From the IMG/VR virus record IMGVR_UViG_3300022413_000001, positions 1-58,954 of that record: a stretch of DNA of 58,954 bases; one strand, written 5' to 3'. Below are positions 1 to 58,954 of this stretch, in pieces. A model generated the notes under the pieces. The model searched no databases. It was given only the letters and a program-made list of their open reading frames with translations, and was not told the origin of the DNA. Every line of letters begins with the position of its first letter. Position 1 is the stretch's first letter. The position numbers were made by a program, and so were the translations under genes. The stretch is from a virus.

Positions 1-38
1 TATGGACAGCTCAACGCCCAGCGTTGATAGCATCCTGG
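1..38. repeat. Terminal direct repeat, copy 1 (matches 58917-58954)
   Basis: The first 38 bases are identical to the last 38. Joining them keeps the fibre reading frame open and supplies both a start (58198) and a stop (787). This is the usual signature of a circular assembly of a circularly permuted or circular genome. The caution is that the same sequence also occurs at 53281-53318. Confidence 0.85.
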
Positions 39-787
39 ACAGAGAGCTATCTCTGAGTATGGCGCTTGCAAGTTTTACTCCCGATATCGACATTGACCTG
101 AGCGGGTCCAGGTTGCTGGCTATGCCTCTATCCATTGCCTCACTCACACCAGACGTAGATGCTGTGCTTCAAAGAGCCTTATCTTTGCAATCGAATGCGG
201 GCAGTTCCACTCCGGCCGTAGATAGCCTGTTGAGTAGGGCCTTGTCTTTAAACATCACCATCCCGAGTGTGACGCCAAATATTGATATTGACCTCTCTGG
301 GGCGAGATTACTGGCCATGTCTCTATCCATGCTCAGCTCTACGCCAGATATCGATGCCCTGCTCGATCGTGAGTTGGGGTTGCAGGCAGGCATCACGAGT
401 ACTACGCCCAGCATTGACCACGTCTTGGAACGGGCTCTTACGCTATCGGCGTCCGTGGCATCCGTGACCCCGGACATTGATGCCCTGCTCACCAACCTGC
501 GTGCGTTGTCGATGGCGATATCGGCTGATAGTGTAACTCCTGATGTGGACAACATTTTGGTCCGTGAACTGGAGTTGGGCATATCGGGCAACAGTTTGAC
601 GCCAGATGTGGACCTGATTCTCTCTCGTGCCCTGGCCATGAGCCTTGGCATTGCCAGCTTGACGCCAGATAACTTGTCGATGGTATTGGCTGGACTTGGG
701 GTAGTCCTTGATCCAGGGGTGGTATCCTTGACTCGCCGCAAAGGTCTGGTTTCTTTAACTCGAAGCAAAAGTATTGTATCGTTATAA
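1..787 (+). CDS. C-terminal part of TPxxD-repeat tail fibre protein (partial)
   Basis: The reading frame is open from the window edge. It consists of about ten imperfect repeats of roughly 20-24 residues with the core S-x-TP-D/S-I/V-D-x-x-L-x-R-x-L. It ends in a different tail with three VSL(T) motifs. Bases 1-38 equal the last 38 bases of the window, and the frame is the same, so this is very probably the 3' part of the gene starting at 58198; joined, it encodes 501 residues. The first 125 bases are also identical to 53281-53405, inside another fibre gene. A structural fibre or spike role is inferred from the repeats and from neighbouring fibre genes. The family itself is not recognised. The minus-strand ORF across it is only a repeat shadow. 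Confidence 0.75.
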   Translation, partial: MDSSTPSVDSILDRELSLSMALASFTPDIDIDLSGSRLLAMPLSIASLTPDVDAVLQRALSLQSNAGSSTPAVDSLLSRALSLNITIPSVTPNIDIDLSGARLLAMSLSMLSSTPDIDALLDRELGLQAGITSTTPSIDHVLERALTLSASVASVTPDIDALLTNLRALSMAISADSVTPDVDNILVRELELGISGNSLTPDVDLILSRALAMSLGIASLTPDNLSMVLAGLGVVLDPGVVSLTRRKGLVSLTRSKSIVSL

Positions 788-802
788 GTAAAGGAGACAA
801 GT

Positions 803-1657
803 ATGGGCTCATTGTCTAATTTTGCAGAAAATTCCTGGCTGGATCACTTGATCAATACGGCCTACACGCCTGCCGCAACGTTGTATTTGGCTTTCGCGAC
901 AGCAGATCCAACTGACGTTGGCACGGGGGCAGCGATGAACGAAACGGCGGATGCACAAGCCTATGCCAGGACCGCGATAACGTTTGGTGCGGCTACAACG
1001 AGGCGGGTGACACAAAACGCAGACGTGAGCTTTCCTCAAGCCACAGGCAACTATGCCTCCCCGATTACTCACTGGGGAATTGTCGATAGCCCCACTTATG
1101 GGGCCGGCAACATGCTGGCTCATGGCGCATTTTCCAGTAGTTTTCAGCCCGTGACGGGCAACAGGCCGAAAGTGATTACGGCATTGCAGGAGGTCTACAT
1201 CGAAATTACAGCGGGGGCAGGTGACGGCATTTCCGACTATGCCGTGCACGCCATGCTGGATTTGATGTTCCGCAATGTGGCATTTACCTCCCCTTCAGGG
1301 GCTAATTATGTGGCCCTGTCTCAAACTGTGCTCGACGATCAGGATGTTGCACTCGGCGACTTCACCGAGGTCACAGGCACAGGCTATGCTCGCAAGTTGC
1401 TTGATGCCAACGGTGGCTCATCGCCTACCTGGACGACAGTCAGTGGAGGGATTGCAAGCAACGCGGATATTGTCGATTTTGGTACAGTAGGGGCGGGAGG
1501 ATGGAGTAACATCGTTGCAGGTCTCATCATTGACAGTGCTTCGGGGGCGGGTAACATTTTGTTTTACAATTCCGCTGGTCTTGTTGATCAAAGCAATGTG
1601 GTCGAAAATGATGAGGTCAATTTCCCAGTGGGATCGATTATTGCAGCCGTAACATAA
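803..1657 (+). CDS. Phage tail fibre protein with two tandem domains
   Basis: A 284-residue protein with an AAGGAG ribosome site just upstream of ATG 803. The first half (about 1-145) has the pattern typical of a common phage tail-fibre domain: a start like LSNFAENSWLDHL, then TLYLAFATADPT, a YAR-x-AITFG segment, and a HWGI stretch. The second half (about 150-284, from MFRNVAFTSPSG) has the same outline (YVALSQT, GYARKLL, IVDFGTVGAGGW) and looks like a diverged copy. It follows the repeat-fibre gene with a 15-base gap, so it probably belongs to the same adsorption structure. No catalytic residues are apparent. The tail-fibre call is fairly confident; receptor and exact position are unknown. 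Confidence 0.75.
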   Translation: MGSLSNFAENSWLDHLINTAYTPAATLYLAFATADPTDVGTGAAMNETADAQAYARTAITFGAATTRRVTQNADVSFPQATGNYASPITHWGIVDSPTYGAGNMLAHGAFSSSFQPVTGNRPKVITALQEVYIEITAGAGDGISDYAVHAMLDLMFRNVAFTSPSGANYVALSQTVLDDQDVALGDFTEVTGTGYARKLLDANGGSSPTWTTVSGGIASNADIVDFGTVGAGGWSNIVAGLIIDSASGAGNILFYNSAGLVDQSNVVENDEVNFPVGSIIAAVT

Positions 1658-1668
1658 GGGCGAGCTTG

Positions 1669-2004
1669 ATGGCGGGGAATCAAGAAGAAGTTGTCTATGT
1701 GGGGGACTATGACAATACGAATGATTTTCGTCTGGAATCCGATGGCGTAGCTCTCCCGCTCGATGATGTCATACAAATCGACGCAAACGTCAGTGGGCTT
1801 GATATCTCGTCAACGAATCAGCCCGCTGACTTGATTCGTTGGAATGTTCTGGGCTTTGAGGTGGGGGAAATACATTGCAGACTTGGAGCGATACCCAGCC
1901 TATCAGGAGGCATCAAGAATTGCTGGTTCATTGTGTTCGATCCGACGAACCCTAACGGTGTCGTCTTTGGGCCTATTGATCTGGTGGCCATTGAGTTGCC
2001 ATAG
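1669..2004 (+). CDS. Hypothetical protein downstream of tail fibre
   Basis: 111 residues, starting 11 bases after the fibre gene stop. An in-frame TTG lies immediately before the ATG. The composition is acidic and beta-rich, without signal peptide or membrane segment, and it has three cysteines/tryptophans near the C-terminal half (WFIVFDP). Its place between fibre and lysis-like genes suggests a fibre accessory or virion protein, but I do not recognise the family. Confidence 0.55.
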   Translation: MAGNQEEVVYVGDYDNTNDFRLESDGVALPLDDVIQIDANVSGLDISSTNQPADLIRWNVLGFEVGEIHCRLGAIPSLSGGIKNCWFIVFDPTNPNGVVFGPIDLVAIELP

Positions 2005-2123
2005 GGGAGGACCGCAAGCACTTATAGAACAAACCTTAAACAGACGTCGATTTTGTGTTTTTTTTATTTTCTGCATAAGCTTGAGCTAAGCCTAACCCCT
2101 TCACCCTACATAAGGAGTTACCC
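2005..2123 (+). promoter_or_regulatory. Short intergenic leader with T-rich stretch
   Basis: 119 bases between the hypothetical gene and the membrane-protein gene. It holds a long T-rich run around 2050-2066 but no convincing stem before it, so it is not called a terminator. A clear AAGGAG ribosome site stands at its 3' end. Confidence 0.25.
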
Positions 2124-2495
2124 ATGCTTAGCCAAAGCGAAGAGGACAGAATGTATGAGGAAGCAGGAAAATATGTGTCGCAAAAATGGGTGCTGACGAC
2201 GATTGTCAGCCTTTTGATAATCATCTTATCAGGAATTGGAGCCTTTTATCACAATATGATCATGTCGAATGACAGGGAAATTGTGATTCTGATGAATAAG
2301 GTGGCTAACCTAGACTATATAATCAAGGATTCAGAATCAAGGCACAAAGGCTTACACCAGGAGCAATTGTTAGAAATTCGTGCAAACAGAGAAAACCTTT
2401 TGAAGCAGATAGAATTCCTAAATACCAAACAGACTCAGATTGAGTGGCAAGTGAACCGCATAAAAAATATAGACTGTCATGGAGGCGCTCCATGA
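2124..2495 (+). CDS. Small inner-membrane protein with coiled coil (possible lysis protein)
   Basis: 123 residues. Residues 1-22 are polar, about 24-46 form one strongly hydrophobic helix (VLTTIVSLLIIILSGIGAFY), and the rest is a charged, heptad-like helix to about residue 115. A single N-terminal membrane anchor with a coiled-coil tail resembles phage inner-membrane spanins or signal-anchor proteins, but no proline-rich or lipobox partner is visible and no endolysin is recognised nearby, so the lysis role is only a suggestion. Its stop overlaps the next start (ATGA), implying translational coupling. Confidence 0.55.
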   Translation: MLSQSEEDRMYEEAGKYVSQKWVLTTIVSLLIIILSGIGAFYHNMIMSNDREIVILMNKVANLDYIIKDSESRHKGLHQEQLLEIRANRENLLKQIEFLNTKQTQIEWQVNRIKNIDCHGGAP

Positions 2496-2962
2496 CAAGC
2501 ATCACCGGGCAACTCTTTGCGAACGAGAAAGCCTTCGGCTTGGAGTTGGAGAAACTCTACCGCAAACTGGGCTGGCTCGTGGGGCATACGTTCGACAGCC
2601 GACACTCTGCGGCGGGGGAGTCCGATTACCGGCTTGCTCACGAGACGCGCGGTGAGTTTTTGATGGCAGAGTTAAAGATGCCAGGCAAGGAGCCAACCTG
2701 GCCACAGGTGGAGTGGCTGAACGCGATGACGGCGTCAAGGGTCGAATGCCATATCTGGTATCCGGAGGACTGGGATATTGTCGTTCAGCGGTCTCAGGGA
2801 CGCGCAGGAATGGGGTGGTCAACCGAATGGTACTGGCGCCGGGGGAGTTTTGATCTTGCTGCAATCCGCGAGACGTGGGAGCGGGAACAGCTACGGAAGC
2901 AGGGGATCAAGGTGGCGCCAAGGAATCGGCGGGCGGGGGGACGAACAAGGAGGAAGAATTGA
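2492..2962 (+). CDS. VRR-NUC / PD-(D/E)XK-like nuclease
   Basis: 156 residues from ATG 2492, chosen because GGAGG precedes it and it overlaps the previous stop by ATGA. The order SDYRL (about 45-49), AELK (about 62-65), then PTWPQVEWL and HIWYPEDWD fits the VRR-NUC core: an acidic residue, the E-x-K motif, and the Q-x-x-W helix. Such proteins cut branched or modified DNA, often as phage Holliday-junction-type nucleases. The Arg/Gly-rich C-terminus (from about 135) could bind nucleic acid. It sits in a short operon of non-structural genes before the terminase, which suits a packaging or recombination role. Family assignment is by motif only. Confidence 0.65.
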   Translation: MTSITGQLFANEKAFGLELEKLYRKLGWLVGHTFDSRHSAAGESDYRLAHETRGEFLMAELKMPGKEPTWPQVEWLNAMTASRVECHIWYPEDWDIVVQRSQGRAGMGWSTEWYWRRGSFDLAAIRETWEREQLRKQGIKVAPRNRRAGGRTRRKN

Positions 2963-3162
2963 GTACCAGGGATGAATTGACGATAAGTGTAAAGCTTAGA
3001 GTTGACGATACCAAAATGAGAGAATTTGCGCAGGTATTGGGAAAGATAAAATATTTTGCAGACAGGTGCGAGCCTGAGATTCAAAAGGGCATATTGGATG
3101 GATTGGAAAAAATAGCAGATATTGTTTTATCCTCATCATTTAGGACATTAGCTGAAAACTAG
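2959..3162 (+). CDS. Small helical hypothetical protein
   Basis: 67 residues. The start TTG 2959 is preferred over the upstream in-frame ATG because AAGGAGGA lies 5-11 bases before it and the TTGA overlaps the previous stop. The protein begins STRDELTISVKLRVDD and continues as amphipathic helices. No motif is recognised. Confidence 0.5.
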   Translation: MSTRDELTISVKLRVDDTKMREFAQVLGKIKYFADRCEPEIQKGILDGLEKIADIVLSSSFRTLAEN

Positions 3163-3190
3163 CGGGGGAAGAGGGAAGTGAGGTCATGTA

Positions 3191-3769
3191 ATGCCTGAGA
3201 ATGCCTGGAAAAACCGCATCACAGAATTGCGCTCTATCAATGCGTCTGAATTAATGGGGCATGATGGGAATTGGCGTGTGCATCCTCAACATCAAGTCGA
3301 TGCGATGGCTGGTGTGCTTGGAGAAGTCGGCATTGTGGATGCCTTGCTGGTCTATGACAGTGAGCGCCAAGGCGGGCTGACAATCATTGATGGGCATCTG
3401 CGCCGAGACCTGAGAGCGGATGCGGAATGGCCATGTCTCATGACAAACCTTGATGATACGGAAGCGGATTATGTGCTCGCGACGTTTGATTGGCTGACAT
3501 ACCAGGCGCAGGCGGACCGGAAGGCGTTGGATGCCCTCTTGAGGGACATGGCGACGCAGGACGCGGCTGTACAGGCGCTCTTAGATAAGATGCAATCTCA
3601 GTTTTTATCTGAAATTAAGCTACCTGACGAAAACATACATGATGAAACCGTACAGAAATCAGAATCTTTGATTGAGATTCGATGCAGTCAGGCTACGTTT
3701 CAAAAGATCCACGCGACCTTGTCTGAATGGGATTTATTGTATGACGACTTCGAGATTGACATTTCGTGA
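3191..3769 (+). CDS. ParB-like (ParB/Srx fold) domain protein
   Basis: 192 residues. The N-terminal 100 residues carry the ParB N-domain pattern: NWRVHP near residue 27, a helix VDAMAGVLGEVGIVDALLV, and IDGHLRRD near residue 67, the position of the catalytic/CTP-binding motif in ParB and sulfiredoxin-fold proteins. There is no recognisable ParB helix-turn-helix. In phages such domains often precede DNA-modifying enzymes. Here the next gene is Mom-like and overlaps this one by 32 bases, so a joint role in DNA modification is more likely than partitioning, though that is inference. Confidence 0.7.
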   Translation: MPENAWKNRITELRSINASELMGHDGNWRVHPQHQVDAMAGVLGEVGIVDALLVYDSERQGGLTIIDGHLRRDLRADAEWPCLMTNLDDTEADYVLATFDWLTYQAQADRKALDALLRDMATQDAAVQALLDKMQSQFLSEIKLPDENIHDETVQKSESLIEIRCSQATFQKIHATLSEWDLLYDDFEIDIS

Positions 3770-4514
3770 GCAGACAGAAATAAGCTGGCAGAAGATACTG
3801 CGGGATCAATTTAATGATGAAGGCGTGCCACCTGTTCCGCATCTTTCTCTGAAGAAGGCAGTTGTAAAAGCGGTCTCATATCGTTTTGCCAAACAAATTA
3901 TTCTAAAATACGAATGGCTAGGCACGATGGGACCATCAACTTATCATTACGGAATTTTCTTTGGGCCGTATTGTGCTGGTGTTTGTTGCTTTGCAATCGG
4001 CGGCGGGACGGGTGGTGCATATGTACATAAGCCATTTTTAATAGAATATGATGAATTGGCAATTTTGATAAGAGGGGCTTGTGTACATTGGGCACCCCCT
4101 GGATCAAACTCCAAGCTTGTATCATTGTCAACTAAAATGCTACTTAAGAGCACTAAAGCATTGTTAGTGTTGGCTTACTCTGATTCAGATGCTGGAGAGA
4201 TTGGAACTATATATCAGGCTTGCAACTGGGTCTATATTGGGAAAGGAGGATCAACAACGCAATATGTTTCAAGAAAAAACAGAGTTATGGATCAGAAGAT
4301 TGTCCATGATGTTTCAAAACAAAATAATGTATCAAGAAAGGAAGTGGAAGATGCATTATTGAAGTCAGGATGGAGAAAACAAAAAAGCAATCCAAAGGGA
4401 AGGTATGCCTTTACACTGAATGTAGATTTAAAGAATCGCCTTGAGCAGATGCGGAAGCCGTATCCGAAACGCCCCACAAGCATAGACAGCGATGCGTTAG
4501 CTATCCCAGGCTAA
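3738..4514 (+). CDS. mom: Mom-like DNA adenine modification protein
   Basis: 258 residues from ATG 3738; the frame is open further upstream to 3672. It resembles Mom-family proteins (GNAT-related, adenine carbamoylmethylation in phage Mu). The signs are YHYGIFFG near residue 70, a WAPPGSNSKLVS segment, a central VLAYSDSDAGEIGTIYQACN stretch, a NWVYIGKGG turn, and a C-terminal KGRYAFTLNVD...RMRKPYP-like region. Such modification protects phage DNA against host nucleases. Its start lies within the ParB-like gene, so translation is probably coupled. In Mu, mom needs the zinc-finger activator Com; a Com-like gene occurs here at 8640, away from mom. Base composition is more AT-rich than its neighbours, suggesting separate acquisition. 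Confidence 0.7.
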   Translation, partial: CMTTSRLTFREQTEISWQKILRDQFNDEGVPPVPHLSLKKAVVKAVSYRFAKQIILKYEWLGTMGPSTYHYGIFFGPYCAGVCCFAIGGGTGGAYVHKPFLIEYDELAILIRGACVHWAPPGSNSKLVSLSTKMLLKSTKALLVLAYSDSDAGEIGTIYQACNWVYIGKGGSTTQYVSRKNRVMDQKIVHDVSKQNNVSRKEVEDALLKSGWRKQKSNPKGRYAFTLNVDLKNRLEQMRKPYPKRPTSIDSDALAIPG

Positions 4515-4574
4515 AGAGGGCAGTGCAACTCTGACCGTGGGGCTTGAGCCAAAACGGCTACAGAATATAGATAT

Positions 4575-4602
4575 AGACGCATAGTTAGATAGCTATGCGT
4601 CT
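4575..4602. promoter_or_regulatory. Perfect 10-bp hairpin upstream of terminase
   Basis: AGACGCATAG at 4575-4584 pairs perfectly with CTATGCGTCT at 4593-4602 across an 8-base loop. No T-run follows, so it is not a typical terminator. Lying just before the small terminase gene, it could be a transcript element or part of a packaging recognition region. Confidence 0.5.
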
Positions 4603-4635
4603 CCACAGATTCCATGTTGGTTAAGTGGTGAGTTT

Positions 4636-5052
4636 ATGGCAATCAACAGGCAGCGCTACACTGCTAAACAGGTCATACAGGCTTTAAAGGTCACACGTGG
4701 CATGGTCTATATGGCGGCGGAACGCTTGGGGTGTGATCCGAAAACAGTCTACAACTATATTGACCGATACCCCTCTGTCAAAGAAGCGCTGGACGATACG
4801 ACAGGGCGCTCACTCGACATGAGTGAGACGATGCTCATGCAGCAGATCATGAAGGGCAATATCGTTGCCATCAAATACCACTTGAGCACCAAGGGCAAGC
4901 ATCGGGGATATACGGCAGAAATCGAAGTGGGCGTTACGCACCGTATGGATGACGAGATCTCTCAAGCACGCGAAGCCCTGAGTGATATCCTCGCGGTAAC
5001 AGGAGAGCGACTCAAAAATGCCGGCCTTAATGGAGATGGCCAAGCTTACTGA
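4636..5052 (+). CDS. terS: Terminase small subunit
   Basis: 138 residues. A helix-turn-helix occupies about residues 8-50 (YTAKQVIQAL, CDPKTVYNYI). It is followed by the helical stretch MSETMLMQQIMKGNIVAIKY and HLSTKGKHRGY, a pattern common in small terminases that recognise the phage packaging site. It overlaps the large subunit gene by 35 bases. Confidence 0.8.
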   Translation: MAINRQRYTAKQVIQALKVTRGMVYMAAERLGCDPKTVYNYIDRYPSVKEALDDTTGRSLDMSETMLMQQIMKGNIVAIKYHLSTKGKHRGYTAEIEVGVTHRMDDEISQAREALSDILAVTGERLKNAGLNGDGQAY

Positions 5053-6361
5053 TCTTTCAGCAGCGGAAGAATTCTCCATGCTGGACGAGAGGGAGCGAAA
5101 CCGCGTTCTGGATAAGATGCCCGATAAGCAGATCTATGCCCTGATGCATGACTGGGCGTTTTGGGCACGCCCGGAGCAGTTGTTGCCGGAGCATGATGAC
5201 TGGGATGTGATGTTCTGGTGCGCGGGCAGGGGGAGTGGGAAAACGAGACCAGCAGCGGAGACTGTTAACCAATGGGCTGAGAACAAAAATTGGCACCTCT
5301 CGCTTGTGGGAGAGACGGCAGCAGAAGTCAGAGATGTCATGATCGAGGGACCCAGTGGACTGATTGCGACAGCGAAGCCCTGGAACCCTGCTGTGTACGA
5401 ACCCTCGAAACGGCGTGTGACATGGCCTGCTACGGGGACTTGGGCAACCACATACAGCGGGGACAAGCCGGATCAGTTGCGTGGACCTAATTCGAATGGG
5501 TGCTGGGTCGACGAGTTGGCCAAATTTCGGTATCCGGAAAAAGTCTGGGAAAACCTGGAAATGCTTAACCGTGTTGGGCGCCACCCACGGTTTTTAATTT
5601 CCTCTACGCCTCGCCCGATCCCAATTATAAAAGAAAAAATTGAAGAGTCCTTAAAGCCCAATTCAACGACTATCGTTCGCACCTGGAATACCTACCGAAA
5701 CCTGGCAAACCTGGCTGAATCGACCATTCAGCGGTTGCTGAACCGGTACGAAGGAACCCGGATTGGGCGCCAGGAATTGCATGCGGAGCTGCTCAGTGAT
5801 ACGCCGGGGGCACTGTGGACACTGTCAGGGATTGACGAGCACCGGGTTACCCAGCATAATGCCTTGAAAATCATTGTCGTAGGTGTAGATCCTCCCATAA
5901 CTGAGGGGGGTGAATGCGGAATCATAGTGCAAGGACTGGCTCCAAACGACCACATTTACACACTGGACGATATGAGCATGAGTGGCAAGCCGCACGAATG
6001 GGGAGCCCAAGTCATTGCGGCTTATCACAAGTGGGGAGCCAATTATATCGCACCTGAGATCAATCAGGGCGGAGATATGGTGTCGTCAGTTTTGCATACA
6101 ATCGATCCCGGTGTACCGATCACTCCAGTTTGGGCGTCAAGAGGAAAGTGGTTACGGGCAGAGCCCATATCGAGTTTTCACGAAAAGGGCCGTATGCATC
6201 ATGTCGGCACTTTTGCTGCTCTCGAAGATGAGCAAAGCACCTACGTACCCGGCAATCCCAGCCCTAACAGATTGGATGCGTATGTTCATGCGGCAACTAA
6301 ATTACTCTCTTACACGGAATTTGACGCCGGCAGTACGAGAGCGGGTGTGTGGGGAGAATGA
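5018..6361 (+). CDS. terL: Terminase large subunit
   Basis: 447 residues; ATG 5018 or 5030 could be used. The ATPase has Walker A GRGSGKT at about 70-76 and Walker B WVDE at about 163-166, followed by the SSTPRP coupling segment near 195. The C-terminal RNase H-like nuclease shows VGVDPP (Asp about 291), an APEINQGGD motif and a final NRLDAYVHA segment. It drives ATP-dependent packaging through the portal encoded next. Length and motif order are normal for the family. Confidence 0.93.
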   Translation: MPALMEMAKLTDLSAAEEFSMLDERERNRVLDKMPDKQIYALMHDWAFWARPEQLLPEHDDWDVMFWCAGRGSGKTRPAAETVNQWAENKNWHLSLVGETAAEVRDVMIEGPSGLIATAKPWNPAVYEPSKRRVTWPATGTWATTYSGDKPDQLRGPNSNGCWVDELAKFRYPEKVWENLEMLNRVGRHPRFLISSTPRPIPIIKEKIEESLKPNSTTIVRTWNTYRNLANLAESTIQRLLNRYEGTRIGRQELHAELLSDTPGALWTLSGIDEHRVTQHNALKIIVVGVDPPITEGGECGIIVQGLAPNDHIYTLDDMSMSGKPHEWGAQVIAAYHKWGANYIAPEINQGGDMVSSVLHTIDPGVPITPVWASRGKWLRAEPISSFHEKGRMHHVGTFAALEDEQSTYVPGNPSPNRLDAYVHAATKLLSYTEFDAGSTRAGVWGE

Positions 6362-6364
6362 CCG

Positions 6365-7771
6365 ATGAGCGAAGTTTCAAACGGGCATGATGTAGCGGAT
6401 GTCCTTCGGACAGCCCAATCGATTATCCAATCCCGTGCGGCGCTATCCGCGCACCTTGGAAAGGCATTTGGAGGGGTACGGGATTACTATGATATTTTGG
6501 GGTACAAACTCAACCTTCAACCCCTAGACTGGATTGCAAAATACGACCGTCAGGATATTGCGAGCCGCATCGTAAATGCCTACCCGGATGATACGTGGCG
6601 CATCTCCCCTTTGGTGTGGGAAAACCAGGATGAAATTGACACTGAATTTGAAGTGGCATGGACACGTCTGGTTGAAAGGCTGCGGATCTATCACTATTTC
6701 CACCGGTTGGACCGGTTGGCTGGGCTTGGCCGTTATGCCATTATGATTATGGGCGTTGCGGACGGGAAATCCCTTGCTGATCCCATTAACCGGACTGTAG
6801 CTCCTGCCTTGCAGTATCTGTCTTTGTACAGCGAAGAACACGCGGACATCCAGGCGATTGATGAAAATACGAATTCGCCCAGATTCGGACTCCCCCTTAC
6901 CTATAAGGTTGACTTATCAAGGTCGACAACAGTCGTGGGATCCACGCAATCTACCCGCGAGAATAAACAAAAAGACAACCAAATTGTGCATTTCGAACGA
7001 GTTATTCATTTTGCGGATGGTGTGCTGGAAGATGATGTCTATGGAACGCCCAGACTTCGGCCTGTTTACAACCTGTTGGATGACTTGCAAAAAGTGGTCG
7101 GTGGATCAGCCGAAGTATTTTGGCGCAACGCCTCACGGGATCTGATTGCAGCGGTGAGGGATGGGGCGCACCTAACGCCTGAAAGTTCGACTGCGATCAG
7201 CGAACATATTGATGAGTTTATCCACGGACTGCGCCGAGTGCTTCGGGTAGAGGGGGTAGACATCAATGCCTTGCCAGCAGAGATTGCGTCTCCACGGGAT
7301 ACGGTGGATGTAATCATGGATATGGTTTCAGGCACAACGGGCATTCCCAAACGCATCCTGCTGGGCTCAGAACGAGGAGAGTTGGCGAGTTCACAAGATG
7401 AGGGGAATTGGGTCTCCCGCATAGAGCAGCGGCAAATACAAGTCATCAACGATGTTATTCTGCGCAACTTTATTGATAGGATGATCTCAATCCGCATACT
7501 CCCAACCCCTCCCGATGGGTATACAATCGAATGGCCACCGCTAATAACTGAGGATCCCAAGGAGCGGACAGAGAGAATAGAACGCTTGGCGAACGCCTTG
7601 GCTACGATTGCAGGTCCAGGGCAGGTTTTGAGTGTATTCCCACTTCCTGAAGTGCGGGAAACGGTGCTGGAATGGGATGCAGAGAGTCCTTTTGAGACGG
7701 ACGAATCCCTCGCAGCCATCGAGGAAGAGGATGACGATGATTTCGAGGTGGACGACGATGTTGCTGAATAA
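6365..7771 (+). CDS. Portal protein (DUF1073-like)
   Basis: 468 residues, starting four bases after terL with GGGAGA upstream. The middle (RNASRDLIAAVRDGA, SGTTGIPKRILLGSERGELASSQDEGNW) matches the DUF1073/Mu gp29-like portal outline, and the C-terminus is very acidic (EEEDDDDFEVDDD). Its position between terminase and minor head gene is the standard place for the portal, which forms the dodecameric DNA channel at one capsid vertex. Confidence 0.85.
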   Translation: MSEVSNGHDVADVLRTAQSIIQSRAALSAHLGKAFGGVRDYYDILGYKLNLQPLDWIAKYDRQDIASRIVNAYPDDTWRISPLVWENQDEIDTEFEVAWTRLVERLRIYHYFHRLDRLAGLGRYAIMIMGVADGKSLADPINRTVAPALQYLSLYSEEHADIQAIDENTNSPRFGLPLTYKVDLSRSTTVVGSTQSTRENKQKDNQIVHFERVIHFADGVLEDDVYGTPRLRPVYNLLDDLQKVVGGSAEVFWRNASRDLIAAVRDGAHLTPESSTAISEHIDEFIHGLRRVLRVEGVDINALPAEIASPRDTVDVIMDMVSGTTGIPKRILLGSERGELASSQDEGNWVSRIEQRQIQVINDVILRNFIDRMISIRILPTPPDGYTIEWPPLITEDPKERTERIERLANALATIAGPGQVLSVFPLPEVRETVLEWDAESPFETDESLAAIEEEDDDDFEVDDDVAE

Positions 7772-7788
7772 GCATAGGCTCATTAAAA

Positions 7789-8580
7789 ATGCCATCTGCT
7801 GATCCGTCACACACAGCCACACTTAGGCGCCGATACAGCGGCGCGATGAATCGTCGTTTCCGTACACTCGCAAGTGATGTGCGCAAGTCCATTGTGGACA
7901 ATGACGGATTGGGGTTTCGTGCGAATACGCCCGCACCCCATCGCGCCTTTGACTTTCCCAGGTCAGCAGAGAAGGTAGACGCATTCATTCGGTGGTTGCA
8001 ACGCGAGGTTGACCGGGGCATCCTCGAAGTCGTCTTGCGCAATGGTTCTGAAATCGTACTACATCGTGAGTGGCAGAATCGGTTCATCCGTAACGCCTAT
8101 ATTCGCGCGGTGACGGATGCTGAGACATCCTTAAAGCGCCAAGGTGCACTGATAGCACCACTCGATTTCACGATCGGACTTGAAGCCGGGGTGCATATTG
8201 AAACGCTGGAGTTGATGTATACGCGGGTATTTGAGGGATTACGCGGAATAACGGGGTCAATGAGTGGCCAGCTTTCACAGATTTTGTCGCAAGGCTTAAT
8301 TGATGGAGTAGGGCCGCGCGTGCTTGCCAAGCGCATCACGGACCAGATTGCGAGTATTTCACGCACGCGAGCCATGGTCATCGCAAGAACGGAGATCATC
8401 AATACCTATGCGGAGGGCACACTCAATATTTTTGAGCAAAACGGCGTCTCAGGGGTAACGGCAGAGGTTGAGTTTTTAACGGCAAAAGATAATCGGGTCT
8501 GTCAACGATGCCGTTTTCTGAACGGCAAAGTTTTTACTATCCAACAGGCTAGAGGCATCATTACTGTCCACCCACGTTGA
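7789..8580 (+). CDS. Minor head protein, SPP1 gp7/Mu F-like
   Basis: 263 residues. The C-terminal half has the head-morphogenesis signature: ARTEIINTYAEGTLNIFEQNG near residue 200, then a Cys pair (VCQRCRFLNGK) and a final GIITVHPR. The family binds the portal during head assembly and often enters the virion. The TTGA at its end overlaps a possible start of the next frame. Confidence 0.82.
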   Translation: MPSADPSHTATLRRRYSGAMNRRFRTLASDVRKSIVDNDGLGFRANTPAPHRAFDFPRSAEKVDAFIRWLQREVDRGILEVVLRNGSEIVLHREWQNRFIRNAYIRAVTDAETSLKRQGALIAPLDFTIGLEAGVHIETLELMYTRVFEGLRGITGSMSGQLSQILSQGLIDGVGPRVLAKRITDQIASISRTRAMVIARTEIINTYAEGTLNIFEQNGVSGVTAEVEFLTAKDNRVCQRCRFLNGKVFTIQQARGIITVHPR

Positions 8581-8639
8581 CGTTGCGTTTGGCTCGCGGT
8601 CGTGAGCAGCGAAGGAATCGGAGGCTCATCACAAGCGGC

Positions 8640-8819
8640 ATGATGGATAAGCAGCGCTACCCTCTAACACTGCCCGAAGTCCGTTGCGCGTACTGTGGCG
8701 TATTGTTCCTCAAGGGAGGATATTGGGGGGAATACAAATGCAGATCCTGCAAAAAGATCAATGTGCAAAGTGTTCAGTTGCAAAAAGATGTAGACACAGA
8801 TTATAATTCGGAGAGCTGA
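8640..8819 (+). CDS. com: Com-like zinc-finger translational activator
   Basis: 59 residues from ATG 8640, with GGAGG about 17 bases upstream; the frame is open from TTG 8577, which overlaps the previous stop. Cysteines at 16, 19, 34 and 37 make a C-x2-C...C-x2-C zinc finger in the setting VRCAYCGVLF...YKCRSCKKIN, as in Mu Com. Com binds mom mRNA and opens the mom start. A Mom-like gene is present at 3738. Here Com lies between head genes and just before a terminator, 4 kb from mom. The assignment rests on the finger and on a mom-like gene being present. Confidence 0.62.
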   Translation: MMDKQRYPLTLPEVRCAYCGVLFLKGGYWGEYKCRSCKKINVQSVQLQKDVDTDYNSES

Positions 8820-8859
8820 CGCAATTTTAAAACCAATCGTTTATTTTTTTTCGCTCTGA

Positions 8860-8899
8860 GCCCTGAGAGGTCCGTAGGGAACCTCTCAGGGCTTTTTTT
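8860..8899 (+). terminator. Rho-independent terminator/attenuator before protease gene
   Basis: A 12-bp perfect stem (8860-8871 with 8881-8892, loop of 9) is followed by seven T residues (8893-8899). It ends 14 bases before the ATG of the prohead protease gene, inside the head operon, so downstream capsid genes need read-through, antitermination or another promoter. Confidence 0.9.
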
Positions 8900-8913
8900 A
8901 TTGAGGATTGACA

Positions 8914-10266
8914 ATGAAAAATCGGCGTCAGAGTTTTACTGCGCAATTTCAATCCGACCTCATTGAATTCAAAACGCACGAGGGGGCAGAGTACATTGTA
9001 GCGCCCTGCGTGGCGATTGTAGCCGGTGTGCTCAACGAGGCGTTGGTCCCTATGCATGCAATCGAAAGCACATTTCGTGCCTGGAATGGACGGCCAATCG
9101 TAGTTGATCATCCAATGGGAGAAGACGGAGAGCCCATCTCAGCAAACGAGCCAGGGGTCATTGAATCCGCTGCAATCGGGCAAATCTGGCACGCACAGAC
9201 AGATGAAAAACGATTGCAAGTGGAAGCCTGGGTGAACGTTGCAAAAGCTGAGCAATTGGGTGGCGACGCACTTCTGCTCATGCAACGTTTGAAAAACAAG
9301 GAACCCATTGAGGTCTCAACCGGCTATTGGGGCGTTTTTCACGATCAACAAGGAAAATTTCAAGACCAAGAATACAAGGAGGTCACGGATTTGATCATTC
9401 CGGACCACCTTGCGTTTTTGCCGCATGCAATCGGAGCTTGCAACTGGGGAGACGGATGCGGGGTCCCCAGGTTTAATGAAGCAGAAACCTCCCACCAAAG
9501 CCTATACGAAACGGTCAAACGCGCCGTAACCCATGTGCTCTCCAAGTCAGCTCCCCTTGCTGATGTCCAAATCACCTCAAACATGACCGTAAGTGATCAA
9601 TTCGCGATTTTGTCAAGCCTGCTGTTTAAGGAAGCGGAAGAGATGGGCGTCGATATGTGGCGGTGGCATATTGTAGATATCGAAGATCAAACGGTTATTG
9701 TGCAATGGGATGGGGCGTTATGGCGCCGTGGATTCACAATCAATGAGTTCGATGATATTGAGTTGTCCGGAGACTGGGAAGAAGTCAATCGGAAAACCAC
9801 GTTTACGCCGGCAATAGACATGCTGTGTGAGTGTCAAAAACTTAAAACGGAAGGATCTTCTAACGTGAACGAAACACTCAAGGTAGAAGAGCAGCATCCC
9901 GACACACTGGCGGCCTTCTTGGCTGAACGGCAGTTGACGGAAGCGGACGTCCTTGCAGCACTCGAAACGCGGCAAAATACCAGAACCGAAGCGATCGCGA
10001 AAATCAAGGAACATGTCGAAATCCCTGAGGCCGAACTTATCGCCATGTCAGATAAAGCCCTTAAAGCACTTGCAGATTCCTATCTTGTTGCCATCACAAC
10101 AGAAAACGAGACCAGGATTGAAGGTCCTGGGTTGGCGGACTTTTCAGGTAGGGGCGCTCCAGTGGTGAAATCCCTACCTGATGACGGTGTGCCGACGAGC
10201 CCTCGTGTGCTGCGCACGATTTCGAATCGTCCGAATCAAGACCAACTGCTCAAAGATAGCGCATAG
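8914..10266 (+). CDS. Prohead protease (DUF2213-like) with scaffold C-terminus
   Basis: 450 residues from ATG 8914 (GAGG seven bases upstream; TTG 8908 is less likely). The first 190 residues match DUF2213-type capsid proteases: WNGRPIVVDHP, EVSTGYWG (likely catalytic Ser), and PDHLAFLPHAIGACNWGDGCG (likely catalytic His). A middle part (about 225-300) is Trp-rich. The end (about 310-450) is helical, acidic and scaffold-like. It should process the capsid shell made by the next genes. It follows directly after a strong terminator. Confidence 0.82.
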   Translation: MKNRRQSFTAQFQSDLIEFKTHEGAEYIVAPCVAIVAGVLNEALVPMHAIESTFRAWNGRPIVVDHPMGEDGEPISANEPGVIESAAIGQIWHAQTDEKRLQVEAWVNVAKAEQLGGDALLLMQRLKNKEPIEVSTGYWGVFHDQQGKFQDQEYKEVTDLIIPDHLAFLPHAIGACNWGDGCGVPRFNEAETSHQSLYETVKRAVTHVLSKSAPLADVQITSNMTVSDQFAILSSLLFKEAEEMGVDMWRWHIVDIEDQTVIVQWDGALWRRGFTINEFDDIELSGDWEEVNRKTTFTPAIDMLCECQKLKTEGSSNVNETLKVEEQHPDTLAAFLAERQLTEADVLAALETRQNTRTEAIAKIKEHVEIPEAELIAMSDKALKALADSYLVAITTENETRIEGPGLADFSGRGAPVVKSLPDDGVPTSPRVLRTISNRPNQDQLLKDSA

Positions 10267-10278
10267 GAGACAATCCTA

Positions 10279-10716
10279 ATGGTTGCAACCATTACGTTGA
10301 GTACACTTCCGCATTATTTAATGGACGAAGGCATTGCTTCCGCCGCTATCACGCCAGGGGATCTCATCGAGCGCGTACCGAGTGGTGGAGACACAGGGCA
10401 ACTCCGCGTGCATGCTACGGCTGCTGGAGCTGTCGCCCAAAAATCTTGGGCGGTCGAAAATGAACTCATTGGTAGTGATATTGACGTCGCCTATGCGGAT
10501 GGAGACACCGTGAAGTTTGTCTACGCTCATGCTGGCGCCATGATATATGCCTGGCTAGAGGCCGCAGGCGACGTCGAACGGGGAGCCGCACTGGAGAGTA
10601 ATGGCGCGGGTAAACTACAGGCCAGGACAACGGGCGAAACCGTCGCTTACGCGGAAGAAGCAGTAGACAACAGTGGTGGAGGCAGTCCAGTGCGCATCAA
10701 AGTGCGCTCAGCCTAA
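10279..10716 (+). CDS. Head decoration protein (DUF2190-like)
   Basis: 145 residues, with AGGAGA before ATG 10279. The protein is a beta-rich small domain with PGDLIERV near the start, a VKFVYAHAGAMIYAWL stretch, and the ending GGSPVRIKVRSA. Gene order (protease, this gene, major capsid) and pattern fit capsid-stabilising decoration proteins. Confidence 0.75.
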   Translation: MVATITLSTLPHYLMDEGIASAAITPGDLIERVPSGGDTGQLRVHATAAGAVAQKSWAVENELIGSDIDVAYADGDTVKFVYAHAGAMIYAWLEAAGDVERGAALESNGAGKLQARTTGETVAYAEEAVDNSGGGSPVRIKVRSA

Positions 10717-10743
10717 ACTCTCCAATTTGTGAAGGATAAAGAT

Positions 10744-11712
10744 ATGCTAATGGGTGAAGATGTTCAAGCTCTGAGTTATCATACCCTGCCGCGCCGGCTG
10801 CTCGATAGTGGATTAAATCTCAATGCGTTGCGCACCAATGCCTTGCTCCGCAGAGACGAATGGGAATTGCTTGATGAACGCCTCGTCATGACCTTCAATG
10901 AAGTGCTCATGGGCATCGAGGATTTGCGGTCACGAGGGCTCACGGTCGATCTGGGCGGGATGCAGACCATTTTATCTCAGTACGAAAAGCTGAGTGACAT
11001 GGATCCTGCGGAGGTCCGCATGGCAGCAGCCGCAGAGGATACGCAAGACCGAAGCCAATTTTCACTCGTGAGTGTCCCTGTCCCGGTCATCAGTAAGGGG
11101 TTTCAATTCGATATCCGTCACCTTTCCGCTTCACGCAGGTTGGGGCAATCACTAGATACGACACAATTGGAAGTGGCTGCCCGCAAGGTGGCTGAGCAAC
11201 TCGAAAGCATTCTTTTCAACGGCAATACGACGGCCATGGGTAGTAACCCGATTTACGGTTACCGCACACACCCACACCGAAACACGTATTCGGGTAGCGA
11301 CTGGGGAGATACAACGAATATCTATACTGACATTCTCGGCATGGTGTCAGCTTTGTCTGCTGACCGTGCCTATACAGGTCCATATATCCTTTATCTCAAC
11401 CCAGTGCAGTACGTGCAGACGCTCGCCATCTCTGACACCACACGGGTACGTAGTGAATTGCAGGTCGCAGTCGACTCGATCCCGCAACTTGAAGCGATCA
11501 AGCAAACGGATGAAGTCCCTGCAGGTGAGGGTGTCATGGTATCCATGACGAGAGACACGACAGAACTTGCGATTGGTGAGGACGTCACGAATATTGAGTG
11601 GGAAAGCCAGGGCGGCATGGTCAGTCATTTTCGCGTGATGATGGTGGCTGTTCCCCGTGTCAAATCGGACTATGCCCAACGCTGTGGCATTGTCCATGCA
11701 ACAGGGATTTAG
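10744..11712 (+). CDS. Major capsid protein (HK97 fold)
   Basis: 322 residues from ATG 10744, chosen for the AAGGA seven bases upstream; a GTG at 10729 is in frame. Features include an N-terminal helix with WELLDERLVM, a LSASRRLGQSLDTTQLEVAARKV helix, the loop ESILFNGNT, and a C-terminal WESQGGMVSHFRVMMVAVPRVKSDYAQRCGI strand typical of encapsulin-like HK97 capsid proteins. Position after protease and decoration genes supports the call. Confidence 0.88.
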   Translation: MLMGEDVQALSYHTLPRRLLDSGLNLNALRTNALLRRDEWELLDERLVMTFNEVLMGIEDLRSRGLTVDLGGMQTILSQYEKLSDMDPAEVRMAAAAEDTQDRSQFSLVSVPVPVISKGFQFDIRHLSASRRLGQSLDTTQLEVAARKVAEQLESILFNGNTTAMGSNPIYGYRTHPHRNTYSGSDWGDTTNIYTDILGMVSALSADRAYTGPYILYLNPVQYVQTLAISDTTRVRSELQVAVDSIPQLEAIKQTDEVPAGEGVMVSMTRDTTELAIGEDVTNIEWESQGGMVSHFRVMMVAVPRVKSDYAQRCGIVHATGI

Positions 11713-11714
11713 CG

Positions 11715-11897
11715 ATGGCGCATCAGGTTAAAGAAAAGCAGCACAGAAGGGGTGAGGTCATATTCGGAGTAGGGAAATCCATCGAACCCACTGAGGACGA
11801 ATTAAAAGCGTTTCCAGACCGATTTGAAGAGGTAGCGCCTCGGAGGGGCAGACCTCCCCGGTCAGAAAGCGCAGCATCAGAAGAGACAGAAGGGTAG
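11715..11897 (+). CDS. Small charged protein after capsid gene
   Basis: 60 residues from ATG 11715, two bases after the capsid stop. It contains a short basic region (KEKQHRRGEV), FPDRFEEV, and a C-terminus with RRGRPPR then Ser/Glu. A small protein at this place is common in head operons, but its role is unknown. Confidence 0.6.
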   Translation: MAHQVKEKQHRRGEVIFGVGKSIEPTEDELKAFPDRFEEVAPRRGRPPRSESAASEETEG

Positions 11898-11906
11898 GTT
11901 GTTGAC

Positions 11907-12263
11907 ATGGCACTTAGGATTGCGCCCTTCGAGGTACAAGCCCTTTTAGGCTTGGCAAGGACAGTGCCTGTCCATGCTGCGATGGCGCCAGCCTCAACGA
12001 TTGTTGATGAATTGTTGAGCACAAGTGGCTTGTCTGCGTCTCTTCTCAAGCAAATTGAACTGAATTTGGCTGCCCATTTTTACCGCATGGCTAATCCTGA
12101 GATTGCACAGGAAGCGTATAAGGATGCCAAATTTCAGTACGCCATGGGAAAACGGGAATCTGGGTTCGCTTCGACCGCGTGGGGGCAAGTGGCTCTCGCA
12201 CTGGACACCTCGGGTAGGCTAAAAGGGTTGTCTAAGACCCATGCCGATATTGCAGTATTGTAA
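11907..12263 (+). CDS. Head-tail adaptor (gp6-like), tentative
   Basis: 118 residues, mostly helical, with VDELLSTSGLSASLLKQIELNLAAHFYRM and then KFQYAMGKRESGFASTAWGQ. The helix-loop-helix pattern and place after the capsid gene match connectors that dock on the portal. Call is by position and outline. Confidence 0.6.
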   Translation: MALRIAPFEVQALLGLARTVPVHAAMAPASTIVDELLSTSGLSASLLKQIELNLAAHFYRMANPEIAQEAYKDAKFQYAMGKRESGFASTAWGQVALALDTSGRLKGLSKTHADIAVL

Positions 12264-12272
12264 GGTGTCATC

Positions 12273-12653
12273 ATGGAGGATCGTATCCTCACACAAAGCG
12301 ATGAAATCCTGCGAAAGTGGGATTGCCGCATTGGGAAATCAGCCCAATATATTCAGGTGGGTGATGCAACTCTGGATTTGGAAACAGGTATTTCGACGCC
12401 AAACAACACGCTTGTACCGGATGTCGTTGTGAGAGAAAGCGAAATTACAGAGGAAGACGCGGTTGCTTTTTCGGCCGCAGGACTGACCAACGTTGAGACT
12501 CGATTCAACATGCGGTCGGCCTATGTGAATCCATGCATCATCAATGACCAGATACAGATAACTGACACGGGCGCGGCGTATTTGATTCTCAAAGCAACGC
12601 TGGATACTCTTGGTGTTGATTGGACGCTTTTAACGCGCCGCATGAGGACCTAA
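12273..12653 (+). CDS. Head closure or neck protein, tentative
   Basis: 126 residues, mixed structure, starting with a helical MEDRILTQSDEILRKW segment and then beta-rich. It follows the adaptor by nine bases in the conserved neck-gene slot where a stopper protein is expected. No motif is diagnostic. Confidence 0.5.
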   Translation: MEDRILTQSDEILRKWDCRIGKSAQYIQVGDATLDLETGISTPNNTLVPDVVVRESEITEEDAVAFSAAGLTNVETRFNMRSAYVNPCIINDQIQITDTGAAYLILKATLDTLGVDWTLLTRRMRT

Positions 12654-12655
12654 CC

Positions 12656-13084
12656 ATGGTTGCGATCAGCCATAACCTGGATCAGCTTGGCGAAGATTTG
12701 GGCCGACTCCTCCAGCGCTATGCCCGTACTGTAGAGGCGGACATAGATGTAGTGCTACGGGAGCACAGCACCGTACTGCGCAACGATATCGTGACGAATT
12801 GGCCTGTTGATACAGGGGCGTCGCGGGCAGGCTGGCAGGGACCGATTCGGGTTGCGTATGCCCACTACGAGGTGGTCAACAACTTTGACTACGCGCCAAT
12901 CATTGAATTCGGTGGCTACCCAGGGGTTGGACCTAAAACGGTGCTGATTACGGCTACCACACTTCCGGGAGGCATTCCTGTCGCAGGGGGGATTTTTCCG
13001 TCACAGGTGGCCCATGCGCCTGTGCGCCGTGCGATATCGGCTGCAAATGTTAATGTACGCCTAGCTTTATCAAGGGTGCTCTGA
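12656..13084 (+). CDS. HK97 gp10-like neck/tail completion protein
   Basis: 143 residues from ATG 12656, two bases after the previous stop. The pattern WPVDTGASRAGWQG (about 49-62), NNFDYAPIIEFGGYPG and a C-terminal region with HAPVRRAISAAN fits the HK97 gp10 family, which joins tail to neck. Its stop overlaps the next start. Confidence 0.75.
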   Translation: MVAISHNLDQLGEDLGRLLQRYARTVEADIDVVLREHSTVLRNDIVTNWPVDTGASRAGWQGPIRVAYAHYEVVNNFDYAPIIEFGGYPGVGPKTVLITATTLPGGIPVAGGIFPSQVAHAPVRRAISAANVNVRLALSRVL

Positions 13085-13599
13085 TGCCGACGATTGCGGC
13101 TGAGTCACGAACTGACAATATCGTTCAATCGATATATGCCTATGTCGATACAAATCTAGCAACCGGGCTAGGCTTGACGGTTTATTACGATCTGGCAGAG
13201 CCGTTAGACTTGGAAACCAAGCCTCCGCAGTGGGTTGAGGTATCGGTAATTGAGGGGAGTCCACAGAGCGGCGTACGGCTAACGGGTTCAGGTCGCCATG
13301 GGTATCTCGCTGAAGTCATCGTCAATATCAATGGCTTCGAGAAAAACGATGCCCGCAAGAGCGGGAATGCCACCATCTATTCGCTGTGGACCGTTATGAC
13401 GAATATCAAAGCGTTCTTTGAGCCACCCGATGCCTATATACCGATCCGTGATTATAATACCGCAGGGAATCCGGTCCTGTCTGCGTTACTCAGTTTACGG
13501 CCTCCAGTGCTAACGAACCTGTCCCCTCAGTCAGGGTTGGGGATCACACAGAAAAACCTATCTGCCACAATGCGACATGTGGCGGAGACAATTGACTAG
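13084..13599 (+). CDS. Tail terminator-like protein
   Basis: 171 residues. The N-terminal helix (DNIVQSIYAYVDTNLA) followed by strand-rich segments (PPQWVEVSVIEG, RHGYLAEVIVNINGFE) resembles tail terminators that cap the tail tube. The position just before the tube gene supports this. Identity is inferred, not proved by a motif. Confidence 0.6.
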   Translation: MPTIAAESRTDNIVQSIYAYVDTNLATGLGLTVYYDLAEPLDLETKPPQWVEVSVIEGSPQSGVRLTGSGRHGYLAEVIVNINGFEKNDARKSGNATIYSLWTVMTNIKAFFEPPDAYIPIRDYNTAGNPVLSALLSLRPPVLTNLSPQSGLGITQKNLSATMRHVAETID

Positions 13600-13608
13600 G
13601 AGTAACCA

Positions 13609-14232
13609 ATGGCGTCTGAAAATCAACAAAGCCATTTTTCAGCGCGTATACAGGACGGTTCCACCCCTCCATTCTACGTGCGGCTGACTCTGCTGGATCC
13701 CCCTACCATTTCTCTTGCTCCTCCGCGTCCAGAAAACCGGACAAAATTAGGAGGGGAACGGGCAGAGGCTGGCAATGTCGTTCAATTAATCACGAATGAG
13801 GTCCGTATTTTCGAGCCGATTACCTTTACATTGCGATTTGGATTGCAATCAGAACGCCTTGGGTTAATTCACGCCATTGGAAATCCGCTTAATCTCTCTC
13901 CATGGGATGTGTTTGGAGACACATGGACCCCAGTGGCCGCTGCCAATATCGGCAACCGGATCCCCTCGCAAGGAGCTGGGATCCTGGGGCAATTGCCAGC
14001 CGATCAGGTTAAGCTGGCTGGAGTCTTCAATTTCGTTTTCGTGAACGATGTCCCCCTCAATGCACCCGCAGGCGTTGTTTTTGCGGCTGAACTCAAGGGC
14101 TGTACATTTGGAGGAGAACTTTCACAAGTGGTAGAGCAGGACGAGGTCTTTATCGAGGCCAATGTGGAGTGCTGGGGTGCCGTCGATGCGACGATCACGC
14201 AGTATGATGCAACCGCCGTCGAAAGCACATAA
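13609..14232 (+). CDS. Major tail (tube) protein
   Basis: 207 residues, almost all beta-strand, with an AGGAG ribosome site. It contains the NVVQLITNEVRIFEPITFTLRFG stretch in two strands and a C-terminal half with KLAGVFNFVFVN and GCTFGGELSQVVEQDEVFIE. It lies between tail terminator and chaperone, the normal place of the tube subunit. Confidence 0.7.
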   Translation: MASENQQSHFSARIQDGSTPPFYVRLTLLDPPTISLAPPRPENRTKLGGERAEAGNVVQLITNEVRIFEPITFTLRFGLQSERLGLIHAIGNPLNLSPWDVFGDTWTPVAAANIGNRIPSQGAGILGQLPADQVKLAGVFNFVFVNDVPLNAPAGVVFAAELKGCTFGGELSQVVEQDEVFIEANVECWGAVDATITQYDATAVEST

Positions 14233-14255
14233 ACGTTTCATTGAAAGGAACCGAG

Positions 14256-14879
14256 ATGGTTAAGATCGCAGAACCGACGAATAGCGTGATAAGCCCTGAA
14301 GAGGCCCTCCCGCGCATGCGGAATGACACACCCGATCAGCTCCTCGCCCGGCAGGTCTACGGGCAGGAAGTGAAGCAACGCATTCGATTGAATCCTAAAG
14401 TTCAGGATTTTTCTAGCCGTGACACGATCGAAATCGTATTTAGACAAGGGGGCGAATGGCAGGCTTGCAAAATTGATGTCCGCTCCTTAACGAGCGAAGA
14501 AAACAACGAGATTTTGAAACGCAATCTCGTTGAGCAAGTGAACGTCCCAAGGCTTTGGGATGAACATACACAACAGTATGTGAGAGACGAGGAATCGCCT
14601 GAATTTATGGAATTTATCAAGGCGAATGCAATTCAGATGACGAACATGCTTTATGACAAGCTGCTCACCGCTTTTCTGGGTGAGATTGAATCAACTGAAA
14701 CTGACGAAGTCGTGTGGGACAGTAATGATCCCGCATGCCGGAATCGCGAAGCGGCCATCGCATCCTTGAGAGCATTGAAATTCGACAGCGAACAATTGAG
14801 AGAGATCGGGAAAAAGATAGATGAACTCTCCATCGAAACAGAGACACGGAAAGCGGAGGATTTCCGGGGAAAGTTCTAG
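14256..14879 (+). CDS. Tail assembly chaperone G-like protein
   Basis: 207 residues from ATG 14256, with AAAGGAA upstream. Helical and acidic, with QACKIDVRSLTSEENNEIL in the middle. It is the normal, unshifted product of the chaperone locus; a -1 slip near its end makes the longer form. Such proteins bind the tape measure and tube during tail growth and are absent from virions. Confidence 0.8.
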   Translation: MVKIAEPTNSVISPEEALPRMRNDTPDQLLARQVYGQEVKQRIRLNPKVQDFSSRDTIEIVFRQGGEWQACKIDVRSLTSEENNEILKRNLVEQVNVPRLWDEHTQQYVRDEESPEFMEFIKANAIQMTNMLYDKLLTAFLGEIESTETDEVVWDSNDPACRNREAAIASLRALKFDSEQLREIGKKIDELSIETETRKAEDFRGKF

Positions 14880-15160
14880 CTGCACTCGGTGCGCCATGGT
14901 CGAATCTTCACAAGGATCAGTCTCCGAGTTCGGCCAACTTTGGATGGCAAGGGCACCCGCTGGAGCGGGATACCCCTCTTTTTGCCGAGATGACGTTTGT
15001 CATCACCATGCTCCACAAATCATTCGATGAATGGCTAGAAGGACGCAGTGAAGAGTCAAGGACTCTACATATCGAATGGTACAACCTGTACAGGCAGAAA
15101 GAAAACTATTGGAATACACCAAAAGAAAAGCGCTTTTCTTTTGGCATGAAGAAAATTTGA
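14256..15160 (+). CDS. Tail assembly chaperone GT fusion by -1 frameshift
   Basis: Reading the zero frame to 14873, then slipping back one base, continues an open frame from 14873 to the TGA at 15158-15160, giving 301 residues. The extension (about 95 residues) starts VLAALGAPWSN and ends RFSFGMKKI and has no good start of its own. The slip site GGGAAAG sits in the right phase (G GGA AAG), and it is the heptamer used by lambda G/GT. The gene order chaperone then tape measure is the classic one. Confidence 0.85.
14867..14873 (+). promoter_or_regulatory. Programmed -1 ribosomal frameshift site
   Basis: Heptamer GGGAAAG, read G-GGA-AAG in the zero frame, six bases before the last base of TTC and directly ahead of the TAG at 14877-14879. 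Slipping gives GGG-AAA. It is the same heptamer as in phage lambda. Confidence 0.85.
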
Positions 15161-15165
15161 AGGCA

Positions 15166-15396
15166 TTACCCCTTTAGCATGTCCAGAACGCCGAGCCATA
15201 AGAATAGGGCAATGGCGATCAGGATCACAGCAGCCGGAATAGAGCAGAGAGCGATCTGCACCATGAGCGAAATCATCGCTCTTGGTTTCATGCGGATGTC
15301 TTTTATAACGACGTCAACGGGTGAGGCACATCCAATTGAATTTGTCGGTTCAAATCCTGCGTAGCTTGTTTCTTCGTAGTTGGGTGTCGTCTTCAT
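15166..15396 (-). CDS. Single-span membrane protein in tail operon insert
   Basis: 76 residues; start 15396 is preferred because AAGGAG lies about ten bases upstream. Residues about 42-72 form a long hydrophobic segment (MISLMVQIALCSIPAAVILIAIALFLWLGVL, in two parts). It overlaps the ribbon-helix-helix gene by 47 bases in another frame, so both are one small operon on the strand opposite to the tail genes. Small membrane proteins of such morons often alter superinfection, but no function is known here. Confidence 0.7.
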   Translation of the reverse strand: MKTTPNYEETSYAGFEPTNSIGCASPVDVVIKDIRMKPRAMISLMVQIALCSIPAAVILIAIALFLWLGVLDMLKG

Positions 15397-15532
15397 TGTG
15401 TTTCTCCTTTTCCTCGAACCAGGCATCTATCGCCTGGCGAATGAGTTCAGATCGCCTGAACCGGCTGGACTGAACGATACAGTCCAGCATGTAAAGCTGA
15501 TCTTCAGTCAGCCAGATATTGACCTTCTTCAT
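15350..15532 (-). CDS. Ribbon-helix-helix (CopG/Arc-like) regulator
   Basis: 60 residues. The strand KKVNIWLTEDQ followed by a helix, a turn (SSRFRRSELIRQAI) and a second helix is the ribbon-helix-helix fold, which binds short palindromes as dimers. GGAGG lies just before its ATG. A perfect palindrome sits inside its own promoter (15556-15572), so autorepression is very likely. Lies between chaperone and tape measure on the opposite strand. Confidence 0.8.
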   Translation of the reverse strand: MKKVNIWLTEDQLYMLDCIVQSSRFRRSELIRQAIDAWFEEKEKHNEDDTQLRRNKLRRI

Positions 15533-15551
15533 ATTTTAACCTCCAACCTTT

Positions 15552-15580
15552 ATTATACGCCCAATAGGCGTACATGTCAA
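15552..15580 (-). promoter_or_regulatory. Consensus sigma70 promoter with palindromic operator
   Basis: On the minus strand, -35 TTGACA (complement of 15575-15580), a 17-base spacer, and -10 TATAAT (complement of 15552-15557). Both boxes match the consensus perfectly. Inside lies an inverted repeat TACGCC-5-GGCGTA at 15556-15572, covering the spacer and touching the -10. It drives the RHH and membrane genes and suggests RHH autoregulation. Confidence 0.9.
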
Positions 15581-15588
15581 GGTGGCCG

Positions 15589-18500
15589 ATGGCTGAAACC
15601 CAACAAGCCCTGATTGCTTCCCTTCGAGCCGACATCTCAGGGTTTCGCCGCGACCTCCAGGAAGCCACGCGCGTGGCTCAAGATTTTGGGCAACGGGCAA
15701 GTCGATCCCTCGACAATCTGGACCAATCGAACAGGCGAGTTGCTACCAGTACGCGATCCATGGCGTCAAGCTTTGGCCAACTGCGCAATGTCCTGATTGG
15801 CCTTGGCCTGGGAAAGGTTGTCAGAGATAGCCTGACACTGGGCACACAACTCATCTCGGTTGACCGGACGCTGCGAGCCACCACCGGCAGCGTCCAAGCT
15901 GCCGGTGAAGCCTATCAATTTGTGCGCCAGCAATCCCTACGGCTTGGCACAGACATTATCAGCGGTGCCCGCGCATTTGGGCAGATGACGGAAAGCACAA
16001 GAGACACTAGGCTTGAAGGGCAATTCACTCGTGATATTTTTACCGGGCTTGGAGAGACCATAAGCGCACTTGGTCTTGACCAGGAGCAATATAAAAGGGC
16101 TCTCGTTGCGACGAACCAGGTGCTAGCTGGCAGTACCATTAAAACGGAGGAACTAAATCAATTTCGAGAAGCGGGGATCCCCATTCTACGCGAACTTGCC
16201 GCCGCAACAGGGCAAACAGGCACGGAATTGCGCAAGAGTCTCGAAAAAGGACTTGTTCCAGCCGAAGCGCTTGTGCTGGTCTTTCGAAGGCTGCGGGATC
16301 GATTTGCGGATGTCGCGCAAGAAGCATCACAAACTACGCCTATTGCCTTTTCAGCACTGATCAGCGTGCTCAAAGAAACCTCCGGTCAATTTGGCGTAGG
16401 CGCACTCGCCTCAACGCGGCTCAACGAGTCGATCCGGAATTTAACGGCTTCGGTCTCGCAACTCGCGTCACCCCAAGCCGTTCAGAACGTCACCGATTTT
16501 GTTGACCAACTCGTAAGCCTTGGTACGGGCATCATCCCCCTACTTGACACGGCCAGTGCTGCTGTCACCAAACTTCAGAACTCGCTTCAGCTTTTGAATT
16601 TAAGGCCATTTCTTGAGCAACTTCAATCTCGAATTATTCCCAACTTTGTCGAAAACTTAGGGTTATCCCGAAAAGCAGCCGAGGCATTTTCACAGCTTGT
16701 AGTTGGCATCAGCCGAGAGCAAGAGAATGCAGGAGCCGGGTTTCTACAACAATTAAAAAATGTAAATAATGTTATAGATGATATTATAGGGCGGAATGAA
16801 GAATTAAATGACGTATTTCGGAACCTTGGCAAAAGTTCGACATTCATAACGGACGATTTTGAAGAAGCAATAGAATCTAGCACGGATCGTGTAAAGAAAG
16901 AATATGAAGAGCTTGCTACATTCATTAAGGATAGTGTCAAAAACGCTGGAGCAGGAAAAGAACTAGAGAAACAAGCTGAGGAAGATGCAAGAACTCGGAT
17001 AGATATATTCAAAAAGGCGATTGCGGACCAGGAGAAACTGGAAAAAGAGCGCCTAAAGCGCGTTGGCGAGATACGGGCAAAAGCGAACGAAGAGCAAGCA
17101 GACTTAGAGATTCGCCGAGCCACTGCAAAATTCCGTGATCTGGGGGAAATTGAGTTACGGGAATTTATCAATGCGCAGCGCAAACTGATTGAACTCAGGC
17201 AAAACCTGCTCGCGGCTGGTACTGATGGACGGTCCGAGTCTGAAATTGCCAGAGAAGAACAACTCCAGGCGGATCGCTTGCGGATCATCGAACAAGCGGA
17301 AAAGGAACTGACTCGAATCCAGTTTCGGCTGATTGATGCCCGAACGAAGAAGACGATTGAGGAAGCCAAAAAATCAGCCGACGCGATGGCCCGCCCCTTT
17401 ATCCGTGCTTCACAGAATATTCAGGACGCGATTGCTAACTCGATTGCAGATGCGCTCTCTGGGCAATTGGATGACGTTGGCGATATCGCCGATGAAATGG
17501 TAAATATTTTCAATCGGGCGGCGGCTGAAATCACCACTGCATTGTTTATTCAGCCTGCGGTTGAGAACCTGGCCAATTCCTTGCGCGAATCTCTTGGGCT
17601 TGCGGTTTCTGATGTTAACAATGAAATCAAAAAAACCAAAGAAGAGCTGGACAGTGCGGCCAAGTCAAGCCGCAACGCTGCTCTGGCGTTGGGTGGCATT
17701 CTCCTTGCCTCTAATCTGCTCAGGGGGCAGGAAATTCCTGCCGTTGCAAGCAATATCATCTCGGGAGCAATCACGGGCGGCACGCTGGGATTCCAGGCAG
17801 GTGGTGGACCAGTAGGTGCAGCAGGCGGCGCGGCGATTGGAGGACTTGCAGCGTCGGGCTTCTTTGATCTGGTGCGGTCAACTGTGATCGATCTTTTTGG
17901 CGGGGGTGTTGGTGGGCGTGTGGCATCAGGGATCATTGATCCTGTACAGGGCTTGCAAGATCTGATTGGCGTGCTGAGTGGTGGCCCTAGACAAAGCAGA
18001 TTCGCCGTACAGACCACCGCAGCACCTCCCGCAGCGAGACCCTCCGACGACGCCCTTGTTCGGGGCGCCTTTGGTTTTGTTAGCCTTATCGACCAACAAT
18101 CAAAACGTGCAAATGCTGGCGAAGTCGCCGGCATCATCGCAGAATTGGACAGCACGATTTCATCGGCGATCACAGAACGTCAACGGCAGATTGTTGCGGC
18201 CAGCCTCCAAAACCCCGTCAACGCGGTCATCGTTGGCGAAGCGAACGCGGAGACTGACCAAGCGCTCTCGGAAGTCATCGTGCAGCGCCTGCGCAGCATC
18301 GTCGGCGCGCTCGCGGGCGGAGACGTGGCCGCAACCGTAGTCCCCACCACAGAGGGCGACCAATCGGCAGCGGGGGTCCAGGCACTCCAACGGCGGGTGA
18401 ATGACGCCTTGGCCATCTTGCGCACGATCGACGAGATTGAGCAGGGACCACAGACCCAGTCGGCGGAGGCTATTGCACGTCTCAAAGACGAATTCGGCGC

Positions 18501-20274
18501 CATGATTACCCGCGCGGAAGAATTCGGCATTGCGACCGGGGCACTCAGTGGAGAACTCGCGCGGCAAATTGCCCAGATCGGTGAGGCGATTGACAAGAAC
18601 GTGGAGCAGCGCATCCTGGAAATCGAAGATCCCGCAGAGGCTGCCCGCGCCGCACTTCGTGAGAGGCAACGTGTTGAGATCGAGGAGGCGCGGGACGCAA
18701 ACGTCAATCTCACCCGGATCGAGCGGCTGCATGTATTGGAGCGCAAGCAACTCGCTCAGCAGTTAGCCGATGCCAACGCGGGGATAGATGCCCAGAGCGC
18801 CTCGTTATTTGACCGCGTCTTAAATGTGATCCAGGGGACGCTGGACAGAAGTCCTTTGGCTGAAATCGAATCGTTTTTTACCGCTTTTACGGATTCTGCA
18901 CGAGACATCAGCCCGGCTCGCCGAGAATATGAGGCTCTGCGGGCTGAGTTTCTTCGGCTCCGCGAAGCTGCCATTTTGTTGGGACGGAGTACAGCGGACC
19001 TCGACGCCGCATTTGAAATCCGCAACCGCGCTATCAATGATGCAGCAAGGGCTCAGGCACGTGCACAGAGACAAGCGGAAGCTCAACAGAGACAGGCAGA
19101 GCTAGCCCGGAGGCAGGCGGAAATACAGCAGAGGCAGGCAGCGCGTGATCAAGCCAGGGCACAAAGGCAAGCGGCTGAGCGCAGTTTTCAGTCATTTATT
19201 TTATCGTCTCGCGATGTGTCACCGCTGAAGGTAGAGTTTGAAGCATTGAAAGTCACCTTCCGGGATTTGCGTAATGAAGCCGTGGCCCTAAACCGGGGGA
19301 CGGGCGACTTACTGACTGCTTTTGCGAACAGCCAGGAGCGCATTCGGCAGACCGCAAGAGCAAGCCTGGTCAACGCAGTCGCCGACCTAAAAGACCCGTT
19401 GGAGGCCAGCCGCAGAGCCGTTGCGGAGCAGATTGATACGTTTCGGCAGTTATTGATTGACGGCTTTATCTCTCCAAAGAATTTTTCGGTCATTGAGCAG
19501 TTGGCTCTGGCCAACCAGGCCGCAGTCGAGGCGCTCTCACTGATTTCGGGTGGTCCTCGCACTCCAATCCAAGATGTTGCCGATGCGTTCGATGCCTTTA
19601 TCGGCGCCGGCAATCCATTATCTGCTGCGGGTCAGGAGTTGTTCGATCTTACCGAGACGTTTCTGAATTTGGCAGATGCAGCGAAACTCCTGGGATTCTC
19701 AACTCACGATCTCGAAGACTCCTATGCCGCGCAGGCCAAAGTCATCAGAGAACGCCTGGTCGAAGATATCGACCGGCAACTCGCCAGCCAGATCCAGGGT
19801 ATCGAGTCGATTGACCGGCTGCTGGGGAGTTTTCGGACTGCGCCAGAGCAGCCGGGTAGAGTCCGGCTTAGTGCGGCTGAGGAACAGTTTCAGTCTGCAA
19901 TTGCCAGTGGCCAGATACAAGATATTCTCGCCGCAGCTACCCAGTTTCGGACGATTGGGCGCGGGGAATTCGGCAGCGGCGCCGGATTCTTTGACATTGA
20001 AAACCGCATCGAGGCTGCCTTGATCGGTGTCAGGGATCAGCAACAACAAGCGGTGGAAAACGAACGCCGCCGCCTTGAGGCTCAGGCAGCCCGCGAAGAG
20101 AGGCAGTTGTTGTTAGGCGAAAGTTCACTACGGTCGCTGCTCCGGGTCGAGGGGTTTGGCGAAGATACAGCCGAGGGGATTGATGCGTTGATCAGGCTGG
20201 GCGTGCAGCAGGACCAACGCAGCCAGCGGATTCAGAATCTGCTGGAGAATTTGTTGGGTAGGCAGGTGGTGTAA
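15589..20274 (+). CDS. Tape measure protein
   Basis: 1561 residues from ATG 15589 (AAGGTGG upstream). The N-terminal 260 residues match the tape measure N-domain: LIGLGLGKVVRDSLTLG, ARAFGQMTESTRD, EELNQFREAGIPILRELA. Long coiled-coil stretches follow. About residues 700-790 is a Gly/Ala-rich hydrophobic part (GGILLASNLL, GGPVGAAGGAAIGGLAASGF) that could enter the host membrane. Near 1155-1200 is a Gln/Arg/Ala-rich helix with RQAE and QRQA repeats. By the usual 0.15 nm per residue the tail would be near 230 nm, an inference. The promoter of the opposite insert overlaps its start region. Confidence 0.93.
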   Translation: MAETQQALIASLRADISGFRRDLQEATRVAQDFGQRASRSLDNLDQSNRRVATSTRSMASSFGQLRNVLIGLGLGKVVRDSLTLGTQLISVDRTLRATTGSVQAAGEAYQFVRQQSLRLGTDIISGARAFGQMTESTRDTRLEGQFTRDIFTGLGETISALGLDQEQYKRALVATNQVLAGSTIKTEELNQFREAGIPILRELAAATGQTGTELRKSLEKGLVPAEALVLVFRRLRDRFADVAQEASQTTPIAFSALISVLKETSGQFGVGALASTRLNESIRNLTASVSQLASPQAVQNVTDFVDQLVSLGTGIIPLLDTASAAVTKLQNSLQLLNLRPFLEQLQSRIIPNFVENLGLSRKAAEAFSQLVVGISREQENAGAGFLQQLKNVNNVIDDIIGRNEELNDVFRNLGKSSTFITDDFEEAIESSTDRVKKEYEELATFIKDSVKNAGAGKELEKQAEEDARTRIDIFKKAIADQEKLEKERLKRVGEIRAKANEEQADLEIRRATAKFRDLGEIELREFINAQRKLIELRQNLLAAGTDGRSESEIAREEQLQADRLRIIEQAEKELTRIQFRLIDARTKKTIEEAKKSADAMARPFIRASQNIQDAIANSIADALSGQLDDVGDIADEMVNIFNRAAAEITTALFIQPAVENLANSLRESLGLAVSDVNNEIKKTKEELDSAAKSSRNAALALGGILLASNLLRGQEIPAVASNIISGAITGGTLGFQAGGGPVGAAGGAAIGGLAASGFFDLVRSTVIDLFGGGVGGRVASGIIDPVQGLQDLIGVLSGGPRQSRFAVQTTAAPPAARPSDDALVRGAFGFVSLIDQQSKRANAGEVAGIIAELDSTISSAITERQRQIVAASLQNPVNAVIVGEANAETDQALSEVIVQRLRSIVGALAGGDVAATVVPTTEGDQSAAGVQALQRRVNDALAILRTIDEIEQGPQTQSAEAIARLKDEFGAMITRAEEFGIATGALSGELARQIAQIGEAIDKNVEQRILEIEDPAEAARAALRERQRVEIEEARDANVNLTRIERLHVLERKQLAQQLADANAGIDAQSASLFDRVLNVIQGTLDRSPLAEIESFFTAFTDSARDISPARREYEALRAEFLRLREAAILLGRSTADLDAAFEIRNRAINDAARAQARAQRQAEAQQRQAELARRQAEIQQRQAARDQARAQRQAAERSFQSFILSSRDVSPLKVEFEALKVTFRDLRNEAVALNRGTGDLLTAFANSQERIRQTARASLVNAVADLKDPLEASRRAVAEQIDTFRQLLIDGFISPKNFSVIEQLALANQAAVEALSLISGGPRTPIQDVADAFDAFIGAGNPLSAAGQELFDLTETFLNLADAAKLLGFSTHDLEDSYAAQAKVIRERLVEDIDRQLASQIQGIESIDRLLGSFRTAPEQPGRVRLSAAEEQFQSAIASGQIQDILAAATQFRTIGRGEFGSGAGFFDIENRIEAALIGVRDQQQQAVENERRRLEAQAAREERQLLLGESSLRSLLRVEGFGEDTAEGIDALIRLGVQQDQRSQRIQNLLENLLGRQVV

Positions 20275-22286
20275 TGGCAATCAACCCATTCTCCGAAGAC
20301 ATTTTTCTGCACAATGTGTTTGGGGATCCGGAATTTGATTTCCGCAACCCATTGGCCGATCAGCGTCAAGCGATCTTGATGGAGATCGATCCGGTTCTGC
20401 AAGCGACTCGTCTGGTGTTCTCGCGGGTCAGCCCTGCTGCGTTTGCAATCGAATTGGCTTATTACTATGTCGATGATGTTGGCTTATTGGCTGGGTATAT
20501 CGATGCCAATCTTTTCACACCATCGCCACCTCCCCCTCCTAGTCCAACGGGTATTCGGTGGTTGGATATCGGTGGAGCACCAGCCCCTACTTATCTCATC
20601 ATGGAAGATGAGAATGGGGATGCCCGGTATATCACATCAACATTTGACGAAACGCCGGTACTGACTGCGTCTGGGTCCGAGCCTGTCTTGGGCACTGAGT
20701 TTGCCTGGGATGTTGGCCCTTATATCGAAATGATCGGGGAGGACGGGCATAGCATCTACCGGCTAACGGTCAATTCCAGCAATGTCATTAGCGTTACCCT
20801 TGATCGGGACGAACTGGAGAGGGCGCAAAGTATTACCATCTCGAACGGGCATCCCTGGGCGTTTTACAACGGGCGTACTTACATTTCCGATTTCATCGAG
20901 ATGGGAGACGTCGAGACGCAGGCGCCCCTTACAGAAATTGGATTCGGCGGATTGGTTGAGCCAACAATAGGGGTTATCAAAATCTCAATTCATGACGGCG
21001 AGCTCGATTTTCTCGCTGACCAGGATTGGGATTCGAGACCATTTACGGTCAGGATTGGCTCCACCGATGCGGAACCGGCCATTTATCCATTTGCCGTTCG
21101 GGGCGAGATCGAGTCCGCGTCATGGGACGAAGATTTTATCTCGTTGCGGATTCGAGATGCCGGCATTGGATTCAAACAATCCATTCAGCCGAATCATTAT
21201 GGCGGCACAGGTGGATTGGATGGGGACAGCGAAGTTGAGGGCCAACCCAAACCGTTGTGTTTAGGCTTTCCGATTGCCGTGGAACCGAAACTGATTGACC
21301 GCAGTCTCTTGCTGTATCAGGTGCATGACGGCGATATGAGGGACATGACCGCCATTGCACAGGGAGGAGTTTTTTTGCTCGGCGGAACCTCCTTCCCTGG
21401 TGACATTTTGGACTGGGTGCCTACACAGCAAGAGATTGACGACGGCGCAGTACTCTCTGACCGGTCAAGGGGTGTTTTTCGGCTCGCTGCACCGCCCGGT
21501 GGCAGGGTGATGGCATTTACCACAAGGGGCGAATCGGGAATAGCGGGACAGGAAACGGTCAGCGACATTTGCCGGTGGATTGTTGAGCAGCGTCTGCCGG
21601 ATACCGATTTGGACTTGGACTCATTTAACACTCACAAAGCATTTTATCCCGGCAAGGCCGGTATTTACATCACGGAAGAACGCACCATCGGGGACGTCAT
21701 TACCGAACTGGTATCTCCTGTTGGCGTCATCGGAATCAACCGGCTCAATCGCATTTTCATGAGGACCTTGGCGCGTGAAGCGCCTGTGATGACACTCACT
21801 GATGACGATATCCAGGACAATAGCTTACAAAGGCAGCCTCCGCCCAAGCCAGGCAGTCAGCACCGGGTCGGGCACAGCCATGCGAATACGGTGCTCACCG
21901 AATCTGACTTTTTGGGCGCAGCCGATCCCATCGCGAAAACATTGAGTGCGCAGGAGTATCGTTACCGGGTTCTTGGCCCATACGTGGCTGCCATCAATGA
22001 CAGATTCAGAAGCGCCAAGACGAAAACGATCAACACCAATTACCTGCAAGAGGCAGATGGGCGTTACGTGGGTGATCTGATTCGGCACCAGGAGCAGGCA
22101 TTCCGGGACGTCTACTCGATGATTGTGCTTGACCACTCGTGGGAATTTCGGATTGGCGATACGTTTATGTTTCAGTTCCCACGGTTTCGGTTCCAGACGC
22201 CAAGGGTCTGCGTGATCATCGGCATCACCGAAATCAGCCCTACTTCGACAACCGAAAACATTACAAGCATAAGATTTAGGTGTTGA
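20274..22286 (+). CDS. Large tail tip/baseplate protein
   Basis: 670 residues; its start overlaps the tape measure stop (TAATG). It has a proline run near residue 83 (SPPPPPSP), a middle IGSTDAEPAIYPFAVRGEIES part, then GGTGGLDGDSEVEGQPKPLCLGFP and LLLYQVHDG, a pattern seen in hub-like tail proteins of marine and proteobacterial siphophages. It contacts the tape measure end and probably carries receptor-binding parts. The exact role is inferred from position and size. Confidence 0.72.
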   Translation: MAINPFSEDIFLHNVFGDPEFDFRNPLADQRQAILMEIDPVLQATRLVFSRVSPAAFAIELAYYYVDDVGLLAGYIDANLFTPSPPPPPSPTGIRWLDIGGAPAPTYLIMEDENGDARYITSTFDETPVLTASGSEPVLGTEFAWDVGPYIEMIGEDGHSIYRLTVNSSNVISVTLDRDELERAQSITISNGHPWAFYNGRTYISDFIEMGDVETQAPLTEIGFGGLVEPTIGVIKISIHDGELDFLADQDWDSRPFTVRIGSTDAEPAIYPFAVRGEIESASWDEDFISLRIRDAGIGFKQSIQPNHYGGTGGLDGDSEVEGQPKPLCLGFPIAVEPKLIDRSLLLYQVHDGDMRDMTAIAQGGVFLLGGTSFPGDILDWVPTQQEIDDGAVLSDRSRGVFRLAAPPGGRVMAFTTRGESGIAGQETVSDICRWIVEQRLPDTDLDLDSFNTHKAFYPGKAGIYITEERTIGDVITELVSPVGVIGINRLNRIFMRTLAREAPVMTLTDDDIQDNSLQRQPPPKPGSQHRVGHSHANTVLTESDFLGAADPIAKTLSAQEYRYRVLGPYVAAINDRFRSAKTKTINTNYLQEADGRYVGDLIRHQEQAFRDVYSMIVLDHSWEFRIGDTFMFQFPRFRFQTPRVCVIIGITEISPTSTTENITSIRFRC

Positions 22287-22287
22287 G

Positions 22288-23088
22288 ATGGCCAAAGCAC
22301 ACATTTTGCTTAACAGTTGGTCTCTGGACGCGATTGCGACCTCAACAAATGAGGTTTCCGACATTCGGGCTCGTGCTAGCGCCATGCTGAATTACAGCCC
22401 GTCGAGGCGTTGGAAAACCAATGATCTGACCGCCATGCAAGCCATATTGGACACGGGATCTCCCAAACCATGGGACACTCTTTTTCTGGGTTACACCAAT
22501 GCCACAGCCGCAGCAACCTTGCGGATCACGTCCGATAACAACTCAGGTGTCTTGTTCACAAGCCCGGCTTATGACCCAGGCGCAGCCACGCTGAGAATGC
22601 CCGCCAACGGGGAGTTTATCAGTTGGTTTGCCTTACACCAGGCATCGAGCACGCAAACGTATCAATATATCGGGATCGAAGTGGTGGACGGGGCCAACCC
22701 TGACGGCTTTTTCACCGCAGGGATCGCTTACGTCGGCAACCGATTTACGCCATCTTTGCATGCAAATCTGGGAGCAGATGACGGGCACGAGGATTTGAGT
22801 ATTCCGATTCGGTTGTCCAACGGGGAGACCAGAGTACGGCGCAGGGTGCGAAAGGGTGGGCAGGGGTTCCAATGGGAATTCCTACCCGAAATGGACACGA
22901 TGTTTTTTAGAAATCTATTCCGGACCTACGGGAAATCCACGCCAGTAGTGCTATGGCGGGAACCGGAAGAGACTGGGAATGAGCATAATCTCATCAATTA
23001 TGGGTTCTTGGATTTCCCCCGCCGACCAGTGAAGGAGCAGGCGCCCTACGGCAGGCACTCGGTATCGTTGGAGATCAATGAGATTTAG
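22288..23088 (+). CDS. Tail tip structural protein
   Basis: 266 residues, beta-rich, with MAKAHILLNSWSLDAIATST at the start and an RRVRKGGQGFQWEFLPEMDT segment near 200. It follows the hub-like gene by one base and ends the left structural operon. No catalytic motif is seen; a distal-tail or fibre-attachment role is inferred. Confidence 0.65.
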   Translation: MAKAHILLNSWSLDAIATSTNEVSDIRARASAMLNYSPSRRWKTNDLTAMQAILDTGSPKPWDTLFLGYTNATAAATLRITSDNNSGVLFTSPAYDPGAATLRMPANGEFISWFALHQASSTQTYQYIGIEVVDGANPDGFFTAGIAYVGNRFTPSLHANLGADDGHEDLSIPIRLSNGETRVRRRVRKGGQGFQWEFLPEMDTMFFRNLFRTYGKSTPVVLWREPEETGNEHNLINYGFLDFPRRPVKEQAPYGRHSVSLEINEI

Positions 23089-23165
23089 TCGGGGTTATAA
23101 ACAATTTTCGCATCCCAATCCCAGAATAGGTGATTAATTTGGAACAACCTATGGACACCCCGACT
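23087..23165. repeat. 9-bp inverted repeat around convergent gene ends
   Basis: AGTCGGGGT at 23087-23095 and ACCCCGACT at 23157-23165 are perfect complements, 61 bases apart. They enclose the junction of the plus tail operon and the minus beta-helix gene. The loop is long, so a terminator is doubtful; they could be the scars of an insertion. Confidence 0.4.
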
Positions 23166-24804
23166 CTGCGCCGTTCACATATGCCTCAATGACATCGTCC
23201 GGGGGTATGTTCGGGTCGATATCCCTAAATGACGGCGGGACTGGAGCCAGCCCAAGGAGTGTCCGTGAGATGTAGACCACATCCGTGGCCACGTTGAGTA
23301 CATCGTGTTTATCCACGTTGTACTCAAGGAGGTGATCGTTGATGAACGCCTCAATGATCTCATCGGCGGGTATCGTGGGGTCGATGATCCGGAACGATGG
23401 CGGCACGGCTGAGAGGCCCAGCAGCGTCCGTGAAATATAGACCACGTCAGTCGCTACATCCACCGTATCGTTGCCGTCCACATCCAGCGCACAGACGTCT
23501 GAGGTGCGCTCGTAAGCACCCATGTCGACCTCGGCACCCTGCGGCCTGGCCGTGCCGGTAAAATCAAACCATGGAACAGCAATAAGCAGTCCCGCATCAA
23601 TGGCGGGGCTCGCCGAACCGAGCCGAAAATCGTTATTACCCGCGTCGAGGTATTCAGGATCCACGGCCCGGCTATTTGTGCCCCCTCCTGCCGATTCCCA
23701 TGTGCCATCCTCGATGTCGTTTCCGTCATAGCGGGTAGTCGTCGTGGTGGTTGAGCATCCAGTTTGAATGATGATGTGGTCGGCTGTCGTAGGCGTGCGG
23801 AAATAGAGATTGTAATCCTCCTCCAGGGTCACGCAGGTAGGTGCCTCCAAAGGTTTTGTTCCCGTGACGATGTTGTTCTGCATCATTACGGTATACGGAT
23901 CATTGGCGTTAGCCAGAATGCCCCGCACGCTCTCATCAATCGTGTTGTGGTGCAGAGTGATGGTGTTATCGTTGCCCGACAAATTCGTCAGGGTTATACC
24001 GACGTTTGTGTTGCCGTGCACGAGGGAGTTTGTGAGAGTCCCATTCTCCCAGAACCGGGTACCCCGGCAGTTGCCGTAGGACTCAGTACGGTCCAGTGAG
24101 GCGTTGTTAGCTTTCAGGTCAAAGCCATCCTCCCCGTTGTTGTACGCTTTCACATCAATAAACGTGAGGTCCGAGGTCCCCGCCGTAGCCGAAAATCCAT
24201 CAGCATCCCCGCTGCATCCCAGCCCGTCATCGTTGCTGTAGCTGTCCGTTTCCTTCACCACGATATCATGAGTGCCACTTGTGAAAGATACACCGTTCTG
24301 GCTGTTATCGTGGATCATGCACCCATCTACGACGCTATCGAAGCTTCCGCCGAACAGGATACCCGTTTTGTTATCATGGATGTTGCAATCCTTAATGAGC
24401 ACGTCATGTGCACCTGCCCGTACAAAGATCGTCTCGTCATACCCGCCGCGTAGCTCGAAGCCGACAATGTGTATATAGGCAACGCCTGCCTTGACATCAA
24501 ATGCTTCGAGGCTCGCCCCTGGGTCTGGGCTTTCCATGACCGCTCCTGTCGTACCATCAAACGTAATGACGCTACCGCTGCTCCCCGACACCGTGATATC
24601 TACCGCTTCCGTGTACGTGCCAGCCGCTACGATGACGCTATCTCCAGCCACCATGGTGTTGGCAGCCTTTTGGACGGTGCTCCAGGGCTCCTCCTGCGTG
24701 CCTGGGTTGGCGTCATCTCCGGTTGTGGCCACATAGTAAGTCGCCGCATGAGCCGAAGCTACCAAGGCCAGACACATCACAAAAATGCTCATCAATCGAA
24801 TCAT
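23149..24804 (-). CDS. Secreted beta-helix protein with two dockerin-like modules
   Basis: 551 residues. A signal peptide (MIRLMSIFVMCLALVASAHA) precedes ATYYVATTGDDANPGT, the usual start of DUF1565-type right-handed beta-helix proteins; PbH1-like coils (SQNGVSF, NNGEDGFDLK) continue to about 400. After VDMGAYERTSD, two near-identical modules follow, each with an ATDVVYISRTLLGL helix and PPSFR-x-IDP, preceded by a Ca-loop-like DVDGNDTVD (first copy) or a degenerate NVDKHDVLN. These resemble type I dockerin-like repeats. It is on the minus strand alone, next to the tail operon. No catalytic residues could be assigned, so pectate lyase activity is not claimed. Confidence 0.75.
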   Translation of the reverse strand: MIRLMSIFVMCLALVASAHAATYYVATTGDDANPGTQEEPWSTVQKAANTMVAGDSVIVAAGTYTEAVDITVSGSSGSVITFDGTTGAVMESPDPGASLEAFDVKAGVAYIHIVGFELRGGYDETIFVRAGAHDVLIKDCNIHDNKTGILFGGSFDSVVDGCMIHDNSQNGVSFTSGTHDIVVKETDSYSNDDGLGCSGDADGFSATAGTSDLTFIDVKAYNNGEDGFDLKANNASLDRTESYGNCRGTRFWENGTLTNSLVHGNTNVGITLTNLSGNDNTITLHHNTIDESVRGILANANDPYTVMMQNNIVTGTKPLEAPTCVTLEEDYNLYFRTPTTADHIIIQTGCSTTTTTTRYDGNDIEDGTWESAGGGTNSRAVDPEYLDAGNNDFRLGSASPAIDAGLLIAVPWFDFTGTARPQGAEVDMGAYERTSDVCALDVDGNDTVDVATDVVYISRTLLGLSAVPPSFRIIDPTIPADEIIEAFINDHLLEYNVDKHDVLNVATDVVYISRTLLGLAPVPPSFRDIDPNIPPDDVIEAYVNGAESGCP

Positions 24805-24826
24805 CTGTCAGTCCCTCGTCTTCATA

Positions 24827-25138
24827 TTATCCATCGTGGCTAATCGTAATGGTGATATTGCCAGAATGAGTCTGTGGAAATACCACGGAGCGAGAACTGC
24901 GAGGCAACCCCTCTAACGGACCCCATTTGGGGCCAAGCGCGAGGCCCTCGCACCAAATTCGGCGTCCGTGCCCTTGAGTCGGGACCACCTCAAATCTGTA
25001 GACCTTGTCTCCTTTCTCCATGACGGTGACGGCATCTGGGATCTCGATTTTTGCCTCTGCCCGATATTGCATGAGGCCCAACTCAATCCATGCAAAGACA
25101 AGAGTTGTCAGCAGTATGAGTCCAGTTATGATTTTCAT
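24827..25138 (-). CDS. Small secreted or membrane-anchored protein
   Basis: 103 residues. The N-terminus (MKIITGLILLTTLVFAWIELG) is a signal peptide or anchor; the rest is beta-rich and ends in SGNITITISHDG. It lies 22 bases upstream of the beta-helix gene on the same strand, so it is probably cotranscribed. Family not recognised. Confidence 0.6.
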   Translation of the reverse strand: MKIITGLILLTTLVFAWIELGLMQYRAEAKIEIPDAVTVMEKGDKVYRFEVVPTQGHGRRIWCEGLALGPKWGPLEGLPRSSRSVVFPQTHSGNITITISHDG

Positions 25139-25389
25139 CTTTCCTCCTCAATTTCGTAAATGTTTTTCAACTGACCCTTCATTAATTGGCAGTTCATCGA
25201 CATCGTAGCAAGGATGCGGCCCAACTCCGCGTCCTGCTCACTACTGGGAAATGAGTCAATGGCATCAATTCGGTGCCTCACCGAACTAATCAATTCATCC
25301 AATGATCTCAGTTCCCGCAAGGCGTTCTGCCACTTAAAGAATGCAGGGTCCTTACCAACCGATGCGTAGTGGCTTTGTTCCTGTTTCAT
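25135..25389 (-). CDS. Helical hypothetical protein
   Basis: 84 residues, largely one or two amphipathic helices (NALRELRSLDELISSVRHRI). Its stop overlaps the next start (ATGA), indicating a coupled operon. Function unknown. Confidence 0.55.
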   Translation of the reverse strand: MKQEQSHYASVGKDPAFFKWQNALRELRSLDELISSVRHRIDAIDSFPSSEQDAELGRILATMSMNCQLMKGQLKNIYEIEEER

Positions 25390-25586
25390 TCATCATCCTC
25401 CTTGACAATGAAGGTGGGGAGTTCCACACATCGAAGGCTCAATCTGAGTGGCCATTGGACGGCCCATTTAAACTCCGGAAATTCTGTGTTCATGAGCCTG
25501 ACCCAATCATCTGGGTCCATATCGCTATCAGGCAAAAAATCGCCTATAACCGAACAGATTTTGTGCGCGTCTTCAAGTGTCATCAT
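25386..25586 (-). CDS. Small hypothetical protein, paralogue A
   Basis: 66 residues. The start MTLEDAHKIC, then DPDDWVRLM, FPEFKWA and WPL, recurs in the gene at 25963 (MTLDDAQKIC, QPDEWLEDM, FPEFAWF, WWPDF). The two genes lie on either side of another small gene, so a local duplication is likely. Function unknown. Confidence 0.55.
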   Translation of the reverse strand: MMTLEDAHKICSVIGDFLPDSDMDPDDWVRLMNTEFPEFKWAVQWPLRLSLRCVELPTFIVKEDDE

Positions 25587-25966
25587 CTTTCCTCCAAGAA
25601 AGGACCACTAACGTCCCCTACATATTCAAATCGAGTAATCGGACATAGGCAGTCGCCATCCGTAATTAATTGGTTTAGCTCGTCGATTGCATTATCAGAG
25701 CACCATGCACTATGATGGCGGTAGAATAAAATTTGGTCCTCGGTCCAATTGAAAGGCACATTCACATCGTACTCAACGATCATTCGGATCTTAATCGTCT
25801 TGTTGACTAAGGCGCAAGTATGGTTGTCATGGAATGTGCCAACTGGGGCCTCACAATAAAAACATACGGCATCTGGATTCACTGGCCGCATCGCCTCAGT
25901 TGTAACTCGAAAGCGAAGTTCCGTCTCAGTCTGTGTTTGCGATTCAGGTTCGTGGTTTTTGCTCAT
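25583..25966 (-). CDS. Cysteine-containing hypothetical protein
   Basis: 127 residues; CFYCEAPVG near 35-43, with a later CALV and CLCPITRF, could bind metal (C-x2-C). It is sandwiched between the paralogous 25386 and 25963 genes with overlapping ends. Not recognised. Confidence 0.55.
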   Translation of the reverse strand: MSKNHEPESQTQTETELRFRVTTEAMRPVNPDAVCFYCEAPVGTFHDNHTCALVNKTIKIRMIVEYDVNVPFNWTEDQILFYRHHSAWCSDNAIDELNQLITDGDCLCPITRFEYVGDVSGPFLEER

Positions 25967-26145
25967 GAGTGCTCATTCCTCTTCTCAGCACAGTAAAAAT
26001 AGGGGAAGTCAGGCCACCAGCTAAACCAGGCGAATTCCGGAAAGGTTTCTCCCATGTCCTCCAGCCATTCGTCAGGCTGCACTGGAGACTCATGTACATG
26101 CTGAGACATAATTTTACAAATCTTTTGCGCGTCATCTAGAGTCAT
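25963..26145 (-). CDS. Small hypothetical protein, paralogue B
   Basis: 60 residues from ATG 26145 (AAAGGAA upstream). Paralogous with 25386-25586: MTLDDAQKIC, PDEWLEDM, FPEFAWF. The C-terminus ends FYCAEKRNEHS. Function unknown. Confidence 0.55.
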   Translation of the reverse strand: MTLDDAQKICKIMSQHVHESPVQPDEWLEDMGETFPEFAWFSWWPDFPYFYCAEKRNEHS

Positions 26146-26158
26146 GATTGTTTCCTTT

Positions 26159-26659
26159 CTATTCTTCTGCCCATCCAAAAAAATCCTTTGCCCACATGAA
26201 ATCGATATCCGCAGCCTCTGCTGCCTCCTGATCTGTTTTCCAGTCTCCTACATAGAGACAGGTGTGCGGAGCATGCAGGACTCCACGTGAATGCCAAAAC
26301 ATTTCGGCATCCAGGAGCATCTTAGGCTTGGGTTTGCGGCATTCACATTCCTCAGCAGGGGCATGAGTGCAAATGAATAGGCTGAGCTCACGTGGGAACC
26401 TGCCAGTTGCCTCAATAACCATGTCAGCAATAAGTTGATAAGCCATCACTTCTGTCAGGTATCCTAGTCCGACTCCCCCCTGGTTAGAGATGACGGACAG
26501 CCCTACCTTGTCCCAATCATAGAGCGCCAATGTTTCTCTCACATTCTCCTTTAATCTCCATTCTCCTGTTTTATTGGGGCATGGCTGACCAGGGACTGTA
26601 CATTCCCGCAAAGTTCCATCGGCATCAAAAAACAAGGCATCGTAAGGTAATGGGTGCAT
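26159..26659 (-). CDS. HAD-family phosphatase (HisB-N/GmhB type)
   Basis: 166 residues from ATG 26659 (AAGGA upstream). Motif I is FFDADGTLR (nucleophile Asp and the second Asp), motif II is ISNQGG, the metal-binding and motif III part is CTHAPAEECECRKPKPKM, and motif IV is VGDWKTDQEAAEAADI. Together these are typical of the HisB-N/GmhB branch, which removes phosphate from sugar or histidinol phosphates, and of polynucleotide 3'-phosphatases. Its substrate here is unknown; a role in nucleotide or lipopolysaccharide-sugar metabolism is possible. No kinase or synthase partner is seen nearby. Confidence 0.85.
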   Translation of the reverse strand: MHPLPYDALFFDADGTLRECTVPGQPCPNKTGEWRLKENVRETLALYDWDKVGLSVISNQGGVGLGYLTEVMAYQLIADMVIEATGRFPRELSLFICTHAPAEECECRKPKPKMLLDAEMFWHSRGVLHAPHTCLYVGDWKTDQEAAEAADIDFMWAKDFFGWAEE

Positions 26660-26756
26660 GTAATTTTTCCTTCCAGGCTCCCAAAACGAAAAGTGCGGCC
26701 ACAAGGGTCAGTATGCCCGCTGCGAATCCGATCAGAAAGGGCAACACAATGCTCAT
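26625..26756 (-). CDS. 43-residue membrane peptide
   Basis: Starts at ATG 26756, overlapping the XRE stop as ATGA, and overlaps the HAD start. The sequence begins MSIVLPFLIGFAAGILTLVA and continues ALFVLGAWKEK, one clear transmembrane helix with a basic inside end. Its coupling and the helix support a real gene; function unknown. Confidence 0.6.
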   Translation of the reverse strand: MSIVLPFLIGFAAGILTLVAALFVLGAWKEKLHAPITLRCLVF

Positions 26757-26992
26757 AGTGTATTCTTCTCACTCATCCCGGCGATCCATTCCTCTTTTCC
26801 TCCCAATAACTCGTCTACTGGAATGCCAAGCCGGTAGTGTAGTTTTGCCAAAGTATGACGGCGCGGATTCAAGAATTTTCCGCTCGCCAAATTCAGCAGC
26901 TCTTGGTATTCCAGCCCTGCTTCACGCGCGGCCTGCGCCTTGGATATGCCTAACTCATTGATTTTATTTAGTAAACTTTCGGCAACAGTCAT
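26753..26992 (-). CDS. XRE/Cro-like helix-turn-helix regulator
   Basis: 79 residues. The first 70 form the HTH: LLNKINELGISKAQAAREAG with the recognition helix YQELLNLASGK and LAKLHYRLGIPVDELL. It is a Cro/CI-type DNA-binding protein. It is divergent from the plus-strand early genes, and two similar TGTTA/TAACA dyads lie in between, so it probably represses one or both promoters. Its stop overlaps the next start. Confidence 0.8.
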   Translation of the reverse strand: MTVAESLLNKINELGISKAQAAREAGLEYQELLNLASGKFLNPRRHTLAKLHYRLGIPVDELLGGKEEWIAGMSEKNTL

Positions 26993-27018
26993 TTTTGCTC
27001 ACCTCCTATTTGTAAAAA

Positions 27019-27090
27019 TAACACAATGTTAAAAAATATGCAAGATTTTTACATTTATCCATTGACAAGCATGTTTTAACATAGTATAGT
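27019..27090 (+). promoter_or_regulatory. Divergent promoter and operator region
   Basis: A plus promoter has -35 TTGACA (27062-27067), 17 bases, -10 TATAGT (27085-27090). Within it lies ATGTT-TT-AACAT (27071-27082). Upstream, TAACA-CAA-TGTTA (27019-27031) is a perfect dyad with the same half sites. Facing leftward, a weaker TTGCAT/TATTTT pair with a 17-base spacer could serve the XRE gene. The two dyads look like its operators. Confidence 0.75.
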
Positions 27091-27349
27091 TATGTCAGAA
27101 GTTAGGAACAAAGAGCGGACGGGAGGCCAGCAAAAAGGGTAGAGGAGCTGGCGAGAAACCCACCAACCAAACCAACCGCTCCTCCCAGCCAGGGAGACAT
27201 ACAGAGGTCCACGAGAGCCTAAATCTCAGCCACCGTTAGCCTTGGCAAGGCGGCGCAGGGGAGGCCCGGATGGCAACCGATACATAGTGTCCACGCAAGA
27301 GCGTGCTGACGAGCCTGGGAGGCGAAACACTATATATAAGGAGAGAGTC
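27091..27349 (+). ncRNA. Long structured 5' leader of plus early operon
   Basis: About 260 bases between the plus promoter and the first gene. It offers mutually exclusive pairings: GAGCGG (27113-27118) with CCGCTC (27176-27181), or GGGAGG (27121-27126) with CCTCCC (27181-27186). A small GCCAGC/GCTGGC hairpin lies at 27126-27152. Whether this is a regulatory leader is not known. Confidence 0.35.
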
Positions 27350-27628
27350 ATGAAATACACAGGAATCGAAATTGACCTGGTCTTTGATCTCAAGACAGGA
27401 AGGCCCAATTATGTGGTCACGGGAAATACCTATCCCGTGAAAGAGGATTTGAAAGGCTTGGGTTTTGTCTACGCAAAGACCAATGAGTACCCAAATGACG
27501 TTCCTCATTGGGTGGCGCCCGAAACGGAGGAACGCACGGAAGCGCTCCGCGCTGCTGCCCCTTGGGCGACACATCTTGACGAGAATGGTGATTGGTGGCG
27601 GATGAAGCACGCTACCCCCGCATTCTGA
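27350..27628 (+). CDS. Hypothetical early protein
   Basis: 92 residues from ATG 27350, with AAGGAGAG upstream. The middle (YPVKEDLKGLGFVYAKT...HWVAP) weakly recalls small domains that read as V-K-x-x-L-K-x-L-G...W, common in phage and plasmid proteins. Ends WWRMKHATPAF. First gene after the promoter and leader, hence likely early. Function unknown. Confidence 0.6.
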   Translation: MKYTGIEIDLVFDLKTGRPNYVVTGNTYPVKEDLKGLGFVYAKTNEYPNDVPHWVAPETEERTEALRAAAPWATHLDENGDWWRMKHATPAF

Positions 27629-27634
27629 CACACA

Positions 27635-27650
27635 GCGGGCTACGGCCCGC
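27635..27650 (+). promoter_or_regulatory. UACG-tetraloop hairpin
   Basis: GCGGGC (27635-27640), TACG loop, GCCCGC (27645-27650). A C-G-closed UACG loop is an unusually stable UNCG hairpin. It lies between two small genes, 11 bases before the AGAAGGAG ribosome site, and part of it (TACGGCCCGCA) recurs at 27862-27872 without the left arm. Confidence 0.6.
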
Positions 27651-27666
27651 ACAGAAGGAGATCATC

Positions 27667-27849
27667 ATGGCATACGCAATTGAACTAGTCGATGCTTCCC
27701 GGAATGGCGCATTAGAACTCTATCACGATACTGAAACAGGGTTTTTTATCATCAGAGACTATCTCTATAATCAGACCACTCTTTTTCAGTTGGAGTCGGA
27801 AGCTCTCAATCAATTTGAAGCATGGATAGATGAATTGCATTTGGATTAA
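27667..27849 (+). CDS. Small acidic hypothetical protein
   Basis: 60 residues from ATG 27667, chosen for AAGGAGAT upstream. One domain, MAYAIELVDASRNGALELY then ETGFFIIRDY and a helical end QFEAWIDELHLD. Function unknown. Confidence 0.6.
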   Translation: MAYAIELVDASRNGALELYHDTETGFFIIRDYLYNQTTLFQLESEALNQFEAWIDELHLD

Positions 27850-27883
27850 TTCGTACAGAGATACGGCCCGCATAAAGAAGAGA

Positions 27884-27927
27884 GGCTGGCAGGCTAAGCA
27901 GTTATGGTGACGGCAAGCCTGCCAGCC
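27884..27927 (+). promoter_or_regulatory. 12-bp perfect hairpin before 27948 gene
   Basis: GGCTGGCAGGCT (27884-27895) pairs with AGCCTGCCAGCC (27916-27927) over a 20-base loop. No T-run follows. Placed 6-8 bases before the GAAGGAGA ribosome site, it may shield or stabilise the mRNA. Confidence 0.55.
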
Positions 27928-27947
27928 CAATCACGAAGGAGAAGATC

Positions 27948-28256
27948 ATGTTAGCACAGCAGCCCGCGACTCACAACCGGAAACGGAACACGCACAAACG
28001 GCGCAATGCCTATCACGCGCCGGCAGACATGACGGCGTTGCAGCAAAACATTGCAGCGGTAACACTCAACCACATTAGGCAGGGAAAAGCGGTAGACTAC
28101 CGCAATCTGGCGATAACCTATCCGCTAGCATTTGACCTGGTGTATGTTGCCCTGGGAGAGACGGAGAAGGTGGAGACGGGCATGGTCTGCAACGAAGCAT
28201 CGTTGAGGCGACGCCTCAACGAGCGGGAACGGGAGCGGTTCGAGGCGTTACGATAA
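27948..28256 (+). CDS. Basic hypothetical protein
   Basis: 102 residues; the first 30 are rich in Arg, His, Lys and Asn (RKRNTHKRRNAYH), then a helical domain with YPLAFDLVYVALGETEKV. Ends LNERERERFEALR. A nucleic-acid-binding role is possible from the basic end only. Confidence 0.6.
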   Translation: MLAQQPATHNRKRNTHKRRNAYHAPADMTALQQNIAAVTLNHIRQGKAVDYRNLAITYPLAFDLVYVALGETEKVETGMVCNEASLRRRLNERERERFEALR

Positions 28257-28286
28257 CACCACATGTGCGGGCGAAAGGGTTAATCT

Positions 28287-28484
28287 ATGAATTTCAAAGA
28301 CCTATTCAGAGACCTACCCGAATACAACGAGAATGAGCACGCCGAAGTTGAGTGGAGATGGGATGAGCCATGGGAGCAACTTCTCCTCCGCATTAGGGAA
28401 GGGCTGGAGGACTGCGCCGAATGCGGAGAGCTCGCTACCGATGTGCAGTTTGGCCAGGCGGTATGCGAGGCATGCAAGATTTAA
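28287..28484 (+). CDS. Small acidic zinc-finger-like protein
   Basis: 65 residues. A helical acidic start (EHAEVEWRWDEPWEQLLLR) is followed by CAECGELATD and CEACKI, a C-x2-C...C-x2-C pair about 15 residues apart that could bind zinc. Function unknown. Confidence 0.6.
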   Translation: MNFKDLFRDLPEYNENEHAEVEWRWDEPWEQLLLRIREGLEDCAECGELATDVQFGQAVCEACKI

Positions 28485-28503
28485 TGCCATATGGAGGGAA
28501 ACA

Positions 28504-29043
28504 ATGAATCAAGAAAAGATCGTTGAGTTGTTAACAAATATCAAAAATTTTAACCAATGGAGAGAGGAGCAACCAGATAGCGATATCAATCTCAGTGGGG
28601 CGGACCTCCGTGGGGCGGACCTCAGAGGGGCGAAGCTCAGTTGGGCGGACCTCAGAGGGGCGAAGCTCAGTTGGGCGGACCTCAGAGGGGCGAAGCTCAG
28701 TTGGGCGGACCTCAGTGGGGCGGACCTCAGAGGGGCGTGGCTCAGTTGGGCGGACCTCAGTGGGGCGGACCTCAGTGGGGCGGACCTCAGTTGGGCGAAG
28801 CTCAGTGGGGTTGCCTTCTGTGGAACAATAGGGGTTCTGATCGCGCAATTCGATCCTCGCAACTACACCTTGGTTGTGTGGAAGTGTCAGGGGAAACCGC
28901 GAGTAAAGGCAGGATGCAGGGACTTCAGCTTCGAGGAAGCCCTGGCTCACTGGGGCTCTTCTGACTATCCTGATGCAGCAAGAGGTCAGATGTATGTGCA
29001 AATGATAAAGTTGCTGAGTGCGTCATTCGAGGAGGGCGTATGA
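28504..29043 (+). CDS. Pentapeptide-repeat protein
   Basis: 179 residues from ATG 28504 (GGAGGG upstream). About residues 30-105 are A-D/K-L-R/S-G/W pentapeptides, which stack into a square right-handed helix. The repeats are near-identical at DNA level, so they expanded recently. Flanks are an N-terminal helical domain (NIKNFNQWREEQPDS) and a C-terminal part (CRDFSFEEALAHWGSSDYP) like the cap of other pentapeptide proteins. Some members mimic DNA and block gyrase, but nothing here shows that. Confidence 0.8.
   Translation: MNQEKIVELLTNIKNFNQWREEQPDSDINLSGADLRGADLRGAKLSWADLRGAKLSWADLRGAKLSWADLSGADLRGAWLSWADLSGADLSGADLSWAKLSGVAFCGTIGVLIAQFDPRNYTLVVWKCQGKPRVKAGCRDFSFEEALAHWGSSDYPDAARGQMYVQMIKLLSASFEEGV
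28590..28808 (+). repeat. 15/30-bp tandem DNA repeats in pentapeptide gene
   Basis: Fifteen-base units with the pattern CTCAG-x-GGGGCGGAC-like vary little. A 30-base double unit is repeated three times exactly near 28630-28720. The lack of stops in all frames here is due to the repeats, not to overlapping genes. Confidence 0.85.
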
Positions 29044-29252
29044 TCTATCTCATTTGGCTGGGTCTGCCCATAGTCTGTGCCTTCATTCTGTGGCCATGGC
29101 TCATCTTCTGGGTCATGGCTTATCTTCTGGGTAGCATCATCTTGCTCGTGGCGGTTGGCAGGCATTTTGCGGGATGGTTCCCCGAGCACCAGCCGCTGCT
29201 GGAAAGCAGCACGCTGGAAGAAATTGAACAAACTGTGGAGCAAGGGAGGTAA
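29040..29252 (+). CDS. Small membrane protein
   Basis: 70 residues. The start overlaps the pentapeptide stop (ATGA). Two hydrophobic segments (IYLIWLGLPIVCAFILWPW and FWVMAYLLGSIILLVAVG) precede an acidic tail (ESSTLEEIEQTVEQGR). Function unknown. Confidence 0.65.
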   Translation: MIYLIWLGLPIVCAFILWPWLIFWVMAYLLGSIILLVAVGRHFAGWFPEHQPLLESSTLEEIEQTVEQGR

Positions 29253-29254
29253 GA

Positions 29255-29523
29255 ATGGGGAAAATGGCATTTTAACCGATCAGTATGATTACTTTGTAAA
29301 CGCTTTGGTAGGTGTCCTGCAAAACATACCAGAAGGACAAGATCTTCACACCAGCGCTTTTATAAATGCTCTCGCCTTGGTTGTTGCCGCTACAATTCAG
29401 AGCCTCTTCCAGGGCGAGGAGGATAGAATTGGCAAACAAGTTGAGTTCTTGGAAATTTGGAAATGTGGAAGCGGGAAGTGGTGGCAAAGCTTCTGGAATA
29501 CAGCGGCAAATAAGGAAGAAACT
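29255..29523 (+). pseudogene. Frameshifted paralogue of the 30471 gene
   Basis: From about 29274 an open frame reads TDQYDYFVNALVGVLQNIPE, like MDDEQYDYFVDAIRQALNAM of the minus gene 30471-30683. Its own ATG (29255, after GGAGG) meets TAA after six codons (MGKMAF*). Inserting one T in the TTTT run at 29270-29273 would join the ATG to the good frame. The frame then runs without stop into the next gene. It is a real one-base loss, a sequencing indel, or frameshifting; the first two are more likely. Confidence 0.4.
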
Positions 29524-29976
29524 ATGTTCAAACCCCTCGTCTTGGGTTCGCTCGCCCTTTTGGCGATGTCCGTTAATGCCAACGCCCACATGGGGCGATA
29601 CCCTTGTGACTTTGACGAAGCGTTCGTCGCCAAGATCCGGAAACTCTCTAAAGACGAACGCCCTCAAAATTTTCAACTTAGAGCAGTTCTCGACTTGGCC
29701 GTGGACGCCGCAGAGCATTGCCGTGAAGAGGCATTGGTGGAAGTCATGAATTCCTTCATGACGAAGGGATTGACCGGCAATGAAAAGGAGAAAACGCCAG
29801 ACCGTCCTCCTGAACAGGATTGCGAAAACTGGAGGCGAAGCGATGGATTAATGACATGGGAATGTCCATTGGGTTCAATGTCAGAGGGAACAAACTGTCC
29901 TTCAGTAGATGACGATATGGCTGGCACAACTATATGGACATGCCCAAGCGATGTTTCTTCGCCATGGGCAAAATAA
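29524..29976 (+). CDS. Secreted cysteine-containing protein
   Basis: 150 residues from ATG 29524, with AAGGAAG upstream. A signal peptide (MFKPLVLGSLALLAMSVNANA) is followed by a mature part with six Cys (RYPCDFDEAF, AAEHCREE, DCENWR, WECPLG, NCPSV, TCPSD), fitting a periplasmic, disulfide-linked protein. Family not recognised. Confidence 0.65.
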   Translation: MFKPLVLGSLALLAMSVNANAHMGRYPCDFDEAFVAKIRKLSKDERPQNFQLRAVLDLAVDAAEHCREEALVEVMNSFMTKGLTGNEKEKTPDRPPEQDCENWRRSDGLMTWECPLGSMSEGTNCPSVDDDMAGTTIWTCPSDVSSPWAK

Positions 29977-29986
29977 GAGGGTTGAC

Positions 29987-30130
29987 ATGAGTGAGGGATA
30001 TAGCACAGCGTTGGTGGAAAAGAAGATAACGGAAGCCATCTACATCCTGGAGAAGGGTTCTGAGACGGACAAGGCTTTCGGGAGGATGTTCCTAGAATTG
30101 CTGGAATTGTGGAAGGGGAAAAAAGCATAA
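29987..30130 (+). CDS. 47-residue helical protein
   Basis: Starts MSEGYSTALVEKKITEAIYI, ten bases after the previous stop, with AGAGGG upstream. Short and amphipathic. Last plus gene before the convergent hairpin. Confidence 0.5.
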   Translation: MSEGYSTALVEKKITEAIYILEKGSETDKAFGRMFLELLELWKGKKA

Positions 30131-30137
30131 CACTACG

Positions 30138-30180
30138 CAACAAGGCAGCAGGCAATGGTATTCTTTCTGCTGCCTTGTTG
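30138..30180. terminator. 14-bp hairpin between convergent operons
   Basis: CAACAAGGCAGCAG (30138-30151) pairs perfectly with CTGCTGCCTTGTTG (30167-30180), loop 15 bases. It stands between the plus early operon and the minus operon end. No strong T-run on either side, so termination is likely from position and stem but not certain. Confidence 0.65.
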
Positions 30181-30182
30181 GC

Positions 30183-30266
30183 TCAGAAGTTGAAGATCAC
30201 ATAGAGAGAGTAAAGTATCCCTACAATCAATCCCCCTGCGATTAGCCCACTCATGTTTGTATTCAT
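30183..30266 (-). CDS. 27-residue membrane peptide
   Basis: MNTNMSGLIAGGLIVGILYS then LYVIFNF; almost the whole peptide is one hydrophobic helix. It starts seven bases after the 30274 gene stop with GGTGAG upstream. Very short, so only moderately supported. Confidence 0.4.
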   Translation of the reverse strand: MNTNMSGLIAGGLIVGILYSLYVIFNF

Positions 30267-30273
30267 GTCTCAC

Positions 30274-30474
30274 CTACGCGCCTTCCAGAGCGGCCCTCTC
30301 CAACTCAGCCCGCCCCCTTGCCACCTTGATGGCGGCAATGACCAAATCGAGAGATGCCATGTGTAACTGCATCCTTTTCTCACAGCATTCCACGCACAAT
30401 ATATATTCCTCGTTCGGCTTCGGTTGATAGACACGTATTCCATTGGTGATCTTCCCACAGTCCTGGCAACTCAT
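30274..30474 (-). CDS. Small zinc-ribbon-like protein
   Basis: 66 residues from ATG 30474 (AGGAG upstream). CQDCGK near the start and CVECCEKR about 27 residues later give C-x2-C...C-x2-C. A helical tail follows (LDLVIAAIKVARGRAELERA). Overlaps the previous stop (ATGA). Confidence 0.6.
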   Translation of the reverse strand: MSCQDCGKITNGIRVYQPKPNEEYILCVECCEKRMQLHMASLDLVIAAIKVARGRAELERAALEGA

Positions 30475-30683
30475 GCTAACTCCTGTACCGCGATATATTT
30501 GCACATGCCAGCAAAGTATCGCTCTAGCGTGGCTATCGGATTATCGGTGCACAAGACTATCCAAATCATCATAAATGACACGGCTTCTAGAAACGCCTCA
30601 ATGTCAAATTCGCTATCATCCGGCATAGCATTCAGGGCTTGTCTGATCGCATCGACGAAATAATCATACTGTTCGTCGTCCAT
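30471..30683 (-). CDS. Small hypothetical protein (QYDYFV family)
   Basis: 70 residues from ATG 30683 (AAAGGAG upstream). Begins MDDEQYDYFVDAIRQALNAM, then a hydrophobic helix FMMIWIVLC. A frameshifted paralogue lies at 29255 on the other strand. Possibly membrane associated. Confidence 0.6.
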   Translation of the reverse strand: MDDEQYDYFVDAIRQALNAMPDDSEFDIEAFLEAVSFMMIWIVLCTDNPIATLERYFAGMCKYIAVQELA

Positions 30684-30694
30684 ATCCCACTCCT

Positions 30695-30907
30695 TTACCG
30701 CTGTTGTGGCTGCTTGAGGGCAGCTCTCTCGCCAAAGACATGCCCGATGATCGTGGTGAAGGCCCCTGCAACAAACTCGTAGGGCATGGCGCCCTGAATC
30801 GAGAGGGTCACCACGCCAATCGTCAATACCGTGGTAATAAATGGCCGATTCAGGGCACGAATGGTCTCTACCCATGGGGGTAGAGTGGTTTCCGGTGGGG
30901 TAGCCAT
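30695..30907 (-). CDS. Small two-helix membrane protein (possible holin)
   Basis: 70 residues. After a Pro-rich start (TPPETTLPPWVE), a hydrophobic stretch ITTVLTIGVVTLSIQ and a second MPYEFVAGAFTTIIGHVF fit two membrane helices, with a basic/Gln-rich end. Small phage holins look like this, but there is no endolysin nearby, so the role is uncertain. Confidence 0.55.
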   Translation of the reverse strand: MATPPETTLPPWVETIRALNRPFITTVLTIGVVTLSIQGAMPYEFVAGAFTTIIGHVFGERAALKQPQQR

Positions 30908-30923
30908 ATCACTCCTTTTAATC

Positions 30924-31214
30924 TCATATCAATCCATGTTTTCGTGCCATGATCACCCATGCCCCCACTAGCATGCCAGCTAAATCTTTATCCGGGAGCT
31001 TGAGCAGCTCATGGTAGTTGTACTCTCCTTTGGCAAACAAATCCGCTTCCCATGCAATGTTTTCCCGCTCTGCCTGGGTAAACGGCGGAACATCAACATC
31101 ATATAAACGAGCCCTGACGAGGCGTTCCTCGTCACCACAGAGGCAATCCAAATCGGCTGGTAATTGGCAGACACATCCCGTTGGGTAATCTTTTAGTTCG
31201 AGTCTATGTGTCAT
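30924..31214 (-). CDS. Hypothetical protein
   Basis: 96 residues from ATG 31214 (AAGGAG upstream), with CVCQLPADLDCLCG near 12-25. The ATG overlaps the preceding small gene's stop. Function unknown. Confidence 0.55.
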   Translation of the reverse strand: MTHRLELKDYPTGCVCQLPADLDCLCGDEERLVRARLYDVDVPPFTQAERENIAWEADLFAKGEYNYHELLKLPDKDLAGMLVGAWVIMARKHGLI

Positions 31215-31342
31215 GACGTTCTCCTTCTCTGCCGCCATCTGCGAACCCAGATAGCAGCGCTACTGAGCATCAGTAGGATGCTATACCCGGCCACCGCACA
31301 GGCCAGAACGAACACGGTTGCGTAAGTTTCATTGCTGCTCAT
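31211..31342 (-). CDS. 43-residue membrane peptide
   Basis: MSSNETYATVFVLACAVAGY then SILLMLSSAAIWVRRWRQRRR: one transmembrane helix with a very basic C-terminus, N-out predicted. Both ends overlap neighbours by ATGA, which supports a real coupled gene. Confidence 0.6.
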   Translation of the reverse strand: MSSNETYATVFVLACAVAGYSILLMLSSAAIWVRRWRQRRRTS

Positions 31343-31719
31343 CGTTCCCCCCATAACCTTTCTGACATCATCTCATCCCAGCAAGGCTTGTGGTAGACAC
31401 CATCGGAGTAAAACACATCAATGCTTTGCGCTGGGATGATCTGTTTACATCGCGGACACCTGTCTTCCTCTTTCTCTTTGCGCAACATCGTCCCTTCTCT
31501 CTCAAAAAGTTCTTGAAACCCCCGATTATCAATCCCCCGATTATCTTCCTCGTCGAGGGTCATGTCCTGAATCCAAGCACGCGCTTGGCCATCAATCCAC
31601 TCATTCCAGCTTTGCCCTTTAGCGAGCAAGGACTCCTCTAGTTTTCTCCATAGAAACACGTCCATGTGGATCTGGACGCTGATCGTACCAGGGGGCTCAA
31701 ACTGCTTAACAATTCTCAT
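31339..31719 (-). CDS. RHH-like plus zinc-binding domain protein
   Basis: 126 residues. The N-terminal part (SVQIHMDVFLWRKLEESLLA, WNEWIDGQARAWIQ) fits a ribbon-helix-helix; the C-terminal part CPRCKQIIPAQSIDVFYSDG then HKPCWDEM gives a C-x2-C...H-x2-C zinc site. The same order occurs in the 32057 gene. Probably a DNA-binding regulator. Confidence 0.55.
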   Translation of the reverse strand: MRIVKQFEPPGTISVQIHMDVFLWRKLEESLLAKGQSWNEWIDGQARAWIQDMTLDEEDNRGIDNRGFQELFEREGTMLRKEKEEDRCPRCKQIIPAQSIDVFYSDGVYHKPCWDEMMSERLWGER

Positions 31720-32055
31720 TTATAGGGCCTCCCTGCTCTCATCTTTCATAACGTGGCTCGGTGAAGTTTCAGCAAACAGCGTATAATTACAAAAATCTCC
31801 GTTTCTGTAACAATAGACATAGAGCACTCTTGAATGCCCACTCCCAAGTAATATAGTTCCAATCAGACTTTTAAACTCCTCGTTCCATGTCTGCGGATCC
31901 TCTGAATGAGACTGCATCACGTTAAGGATGCCGTCCATCATTTCCATGTCGGTTGTGGTCGGAATGGGTGCTTGGTTCTTGTAGTACTTGTGATATCCAA
32001 GGACGCACGTCGTGAAACCAATAACAAAGAAAATATGGTAAAAAATCATTTTCAT
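31720..32055 (-). CDS. Signal-anchored hypothetical protein
   Basis: 111 residues from ATG 32055 (GGGAGG upstream). The N-terminus MKMIFYHIFFVIGFTTCVLG is a membrane anchor or signal peptide; the rest is soluble with Cys (YVYCYRNGDFCNY). Its stop is directly before the 31719 start. Confidence 0.55.
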   Translation of the reverse strand: MKMIFYHIFFVIGFTTCVLGYHKYYKNQAPIPTTTDMEMMDGILNVMQSHSEDPQTWNEEFKSLIGTILLGSGHSRVLYVYCYRNGDFCNYTLFAETSPSHVMKDESREAL

Positions 32056-32056
32056 C

Positions 32057-32416
32057 TCATTTCCCTCCCTTTTCCAAGCCTGTTTTTCCTTCGCTCCTCT
32101 TTCGCTCTCCAATACTTATCACGAATTCGTTCCAGCCTTCGACTCCCCCAACGCAATCCAAATGGTAGTAAAGGCGCTCATGTCCTTGAATGATATAAGT
32201 TGACTTGTCCATTGCTGTGATTTCCTCGCAGCAACTCTCGCACATTCGTTCGCGCGTTACCCCTCCCAACTCTTTCCGCTCCAGGAGTTCCTTGATGGCG
32301 AGGCGAACCAAACTCGCCACAGTCCTTTCCTCTTCTTCAGCTACTTTTTGGAGCTGAAGCAGGGTGTCTAATTTTAACCGTACCGTCATCGCAGTGGTCT
32401 GATTTGACGTCTCCAT
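32057..32416 (-). CDS. CopG-like RHH regulator with zinc finger
   Basis: 119 residues from ATG 32416 (GGGAGA upstream). MTVRLKLDTLLQLQKVAEEE and VASLVRLAIKELLER form a ribbon-helix-helix; then CESCCEEI and YHLDCVGG could bind zinc. The architecture matches 31339-31719, so the two form a small paralogous family, perhaps regulating the minus operon. Confidence 0.65.
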   Translation of the reverse strand: METSNQTTAMTVRLKLDTLLQLQKVAEEEERTVASLVRLAIKELLERKELGGVTRERMCESCCEEITAMDKSTYIIQGHERLYYHLDCVGGVEGWNEFVISIGERKRSEGKTGLEKGGK

Positions 32417-32459
32417 GATTTTTCTCCCTCTTTTTATGCTCACCCTGTGCGACTACATA

Positions 32460-32488
32460 AGATTACATTAGAACACAATAAATGTCAA
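32460..32488 (-). promoter_or_regulatory. Possible minus-strand sigma70 promoter
   Basis: -35 TTGACA (complement of 32483-32488), a 17-base spacer, and a weak -10 TAATCT (complement of 32460-32465). It is upstream of the RHH/zinc gene and could start the 32.4 to 30.2 kb operon. The -35 is perfect; the -10 is poor. Confidence 0.45.
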
Positions 32489-32516
32489 TAGAGGCGAGTA
32501 ATAATTCGGCGATTCC

Positions 32517-32738
32517 TCAGAACAACTTGATGTGATTTGACTCAAGTCGCTGCTTTTGGCACCGCGTGTGCGGCAACCGATGATAATCGATTCTCCAAAA
32601 TATTCTCCAAAATCTAGGCTCGAATTCGATCCCACTGAGCCCCTCGCGCGTGACGAGGGTATCGTATTCCTCGGTTGTCTCCAGCCTCCAGCCCTCGCCG
32701 TCAATCCAGACATCAGGTTTTTGATTGTCTCGTTTCAT
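32517..32738 (-). CDS. Small hypothetical protein
   Basis: 73 residues from ATG 32738, which overlaps the methyltransferase stop (ATGA). Starts MKRDNQKPDVWIDGEGWRLE, aromatic-rich. Coupled to the methyltransferase gene. Function unknown. Confidence 0.5.
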   Translation of the reverse strand: MKRDNQKPDVWIDGEGWRLETTEEYDTLVTREGLSGIEFEPRFWRIFWRIDYHRLPHTRCQKQRLESNHIKLF

Positions 32739-33460
32739 GCGTCCTGCGCTCCGTGCGTGTTCAACCATTGCGTACCTACATATTGCGTGTAGGCTGGGGG
32801 AATGGCCTGACAAAGTTCCACTCCTGTCATCCAATCTATTTGCATCGCAATCCGCGTAACCGCAACACCAGGACTCATCTTGTTTTCCCAGTATTCAGGA
32901 TGCACAAAGTCTTTTGACGATGTGCGTTTAGGCAAAGGTTTGTATCCACTATGGACAATATCCCTGGATCTCGACCCCAATTTCCTGCCTCTGCGTATTG
33001 AATGAACATGCGGCGGGTGATCAGGTGCAAACCATAGAAAATTGGATTCGAAATAACGATGCCGGTACATCGGCAAATCAAACATACCCCCGCACAACCA
33101 ATTCGCGTCCAACTTCGCTCCCATTACATTCTCTATCACATAATGCCTACCCGTTGCCTGCAACAAGATACGCAATGGGTCAATGAGCAATGGATACTCT
33201 TTTTCTGCAAGCGAGGGAAGGTGTCTCATGACACTGTATCCCTGGCAAGGGGGGCTGGCGTGAATGAAGTCAAATCCCCTCCCATGCTCAGCCAAAAACT
33301 CCAGCGCATCGCCCTGCACGAATTCAAACGGGTAGCGCGGTTGTGGAGCGATATCCACGCCCGTAATGTTCTCAAACCCAGCCCAGCAATAACCCATGGC
33401 AGCGCCACCTGCTCAAGCGCCGCAGAATAAATCGAGTAATCTCAATTTATGCGTTGGCAT
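32735..33460 (-). CDS. C5-cytosine DNA methyltransferase broken by in-frame TGA
   Basis: The original start is ATG 33460 with a near-ideal AAGGAGGT eight bases upstream. It reads MPTHKLRLLDLFCGA, then TGA at 33415-33413, then AGGAAMGYCWAGFEN in the same frame. Motif I (DLFCGA..GGAAMGY) is therefore split by the stop. The rest is intact: GVDIAPQP (motif II), SPPCQGYS with the catalytic Cys (motif IV), YVIENV (motif VI) and a C-terminal target-recognition region. From the internal ATG 33397, 220 residues remain but without the front of the SAM site. GGA to TGA would be a single change. It could be a dead gene, an error, or read-through. The following gene is coupled to it. Confidence 0.8.
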
Positions 33461-33508
33461 ATTGACACCTCCTTTCCATTACGCCACACCCGTTTCTACT
33501 CCGATCCC

Positions 33509-33601
33509 TCATCGGTCAAACCAACGGCTGAACAACGTGCCCAACTCCAACTCGATCTCTGCCCACCAGCGGGCGCAGCACTTGCGTAAGCGTATCCACA
33601 T
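33509..33601 (-). CDS. Possible 30-residue basic peptide
   Basis: Between the methyltransferase and the 33632 gene, ATG 33601 (AGAGG upstream) opens MWIRLRKCCARWWAEIELEL and ends SRWFDR. It fits the operon's direction and spacing but is too short to be sure. The same stretch also has a 46-codon plus frame, which is less consistent with the local direction. Confidence 0.3.
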   Translation of the reverse strand: MWIRLRKCCARWWAEIELELGTLFSRWFDR

Positions 33602-33631
33602 GTTAGACCTCTTTCTTGACTGACCGGTTTA

Positions 33632-33886
33632 CTATAGCGAGATATTACCATCGTATTTTTTTTCAATCGCCAGCCTTTCAGCCTTATAGAGGCGCTCAAT
33701 GCCCTTGGTGTCCATCCCTAACATGCGGGCAGCCTCGATGAGTCTTTTATGTTTTGACACTAATGCTCTTAGCGCTTCCTCCTTCGTCGCTGGGATCTTT
33801 TGAATTTGGGAACCGATTTCCCGCTCAACAAGCCGCCGCGCTATCCAAGACAAGTATTCATCAGGATTGTCAAGTGAGAATTTCAT
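33632..33886 (-). CDS. Helical hypothetical protein
   Basis: 84 residues, helical throughout (KEEALRALVSKHKRLIEAAR, GIERLYKAERLAIEKKY). A tidy start MKFSLDNPDEYLSW follows an AGGAGAG. Function unknown. Confidence 0.6.
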   Translation of the reverse strand: MKFSLDNPDEYLSWIARRLVEREIGSQIQKIPATKEEALRALVSKHKRLIEAARMLGMDTKGIERLYKAERLAIEKKYDGNISL

Positions 33887-33888
33887 AA

Positions 33889-34131
33889 CTACTCTCCTTT
33901 CTTAACTGACCGGTGCATCCTGTAATAATCCAGAATAGCCGGTAAAGTTTCTTGTCTTGAATCCAGTTCATCGAGTTTGCTTTCGATGGAAGCTGACAAG
34001 ATATCCATGGTCTGCTGTCTTTGTGTCTCAGACATTCCGCTCCATATCTCCTTGAAATGAGGGACAATCTTGGTGAAATATTGCACCTCTGAGCATGCAA
34101 TCAAATACGCCCATGGATCCCGCTTTTTCAT
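33889..34131 (-). CDS. Helical hypothetical protein
   Basis: 80 residues; amphipathic, with IWSGMSETQRQQTMDIL. Two bases before the 33886 gene start, and its own ATG overlaps the zinc-finger gene's stop. Function unknown. Confidence 0.55.
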   Translation of the reverse strand: MKKRDPWAYLIACSEVQYFTKIVPHFKEIWSGMSETQRQQTMDILSASIESKLDELDSRQETLPAILDYYRMHRSVKKGE

Positions 34132-34382
34132 CGCTTAGCCCCTTGCTTGTGTTTCGCGGCAGACTTTGCATGGCTGATGCATTTCCCTAGCGCCCACTCC
34201 CATGCTTCGTCCCCCTGCTCCTCCCGGATTTGCCGCATCAGGGTTAAAAAGTACCGCCATGGGGCCTGCCCACCTGGTCGCCATTTGCCAGATTGCTGAC
34301 ACGTGCGGCAGACGCCCATCTCGGCCTGCTGTGGCGTAAAATATTTTGTTTTCCCGCAGGCTGAACACTTTATGACAATCAT
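34128..34382 (-). CDS. Small zinc-finger protein
   Basis: 84 residues. IKCSACGKTKYFTPQQAEMG and CRTCQQSGKW give C-x2-C...C-x2-C. A basic helical tail (SHAKSAAKHKQGAKR) suggests nucleic-acid binding. Its start follows a G9 tract by two bases. Confidence 0.6.
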   Translation of the reverse strand: MIVIKCSACGKTKYFTPQQAEMGVCRTCQQSGKWRPGGQAPWRYFLTLMRQIREEQGDEAWEWALGKCISHAKSAAKHKQGAKR

Positions 34383-34384
34383 TA

Positions 34385-34400
34385 CCCCCCCCCTTTTTTT
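34385..34400. repeat. C9T7 homopolymer tract before zinc-finger gene start
   Basis: Nine C then seven T (plus strand), read as A7G9 on the coding strand directly ahead of the ATG at 34382. The G-tract stands in the ribosome-site position, so slippage could change translation; it may also be an assembly-prone site. Confidence 0.6.
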
Positions 34401-35948
34401 CTACTCAAAATATTCCATCTTGATCCGATCCCATCCGCCCTCCCGTGCACAGAGAATGGCATGCGGCTGCGGTGCCGCATTGGCCACGCCAATCGCGGCC
34501 TCGGCATGGGGAGGCATCGGCAGACCACGGCGGGAAAACCACGCCTGCGCCTGCTTGCGTGGCCAGCCGGTGTATTCCGGGCAGAGCCAATCATTGACCC
34601 AGACCTTTTGGCCGTGCTCGTCCATGCATAGGTACTGCACGCGCAGATTGGTGCATTCCTTGCGTTTTTTGCTCGGGGATAGTCTCACCTTTACGGTTAA
34701 CACTTTGAGCATCCTGGGGGGTACAGCTTGCGCGTAGCGGGGATCCAGAGTCGAGGCGTGGGCGCCGTGTCTGGCCATGCGCTCCCGCTCGATGCGCTCG
34801 GCTGCCTCTTTGCGCTCCTCCTGCTTCGCCCGCTCTGGACTTCTGAGGTACTGCGGGATGCCGTCAAGGGGGACATGGCGCTCCAGGTTTCCGGCCATGT
34901 CCAGAACCAGGCAATTGTCTTTTTCAGGAAATAGCCGAGTTCCGCGTCCGATCATTTGCACGGCGAGAGATTTACTCATGGTTGGCCGGAACATCGCCAC
35001 GCAATCCACACGCGGGATATCAAAGCCTTCGGTCCCCACCTGGCAATTGACGAGTGCCCGCAACCCGCCCGCGCGGAACGCCTCCAGCGTCTCTGCCCGC
35101 TCCTCGCTTGGGGTTGAACCCACAATCATTTTCGCGTGGATGCCCTTGTCACAGAGCAGCCCGGTGATCAGTTCGGTGTGTGCCACATCGACGCAGAAGA
35201 CCAGCCAGGATTTTCGGTTTGCTGCAAGACGACACAATTCATCCACAGCCTGTTTCGCCACTGATTCCTCCGATGCCGACTGCGACAGATCACTCAGGAC
35301 AAACTCACCGGCCTGCTTACGCACGCCATCGAGGGGGACATCGGCTGCGGTGAGCAGGCCAACAAGTGGCGAGAGATAGCCCATCTCGGTGAGGGTCTCA
35401 ACGCCAATGTGAGACGAGAGAAACGTGAACCAACTGTCGGCATCGCCGTAAATCGGGCCGTTGTCCATCCGGTAGGGCGTGGCACTGAAGCCGATTCGCG
35501 TCGCATTGGGGCAGGCTTCAAATACCGTTTTGTACATCGAGTCTCGGCTGGGGGGAGGACAACGGTGCGACTCGTCGCAGATAACCGCACCGAATTCCCC
35601 CGCCCGTTGCAACTCCTCCATGCGGCGGTAGATGGACTGCACACCGCCGAAGATGACGCGGCTATCCGTCTCCCGCTGCTCCAGCCCAGCCGAGTAGATG
35701 CCGTAATCGGTACCGGGTAAAAAGCGTTGCAGGGTCTCGCTGTTTTGCTCGAGCAACTCTTTGCGGTGCGTGGCGACGAGGACGCGGGTGCCGAGCTCTG
35801 CGCACAGGGCGGCAATCACTATGCTCTTCCCGGATCCGGTAGCCATGGCGCATACGGGGTCAGATCCCTCCTTGATTGCGGCCAAGAGATCACGGAGCGC
35901 TTCCTCTTGGTATGGCCGCAAGGTTAATGTTTCGGCAATCAGTGACAT
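34401..35948 (-). CDS. SF2 DEAD/DEAH-like DNA helicase
   Basis: 515 residues. The two RecA-like domains show RPYQEEAL (Q motif) near 11, Walker A ATGSGKS near 36-42, DESH near 125-128, SATP near 155-158, and in domain 2 NCQVGTEGFDIPRVD and QMIGRGTRLF (motifs V and VI). The C-terminal 120 residues are a basic region. It resembles phage UvsW-like or RadD-like helicases that remodel replication and recombination forks. Only 25 bases separate its ATG from a terminator-like stem, so its expression is probably attenuated. Confidence 0.85.
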   Translation of the reverse strand: MSLIAETLTLRPYQEEALRDLLAAIKEGSDPVCAMATGSGKSIVIAALCAELGTRVLVATHRKELLEQNSETLQRFLPGTDYGIYSAGLEQRETDSRVIFGGVQSIYRRMEELQRAGEFGAVICDESHRCPPPSRDSMYKTVFEACPNATRIGFSATPYRMDNGPIYGDADSWFTFLSSHIGVETLTEMGYLSPLVGLLTAADVPLDGVRKQAGEFVLSDLSQSASEESVAKQAVDELCRLAANRKSWLVFCVDVAHTELITGLLCDKGIHAKMIVGSTPSEERAETLEAFRAGGLRALVNCQVGTEGFDIPRVDCVAMFRPTMSKSLAVQMIGRGTRLFPEKDNCLVLDMAGNLERHVPLDGIPQYLRSPERAKQEERKEAAERIERERMARHGAHASTLDPRYAQAVPPRMLKVLTVKVRLSPSKKRKECTNLRVQYLCMDEHGQKVWVNDWLCPEYTGWPRKQAQAWFSRRGLPMPPHAEAAIGVANAAPQPHAILCAREGGWDRIKMEYFE

Positions 35949-35973
35949 GATTCAATCGGCTCCTTCCATCAGC

Positions 35974-36001
35974 AAAAATTAAGGATTCCCAGCATCCTTA
36001 A
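35974..36001 (-). terminator. Rho-independent terminator/attenuator before helicase
   Basis: On the minus strand, TTAAGGAT, a 7-base loop, ATCCTTAA, then TTTTT. The 8-bp stem (35979-35986 with 35994-36001) and the T-run lie just before the helicase gene, leaving no room for a promoter in between. Helicase transcription would need read-through. Confidence 0.8.
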
Positions 36002-36048
36002 TAGGTTATTCTTGTCATCAATTGTCAGTCAATTCATTTGCTTGCCGC

Positions 36049-36333
36049 CTAAAGCGAAGAAAGAGGCCGATACTTAACCGGAAGACGCCTCCCACCGAGG
36101 AGTTCCATCAAGTCCTCCGGATTGAACTCCTGACCCAACGCCTCCTCCTCTCGGTTCAACCGGCCAGCAGATTCAGTAGCATGCTGTGCACACCATGGCC
36201 CATAATGCGCATTTTTTCTCTTGCACTGGCGCCATCTAGTGCCAATGGGTTGCCAGGGATCCAACAAAATCCCATATCCTGCTTGTTTTACGTCACAATC
36301 AGGCCATCCACAGGACGCTTTTTGATTAACCAT
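36049..36333 (-). CDS. Cysteine/histidine-rich hypothetical protein
   Basis: 94 residues from ATG 36333 (GAGG eight bases upstream); an upstream in-frame ATG at 36411 is less likely as it runs into the iterons. CGWPDCDVK near 8-16, WRQCKRKNAHYGPWCAQHAT near 34-53 suggest a metal-binding domain. Located between origin-like repeats and the helicase, it may be a replication accessory. Not recognised. Confidence 0.5.
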   Translation of the reverse strand: MVNQKASCGWPDCDVKQAGYGILLDPWQPIGTRWRQCKRKNAHYGPWCAQHATESAGRLNREEEALGQEFNPEDLMELLGGRRLPVKYRPLSSL

Positions 36334-36396
36334 AATTAACCTCATTTCATTAAAATAGTTAAGGATGTCTAACTTTTTGGGTATTCGTGTAAAACG

Positions 36397-36609
36397 TAAC
36401 AACTCTGACAACTTGACAACTTTCCTCTATTTACTTCCGTATAAATACCTCATATTATAGTGTTTATCCCATTTTTTATGCCGAAAATAGGGATGACAAC
36501 TTAATGACAACCCATGACAACTTTTTTAACCGAAAATACCCATATTTGGTTAAGTGGTTGTCACATTTGTCAAAGTTGTCAGAGTTGTCACCGGTTGTCA
36601 GGGTTGTCA
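36397..36609. repeat. Iteron-like array, probable replication origin
   Basis: Five exact TGACAAC (36406, 36414, 36494, 36505, 36515) face six GTTGTCA-type units at 36557, 36566 (one mismatch), 36575, 36584, 36594 and 36603, spaced 9-10 bases. Between them lie an AT-rich stretch (36421-36480), two CCGAAAATA copies (36481, 36530), and a TTAACC/GGTTAA dyad (36526-36531, 36548-36553). It directly follows the RepA-like helicase gene. Iterons in helical phase next to an initiator gene are the mark of plasmid and phage origins. Confidence 0.75.
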
Positions 36610-36620
36610 AGAATGGAAAA

Positions 36621-38252
36621 TTAGAAATCATCATCGGTCTGGTCCTGCCAGGGCTCTCCATCCGAGAATTGACCTTCGATTTCCTCCGGGAATTTCTCAG
36701 CAGGCCGATGCGGTTCGCGTTCATTTTTCGCTAAGATTTCGGCATGCTTTGCACCAAGCGTCGTGAGCAGAATCCCTTTGCGGTTTATGAGAAGCAAGCC
36801 CTTCCCTTCCATGCGTTTTAGGTCGCGGTAGAAATTTGACTTGTCCATCTCAGGTTTTACTGTTTCACGAAGCTCCGTTTGCGTCGGATTATGTCCTGAC
36901 CACGTATACAACCCCAAAAGCACCACATGCTCAAAGTCACTCCGTATGACCTCATCAATCTCACCCAGCGCCTTCCAGTCGAGATGCCCGGCGAGGTCGA
37001 TCCGCTTGAGTGCGCAATCCCATGTGGGGATGTCCTTGCCTGTTATCCGAAGCGCAGCATCCGCAATCTCATCACTCTGGTTTCGGAGTACCCAAATCCC
37101 ACCCGCCCCTCCCGTAATGGCCGTGCTGTTCATGACTGTATCCACAACGTCCTCAGCCGCTGCATAATTTTTATTGAGATGCGTGACGAGGAGGATCTGA
37201 AGGTCGTGGGCATGCGCAAACTTGTTCAGTAATGCCATGTCCGCGTATTCCGTATCATAGAGGGTCCCCGACTTGCTCCGCCCATCCCCCTGGATATACC
37301 GTAAGACATCGATCACGATTAGCCTCGGTTCTTTGATCTCCTTTTTTGCAACCCATTCTTCGAGTTCCGTGACAAGCTGCCCGTCATCGAGAGTTGGCGC
37401 TGCGTAGTCGAAATATAATCGGCTCGGGAGAGAATCCACTTGAACTGCAAGCGCCTGCACACGGCTCCACATCCGGCTTGCATCATCTTCCAACGCCAGA
37501 TACAAAACATCGCCTGGGGTGGATATCTCAAATTGAGACGCGAATACGCCTCCCCCCGCGATAGCTAATGCCAGATTCAGCGCCAGATAGGATTTTCCCA
37601 TCTTGGGTCTGCCCGCAAGCACCGTGACACCGGATAGCGCCAAAACCTTCTCATGCTGATATGCTTTTTTTGGAGGAGGGTTTTTGAGGTAATGCGTGAC
37701 AGGCATGCTGCGGCTGGCAATGGTCCCTTCCTTTGCCCGCAGCACAGAAACAACGCTTTTCCGTATCTCCTCGACGGCTGACCTGGAATATCTCGCTTTA
37801 TGAAAAAATTCATCGACGACGACTCGGTATTGCCGGTAGCCAGGCTCCGCAAAGGCAGCCAGCCGCTCAGCCACTTCTGGGGCCACCCAATCATGGCCGG
37901 GTGGCTTTTTGAGTCCCAGCAGCCTCTCAATGCCGGCAGGGGCAAGCTTGGGTGTCAGGATCTCAGCCAAGGATTTCTGCTCTGCTAGATCCGCATACAT
38001 CTCGTCAGCTATTTGCTGGCTGGGCTTTTGCTCCACTGGAATGTTCTGGAATGGGGCAGAATTGAGACCAAGCCGTGCCCGTATGTCGCGAATCTCACAC
38101 CCGCCAAAACAGTGGACCCTTATTCCTCCATCTTCCTCCCATATATGGAGAGAGGTTTGGGATTTCCCTTGATGTACCGGGCAACGCGCCCGGTACCCAT
38201 CCTTGACCTGTTGTGCACCTTCCAATTGTTGGGCAACATCAGCAAGCGTCAT
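36621..38252 (-). CDS. RepA-like replicative helicase with primase zinc finger
   Basis: 543 residues. A CHC2-type zinc finger (C24, H27, C48, C52) starts it, as in DnaG-like primases. A linker to about 190 follows, then a RecA/AAA ATPase core: Walker A GRPKMGKS near 214-221, Walker B LIVIDVLR near 311-318, THLNK near 345 and GIWVLRNQ. The last 100 residues look like a winged helix (LGLYTWSGHNPTQTELRETV). This is the RepA-type hexameric helicase fold joined to a primase finger. It likely binds the adjacent iterons and unwinds the origin. Its start overlaps the XRE stop. Confidence 0.85.
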   Translation of the reverse strand: MTLADVAQQLEGAQQVKDGYRARCPVHQGKSQTSLHIWEEDGGIRVHCFGGCEIRDIRARLGLNSAPFQNIPVEQKPSQQIADEMYADLAEQKSLAEILTPKLAPAGIERLLGLKKPPGHDWVAPEVAERLAAFAEPGYRQYRVVVDEFFHKARYSRSAVEEIRKSVVSVLRAKEGTIASRSMPVTHYLKNPPPKKAYQHEKVLALSGVTVLAGRPKMGKSYLALNLALAIAGGGVFASQFEISTPGDVLYLALEDDASRMWSRVQALAVQVDSLPSRLYFDYAAPTLDDGQLVTELEEWVAKKEIKEPRLIVIDVLRYIQGDGRSKSGTLYDTEYADMALLNKFAHAHDLQILLVTHLNKNYAAAEDVVDTVMNSTAITGGAGGIWVLRNQSDEIADAALRITGKDIPTWDCALKRIDLAGHLDWKALGEIDEVIRSDFEHVVLLGLYTWSGHNPTQTELRETVKPEMDKSNFYRDLKRMEGKGLLLINRKGILLTTLGAKHAEILAKNEREPHRPAEKFPEEIEGQFSDGEPWQDQTDDDF

Positions 38253-38509
38253 GTGCTGTCCTCTTCAGGCCATGTAGACAAAAATGGAACCTCTCCCATG
38301 AGGTGAGCCGTCGTCACTCCCAGTGCACTCGCGATTCGGCCAAGCGTGACGGGAGTGGGTTGATGGACACCGTTCTCAATTTGGCTGATCTGAGGCGGAG
38401 AGAGAGACACTCTTTCGGCTAAGTCTCGCTGGCTTAATCCCTGGTAGGTCCTGTACTTACGGATAATCTCACCGTAGTAGACACCTCTTAATTGCACTGC
38501 TGTCTCCAT
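38249..38509 (-). CDS. XRE (cI-like) transcription regulator
   Basis: 86 residues. The canonical HTH (IRKYRTYQGLSQRDLAERVS, then PPQISQIENGVHQPT and LGRIASALGVTTAHL) covers residues 15-70. The short C-terminus gives no dimer domain. It is the first gene of the replication operon and overlaps the helicase gene, so it probably controls replication entry. Confidence 0.85.
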   Translation of the reverse strand: METAVQLRGVYYGEIIRKYRTYQGLSQRDLAERVSLSPPQISQIENGVHQPTPVTLGRIASALGVTTAHLMGEVPFLSTWPEEDST

Positions 38510-38540
38510 GCGTTCTCCTTACTTTAGTTAAATATGTTAT

Positions 38541-38569
38541 ATTATTACTTAGCAATACTTATCTGTCAA
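38541..38569 (-). promoter_or_regulatory. Promoter of XRE-helicase operon
   Basis: Minus strand TTGACA (complement of 38564-38569), spacer of 17, AATAAT (complement of 38541-38546). A TACTTA-x4-TACTTA direct repeat lies in the spacer region and may be an operator. Confidence 0.75.
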
Positions 38570-38589
38570 CCAAAAAAAACGCCCTTGCA

Positions 38590-38712
38590 TTCAGGCGCCA
38601 TTGTGGTAATCTGGTCCTGTCCGCAGGGGACCATAGGTGTTTCCTGTTCGTTTCTTAGCCACCCGCGCAGTGCGGAGTTTGCCCCTCCCCTGCATGGGTG
38701 GCTTTGTTTTTT
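38590..38712 (+). ncRNA. Candidate small RNA with 3' terminator
   Basis: No gene fits this stretch. TGGTCC...GGACCA (38612-38633) forms one hairpin with an inner CTG/CAG; AGCCACCC (38657-38664) pairs with GGGTGGCT (38696-38703) and is followed by a T-rich run (38703-38712). Only plus-strand transcription would terminate there. A TTGCAT start box is weak. An sRNA is plausible, unproved. Confidence 0.35.
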
Positions 38713-38749
38713 GCGTGGAGTAGGTTGAACGGGAACAGGAAGGAGTAGG

Positions 38750-38992
38750 TCACTTATCCCAAATCGCCAGTCGCCAAGTATCACTGCCTTCTTCAGATAT
38801 GAAGTGCCTTTTTTCTTGGAGAATTCTTCTAACATATAGTCTGCCGAATCCAAAATATGTCCTCTTTAATGCAAAATAAATCTCATCAAGTGTCATTGGA
38901 TGCCCATTTTGTTTGAGAATTTGATATATCCTATGGGGGATACATCCCCGATAAAGGCTTTCTTCTGTGATGCTAGGATCAAACTTTTTCAT
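38750..38992 (-). CDS. Small winged-helix-like protein
   Basis: 80 residues, AAGGAGGA upstream. MTLDEIYFALKR... then LYVRRILQEKRHFISEEGSD and TWRLAIWDK resemble a small winged-helix (IYQILKQ helix, wing strands). A DNA-binding role is suggested. Confidence 0.55.
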   Translation of the reverse strand: MKKFDPSITEESLYRGCIPHRIYQILKQNGHPMTLDEIYFALKRTYFGFGRLYVRRILQEKRHFISEEGSDTWRLAIWDK

Positions 38993-39066
38993 TGTGAAAC
39001 TCCTCCTTGAAAATTGAGACGATACGGAGTAGGATTGCGAAGATGGACCGTAAGGAGTGAGGGAGT

Positions 39067-39097
39067 GCCTGCCCGTGTTGCATACCCACGGGCAGGC
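39067..39097. promoter_or_regulatory. 11-bp GC-rich hairpin
   Basis: GCCTGCCCGTG (39067-39077) and CACGGGCAGGC (39087-39097) pair perfectly with a 9-base loop. Without a T-run on either strand, a role as mRNA processing or pausing hairpin between two minus genes is more likely than a terminator. Confidence 0.5.
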
Positions 39098-39115
39098 TGA
39101 GGCTTTACCTACCAG

Positions 39116-39571
39116 TCATCCCCAGATCGTAAATTTTGCGTCCGGATACTGCCGGCATGCGTGAAGTGTCTTTTCGACAAACCTGACTAACCCCTCGTAG
39201 TCACCCAATCCATTCGCCGGATTGAATGTTCTAAAGTAATCGGGGTCCGATTTGAGCTTCCCGATCCCTTCTGCGAGAAAAGGAATCAAATCTTTTGCAC
39301 ACTTAATGCCAAGGTCTTCCGGACTCCAAAGGGCCTGATAGAGTCCTACTTTCTTTGCCATCTCCCCCAAATTGTGGGTAATATTTGCAGAGAAGACACA
39401 ATGGTTTTCCTCACTCCCCCTGCCCTTCACCACGTAGGGCTCACGACTGGGGAAACGCCTATCCCACTCTTCTCGTGTGATCTCGATGGTTCTGCCGTTT
39501 TCGTGTATAAAAACGCCGTTTTTATTTTTCTGAACCTCTTTTTCATGCGTTAAATAAATATCTAGCTGCAT
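39116..39571 (-). CDS. Conserved phage hypothetical protein
   Basis: 151 residues. The stretch SANITHNLGEMAKKVGLYQA then LWSPEDLGI and FNPANGLGDYEGLVRFVEK recurs in many phage proteins of unknown role. It has about 40 residues ahead of it that look like a separate N-terminal part. It is in the recT operon, suggesting recombination or early metabolism. Confidence 0.65.
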   Translation of the reverse strand: MQLDIYLTHEKEVQKNKNGVFIHENGRTIEITREEWDRRFPSREPYVVKGRGSEENHCVFSANITHNLGEMAKKVGLYQALWSPEDLGIKCAKDLIPFLAEGIGKLKSDPDYFRTFNPANGLGDYEGLVRFVEKTLHACRQYPDAKFTIWG

Positions 39572-39912
39572 TTTCGCTCCTCCTCTTCGGCGTATGGCGC
39601 GACAAAGCTGAGCAATTCCTGCTTTGAGATAGGCCCCTCATGCCCAAAATCGTGCAGATCAAAATCGCAGTAAAAATCGGATAGGCAGTCCCCCAAATCA
39701 AAGTAGTCAGAACGACTTCGGAGCGCGTGACCCTGAATTAAATAGCACTCATTACGCTTGCTCTGCGCCTGAAAATATTTGGCCAGAGGGCAATGAAACA
39801 CAGTAGACTGGAAAGCAATAAAATCATCGGGTTGAGCTTCCAGCCAATCATAGAGTTTGCGAAAATGGAAATTCCCGACAAGAGTTTCCATTTCCCGTTG
39901 AATGTCAGTCAT
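39562..39912 (-). CDS. Hypothetical protein in recT operon
   Basis: 116 residues, acidic and aromatic (FDLGDCLSDFYCDFDLHDFG). Overlaps both neighbours. Not recognised. Confidence 0.55.
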   Translation of the reverse strand: MTDIQREMETLVGNFHFRKLYDWLEAQPDDFIAFQSTVFHCPLAKYFQAQSKRNECYLIQGHALRSRSDYFDLGDCLSDFYCDFDLHDFGHEGPISKQELLSFVAPYAEEEERKCS

Positions 39913-41017
39913 GTTTGCCCTCCTCTACTCTTGGCTTTTGGTGCACGGCAAAATCCTCTACGGCTTCTGACACCATCACTAATATTTTTGGCTCCCGAAT
40001 GTCCTGTAGCGGCGTTGAACCGCCTCCGCATCCCTCCACGATCTTAGCCACCTGCTTCTGCGTCATCTTCAGCTCGCGGACTCTCTCCACGAGTTGCCCG
40101 CAAAATGCCTCGTGGCACTCTTCGTCTGTAAGCTGCACCTCACTCGCCTCGGGCTCTGCGGCGGAGAGGGCTGATTGAGATTCTAGCGCCTCGCCTACCT
40201 CGATGAGTTCTCCAACCAGTTCCCTGCCACGTGTCAGTGTTTCGGTGCGGTCCCCAAACAGATCAGCAACAGCCTGGTTGTAGGCGTCTTCTGAGCCGGC
40301 TGAATTGACGTAGTCAAATTCCTGTGATGACTCCTCGGACGCAAGTGCATCGCGGGCAATCAGATTGATTAACCCCCGGTGCTGGTTCGCAAATGACTGT
40401 AGGGCAGACTTTTTGCACATTTGCGATCTGTGGTCATTCCATGGCCCTGTTACCCCACCGTTGCGGGCAGACCGTTGGTGGCGCTCCAAATCGTCCTGAT
40501 CGAGTACCTGTACCAGTCTCTCCCCATTATTGAGGATCACCATGCAGTAGGCCGCGACAATCTCGCCTCGCCTGGGGATGTTCGGAACGACATGCCGGTA
40601 CTCATCATTCATTCTATCTTGGTAAAATTCATCCTTCTCGCGGACCACATCGCAAACAATTTTTTTTATGCGAGGGGAGTCGGCGAGCAATCGATACCAA
40701 CCCTGGTACTCGACCATCTTGTTAATCAAATAACGATTTTGTTTGTTACTCTTGAAAACGACCAGGCTTACTTCCGTGCCTGGTTCGAGCCCAAGCGATA
40801 CGATATCAATGAGAATCGAGGCGACCTCAACGGGGTCACATTCCTCGATATGCTCAGTGTTCCGCATCACTAATTGGAGACGAGTCAGAAATTTCTGAGG
40901 ATCCAAGGACGGTGGTGCCAGGTCCGGGATAAAAGGGATGATCGTCTCGACAGCATCCGAGACTGTCTGGGGGACATGTGATGTCCACTTTGCAAGTGCG
41001 GTGGTTTGCTCACTCAT
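39905..41017 (-). CDS. recT: RecT-family single-strand annealing protein
   Basis: 370 residues from ATG 41017, chosen because AGGAGATG lies eight bases upstream; the frame is open 51 codons further. The RecT core shows GLEPGTEVSLVVFKS, INKMVEYQGWYRLLAD, AAYCMVILNNGER and GPWNDHRSQMCKKSALQSFAN. The C-terminal 100 residues are a poorly conserved tail (EVGEALESQSALSAAEPEAS). RecT anneals strands in phage recombination, usually with an exonuclease, which I do not recognise here. Confidence 0.85.
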   Translation of the reverse strand: MSEQTTALAKWTSHVPQTVSDAVETIIPFIPDLAPPSLDPQKFLTRLQLVMRNTEHIEECDPVEVASILIDIVSLGLEPGTEVSLVVFKSNKQNRYLINKMVEYQGWYRLLADSPRIKKIVCDVVREKDEFYQDRMNDEYRHVVPNIPRRGEIVAAYCMVILNNGERLVQVLDQDDLERHQRSARNGGVTGPWNDHRSQMCKKSALQSFANQHRGLINLIARDALASEESSQEFDYVNSAGSEDAYNQAVADLFGDRTETLTRGRELVGELIEVGEALESQSALSAAEPEASEVQLTDEECHEAFCGQLVERVRELKMTQKQVAKIVEGCGGGSTPLQDIREPKILVMVSEAVEDFAVHQKPRVEEGKHD

Positions 41018-41050
41018 GATGCATCTCCTGCGGTAGCGATTCTTTTTTTG

Positions 41051-41103
41051 TTGACACATATCAATCTTGTATGTATCATACACATATACAACTTGTGTGT
41101 CAA
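41051..41103. promoter_or_regulatory. Symmetric divergent promoters with overlapping -10 boxes
   Basis: Rightward: TTGACA (41051-41056), 17 bases, TATCAT (41074-41079). Leftward: TTGACA (complement of 41098-41103), 17 bases, TATGAT (complement of 41075-41080). The -10 boxes overlap by five bases, and TGTATG-TAT-CATACA (41068-41082) is a perfect palindrome around them. Only one polymerase can bind at once, so recT and the Ros/MucR-like operon should be mutually exclusive. Confidence 0.88.
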
Positions 41104-41117
41104 GGGGAGAGAACGAC

Positions 41118-41330
41118 ATGTTTAGCGTCATTGTGGATGGCCTTCCAAGCGCAAGGGAGGAGTGGGGCAAGTCAGAAAACCGCTACCGTACCTTGCACCT
41201 CGATCCAGAAGCATTGCGTATTATCTCTGAATGGTGCAACGGGCGAAATCTTCAGATTTCACCGCAAGTGAACCAATTTCTGCGTGCGTTTGCGCGTAAA
41301 ATCACAGAAGAAAAAGGAGGCATGGAATGA
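41118..41330 (+). CDS. Small helical protein before the regulator
   Basis: 70 residues from ATG 41118 (AAGGGGAG upstream). Starts MFSVIVDGLPSAREEWGKSE; helical end with VNQFLRAFARKITEEKGG. It overlaps the next gene. A small DNA-binding protein is possible. Confidence 0.6.
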   Translation: MFSVIVDGLPSAREEWGKSENRYRTLHLDPEALRIISEWCNGRNLQISPQVNQFLRAFARKITEEKGGME

Positions 41331-41803
41331 GTGACTTGGTGTCCCAAACGGCTCTGATCGTGGCCAGCCAGGCGTCCGCGCAAGAAATGGACGCAGGCGA
41401 TATTGTCGATTCCATCAGAGTGGTGCATGCTGCGTTGATGGCGTGCGAGACGGGGAGGGAAACCCAAGAGGCGTTCCTTGAGCGGTTGGGGGAGACGCCA
41501 ATGGCTTCCATTAAAAAGGATGAAATCATCTGCTTGGAGTGTGGACAGCCCTTTAAGCTTCTTGCCAATCGACACTTGGCGTTGCATGGGTTAACGCCGA
41601 GTCAGTACAAAGCAAAATGGCGCATGCGCAAGGGCACCCCCCTGAGTTGTATTGACCTGACAAAAAAACGGCGAGCCTATGCTAAAAAAGCCGAAATGGG
41701 ATGGGCATTGGAGCGCTATCGGAAGGTAAACGGGATCAAGGCAAAACCCAAGGCGGTGACGACGGCAGCCAAAAAGAAGCATGCCAAAAAGAAGCATGCC
41801 TAA
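41327..41803 (+). CDS. Ros/MucR-family transcriptional regulator
   Basis: 158 residues. C69, C72, H83 and H87 form the prokaryotic zinc finger in ICLECGQPFKLLANRHLALH, followed by GLTPSQYKAKWRM, the hallmark of Ros/MucR proteins. The C-terminus is rich in Lys, His and Ala (KKKHAKKKHA). Such proteins bind AT-rich palindromes. The neighbouring palindromic promoter is an obvious candidate target, so it probably switches recT versus its own operon. Confidence 0.82.
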   Translation: MSDLVSQTALIVASQASAQEMDAGDIVDSIRVVHAALMACETGRETQEAFLERLGETPMASIKKDEIICLECGQPFKLLANRHLALHGLTPSQYKAKWRMRKGTPLSCIDLTKKRRAYAKKAEMGWALERYRKVNGIKAKPKAVTTAAKKKHAKKKHA

Positions 41804-41833
41804 AGGAGGCCGTCAAGCAGAAAGGATGTCACA

Positions 41834-41992
41834 ATGAAAACCTGGCCAATAATCAGGCATATCCGATATTTCATTTTGCAAGACAGGGTCTTCAGGCATG
41901 CACGCAAATGGTCTCTGCTTGGGCTGGGATTGGGCTACCCGAATCCATCTGACATCGAGCACCTCAACCGCATTTGGGAGGGGTTGGAATGA
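41834..41992 (+). CDS. 52-residue conserved phage protein
   Basis: Starts MKTWPIIRHIRYFILQDRVF, followed by RHARKW and a GLGLGYPNPSDIEHLNRIW end. Such 50-residue proteins with a PN-x-SD...IW-x-G end recur in siphophages. Its stop overlaps the next start (ATGA). Function unknown. Confidence 0.65.
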   Translation: MKTWPIIRHIRYFILQDRVFRHARKWSLLGLGLGYPNPSDIEHLNRIWEGLE

Positions 41993-42231
41993 GCAAATGG
42001 CGAAATTACAACAGCATAGAAATAGTTGAGATGCGCCCCTATCAGTTTGGTGAGAATATGGATGAAATCAGAGTCAATTGGGATTGCGATCATCCACCAA
42101 CTGACCTAGGGATGATCGCACGGAACCCAGAGAACCATAAAGAGCAGTGGTATATTCCGCGTGCACACTTTGAGACAAACTTTGTTCCAGCCAGAATCAT
42201 TCTCGATGCCGAGGAAAGCATCGGGCCGTGA
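41989..42231 (+). CDS. Small hypothetical protein
   Basis: 80 residues from ATG 41989, coupled to the previous gene. MSKWRNYNSIEIVEMRPYQF, then HPPTDLGMIARNPENH; beta-rich. Function unknown. Confidence 0.55.
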   Translation: MSKWRNYNSIEIVEMRPYQFGENMDEIRVNWDCDHPPTDLGMIARNPENHKEQWYIPRAHFETNFVPARIILDAEESIGP

Positions 42232-42338
42232 AAACACTCATCTGGATAGGGATTGGGGTAGTGGGTGTGTCGTGGGTCATTCTTACGCTCATGGCTGTCC
42301 TTTTAGATGGGCCATTGCCCATAGAGGGGTCAAAATGA
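42228..42338 (+). CDS. 36-residue membrane peptide
   Basis: GTG start overlaps the previous stop (GTGA). KTLIWIGIGVVGVSWVILT and LMAVLLDG form one membrane helix. Ends with ATGA overlap to the next gene. Function unknown. Confidence 0.5.
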   Translation: MKTLIWIGIGVVGVSWVILTLMAVLLDGPLPIEGSK

Positions 42339-42547
42339 AACTCATTTCGAAAGAACGGCAGATGCTATTGTTGGATGAATATAATCGACTCGTTTCGGAA
42401 GAACGGCAGATGCTATTGTTGGATGAATACAATCGACTCGTTTCGGAAGAACGGCAGATGCTATTGTTGGATGAATACAATCGACTGGTGAGGTTGATCC
42501 CACAGCCCTGTAGGTGCTGTGGGTATAGAGTTTGTGTTGCGAAGTAG
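42335..42547 (+). CDS. Triplicated coiled-coil protein with Cys tail
   Basis: 70 residues. The 16-residue block S-E-ERQMLLLDEYNRLV appears three times, forming a predicted coiled coil; the tail IPQPCRCCGYRVCVAK has four Cys. Coupled to the previous gene by ATGA. Its length can change by repeat slippage. Confidence 0.6.
   Translation: MKLISKERQMLLLDEYNRLVSEERQMLLLDEYNRLVSEERQMLLLDEYNRLVRLIPQPCRCCGYRVCVAK
42347..42490 (+). repeat. Three 48-bp near-perfect tandem repeats
   Basis: Units at 42347, 42395 and 42443 differ at only a few bases (AAA/GAA, AAT/AAC). The in-frame length keeps the protein readable for any copy number. Confidence 0.9.
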
Positions 42548-42627
42548 GCGTCAGACAGAGAGGGATAGATAATGGGTAACGCCCCACCCACAAAACGGGG
42601 CAACATGCTGACAATCAAAGGAGAGTT

Positions 42628-42831
42628 ATGCGACGATTTTTGGTTGTGATGATGATTTTATCTTTTTTGGCAATTGGTGCACACCTGATGACGGCGCCAT
42701 ACCTCTCGCCACCTGACGTAGCGGCGTGGGGTTCTGCCGGAGATGATGGTGATGAGATGGGCGACGGCGGCGACGATAGTGATGGAGATGATGGCGGTGA
42801 CGATGGGGGCGGTGATGACGGAGAGGACTAG
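42628..42831 (+). CDS. Secreted Asp/Gly-rich small protein
   Basis: 67 residues with AAAGGAGAG upstream. A signal peptide (MRRFLVVMMILSFLAIGAHL) precedes a short linker and a tail of Asp, Gly and Glu (DDGDEMGDGGDD-like). It may bind calcium or mimic DNA, but no motif proves it. Gly-Asp coding repeats are slippage-prone. Confidence 0.6.
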   Translation: MRRFLVVMMILSFLAIGAHLMTAPYLSPPDVAAWGSAGDDGDEMGDGGDDSDGDDGGDDGGGDDGED

Positions 42832-42875
42832 TCTCTAGGCAAAGGATAGGGCAGTAAGGAAAGGAGGTGAGCACC

Positions 42876-42987
42876 ATGCAAACGCCATGAGGAAACTCAT
42901 GGATCGCCGAATCAAGGGGAAATGAGTGAGGAAGGGTGTCTGCCCACGGATACCCTTCTGCGAATGAAGTAAATGAGGATACCTTGA
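42876..42987 (+). promoter_or_regulatory. Chain of four overlapping mini-ORFs before beta-helix gene
   Basis: After a strong AAGGAGGTGAG, ATG 42876 gives MQTP*. Its ATGA leads into MRKLMDRRIKGK* (42887), whose ATGA leads into MSEEGCLPTDTLLRMK* (42922). Right after TAA, ATG 42973 gives MRIP*, one base before the GTG 42989. A leader with coupled short peptides is suggested, though ATGA arises easily by chance. Confidence 0.35.
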
Positions 42988-42988
42988 A

Positions 42989-44614
42989 GTGAAAACCATC
43001 ATTTTTGCTATAATCGTGCTACTCGGTGCGCTTGGCAGCCAATCACTCCCGGTGATGGCTTCCGTTCTGCATGTCTCGCTAACGGGCACTGGCGTGGCAT
43101 GTACATCCGAAGAGCCTTGCACGGTCTCCGCTGCCGTGCGCCAGGCGCGCCGGGGCGACGTAATCCTGTTCCCTCCTGGTGATTTCAAAACCCCATTCGA
43201 CACCCAACATCCAGGCGTGACCTTTGCGGGTGCGCCAAACTTCGGTACTCGCCTGCTCTGGTCAAGTGGCTCGACAGGCAAGCATATTATTGGCATCAAA
43301 CACGACGATACGGTCATCATGGGTCTTGTGGTGGACGGCGAAGGCCGAAGCAACTCGGGTCATGGACTTGTTCGGATTGGTAGTTCCGAAGGCGTACATA
43401 TCCTCGCGAATAAGGTCCTTAACAGTGGTGCTTCACTGATTAACGCAGGGGGTTCATGGAAGGATTCCACCATCCGAAACTTGAAGATTGAGGGAAATTA
43501 TCTCTGCCATTCTGGGCTCGATCGGGATTATGAATATGGTGAAGCGATTTACATCAGCGATTTCGAAAACACTGGCAAAACGAAAGGGGTGGAGATTTTC
43601 TTCAACGAGATTTGTCAATTTGCCGACAATGGTATTGATTTGAAGCCACCCTCTCAAGACGTTAATATTCACGACAACTATTTCCATGACCAGGTCAGGC
43701 GGCCTGGTAAAGAGGGTAATCAGGGGACTCTTGTCTTGCAGGGAAAGGGGCACCGTGTTGAGCGGAACTTGTTTTCGAACGTGGAGGGTGGATCGAGTAT
43801 TCTCAATGTGGCGACAAAAGCAAATATCCGCATCGAAAATAATGTGATCTCGAATGCCAGAGTGGATCTGAAGTTAGAGAAGCCAGCTATCATTCGGGAA
43901 CGGACGGTTGGGAGCGGAACAGATACGATTATAGAAAATAATATTTTCTGCGGCCTGAACTCGAAAAAGGTGGAGCAAAAGCCTGGCCTTGTGGTCCGAG
44001 ACAATCTGGGACTCGGTACGGAAGTGCCAAACTGTACAGCCCGCGCTGAACTGATCAGAGAGACAGTCAAACGCGGCATGGCAGAGGCCCGTGCCCGGGC
44101 GGTTGTACTACCCCAACCCCTGCCTGCTCTCAAAGCCCCTTGGGCGACGTGGGCAGAGCTCGGGGAGAACGTGGTTCGTGTATATATCCAGGCTGAGGGC
44201 GGTGAAAATCCCGAAATGCAACGGCGAACGTATAGAGAAGGATCAGTGAGGTTTGAGCTTGTTGACGGCTCGCCTGTGCCACTCGACCGGGAGAAGCGGG
44301 CGAAGGATGATCATTTGCCGGGTTGGGTCTTCTACCTCAGCCCGCCGTTTCCCAGGCAGCCCATCAAACTGATTGCAGAGGAAGGCTGGATTACAGGACT
44401 CCCCAAGATGGAGCTGATGCTGCCGTTTGCGGGTAAATTGCCTGAACCCGAACCTGTGCCAGAACCTGACCCGGAGCCTGAACCTCGTCCAGAGCCTGTC
44501 CCTGTGCCAGTTCCAGTGGAATTAGAGGGCGGGCAAACGGCCACGTGTACGGGGCGTGTGGACGTGGTCACGATGGAGAATGGGACTACCTTTGTGATGT
44601 GTTTGCCAAACTGA
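42989..44614 (+). CDS. Secreted beta-helix protein with Pro/Glu linker
   Basis: 541 residues; GTG start. A signal peptide (KTIIFAIIVLLGALGSQSLP VMA region) is followed by a right-handed parallel beta-helix of about 300 residues: GIDLKPPSQDVNIHDNYFHD, NVATKANIRIENNVIS and ENNIFCG. Then come a beta domain (PWATWAELGENVVRVYIQ) and a linker of Pro and Glu (PEPEPVPEPDPEPEP), ending in a small Cys-containing part. The helix outline fits pectate-lyase-like proteins, but no catalytic residues are assigned. A linked, secreted modular protein may act on or coat the cell surface. Confidence 0.72.
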   Translation: MKTIIFAIIVLLGALGSQSLPVMASVLHVSLTGTGVACTSEEPCTVSAAVRQARRGDVILFPPGDFKTPFDTQHPGVTFAGAPNFGTRLLWSSGSTGKHIIGIKHDDTVIMGLVVDGEGRSNSGHGLVRIGSSEGVHILANKVLNSGASLINAGGSWKDSTIRNLKIEGNYLCHSGLDRDYEYGEAIYISDFENTGKTKGVEIFFNEICQFADNGIDLKPPSQDVNIHDNYFHDQVRRPGKEGNQGTLVLQGKGHRVERNLFSNVEGGSSILNVATKANIRIENNVISNARVDLKLEKPAIIRERTVGSGTDTIIENNIFCGLNSKKVEQKPGLVVRDNLGLGTEVPNCTARAELIRETVKRGMAEARARAVVLPQPLPALKAPWATWAELGENVVRVYIQAEGGENPEMQRRTYREGSVRFELVDGSPVPLDREKRAKDDHLPGWVFYLSPPFPRQPIKLIAEEGWITGLPKMELMLPFAGKLPEPEPVPEPDPEPEPRPEPVPVPVPVELEGGQTATCTGRVDVVTMENGTTFVMCLPN

Positions 44615-44634
44615 CGAGAACAATCCACCCGATC

Positions 44635-44664
44635 TTGATTAATTTGCGGTTCCTGGCTTATACT
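44635..44664 (+). promoter_or_regulatory. Promoter upstream of reRNA-like region
   Basis: -35 TTGATT (44635-44640), 18-base spacer, -10 TATACT (44659-44664). It points into a 300-base non-coding stretch with strong structure. Confidence 0.5.
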
Positions 44665-44670
44665 GACGGT

Positions 44671-44965
44671 AGGTTGTCCACCTTATCCACGTATCATGTC
44701 CCTTGCGGTGGCAACGCCGCCTACGGTCGGGCAGACCGAACGTCAAGCTTTCCCCAACCCACGCGGTTGGGTAAGAATCCCCTTCCTTCAGGGAGGGGAG
44801 TGTCAACGCCTGCGGGCATACCGATCACGCCGATGTGAACGCGGCCCGCGTCATTCTCGCGGTCGGACTGACCGAGAGTCTAGTCCCCGTGCGCCAGCAG
44901 GGACTCGCCTGCGGACCCGAACGGTCTTCAGGAATCCCCGTCCTAAAGGACGGGGAGGATGTCAA
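44671..44965 (+). ncRNA. Orphan reRNA-like (TnpB guide RNA) locus with two scaffolds
   Basis: Hairpins: GCGG/CCGC (44705-44720), CGGTC/GACCG (44724-44738), CCCAACC/GGTTGGG (44753-44771). Scaffold 1 at 44775-44806 and scaffold 2 at 44932-44965 share the form GAATCCCC-x-TCC-loop-GG...GGGGAG..TGTCAA. Their 8-bp stems (44779-44798, one G-U pair; 44936-44955, perfect) match the 3' end of IS200/IS605 guide RNAs, which precede the guide. Guides would begin at 44807 and 44966. No intact tnpB or iscB is in the window. Confidence 0.65.
44811..44965 (+). pseudogene. tnpB: Remnant of tnpB C-terminus
   Basis: The frame from 44811 reads CGHTDHADVNAARVIL, close to the last RuvC motif and zinc finger region of TnpB (HADVNAA), then runs to GIPVLKDGEDVK, the usual translation of the element's right end. 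Only about 50 residues remain. The rest of the gene is missing, and an upstream copy of the right-end motif precedes it. It lies directly before the 44977 gene. Confidence 0.65.
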
Positions 44966-44976
44966 GGGAGCAGTAT

Positions 44977-46284
44977 ATGCCGCGCCAACGAATGGCAGTT
45001 GCCATTTGCTCATTGACGATTTGGCTTTGCTCGATGGCCCTCCTCTCTGCACAGCCACCCCTGACGGATCAGGAGTGGCATCACAATGTTGCCCTCTCGT
45101 CTGATACCCTTACCATTGCTTGCGCGGCATTTACTCTGCCCGTCGATATCGGTCAAGTCGTCAGTGATGCAGACCCGTTTGTTACCAAGGGGACCGCATC
45201 GCTTACCCTCTCCTCTGCTCACTTTAACAAAATCACGCTACAACCCGAGGCTGGCACGTCCGACACACTCAGCACCATTAGCGGATGTGCGGTGGATGGC
45301 GCTCTCGTGATGCTGACGACAGAGGACTTGGGGGATACGATCACCATTACCGATTCTGGCAATATCAATACCCCTGGTGCGGACGTGGTCATTGATAACC
45401 CAGAGAAGGTTCGTATTCTGGTTTTGATTGACGGAGAGTGGCGCTTTGCGGCGGGAACGGGGTCAGGTGGAGGCGTCGAGGTGGACACTCTGGCCAGCGT
45501 GTTTCTGCGCGGCAATACGGCCTCCCCTGCTCCCTGTGCCACCTACCCTCTCACCATTGACAATGCAGGCGATGACAGCATTAATCTTTGCATTTCGGCT
45601 ACTGAGCAGCCCTCATTTTTGACGACATGCGACGGTGGGCCGTGCAGCTATTTTTTTGATATTCCCAGTGGTGAAATTATGCAATTTTTATACGCTGGTA
45701 CGGTGGGCCAGACGATCGATTCCAGCGGAAATATGACATTGGCTGGCAACATGAAGCGCAGACGGGCACCATGGATTGGGGCCGGTGCCTGGTCCTCGGA
45801 CGGTACGCAGTGTCTCGAATGGGCTGACACGAGCTTTAACGGCGCCCCTCTACGCCCTGCCATCACATGTGCAGACAACGATGCTTCGACGATAACCACC
45901 TCGGCTGTACTCGATAGTAGCTGGGATGCTGGGACATTTGAGGTGCGGGCGTGGATTATTGCCACGGCGGGAACGCCTGCTGGCATTTACCACTTTGATT
46001 GGGCGATCCAATGCCGGGGATCAGGTGAGGTCGCAGATAATACGTGGGGAACGGAACAGTCGACGGTGTGGAATTTGGACGCGGGGGGTGATTGCGGTGG
46101 ATCAGCTTGTCCGCAGTGGGCGGAGCTTCGACAGGTGTCCGCAGCCATTACCGCAGCAGGGGGATGTCAAAAAAATGACCGGATTTCGGTTCGTGGACAA
46201 ATTAACGCAGCAGCGACCACGGCGCCGAATGTCTCTTTTTTGGGTATTAATCTTGGGTTTCTTACTGATAACGTCAGCGATTAA
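44977..46284 (+). CDS. Secreted beta-rich protein, fibre-like
   Basis: 435 residues from ATG 44977 (GGGAG six bases upstream, starting at the scaffold 2 end). Basic start and hydrophobic stretch (MAVAICSLTIWLCSMALLSA) form a signal peptide. The body is beta-rich with Cys pairs (DGGPCSYFFD, LDAGGDCGGSAC). The middle FLYAGTVGQTIDSSGNMTL is typical of trimeric phage fibre or tail-spike sequences. A signal peptide on such a protein is unusual. Confidence 0.6.
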   Translation: MPRQRMAVAICSLTIWLCSMALLSAQPPLTDQEWHHNVALSSDTLTIACAAFTLPVDIGQVVSDADPFVTKGTASLTLSSAHFNKITLQPEAGTSDTLSTISGCAVDGALVMLTTEDLGDTITITDSGNINTPGADVVIDNPEKVRILVLIDGEWRFAAGTGSGGGVEVDTLASVFLRGNTASPAPCATYPLTIDNAGDDSINLCISATEQPSFLTTCDGGPCSYFFDIPSGEIMQFLYAGTVGQTIDSSGNMTLAGNMKRRRAPWIGAGAWSSDGTQCLEWADTSFNGAPLRPAITCADNDASTITTSAVLDSSWDAGTFEVRAWIIATAGTPAGIYHFDWAIQCRGSGEVADNTWGTEQSTVWNLDAGGDCGGSACPQWAELRQVSAAITAAGGCQKNDRISVRGQINAAATTAPNVSFLGINLGFLTDNVSD

Positions 46285-46672
46285 CGCCCAGACGGGGACG
46301 CCGCCAACTGAGGTTGAGCCTCCTCAGCGAACCTATGTGCACGGTTCGCTGGAGAATGAGCAGATCATCATCTATGCCATCTATGATCCGACAACCTATC
46401 AGATTCAGTCATACGTGCTGTGGAATAATACGCAGCAGCGCGCCTCCGCAGATTTGGACATGGCTACGATCCCGGATCTGTCCTTTACTGCCCAGCCAAA
46501 AAAAGGGAAGAGCCGGAATGTAAGGGGAAAAGATTTGTATATGACGCTTCACCCGGAAACGGGGACCACCTACCAGGATCTCAACGTGGTAGGCGTGACG
46601 ATGAAACAAATCGATCCCCGCAGCCGATTCCGCCTCGTACCGGCTCCGTTTCCCTTGCCCAGCCGCCAGTGA
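46175..46672 (+). CDS. Secreted small beta protein
   Basis: 165 residues if ATG 46175 (AGGGGG ten bases upstream) is used; ATG 46229 would give 147 residues. A basic stretch (QQRPRRR) precedes a hydrophobic core (SLFWVLILGFLLITSAINAQ), a signal peptide. The rest includes HGSLENEQIIIYAIYD and DLYMTLHPETGTTY. Overlaps the previous gene's end. Function unknown. Confidence 0.55.
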   Translation: MTGFRFVDKLTQQRPRRRMSLFWVLILGFLLITSAINAQTGTPPTEVEPPQRTYVHGSLENEQIIIYAIYDPTTYQIQSYVLWNNTQQRASADLDMATIPDLSFTAQPKKGKSRNVRGKDLYMTLHPETGTTYQDLNVVGVTMKQIDPRSRFRLVPAPFPLPSRQ

Positions 46673-46682
46673 GGAAACTAAA

Positions 46683-47444
46683 ATGCTCAGTGGATGGCTC
46701 ATTGGATATGTGTTGATGCTCTTGGCGACGGTCGCGTTTGCCCAGCCTGCCGTCGAATCGGTCATTACCTATAAGCAGGATGCCCTACAGACGGCACATA
46801 CCACAGGGACGATTCTGCCAGGAGGTACGGACCGGTCATTAGTGGTGTGCATCACGGCAGAGCTCTCTGGAGGCGTGGACCTGACCGTAAGCTCCATGGC
46901 CTTCAACACCTCCGAAAATTGCTCTCATATCCAAACCTCCCGCACTCAGCCCGGAAGCGCCTTTTTCGCCAGCCATTGGTATTGTCCCGCCGTGAGCGCG
47001 GTTACGGCAGCCGTAGACTATACGCATGCGGAGGCGACAACCTCTACCGCCACGGTGATCGCCCTATCCAATGCCTCGCAAACCAACCCCACGGTTGGGG
47101 ACAATGCTGACTGCCTGGACTGTGCGAATGATGAGATATCGATCGTTCTCACCTCAACCCTGGACAACACGCTAATGCTGACGTGCGCCCACTCGGACAA
47201 CGATAATCACGTACACGCCCAAGGGGCAGGACAAACAGAACATTCCGAGCTCGTGGGCGGCGGTAATGGCCATAAGCACTCGACGAGCTCAGAGCTGAAA
47301 GCTGTAGCTGGTGCGGAAACGTTGGTCACAACGATGACCGCAGGGGCGTTGCCTGCTCGAATGTCCTACACCGCTATCGGTGTGACCGAGGCGGGCGCGG
47401 TGCCTGCTCCGAAGAATAGGAGGCATTCATGGCTGTGGTACTGA
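46683..47444 (+). CDS. Secreted Ser/Thr-rich beta protein
   Basis: 253 residues, GAGGAA upstream. A signal peptide (MLSGWLIGYVLMLLATVAFA) precedes a beta-rich domain with Cys (TAELSGGVDLTVSS, HWYCPAVSAV, DCLDCANDE). Ends with GALPARMSYTAIGVTEAG, a pattern seen in phage and surface proteins. Its end overlaps the next gene's start. Confidence 0.6.
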   Translation: MLSGWLIGYVLMLLATVAFAQPAVESVITYKQDALQTAHTTGTILPGGTDRSLVVCITAELSGGVDLTVSSMAFNTSENCSHIQTSRTQPGSAFFASHWYCPAVSAVTAAVDYTHAEATTSTATVIALSNASQTNPTVGDNADCLDCANDEISIVLTSTLDNTLMLTCAHSDNDNHVHAQGAGQTEHSELVGGGNGHKHSTSSELKAVAGAETLVTTMTAGALPARMSYTAIGVTEAGAVPAPKNRRHSWLWY

Positions 47445-50400
47445 GCCTACTGCTCCTGATTCTGTCGGCAGTGACCAGCTACGCGGCGACTGGTGCCCCT
47501 GCCCCGCCCCTATTTGATGGAGGAACCGGGTCTGCCGCGACGCACTGGGCGACGCCAGGAGGCCCGAACGGGGCAGGAGAGGCGTGCACCGAGGGGGACC
47601 CATGTGGCCTCGATGAAGCGACCAGCCGCGCGTTCGCGAATCACACTGTCATGCTCAAGGACGGCGATTATAATAACGAAGAAATCCGCACTGTCCGCGA
47701 CGGCACAGCAGGCAATCACATCATTTTCAAAGCCGAGAACTCCCGGCTTGCCCGCATCATCACGAACGATCAAAACCCGGTCCTCATCTCTCACGACTAT
47801 ATTACTATCCAGGGCCTCTACATCACCGATAATGCCAATGGTGATGAGGCCGACGCGGGGATTCGCCTCGCGTTTCAGGGCGGGAATCATCATATCATCA
47901 TTGACGACGTCCATATCTTTCACACCGGCGATGTCAATATCCGGGCCACGGGAAACACCACTCAGGACAATGACATTATCATCCGCAACTCCTTATTGGA
48001 CGGATGCGGGTACAACACGACGCAAAACCCGGATCCCAAAAATGACGTAGACGGTGAATGTATCTATATGGGCGGCGGTGGCGCGGGCGGCGTCGACAAC
48101 GTCATGATTTATGACAATGAAATTCGGGATTGGACCTCAAACTCAATCGACATGAAGGCGAATGTTACCGATGTTTGGATCTACGGCAATATCATCCACA
48201 GCTCCGTTGATCATGCGGTCCATGGGGCGCCGTCCGTGGTCGAGGATGGAGCGGTTCATCTCATCGGTTCTGATGTCTATTTTTACAACAATATACTCTT
48301 TAATCTCGATGGCGGTAACCGAGTCTTCCGGACGCGGGCACCAAACAACGGGCAAGTTTATGTTTATAACAACGTCATTTATGATGCCCCAAACGTCAAC
48401 GAGTTTTTCGAAGCCGACTCGGGTAACGGCGATGGGTTCTTGTTTAACAACACGTTGTGGGATTTGAATTCTTACGCGGTTGACGGTACTGGGTATAACC
48501 TCACCGTTAACAACAATCTGGGGGTTGGGACGGGAGATGGTCTGACGATCGCGCAGATGAATGCCAATTGGTTCGTCAACGCGGCGGCTGGGCAGTTTCA
48601 GCTCACGGCCAACGCCACGTTGGCGATCGATGCGGCTGATACTGACCCCTTTTCCGCCACTGATCATGATGGAGCGGCAATCAGTGGAGCAGAGAGGGAT
48701 GTGGGCGCCTACGAGTTCTCTGGGGCGATCACCATGGCTGCACTAAACGCAGCCATTGATGCGGCTGGCCCTGGTGCAGTTATTACGGTTGCCGACAACA
48801 CCTACAACAATCCCGGTGAAATCCTGATTGACCATGACGATAATTGCACGCAGGCGGCACCGTGTACCATCATGGCCGAAACCACAGGGCAGTGGATTAT
48901 CACCGGGAACACGTCCGGATTTAAAGTGAATGGCGATTGGTGGATCATCAAGGGCTTTGTGGTGCAAAACCAAACAGGACATCTCAACAGCGGCTGGATG
49001 GAGATGTACAGCGCCCAAAACGTCGTGGTAGAGGATTGCCGGTTTACGGGTCAGACTGGAGGGTGGGATTTTGCCTTTACCTTCGGCAACGAACCCGACG
49101 TCGAGCAGGGTTTGAACATCACAGTTCAGGACTGCGAGTTTGACAACTGGGCTGGGGCCGACAATTGGATTTTTGACTGGAACGTGCGGAGCAACAACCA
49201 TATCCATACTGGACTCATATGGCGCCGCAATCATATGCACGATCTGAACTTTGACGCCGGGTCTGCCCTGGGTGCGAACAACCTGGGGAATTTCGTAGGC
49301 CGCGCAGGTACAGACTGCGATGGCCTGTTCGAGGATAATATTTGGGAACGCATCTCGGCAGACAACCCTCAAGACAATTGTTTCTTCCACCCGAAGTGCT
49401 CCGGGCTCACCTTTAAAAATGAGATCTTTCGGGACTCTCCAGAATGTGCCATTCGCCTGCGCCAAGGTTATGGTAATGTGCTCGATGGGAACCTGTTCGA
49501 AAACCTCGACGTGGATTTCAACACGGCTCAGGTCTGGGTGTCAGGTGGCGAGCACAAAATCATCAACAACGTATTTAATCCCAAAGGGGGATCGAAGGCG
49601 TGCTTGGAACTGACGGAGGGCTGCATCCTGGCCAGCGCGACAGACGCGGAGTGTTCCACGGAGGCCGATCCAGATAACGACTGTCATTATATTGCGTCAA
49701 GCGGCACGATCATCGCTAACAATACGTTTATCGGCTGCGATACCGAGTCAGTCGATCTCAATGAGGGCGCCAGCTCCAACCAGTGCGATCCAGTCAATGT
49801 CTGCCCACAGCAGAACATCCTGGAAAACAATATCTTGTATCACAACAACGGCGGCGTTGCCTTTCGGGATGCAGGGTGCACTCAGCAAACGGTGGACGAC
49901 AATTTATTTCATCTGGCGGGTGGCGCAACAGTCGGCTTACAGGGTACACGCGCCGACTTTGACAACCCGGATTTTGTCGATGTCGGGGGAGATAATTTCA
50001 ATCTCACCGGGACGTCACCGGCCATTGATGCCGGTCATAATGTAGCGGGAACCACCCTCGATGCGTTCGATATTCTCGGCGTCGCACGACCGCAGGGAGG
50101 AGAGTACGATTTCGGGGCGTATGAGTTCGATGGCGCGGACATGACGCCTCCCTGTGTGCCTCAAAACCTGGTTGCGATGGCGGTTTCCTCGACTCAGATT
50201 GATCTGACCTGGGACGCTTGCCCGGAACCGGATTTACAAGATTATATAGTGCAGAGATGCATCGGATCTGGATGTAGCGATTGGGCAACGGTTGCGGTTC
50301 GGATTCCCCCCTCGTTCAGCAACACCAGCCTGACGCCCGGGCTGGTGCATGTCTACCGGGTGCAGTCACGGGATACGACTGGCAACCTGTCCGCATTCTC

Positions 50401-52069
50401 GGCTACGGCAGAGGCCACCCCGAGCACTTTTTATTATCTTGACCCGGTGTCAGGGGTTGATCAGGCAGGGTGCGGACTGGGTATTGGGGCAGCCGCATGC
50501 GCGACATGGGCGACACTCAATACAGAGGTGACGCCAGCGGCTGGCGATATCGTCTGCCTGCTCAATCCCAGCGGGACGGGCGAGTTGAACGAAAAAATCG
50601 ATCTCACTGCGGCCAATTCTGGCACGTCTGGTAATCCGCTTGTTCTGGATGGGCAATGTGGAGGTCAGTCCGCCAAAGGCATTGTTGATGGAACGGGGGT
50701 CACCATACCGGCATTTGAAGGATTAGTTTTTCTGGCCACGAACACAAATTATGTGCATCTCAAAAACCTGGAAATTCGAGATTCGGATGACGAGCACTGT
50801 GTCCTAGCCTGGGGTATCGGGACGGTAATGGACAATCTGACGGTACATGATTGCGGCGGTCCAACGCAGGGAAGCGGCATCCTTTTCGAAGTTGCCACAT
50901 CACCCACGTTTAACGTGGTGCGAAATTCTGAGATATATAACACATATAAAGGGGGCATTGTTTGCTGGCAGGTTTCAGGTGGGTACTTCTTGTTTGAAAA
51001 GAATGTGGTGCACGATATTGGAGGGAACAGCAATTTTGATGGAATCGAGACAGTAGATTGTGACTACGTGGTGGTGCAGGACAATACGGTTTACTCGGTA
51101 GGGCCATCGGGGGACCTGATCGATATTGGTGGGAATCTTGCGAGTCCTGTTAACCATGTTGTGGTGCAACGCAATCTGGCTTATCGTGGCCCGGTACTCA
51201 CCAATGCGACTGATTTGAAAGTCAACCGAGAACCCGAATTTGTGATTGTGCGGCATAACCGATTCCGGTATGCAGGCATGGAATTTTATGAGCCTGCCTT
51301 AGCAGGTGCAGCAAACAAATTTAAGATGTATCATAACACCATCACCGAGACCGGAATGGACCTTGTCAATCAGAACGGCAGGACTCTGAGGTGGTGGAAC
51401 GGTGACGGGCAGTTTTTCGGCGTCGAGGCCAAAAATAATGCGTTTATTCTATCAGATAATTATCTGATAGAGTTTCAACCCAACAATGACGATGGCAGTT
51501 TTTCGATTATCAAAATGGTCGGGAATGCCTACAAGTTTGGCTTTCGGGGATTTCTCTGGCACGATCCCAGTGGACCCAAGGAATATGCTCCTAATGCGGC
51601 AGGATATGCCGCATGGCGGAGCGAACAGGGGCAGGAACCGGGAGGCGGAGTACTCACCACGCAGACCCTCTCGCAATTATTCGTCAATGTTGCCACTTAC
51701 GATTTTACCCCTACTGCGGTTAGTGATCTGATTGACGCAGGGGTCCCGCTCACTACGACCACTAGTGCGGGAACGGGGACGGATGTCACTGTTGTTGACA
51801 GCACCTATTTTTTTGATGGCTATGGACTCACTCAGGGCGATAGTGTTCAAATCGGTAGCAACCCTCCGGTTCAGATCTCATCAATTAACGAGGGGGCACA
51901 CACCCTGACCCTCGCAACGTCTATCTCGTGGTCAACAGGTGACAGTGTAAATCTGCCGTTCTCTGGTGCTGCTCCGGATATCGGAGCGATTGAGTTTGTG
52001 GGAACCCCTGCACTGCCCGCTGGGGTGGTGATACAGCCAGGCACGTTTAATGGCGGAACATTCAGGTAA
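47429..52069 (+). CDS. Giant secreted multi-domain beta-helix protein
   Basis: 1546 residues, AGGAGG upstream. Signal peptide MAVVLSLLLLILSAVTSYAA. The body holds three beta-helix blocks, each ending in a DVGAYEFSG, DFGAYEFDG or DIGAIEFVG motif (about 435, 900 and 1525). Between blocks two and three, about 905-995, sits a fibronectin type III-like domain (PPCVPQNLVAMAVSS, HVYRVQSRDTTGN). Many Asn-rich coils (DNIWERISADN, NNTFIGC) and Cys pairs suit export. It probably acts outside the cell or on its surface. No catalytic site is assigned. Confidence 0.75.
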   Translation: MAVVLSLLLLILSAVTSYAATGAPAPPLFDGGTGSAATHWATPGGPNGAGEACTEGDPCGLDEATSRAFANHTVMLKDGDYNNEEIRTVRDGTAGNHIIFKAENSRLARIITNDQNPVLISHDYITIQGLYITDNANGDEADAGIRLAFQGGNHHIIIDDVHIFHTGDVNIRATGNTTQDNDIIIRNSLLDGCGYNTTQNPDPKNDVDGECIYMGGGGAGGVDNVMIYDNEIRDWTSNSIDMKANVTDVWIYGNIIHSSVDHAVHGAPSVVEDGAVHLIGSDVYFYNNILFNLDGGNRVFRTRAPNNGQVYVYNNVIYDAPNVNEFFEADSGNGDGFLFNNTLWDLNSYAVDGTGYNLTVNNNLGVGTGDGLTIAQMNANWFVNAAAGQFQLTANATLAIDAADTDPFSATDHDGAAISGAERDVGAYEFSGAITMAALNAAIDAAGPGAVITVADNTYNNPGEILIDHDDNCTQAAPCTIMAETTGQWIITGNTSGFKVNGDWWIIKGFVVQNQTGHLNSGWMEMYSAQNVVVEDCRFTGQTGGWDFAFTFGNEPDVEQGLNITVQDCEFDNWAGADNWIFDWNVRSNNHIHTGLIWRRNHMHDLNFDAGSALGANNLGNFVGRAGTDCDGLFEDNIWERISADNPQDNCFFHPKCSGLTFKNEIFRDSPECAIRLRQGYGNVLDGNLFENLDVDFNTAQVWVSGGEHKIINNVFNPKGGSKACLELTEGCILASATDAECSTEADPDNDCHYIASSGTIIANNTFIGCDTESVDLNEGASSNQCDPVNVCPQQNILENNILYHNNGGVAFRDAGCTQQTVDDNLFHLAGGATVGLQGTRADFDNPDFVDVGGDNFNLTGTSPAIDAGHNVAGTTLDAFDILGVARPQGGEYDFGAYEFDGADMTPPCVPQNLVAMAVSSTQIDLTWDACPEPDLQDYIVQRCIGSGCSDWATVAVRIPPSFSNTSLTPGLVHVYRVQSRDTTGNLSAFSATAEATPSTFYYLDPVSGVDQAGCGLGIGAAACATWATLNTEVTPAAGDIVCLLNPSGTGELNEKIDLTAANSGTSGNPLVLDGQCGGQSAKGIVDGTGVTIPAFEGLVFLATNTNYVHLKNLEIRDSDDEHCVLAWGIGTVMDNLTVHDCGGPTQGSGILFEVATSPTFNVVRNSEIYNTYKGGIVCWQVSGGYFLFEKNVVHDIGGNSNFDGIETVDCDYVVVQDNTVYSVGPSGDLIDIGGNLASPVNHVVVQRNLAYRGPVLTNATDLKVNREPEFVIVRHNRFRYAGMEFYEPALAGAANKFKMYHNTITETGMDLVNQNGRTLRWWNGDGQFFGVEAKNNAFILSDNYLIEFQPNNDDGSFSIIKMVGNAYKFGFRGFLWHDPSGPKEYAPNAAGYAAWRSEQGQEPGGGVLTTQTLSQLFVNVATYDFTPTAVSDLIDAGVPLTTTTSAGTGTDVTVVDSTYFFDGYGLTQGDSVQIGSNPPVQISSINEGAHTLTLATSISWSTGDSVNLPFSGAAPDIGAIEFVGTPALPAGVVIQPGTFNGGTFR

Positions 52070-52076
52070 AGGAAAT

Positions 52077-52523
52077 ATGGAGCGGATTTACTTAACACGG
52101 ATGATTGCTCCTGGTGAGAACCCGCTATCCCTAGGTCCAGAGTTTTATTTTCTTATAGAGAGCAGACGCTGCTTGCTGATGGATTATCAGGCTCAAAATG
52201 GCGGGGATTACGGAATTACATCATTTGATGCTGACAATGGTGAACCTGTTCTTGCCGTTGCGGATTGGCAGGGAAGAGAGCCAAACATTACGCACGAGAG
52301 TATTGTTCCATTACCCACGACAAATGGCAAGGAAATACTCACTGCGGCAAAAATCAATGAGTTTCATACTAAGATATCTGGCAGATTCAGCCTACCTTTG
52401 GATTTAGAGCCAAAGGCAGGAGATGAGATGGAAACATGGCTTTCTTATCTTGTCAGGCTATGCCCCTCGCACGAGGCTGGGAAGGATTTTTCCCTTGGGA
52501 ACTACAGGGTTAGGGCACGTTAA
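52077..52523 (+). CDS. Hypothetical virion-region protein
   Basis: 148 residues from ATG 52077 (AAAGGAA upstream). No signal peptide. MERIYLTRMIAPGENPLSLG, middle VADWQGREPNITHE, end YLVRLCPSHEAGKDF. Its stop overlaps the start of the next fibre gene. Role unknown; possibly a fibre accessory. Confidence 0.6.
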   Translation: MERIYLTRMIAPGENPLSLGPEFYFLIESRRCLLMDYQAQNGGDYGITSFDADNGEPVLAVADWQGREPNITHESIVPLPTTNGKEILTAAKINEFHTKISGRFSLPLDLEPKAGDEMETWLSYLVRLCPSHEAGKDFSLGNYRVRAR

Positions 52524-54844
52524 TGGCTGTCCAAGCAGACAATTTTGACGGCACACTATCAAATTGGACCATCATTGCAGGCAGTTGGTCTACCAGTTCG
52601 GGTAAGGCTGTCCTTTCTGCATCAGAAGGACGATGCCGCTATTCCAACACATCATTGGCCTCGAATAACTATTTCTCAGAGGTGGAATGGGACTTTGCAA
52701 ACGTGGTCAATAACCAGGGGGGTGGCGCAGCAGCCCGCATCAACACAGGGGGCGCAGACACATTTTATGTGGCAGAGTGGCGATTTCAGTCTGGTGGAAA
52801 CAAACGGTATCTAAGCAAGTTTGTAAATGGGACACGCACGATATTCCACACGTCTGATCAAAATATGTCAACAGGCGATCTGCAGCGTGTTATTTGTAAT
52901 GGGACGACAATTAGCGCACAGTGGAATGGATCACAATATGCCAGCGTAACCGATAGCGCTATTGCTTCTGGCGCAGCGGGTATGTATGGCGTAGCCCCAA
53001 GCGGGGGGCGCTTTATCAGATTCGAGAGGTGGAATGCTGCCGACCTTGCGGCTCCCCCGACAGTGCGTACCCTTTCCATGCCTATCACGATTTCCAGCGT
53101 GACGCCAGCCGTCGATTCGATTCTGGACCGCAACCTTTCTATGATTTTTTTGTCTCAAATTTCCGCCACTCCTAGCGTAGACGCTTTGCTCGAGCGTGGC
53201 CTGTCTGCTCCCTTTACCATTGACAGTACCACACCTGCCATAGACGCGGTATTGTTACGAGGATTGTCCATGTCCTTGACTATGGACAGCTCAACGCCCA
53301 GCGTTGATAGCATCCTGGACAGAGAGCTATCTCTGAGTATGGCGCTTGCAAGTTTTACTCCCGATATCGACATTGACCTGAGCGGGTCCAGGTTGCTGGC
53401 TATGCCTATCACGATTTCCAGCGTGACGCCAGCCGTCGATTCGATTCTGGACCGCAACCTTTCCATGGTCTTTTTGTCTCAAATTTCCGCCACTCCTGTT
53501 GTCGACATTACACTGACTCGCAGCTTATCGGCGCCCTTTACCATCTCAAGCACCACACCTGCCATAGATGCGGTATTGGAGGGTAGCCAAACGGGTATTT
53601 GGGTTAGAACCGTTCAGATGGCCGCAAGAACCACAGTCGGCACACAAGATTTTACCGTTCCAGGGGTTGGAACGCCGAAGGGCTATCTTGCGTTTGCGAC
53701 ATTTGGAGTGAGCAATGGAAGCGTGGTGCCACATGCTATGCTCGCCATTGGAGCAGGTGATGGAACTCGACAATGGGCGTGCCATGGGATAACTGAGCAC
53801 GGACAGATTCTCTCCGATAGTTACCGATGGGGAACGCGGGATGCGTCGATTATCATACCGGACCTCGATGGGTTGGTAGAAGGCAAAGCGAATTTTGTTT
53901 CATTTATCCCAGATGGCATCCAGTTCAATTGGGGACAAGCTCCCACTTCTGCCGTATTGGTGACAATCGTATTGTTTGGAGGTGATAACCTCAGTGTCTA
54001 TGCAGCCGACGATAGCCATACCGGTGCACAAGATGCGTCACAAAGCTATAATGCACCCGGATTTGAGCCTGATTTGCTGATTGTGTCTGGGAATACGTCA
54101 GATTTTGACAATACAGGCACCAATGATTACCGAATAAATCTGGGCTTTAGTTCAAATACGAATCCGATCAGACAAGGTTGCGTGTTTGTAATGGACGACT
54201 CGTCGATAAGCCCTACGGAGTCTTTCGTTCATGCCCACAACAATCGGGTCTATGAAAGCGAATATGATACTGGCTCACGATCGTTGGAAGTCACTGCTTA
54301 CGGGGCAAGTGGTTTTGACTTGACGAAAAGAGGGACATCGATAGCCCGTTTTTTCGGTTATTTAGCGTTAAATATGGGCGGCACTGTGGGGGTTGATGTT
54401 CGAGCATTCACCTCTCCAATTAGCCCGGGTAATTTCTCTAGAACGGATTTTGGTTTCAAGCCTCAATTTGTGATGATCATACCGAGCTTTGTCGATACCC
54501 TGAATAGCATTTTGACTACTGAGGCAGCGGGAGCAGGATCACACGCTGTAGCGGTCGGTGATGCCACCAATCAATACTGTATGAGTATAGCGACAGAAGA
54601 TGATCAGCCTACATCGGATACTCAATCCTTAACTGACAACCAATTAATTAACGTGGCGAGAGGTGATGGGAGCCAGGTGTTTGATGCGTCTCTCAGCACA
54701 TTTGATGCCGCAGGTTATACCCTGAATTTTGCAGTTACGGACGGGACTGCGCGTCATTGGTTTGAATTGGGAATTGAGGAGGATACGGCACCCGTTGTTG
54801 GACCTCATGTCGGATCACTGAGCACAACCGGAGTGGGTCGGTAA
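52523..54844 (+). CDS. Modular tail fibre with TPxxD repeats
   Basis: 773 residues, no signal peptide. Residues 1-175 form a jelly-roll-like (LamG-type) domain (DNFDGTLSNWTIIAGSW, FYVAEWRFQSGGNKR). About 180-352 is an array of TPxxD repeats shared with the 58198 gene, part of it base-identical. The last 420 residues are a large beta domain (VPGVGTPKGYLAFATFG, FEPDLLIVSGN, GFKPQFVMIIPSFVDTL) like many phage tail-fibre heads. It looks like a mosaic fibre in which repeats have been exchanged with its paralogue. Confidence 0.75.
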   Translation: MAVQADNFDGTLSNWTIIAGSWSTSSGKAVLSASEGRCRYSNTSLASNNYFSEVEWDFANVVNNQGGGAAARINTGGADTFYVAEWRFQSGGNKRYLSKFVNGTRTIFHTSDQNMSTGDLQRVICNGTTISAQWNGSQYASVTDSAIASGAAGMYGVAPSGGRFIRFERWNAADLAAPPTVRTLSMPITISSVTPAVDSILDRNLSMIFLSQISATPSVDALLERGLSAPFTIDSTTPAIDAVLLRGLSMSLTMDSSTPSVDSILDRELSLSMALASFTPDIDIDLSGSRLLAMPITISSVTPAVDSILDRNLSMVFLSQISATPVVDITLTRSLSAPFTISSTTPAIDAVLEGSQTGIWVRTVQMAARTTVGTQDFTVPGVGTPKGYLAFATFGVSNGSVVPHAMLAIGAGDGTRQWACHGITEHGQILSDSYRWGTRDASIIIPDLDGLVEGKANFVSFIPDGIQFNWGQAPTSAVLVTIVLFGGDNLSVYAADDSHTGAQDASQSYNAPGFEPDLLIVSGNTSDFDNTGTNDYRINLGFSSNTNPIRQGCVFVMDDSSISPTESFVHAHNNRVYESEYDTGSRSLEVTAYGASGFDLTKRGTSIARFFGYLALNMGGTVGVDVRAFTSPISPGNFSRTDFGFKPQFVMIIPSFVDTLNSILTTEAAGAGSHAVAVGDATNQYCMSIATEDDQPTSDTQSLTDNQLINVARGDGSQVFDASLSTFDAAGYTLNFAVTDGTARHWFELGIEEDTAPVVGPHVGSLSTTGVGR
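53080..53575 (+). repeat. TPxxD repeat DNA shared with the 58198/1 gene
   Basis: 53281-53405 equals 1-125. 53080-53280 matches 58716-58916 with few differences (for example GGC versus GAC near 53206). The unit at 53080-53168 recurs at 53402-53490. This points to recent duplication or gene conversion between two fibre genes. Confidence 0.85.
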
Positions 54845-56433
54845 TGGCAATATTTCAGAAGTTTTTGCTTCCCATGTTGATTGTGCTAGTAGTCACTCTC
54901 CCTCGCTGGGTGGAGGCACAATCCTGTACCCATTACGCAGCAGACAGCCCACAAGGAGTGGGTGACCATACGAGTGAGGCCAATGCTGGAGATGTCAGCA
55001 CGGCATGGGCGAAACTTTCGGCGGGTGATACGCTATGCTTAGTAGATGGGACGTATACGGGTGCGAATTCGATGATTGAGCCGCCCAATGGCATGAGCGG
55101 AACAGCGGGGAATCCTATTACGGTGAAAGCACTGAATGATGGTGGGGCAACACTGAATGGCCAGTTTGCACGTCAACCAGTTGCACTCTATCAAAATGAT
55201 TGGTTTGTTCTAGAGGGATTCAATGCCCATAGCTCAAATAATTCCGTAGTACATATTGCTGGTCCAAGCGGAGGAGGCAATGGATCTGATAATGTGATAG
55301 TTCGTCGTGTAGTGGCGTGGGATGCGCCCTTTGATAGCAACTCTCAAGTATTTGATGTCGATAACAGTCAGGGTGTACTTCTTGAAGATGTAGCTGGGTT
55401 TGGTAGTGGAAGAAAGACATTTGTAGTATATAGATCTGACGATGTAATACTTAGGCGTGCATGGGGTCGCTGGGAGGGATCAAATAGGTCCGGTCCCAAG
55501 GAGGCATTTAGCTTAAGTTACCGATCCTATGATGTTATAGGGGAAAACCTTATTGCGTTTTGGACAGGCGGTTTGGGCGGCGTAACGGATCAACTTTATG
55601 GTGCATTGTCAAGAGATCGATTGGAAGCAAACGATGATCCGTGGGAAGACCCAGATCGTAATTTTGCCGGCAATGTCAAGTTACTCGGAAGCATCGCGTA
55701 TGTTCCTGCAACTGCTTCTCCAAGCCCTGGTTCAGATTTTGGAGGCGTGTTTCTTGGTGGTATGGATTTCCTTGAACTTATTGACGTTGTTTCTTATGTA
55801 AACAAGGCGACTACTAATACTTTTTCATTAGTTAATTGTGGAAGCTGTACCGGCCCGGTGGATAATTTAACCGCTTCTAATCTTACGGCGATTGGAGGAG
55901 ACGGAAGTGCACGTATTGAATCTCAATGGGCGATAAACAACATAGATGAGCGTGCGACAGTAGCACAAGCTGCAAATATATATACCAATCCAACAGGATC
56001 ACGAATATGCTACAATTTTGTTGACGGCACGCTTACCTCCGAACCCCTATGGCCCTGGCCGATGAATCAGCGTATTATTGACGCCATGACTGATGCAGGT
56101 GTGACACCGGTCGATGTGACGGCGACGATTGAGAGTATTTTTGGAACGATTCCAGCAGAATGCCGAAGTGATGCGCAGGGCATGAATCCGGGTTTTGCTG
56201 GCCCTGCAACAGGTCTGGGATTGGCGGGAGCAGGGACGCCTGCCTTTCCTGGGATCTCTACAGGGGTCGGATTGACGGGAGCAGGGACGCCTGCTTTCCC
56301 TGGGCCGTCCACGGGCATCAGCCTGACGGCCTCCGCCACACCTCCCGCGCCTGGGAATTCGACAGGATTAAGCTTGACCGGGAATGCAACCCCGCCGTTT
56401 CCAGGCATACCAACAGGATTGGGTTTCCCATGA
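54844..56433 (+). CDS. Secreted beta-helix protein with Gly/Pro repeats
   Basis: 529 residues; its start overlaps the previous stop (TAATG). A signal peptide (FLLPMLIVLVVTLPRWVEA) precedes CTHYAADSPQGVGDHTS and a pectate-lyase-like beta-helix (DTLCLVDGTYTGANSM, DNVIVRRVVAWD, VILRRAWGR). The last 85 residues are four 18-residue repeats with G-x-G/S-L-x-G/A-x-A/G-TP-x-FPG, probably a flexible stalk. No active site is assigned. Confidence 0.72.
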   Translation: MAIFQKFLLPMLIVLVVTLPRWVEAQSCTHYAADSPQGVGDHTSEANAGDVSTAWAKLSAGDTLCLVDGTYTGANSMIEPPNGMSGTAGNPITVKALNDGGATLNGQFARQPVALYQNDWFVLEGFNAHSSNNSVVHIAGPSGGGNGSDNVIVRRVVAWDAPFDSNSQVFDVDNSQGVLLEDVAGFGSGRKTFVVYRSDDVILRRAWGRWEGSNRSGPKEAFSLSYRSYDVIGENLIAFWTGGLGGVTDQLYGALSRDRLEANDDPWEDPDRNFAGNVKLLGSIAYVPATASPSPGSDFGGVFLGGMDFLELIDVVSYVNKATTNTFSLVNCGSCTGPVDNLTASNLTAIGGDGSARIESQWAINNIDERATVAQAANIYTNPTGSRICYNFVDGTLTSEPLWPWPMNQRIIDAMTDAGVTPVDVTATIESIFGTIPAECRSDAQGMNPGFAGPATGLGLAGAGTPAFPGISTGVGLTGAGTPAFPGPSTGISLTASATPPAPGNSTGLSLTGNATPPFPGIPTGLGFP

Positions 56434-56789
56434 GAAAACTTTTTTGGGTGTTATTGTGCCTCCTTCCATCCCTTGCGTGGGCGGAACCTCTGACGGTTAA
56501 TTACACGGAGCCGGCAGCTCAAGCCGGTGCGCTAGCCAGCACTAAGATTTATTGGTGTATCGGATCGTCATGCACCAATTTTGTACTGGCGCGTAAGACA
56601 GATAATACGTTTGCCATCCAAGCCAGCGATGACGGCAACGGGGGGGATGCAAAAAGCATTGATATTTCCATTCCGCTCAATGAAGCCGACTTGCCTATCA
56701 CGGTAAGAATTGCCGTTACATCAGTCAACACGAGTGGAAATGAGACGGATAAGACGGCGGTTACCGCTACGCATACCTTTAGCCCATAG
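56430..56789 (+). CDS. Secreted FN3-like small protein
   Basis: 119 residues. Signal peptide MRKLFWVLLCLLPSLAWA, then a single beta-sandwich-like domain (LTVNYTEPAAQAGALA, YWCIGSSCTNFVL, ITVRIAVTSVNTSGNE) resembling fibronectin type III. ATGA overlap with the previous gene. Role unknown. Confidence 0.65.
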   Translation: MRKLFWVLLCLLPSLAWAEPLTVNYTEPAAQAGALASTKIYWCIGSSCTNFVLARKTDNTFAIQASDDGNGGDAKSIDISIPLNEADLPITVRIAVTSVNTSGNETDKTAVTATHTFSP

Positions 56790-56800
56790 AGGAGTGGGGG

Positions 56801-58033
56801 ATGCCGATTACACTTAGCCTCGGAACACTAGACGGCGCCGACCTCGAAACGGAACAGCTCCCAGGTGGAGTGCATACACAAAGCACATTTCTCCGTCTTG
56901 GCCCAAGCAATGGGCTGGCTGAAGTTAGCACAGCCGATCCTTTGCCTGTGTCCGGAACCGTTACAGCCAACGCTGGTACGGATCTCAATACGTCGACCCT
57001 GGCGTTGGAGACGGGCGGCAATCTAGCTACCATTGCTGGCGCAGTCGCAGCAGGTGAGATGCAGGTGGATGTGGTGACCCTGCCCGTTCTGCCAAGTGGA
57101 GACAATAATATAGGCAACGTGGATATCGTCTCTTTGCCCAATGAGGGGCAACAGACGATGGCGAATTCAATTAGTGTTGCAGTGGCGTCAGACCAGGGCG
57201 CCGTGCCTGTTTCCGGAACGATTACGGCGGATGCGGGAACAAATCTGAACACCTCTGCCCTTGCGTTAGAGACGGGCGGCAATCTCGCCACGCTTGCCGG
57301 TGCAGTGTCAGGAAGCGAGATGCAGGTGGATGTGGTGACCTTGCCATCACTGCCGAGCGGGACCAATAATATAGGTGATGTCGACATTGTGACGCTGCCA
57401 CCTATTTCCGGAACGATCACCGCGAATGCGGGGACGGATCTCAATACGTCGGCACTGGCGTTAGAGACGGGCGGCAATCTCGCCACGATTGCCGGGTCAG
57501 TGTCAGGTAATGAGATGCAGGTGGATGTGGTGACCTTGCCATCACTGCCGAGCGGGACCAATAATATAGGTGATGTCGACATTGTGACGCTGCCGGTTGG
57601 GGCTCGCACATTGGGATACGACGCCCATCCGACCCCCGTCAGCAACGGCAATCCGAGCGATGCCTTTGCCGATTTACTGGGCCGTCATTGCGTGCAACCC
57701 TATGTGCCCCGAGAACTCAAGGTGCAAAATACGGTTGTACTGACGACCACCAGTGAAATCACCCTTATTGCTGCGGCGGCCTCGACTTTCCATGATTTAG
57801 TGCTGATCCTGATAGGGAATTCGTCTGGAACATTGGTAACTGTCGATTTCAGAGACGCTACGGCAGGCACGGTCAGGCATACTGCTGTGGCTGCTGCGAA
57901 CGGCGGCGGTGCGGTTGTCGCGCTACCAGTCCAGCTTAATCAGGCAGTGGCAAACAACAATTGGACGGTGCAATTATCTACCGCCGTGAGTAGCGTCTAC
58001 ATCACAGCTATCGCTATCAAACATCCGGGGTAA
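56801..58033 (+). CDS. Repeat-containing tail fibre protein
   Basis: 410 residues. Three 65-residue blocks with NLATIAGAVSG, EMQVDVVTLP and NNIGDVDIVTLP span about 50-270. A C-terminal beta domain follows (CVQPYVPRELKV, HDLVLILIGNSSGTLVTVDF). The block pattern is common in siphophage fibre proteins. No signal peptide, so this one is a likely virion protein, unlike several neighbours. Confidence 0.72.
   Translation: MPITLSLGTLDGADLETEQLPGGVHTQSTFLRLGPSNGLAEVSTADPLPVSGTVTANAGTDLNTSTLALETGGNLATIAGAVAAGEMQVDVVTLPVLPSGDNNIGNVDIVSLPNEGQQTMANSISVAVASDQGAVPVSGTITADAGTNLNTSALALETGGNLATLAGAVSGSEMQVDVVTLPSLPSGTNNIGDVDIVTLPPISGTITANAGTDLNTSALALETGGNLATIAGSVSGNEMQVDVVTLPSLPSGTNNIGDVDIVTLPVGARTLGYDAHPTPVSNGNPSDAFADLLGRHCVQPYVPRELKVQNTVVLTTTSEITLIAAAASTFHDLVLILIGNSSGTLVTVDFRDATAGTVRHTAVAAANGGGAVVALPVQLNQAVANNNWTVQLSTAVSSVYITAIAIKHPG
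57209..57599 (+). repeat. 195-bp tandem repeat in fibre gene
   Basis: Copies start near 57209 and 57404, with a third, more diverged copy at 56949. The last 83 bases of the two young copies (57317 and 57512 onward) are identical. Confidence 0.85.
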
Positions 58034-58035
58034 TC

Positions 58036-58194
58036 ATGCAAGTAACCATTGAAGAAATTGAGATGTTGTCATCTATGCTAGCGCGTGCCATGTCGGAAGT
58101 TGGAAGACTGACGGTTGAGAGAGATGAATTAAGGCGCATGTATGAAGCGCAAATACACTCGCATGTGGACTACTCGACAAATCACACAGAGTAA
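58036..58194 (+). CDS. 52-residue coiled-coil protein
   Basis: Begins MQVTIEEIEMLSSMLARAMS and is mostly one amphipathic helix (VGRLTVERDELRRMYEAQ). It sits between two fibre genes (two bases after the first, three before the next) and may be a fibre chaperone or trimerisation helper. Not recognised. Confidence 0.55.
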   Translation: MQVTIEEIEMLSSMLARAMSEVGRLTVERDELRRMYEAQIHSHVDYSTNHTE

Positions 58195-58197
58195 ATT

Positions 58198-58954
58198 ATG
58201 CCAGCCGCTGCATGGTTACAAAATTTACAGTTGTCTGTCTCGGCTGTGCGTACCCTTTCCATGTCAATTACGATCACCAGCGTGACGCCAGCCGTCGATT
58301 CGATTCTGGAACGCAGGCTCTCGGCGTCCTTTTCTGCTCCTAGCGTAACGCCCAGTGTTGACAGTATCGTTGATAGGGCCTTGTCTTTAAACATTACCAT
58401 CCCGAGTCTTACCCCAGATATTGATATTTCTATCTCCGGCCTTCGCGAGCTGACCCTTTCACTATCCATTTCCAGCGTGACTCCAGATACAGATGCCATT
58501 CTCGAACGCGCCTTGTCCGGTTCGTTTTCCATCTCCAGCGTGACTCCAGATGTTGACCAGATATTGGAACGCGCTCTTGCCTTGGCCCTTAATACGATAA
58601 GTACCACGCCATCCGTATCTGCTATTCTGGACCGTGCCTTGTCGGCGACGGTGTCTATTGCAAGTTTTACTCCCGATATCGACATTGATTTGAGTGGGTC
58701 CAGGTTGCTGGCTATGCCTATCACGATTTCCAGCGTGACGCCAGTCGTCGATTCGATTCTGGACCGCAACCTTTCCATGGTCTTTTTGTCTCAAATTTCC
58801 GCCACTCCTAGCGTAGACGCTTTGCTCGAGCGTGACCTGTCTGCTCCCTTTACCATTGACAGTACCACACCTGCCATAGACGCGGTATTGTTACGAGGAT
58901 TGTCCATGTCCTTGACTATGGACAGCTCAACGCCCAGCGTTGATAGCATCCTGG
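58198..58954 (+). CDS. N-terminal part of TPxxD-repeat fibre protein (partial)
   Basis: ATG 58198 opens MPAAAWLQNLQLSVSAVRTL, then about twelve TPxxD repeats to the window edge. The phase equals that of the 1-787 part when the 38-base overlap is merged, giving a 501-residue protein with no long non-repeat region. Repeat units are shared with the 52523 gene. A short anchor at the start and a different tail at the end suggest a thin fibre stalk. Confidence 0.75.
   Translation, partial: MPAAAWLQNLQLSVSAVRTLSMSITITSVTPAVDSILERRLSASFSAPSVTPSVDSIVDRALSLNITIPSLTPDIDISISGLRELTLSLSISSVTPDTDAILERALSGSFSISSVTPDVDQILERALALALNTISTTPSVSAILDRALSATVSIASFTPDIDIDLSGSRLLAMPITISSVTPVVDSILDRNLSMVFLSQISATPSVDALLERDLSAPFTIDSTTPAIDAVLLRGLSMSLTMDSSTPSVDSIL
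58917..58954. repeat. Terminal direct repeat, copy 2 (matches 1-38)
   Basis: Identical to the first 38 bases; see the partner entry. Also present at 53280-53318, inside the related fibre gene. Confidence 0.85.

Follow-up and report, generated by a model that had tools for sequence, protein, structure and literature searches.

A probable scar of two fused IS200/IS605 elements, with two TnpB-type right ends, between genes of a tailed phage

Positions 44710-44806 and 44869-44965 of a tailed-phage record (IMG/VR virus record IMGVR_UViG_3300022413_000001, of which the whole stretch of 58,954 nucleotides analyzed is called the window) are genuine IS200/IS605 right ends of the TnpB type, that is, reRNA scaffolds. 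A remnant of tnpB is continuous with the second of these ends (RE2), the first end (RE1) is joined exactly to the start of that remnant, and neither a nuclease nor a Y1 transposase was found in the record. We consider it very probable that the roughly 330 bp that hold these parts, in an intergenic gap, are the scar of two fused elements, likely without a dedicated function. A first-pass annotation of the region had proposed a stand-alone guide-RNA locus and had mentioned two fused element ends as an alternative; it is the alternative that matches the anatomy seen. The parts of the locus are listed below.

44635..44664 (+), promoter-like TTGATT-18-TATACT; consensus match only (9/12)
44640..44709 (+), probable rest of element 1, either the decayed 3' region of a tnpB or hairpins of the 5' scaffold; no left end or left boundary of element 1 was recognized here
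44710..44806 (+), RE1, right end of element 1, 3' part of a reRNA scaffold; 36.5 bits with covariance model R1
44778-44799 (+), terminal stem of RE1, with the element end TCAA at 44803-44806
44802..44808 (+), junction of RE1 GTCAA with tnpB2 codons (GTCAA, then C GCC TGC GGG), from comparison with the L002 contig described below and other tnpB sequences
44807..44826 (+), would-be guide 1, CGCCTGCGGGCATACCGATC, equal to tnpB codons for ACGHTD
44807..44965 (+), 5'-truncated tnpB of element 2 (tnpB2; last ~53 codons, from CGHTDHADVNAA onward) leading into RE2; from PF07282, identity to L002 and R1
44935-44956 (+), terminal stem of RE2, with TCAA at 44962-44965
44966..44985 (+), would-be guide 2, GGGAGCAGTATATGCCGCGC, made up of a Shine-Dalgarno-like GGGAG and the ATG at 44977 of the next phage gene
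44977..46284 (+), downstream phage gene of no known family, with an N-terminus that is signal-peptide-like by eye

Two right ends and a tnpB remnant

For the covariance model R1, 19 TnpB-element right ends were collected from bacterial genomes, plasmids and viral contigs, and the window sequence was excluded. Run over the 59-kb record, R1 recovered both RE1 (36.5 bits, E 1.3e-7) and RE2 (44.2 bits, E 1.9e-9); its only other matches were the second palindrome read on the reverse strand and chance matches with E>1. As it contains just four base pairs, R1 mainly models the sequence of the terminal ~35 nt, so these matches prove the right ends and not the full scaffold fold. The two IS200/IS605 folds noticed at first pass are thus borne out, and of the covariance searches that had been suggested as a check, the one with the reRNA right-end model was positive at both ends, while a search of the region against Rfam gave nothing at gathering score. 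The best sub-threshold Rfam matches were HgcC (E 0.005) and sot0042 at both ends (E 0.07 and 0.19).

Both hairpins have the form (G)AATCCCC...GGGGA...GTCAA and close a terminal stem of 9 bp. The stem of RE1 (44778-44786/44791-44799) has a predicted energy of -16.2 kcal/mol, which 4 of 200 shuffles equalled, and that of RE2 (44935-44943/44948-44956) one of -18.3 kcal/mol, equalled by none of 200. The stems had originally been placed at 44779-44798 and 44936-44955, within 1 nt of these coordinates, and the positions of the TCAA ends give the guide starts named then (44807 and 44966). The whole region folds better than all of 100 shuffles (z -3.6), and 44660-44806 by itself has a z of -2.4. In 19 right ends, the two window copies among them (alignment A3), the terminal stem has a covariation score of 0.358, against 0.097 +/- 0.026 after shuffling; double changes occur in 5 of its 9 pairs and 96.5% of cells are paired. 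At the sixth pair the two window copies themselves differ by a compensating change (U-A versus G-C). Since the stem covaries across these 19 ends, the window hairpins can be taken as the hairpins of the family. The IS200/IS605 terminal hairpin also serves the transposase as DNA, and the covariation therefore supports a structured end and not, by itself, an RNA function.

Ahead of RE2, the codons of ACGHTDHADVNAARVILAVGLTESLVPVRQQGLACGPERSSGIPVLKDGEDVK precede the right end and run into it. Their translation and a PF07282 match at 44790-44855 (profile positions 39-60, in the C-terminal third of the family; E 3.4e-5) show that the tnpB C-terminal remnant described between the two folds is real; the match lies under the curated cut-off because only the end of tnpB remains. 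The closest relative found, 85% identical and with an in-frame length difference of 21 nt, is a tnpB 3' end carried by a contig of a Gemmatimonadales MAG (L002). Of the seven codons that differ within the conserved core, six carry synonymous changes, as read by eye from the alignment, and the sole replacement (VNAA to VNTA) is one in which, again by eye, L002 departs from the family consensus and the window does not. As the core differences are almost all synonymous, the truncation of tnpB2 looks recent, as though a protein gene had been whole until a short time ago, and the remnant does not resemble a sequence long kept as RNA alone. In front of RE1, no tnpB homology was detected leading into the right end.

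The statement that no nuclease is encoded here extends to the whole record, in which neither OrfB_IS605 (PF01385) nor Y1_Tnp (PF01797) was found and PF07282 occurs only as the remnant. A second PF07282 match, at 53603-53707 on the minus strand, scores 12.6 bits and was taken as chance. PF07282 and PF01385 likewise gave no TldR-like or other TnpB-family protein in the record, though these models could miss one that is very divergent. There is thus no complete IS200/IS605 element, as neither tnpB nor tnpA lies between a left and a right end.

Relatives of the two ends differ. Right ends on Pantoea, Klebsiella, Edwardsiella and Lelliottia plasmids share 94-97% identity with the RE1 hairpin over 34-38 nt, and those in Edwardsiella (L098) and Klebsiella (L100) follow intact, annotated TnpB genes. 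For RE2, the hairpin was seen downstream of an intact TnpB gene in each of two viral contigs (L093 and L094). Beyond the terminal ~35 nt of element 1, no homology was found in plasmids, E. coli genomes or the sampled genomes. The parent of element 1 was sought in E. coli, plasmids, and Gemmatimonadota and Pseudomonadota samples with a 34-nt exact pattern and a 22-nt pattern from the 5' part, which returned hairpin-level matches or none. In IMG/VR, no relatives of the phage were found by terminase, upstream gene or downstream gene.

Origin of the locus and frequency of orphan ends

Element 1 ends in GTGTCAA, and the very next base begins tnpB2 (C GCC TGC GGG CAT, read as A C G H). Such an exact join at the RE1 terminus is expected if element 1 inserted into tnpB2 or if a deletion ended at RE1, and it makes guide 1 simply tnpB coding sequence. 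In the history that we favor, element 2, with a tnpB related to that of L002, would have lain immediately upstream of the 44977 gene, and element 1 would have inserted into the 3' part of tnpB2 or been joined to it by deletion. Core deletions would then have taken away the two left ends, any tnpA and the bulk of each tnpB gene, so that RE1, joined to the final ~53 codons of tnpB2, and RE2 survived. We infer this order of insertion and deletion because the parent of element 1 is known only for the terminal ~35 nt and neither a left end nor an empty site was seen. Any transcription would probably be readthrough from upstream genes on the same strand, giving an RNA that would still fold as two reRNA-like scaffolds, and the locus most likely has no dedicated role beyond that of a 5' leader of the 44977 gene. 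Counting against a scar, both retained pieces are close to the length of a mature reRNA, which is ~150 nt (PMC8612924), and selection for RNA could also explain this. The better-than-shuffled fold of the whole region likewise speaks against a scar.

Leftover ends of this kind are common. Among 60 Pseudomonadota genomes, R1 matched 25 distinct places in eight, the two strands of one palindrome being counted as one place. Of these places, 12 adjoin a TnpB match of 120 aa or longer, three just a remnant no longer than 70 aa and ten no TnpB, with TnpB presence judged by tblastn with ten reference TnpBs, so that divergent TnpBs could be missed. The sample is small, with 12 of the 25 places coming from one genome and some matching the terminal hairpin only. 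On these counts 13 of the 25 places have no TnpB or just a short remnant, and the phage locus should therefore most likely be read as an ordinary scar and not as a guide-RNA gene that works. With roughly half of the sampled ends lacking a nuclease, an orphan scaffold by itself does not show a guide-RNA gene. Two of the places (L127 and L135) share the layout of element 2, in which the last 30-40 codons are followed by the right end. Apparent tandem ends in one genome (G406; L118/L124) are in fact bare hairpins ~290 nt apart and not full scaffolds. Two places in an Allochromatium genome (L114 and L122; G004) are PATE-like, with a second terminal-type hairpin 130-300 nt from the scaffold end; no TnpB was found at either, and they are good examples of guide scaffolds without a nuclease.

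Known systems resemble the phage locus in part. As in ISDra2-type TnpB right ends and their reRNA (omegaRNA), the tnpB 3' end leads into a G+C-rich hairpin and then TCAA, with the guide position immediately downstream (PMC8612924, PMC10278001). Unlike those ends, the phage tnpB is cut to its last ~53 codons, the other end has no recognized tnpB, left ends are missing and the two ends are fused. In Haloquadratum, repeat-mediated core deletion has produced terminal-only IS605 elements, and IS605 elements and PATEs have inserted into one another (PMC3119063). The phage ends are similarly core-deleted and without transposase, as these often nested elements are, but the Haloquadratum elements keep both terminal palindromes or a left-right fusion (PMC3119063), whereas the phage has two fused right ends and no recognized left end. 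If inert, the locus is a clean example of phage IS200/IS605 insertions decaying to bare guide scaffolds; if active, the phage would supply guides without a nuclease.

Alternative explanations

As first proposed, the phage would express one or two reRNAs in trans, and a host TnpB or a nuclease-dead relative (TldR) would be aimed at sequences matching the guides. Both scaffolds do keep an intact terminal stem and TCAA end, and TnpB and reRNA supplied from separate plasmids assemble into an active complex in the laboratory (PMC8612924). Phages also use TldR guides, and at a tldR locus with a frameshifted protein, continued supply of the guide RNA in trans has been suggested (PMC13418256). The phage context and a TnpB-type scaffold with a potential guide are shared with these phage-encoded RNA-guided repressors (PMC13418256); the record, however, has no tldR gene, and its guides match only the flank. 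Guide 1 is made of tnpB codons and guide 2 of the next gene, and since the guide of an un-exapted insertion is by definition its flank (PMC8612924), this is the expected state of such insertions. No second site for either guide exists within the window. AmaTnpB obtains its guide RNA from its own mRNA through 5' processing (PMC10278001), and use of the phage scaffolds would accordingly require a cognate protein. The promoter ascribed to the locus does exist as a 9/12 consensus match, but TTGATT-18-TATACT was found once against 0.3 +/- 0.6 times in shuffles of the region, a chance level that makes it no evidence of a promoter; no promoter stands out from chance in the region, nor was a terminator found. 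With guides equal to flanks and ends without TnpB about as common as ends with it, the claim of a guide RNA kept by the phage is not upheld, and we regard this reading as quite unlikely.

A narrower version, in which a tandem, nuclease-free guide locus aims guide 1 at the zinc-ribbon codons of tnpB and so turns a compatible host TnpB on tnpB genes, is highly improbable. The 20-mer of guide 1 is matched with one mismatch in two actinobacterial tnpB loci (L035 and L036), which is explained by the conservation of tnpB codons. Of the foreign matches for which a search had been recommended, those to the initial 16 nt of guide 1 lie in 13 viral contigs; they are scattered, in no case does the tnpB motif follow, and a role of guide 1 against TnpB or other phages was rejected.

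Regulation of the downstream gene is an unlikely explanation as well. The RE2 hairpin would here act as the leader of the 44977 gene, protecting its mRNA or tuning its translation. Between the end of the stem at 44935-44956 and GGGAG (44966-44970) lie 9 nt, a further 6 nt separate GGGAG from the ATG at 44977, and 44925-45010 folds well (z -3.2, with 1 of 200 shuffles as good). The same geometry would arise from any insertion at this place, however, the hairpin occurs behind tnpB genes generally, and the predicted fold has no clear switch around GGGAG. That one element had its right end tandemly duplicated, instead of two different elements being involved, is very unlikely: the two ends are of the same family and in direct orientation, but they differ in sequence (GAATCCCCTTCCTTCAGGGAGGGGAGTGTCAA versus GAATCCCCGTCCTAAAGGACGGGGAGGATGTCAA), their upstream parts are unrelated, their nearest hairpin relatives are not the same, and a direct-repeat search found none, which rules against duplication. 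We thus keep the scar of two fused elements as the preferred explanation.

Other features of the record

At the second ATG of the 44977 gene lies a perfect palindrome, AATGGCAGTTGCCATT (44991-45006), a possible operator or hairpin. By eye, signal-peptide-like starts are present in the plus-strand genes at 42989, 44977, 46683, 47429 and 54844 (region 42989-56433) and in the minus-strand gene 24804-23149, whose 551-aa product (23149-24804, minus strand) is a right-handed beta-helix protein (PF13229). Such a set of apparently secreted proteins is unusual for a phage. Bases 1-38 of the record are identical to 58917-58954 (TATGGACAGCTCAACGCCCAGCGTTGATAGCATCCTGG) and the first 30 also occur at 53281, so the record may represent a circular genome, or its assembly may have stopped at a repeat. 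A ROS/MUCR-type zinc-finger transcription regulator (PF05443, E 7.9e-33) is encoded at 41327-41803 on the plus strand and adjoins a RecT gene at 39905-41170 on the minus strand. At about 42350-42500 (+), within the open reading frame 42161-42547, the unit ERQMLLLDEYNRLVS is present in three tandem copies.
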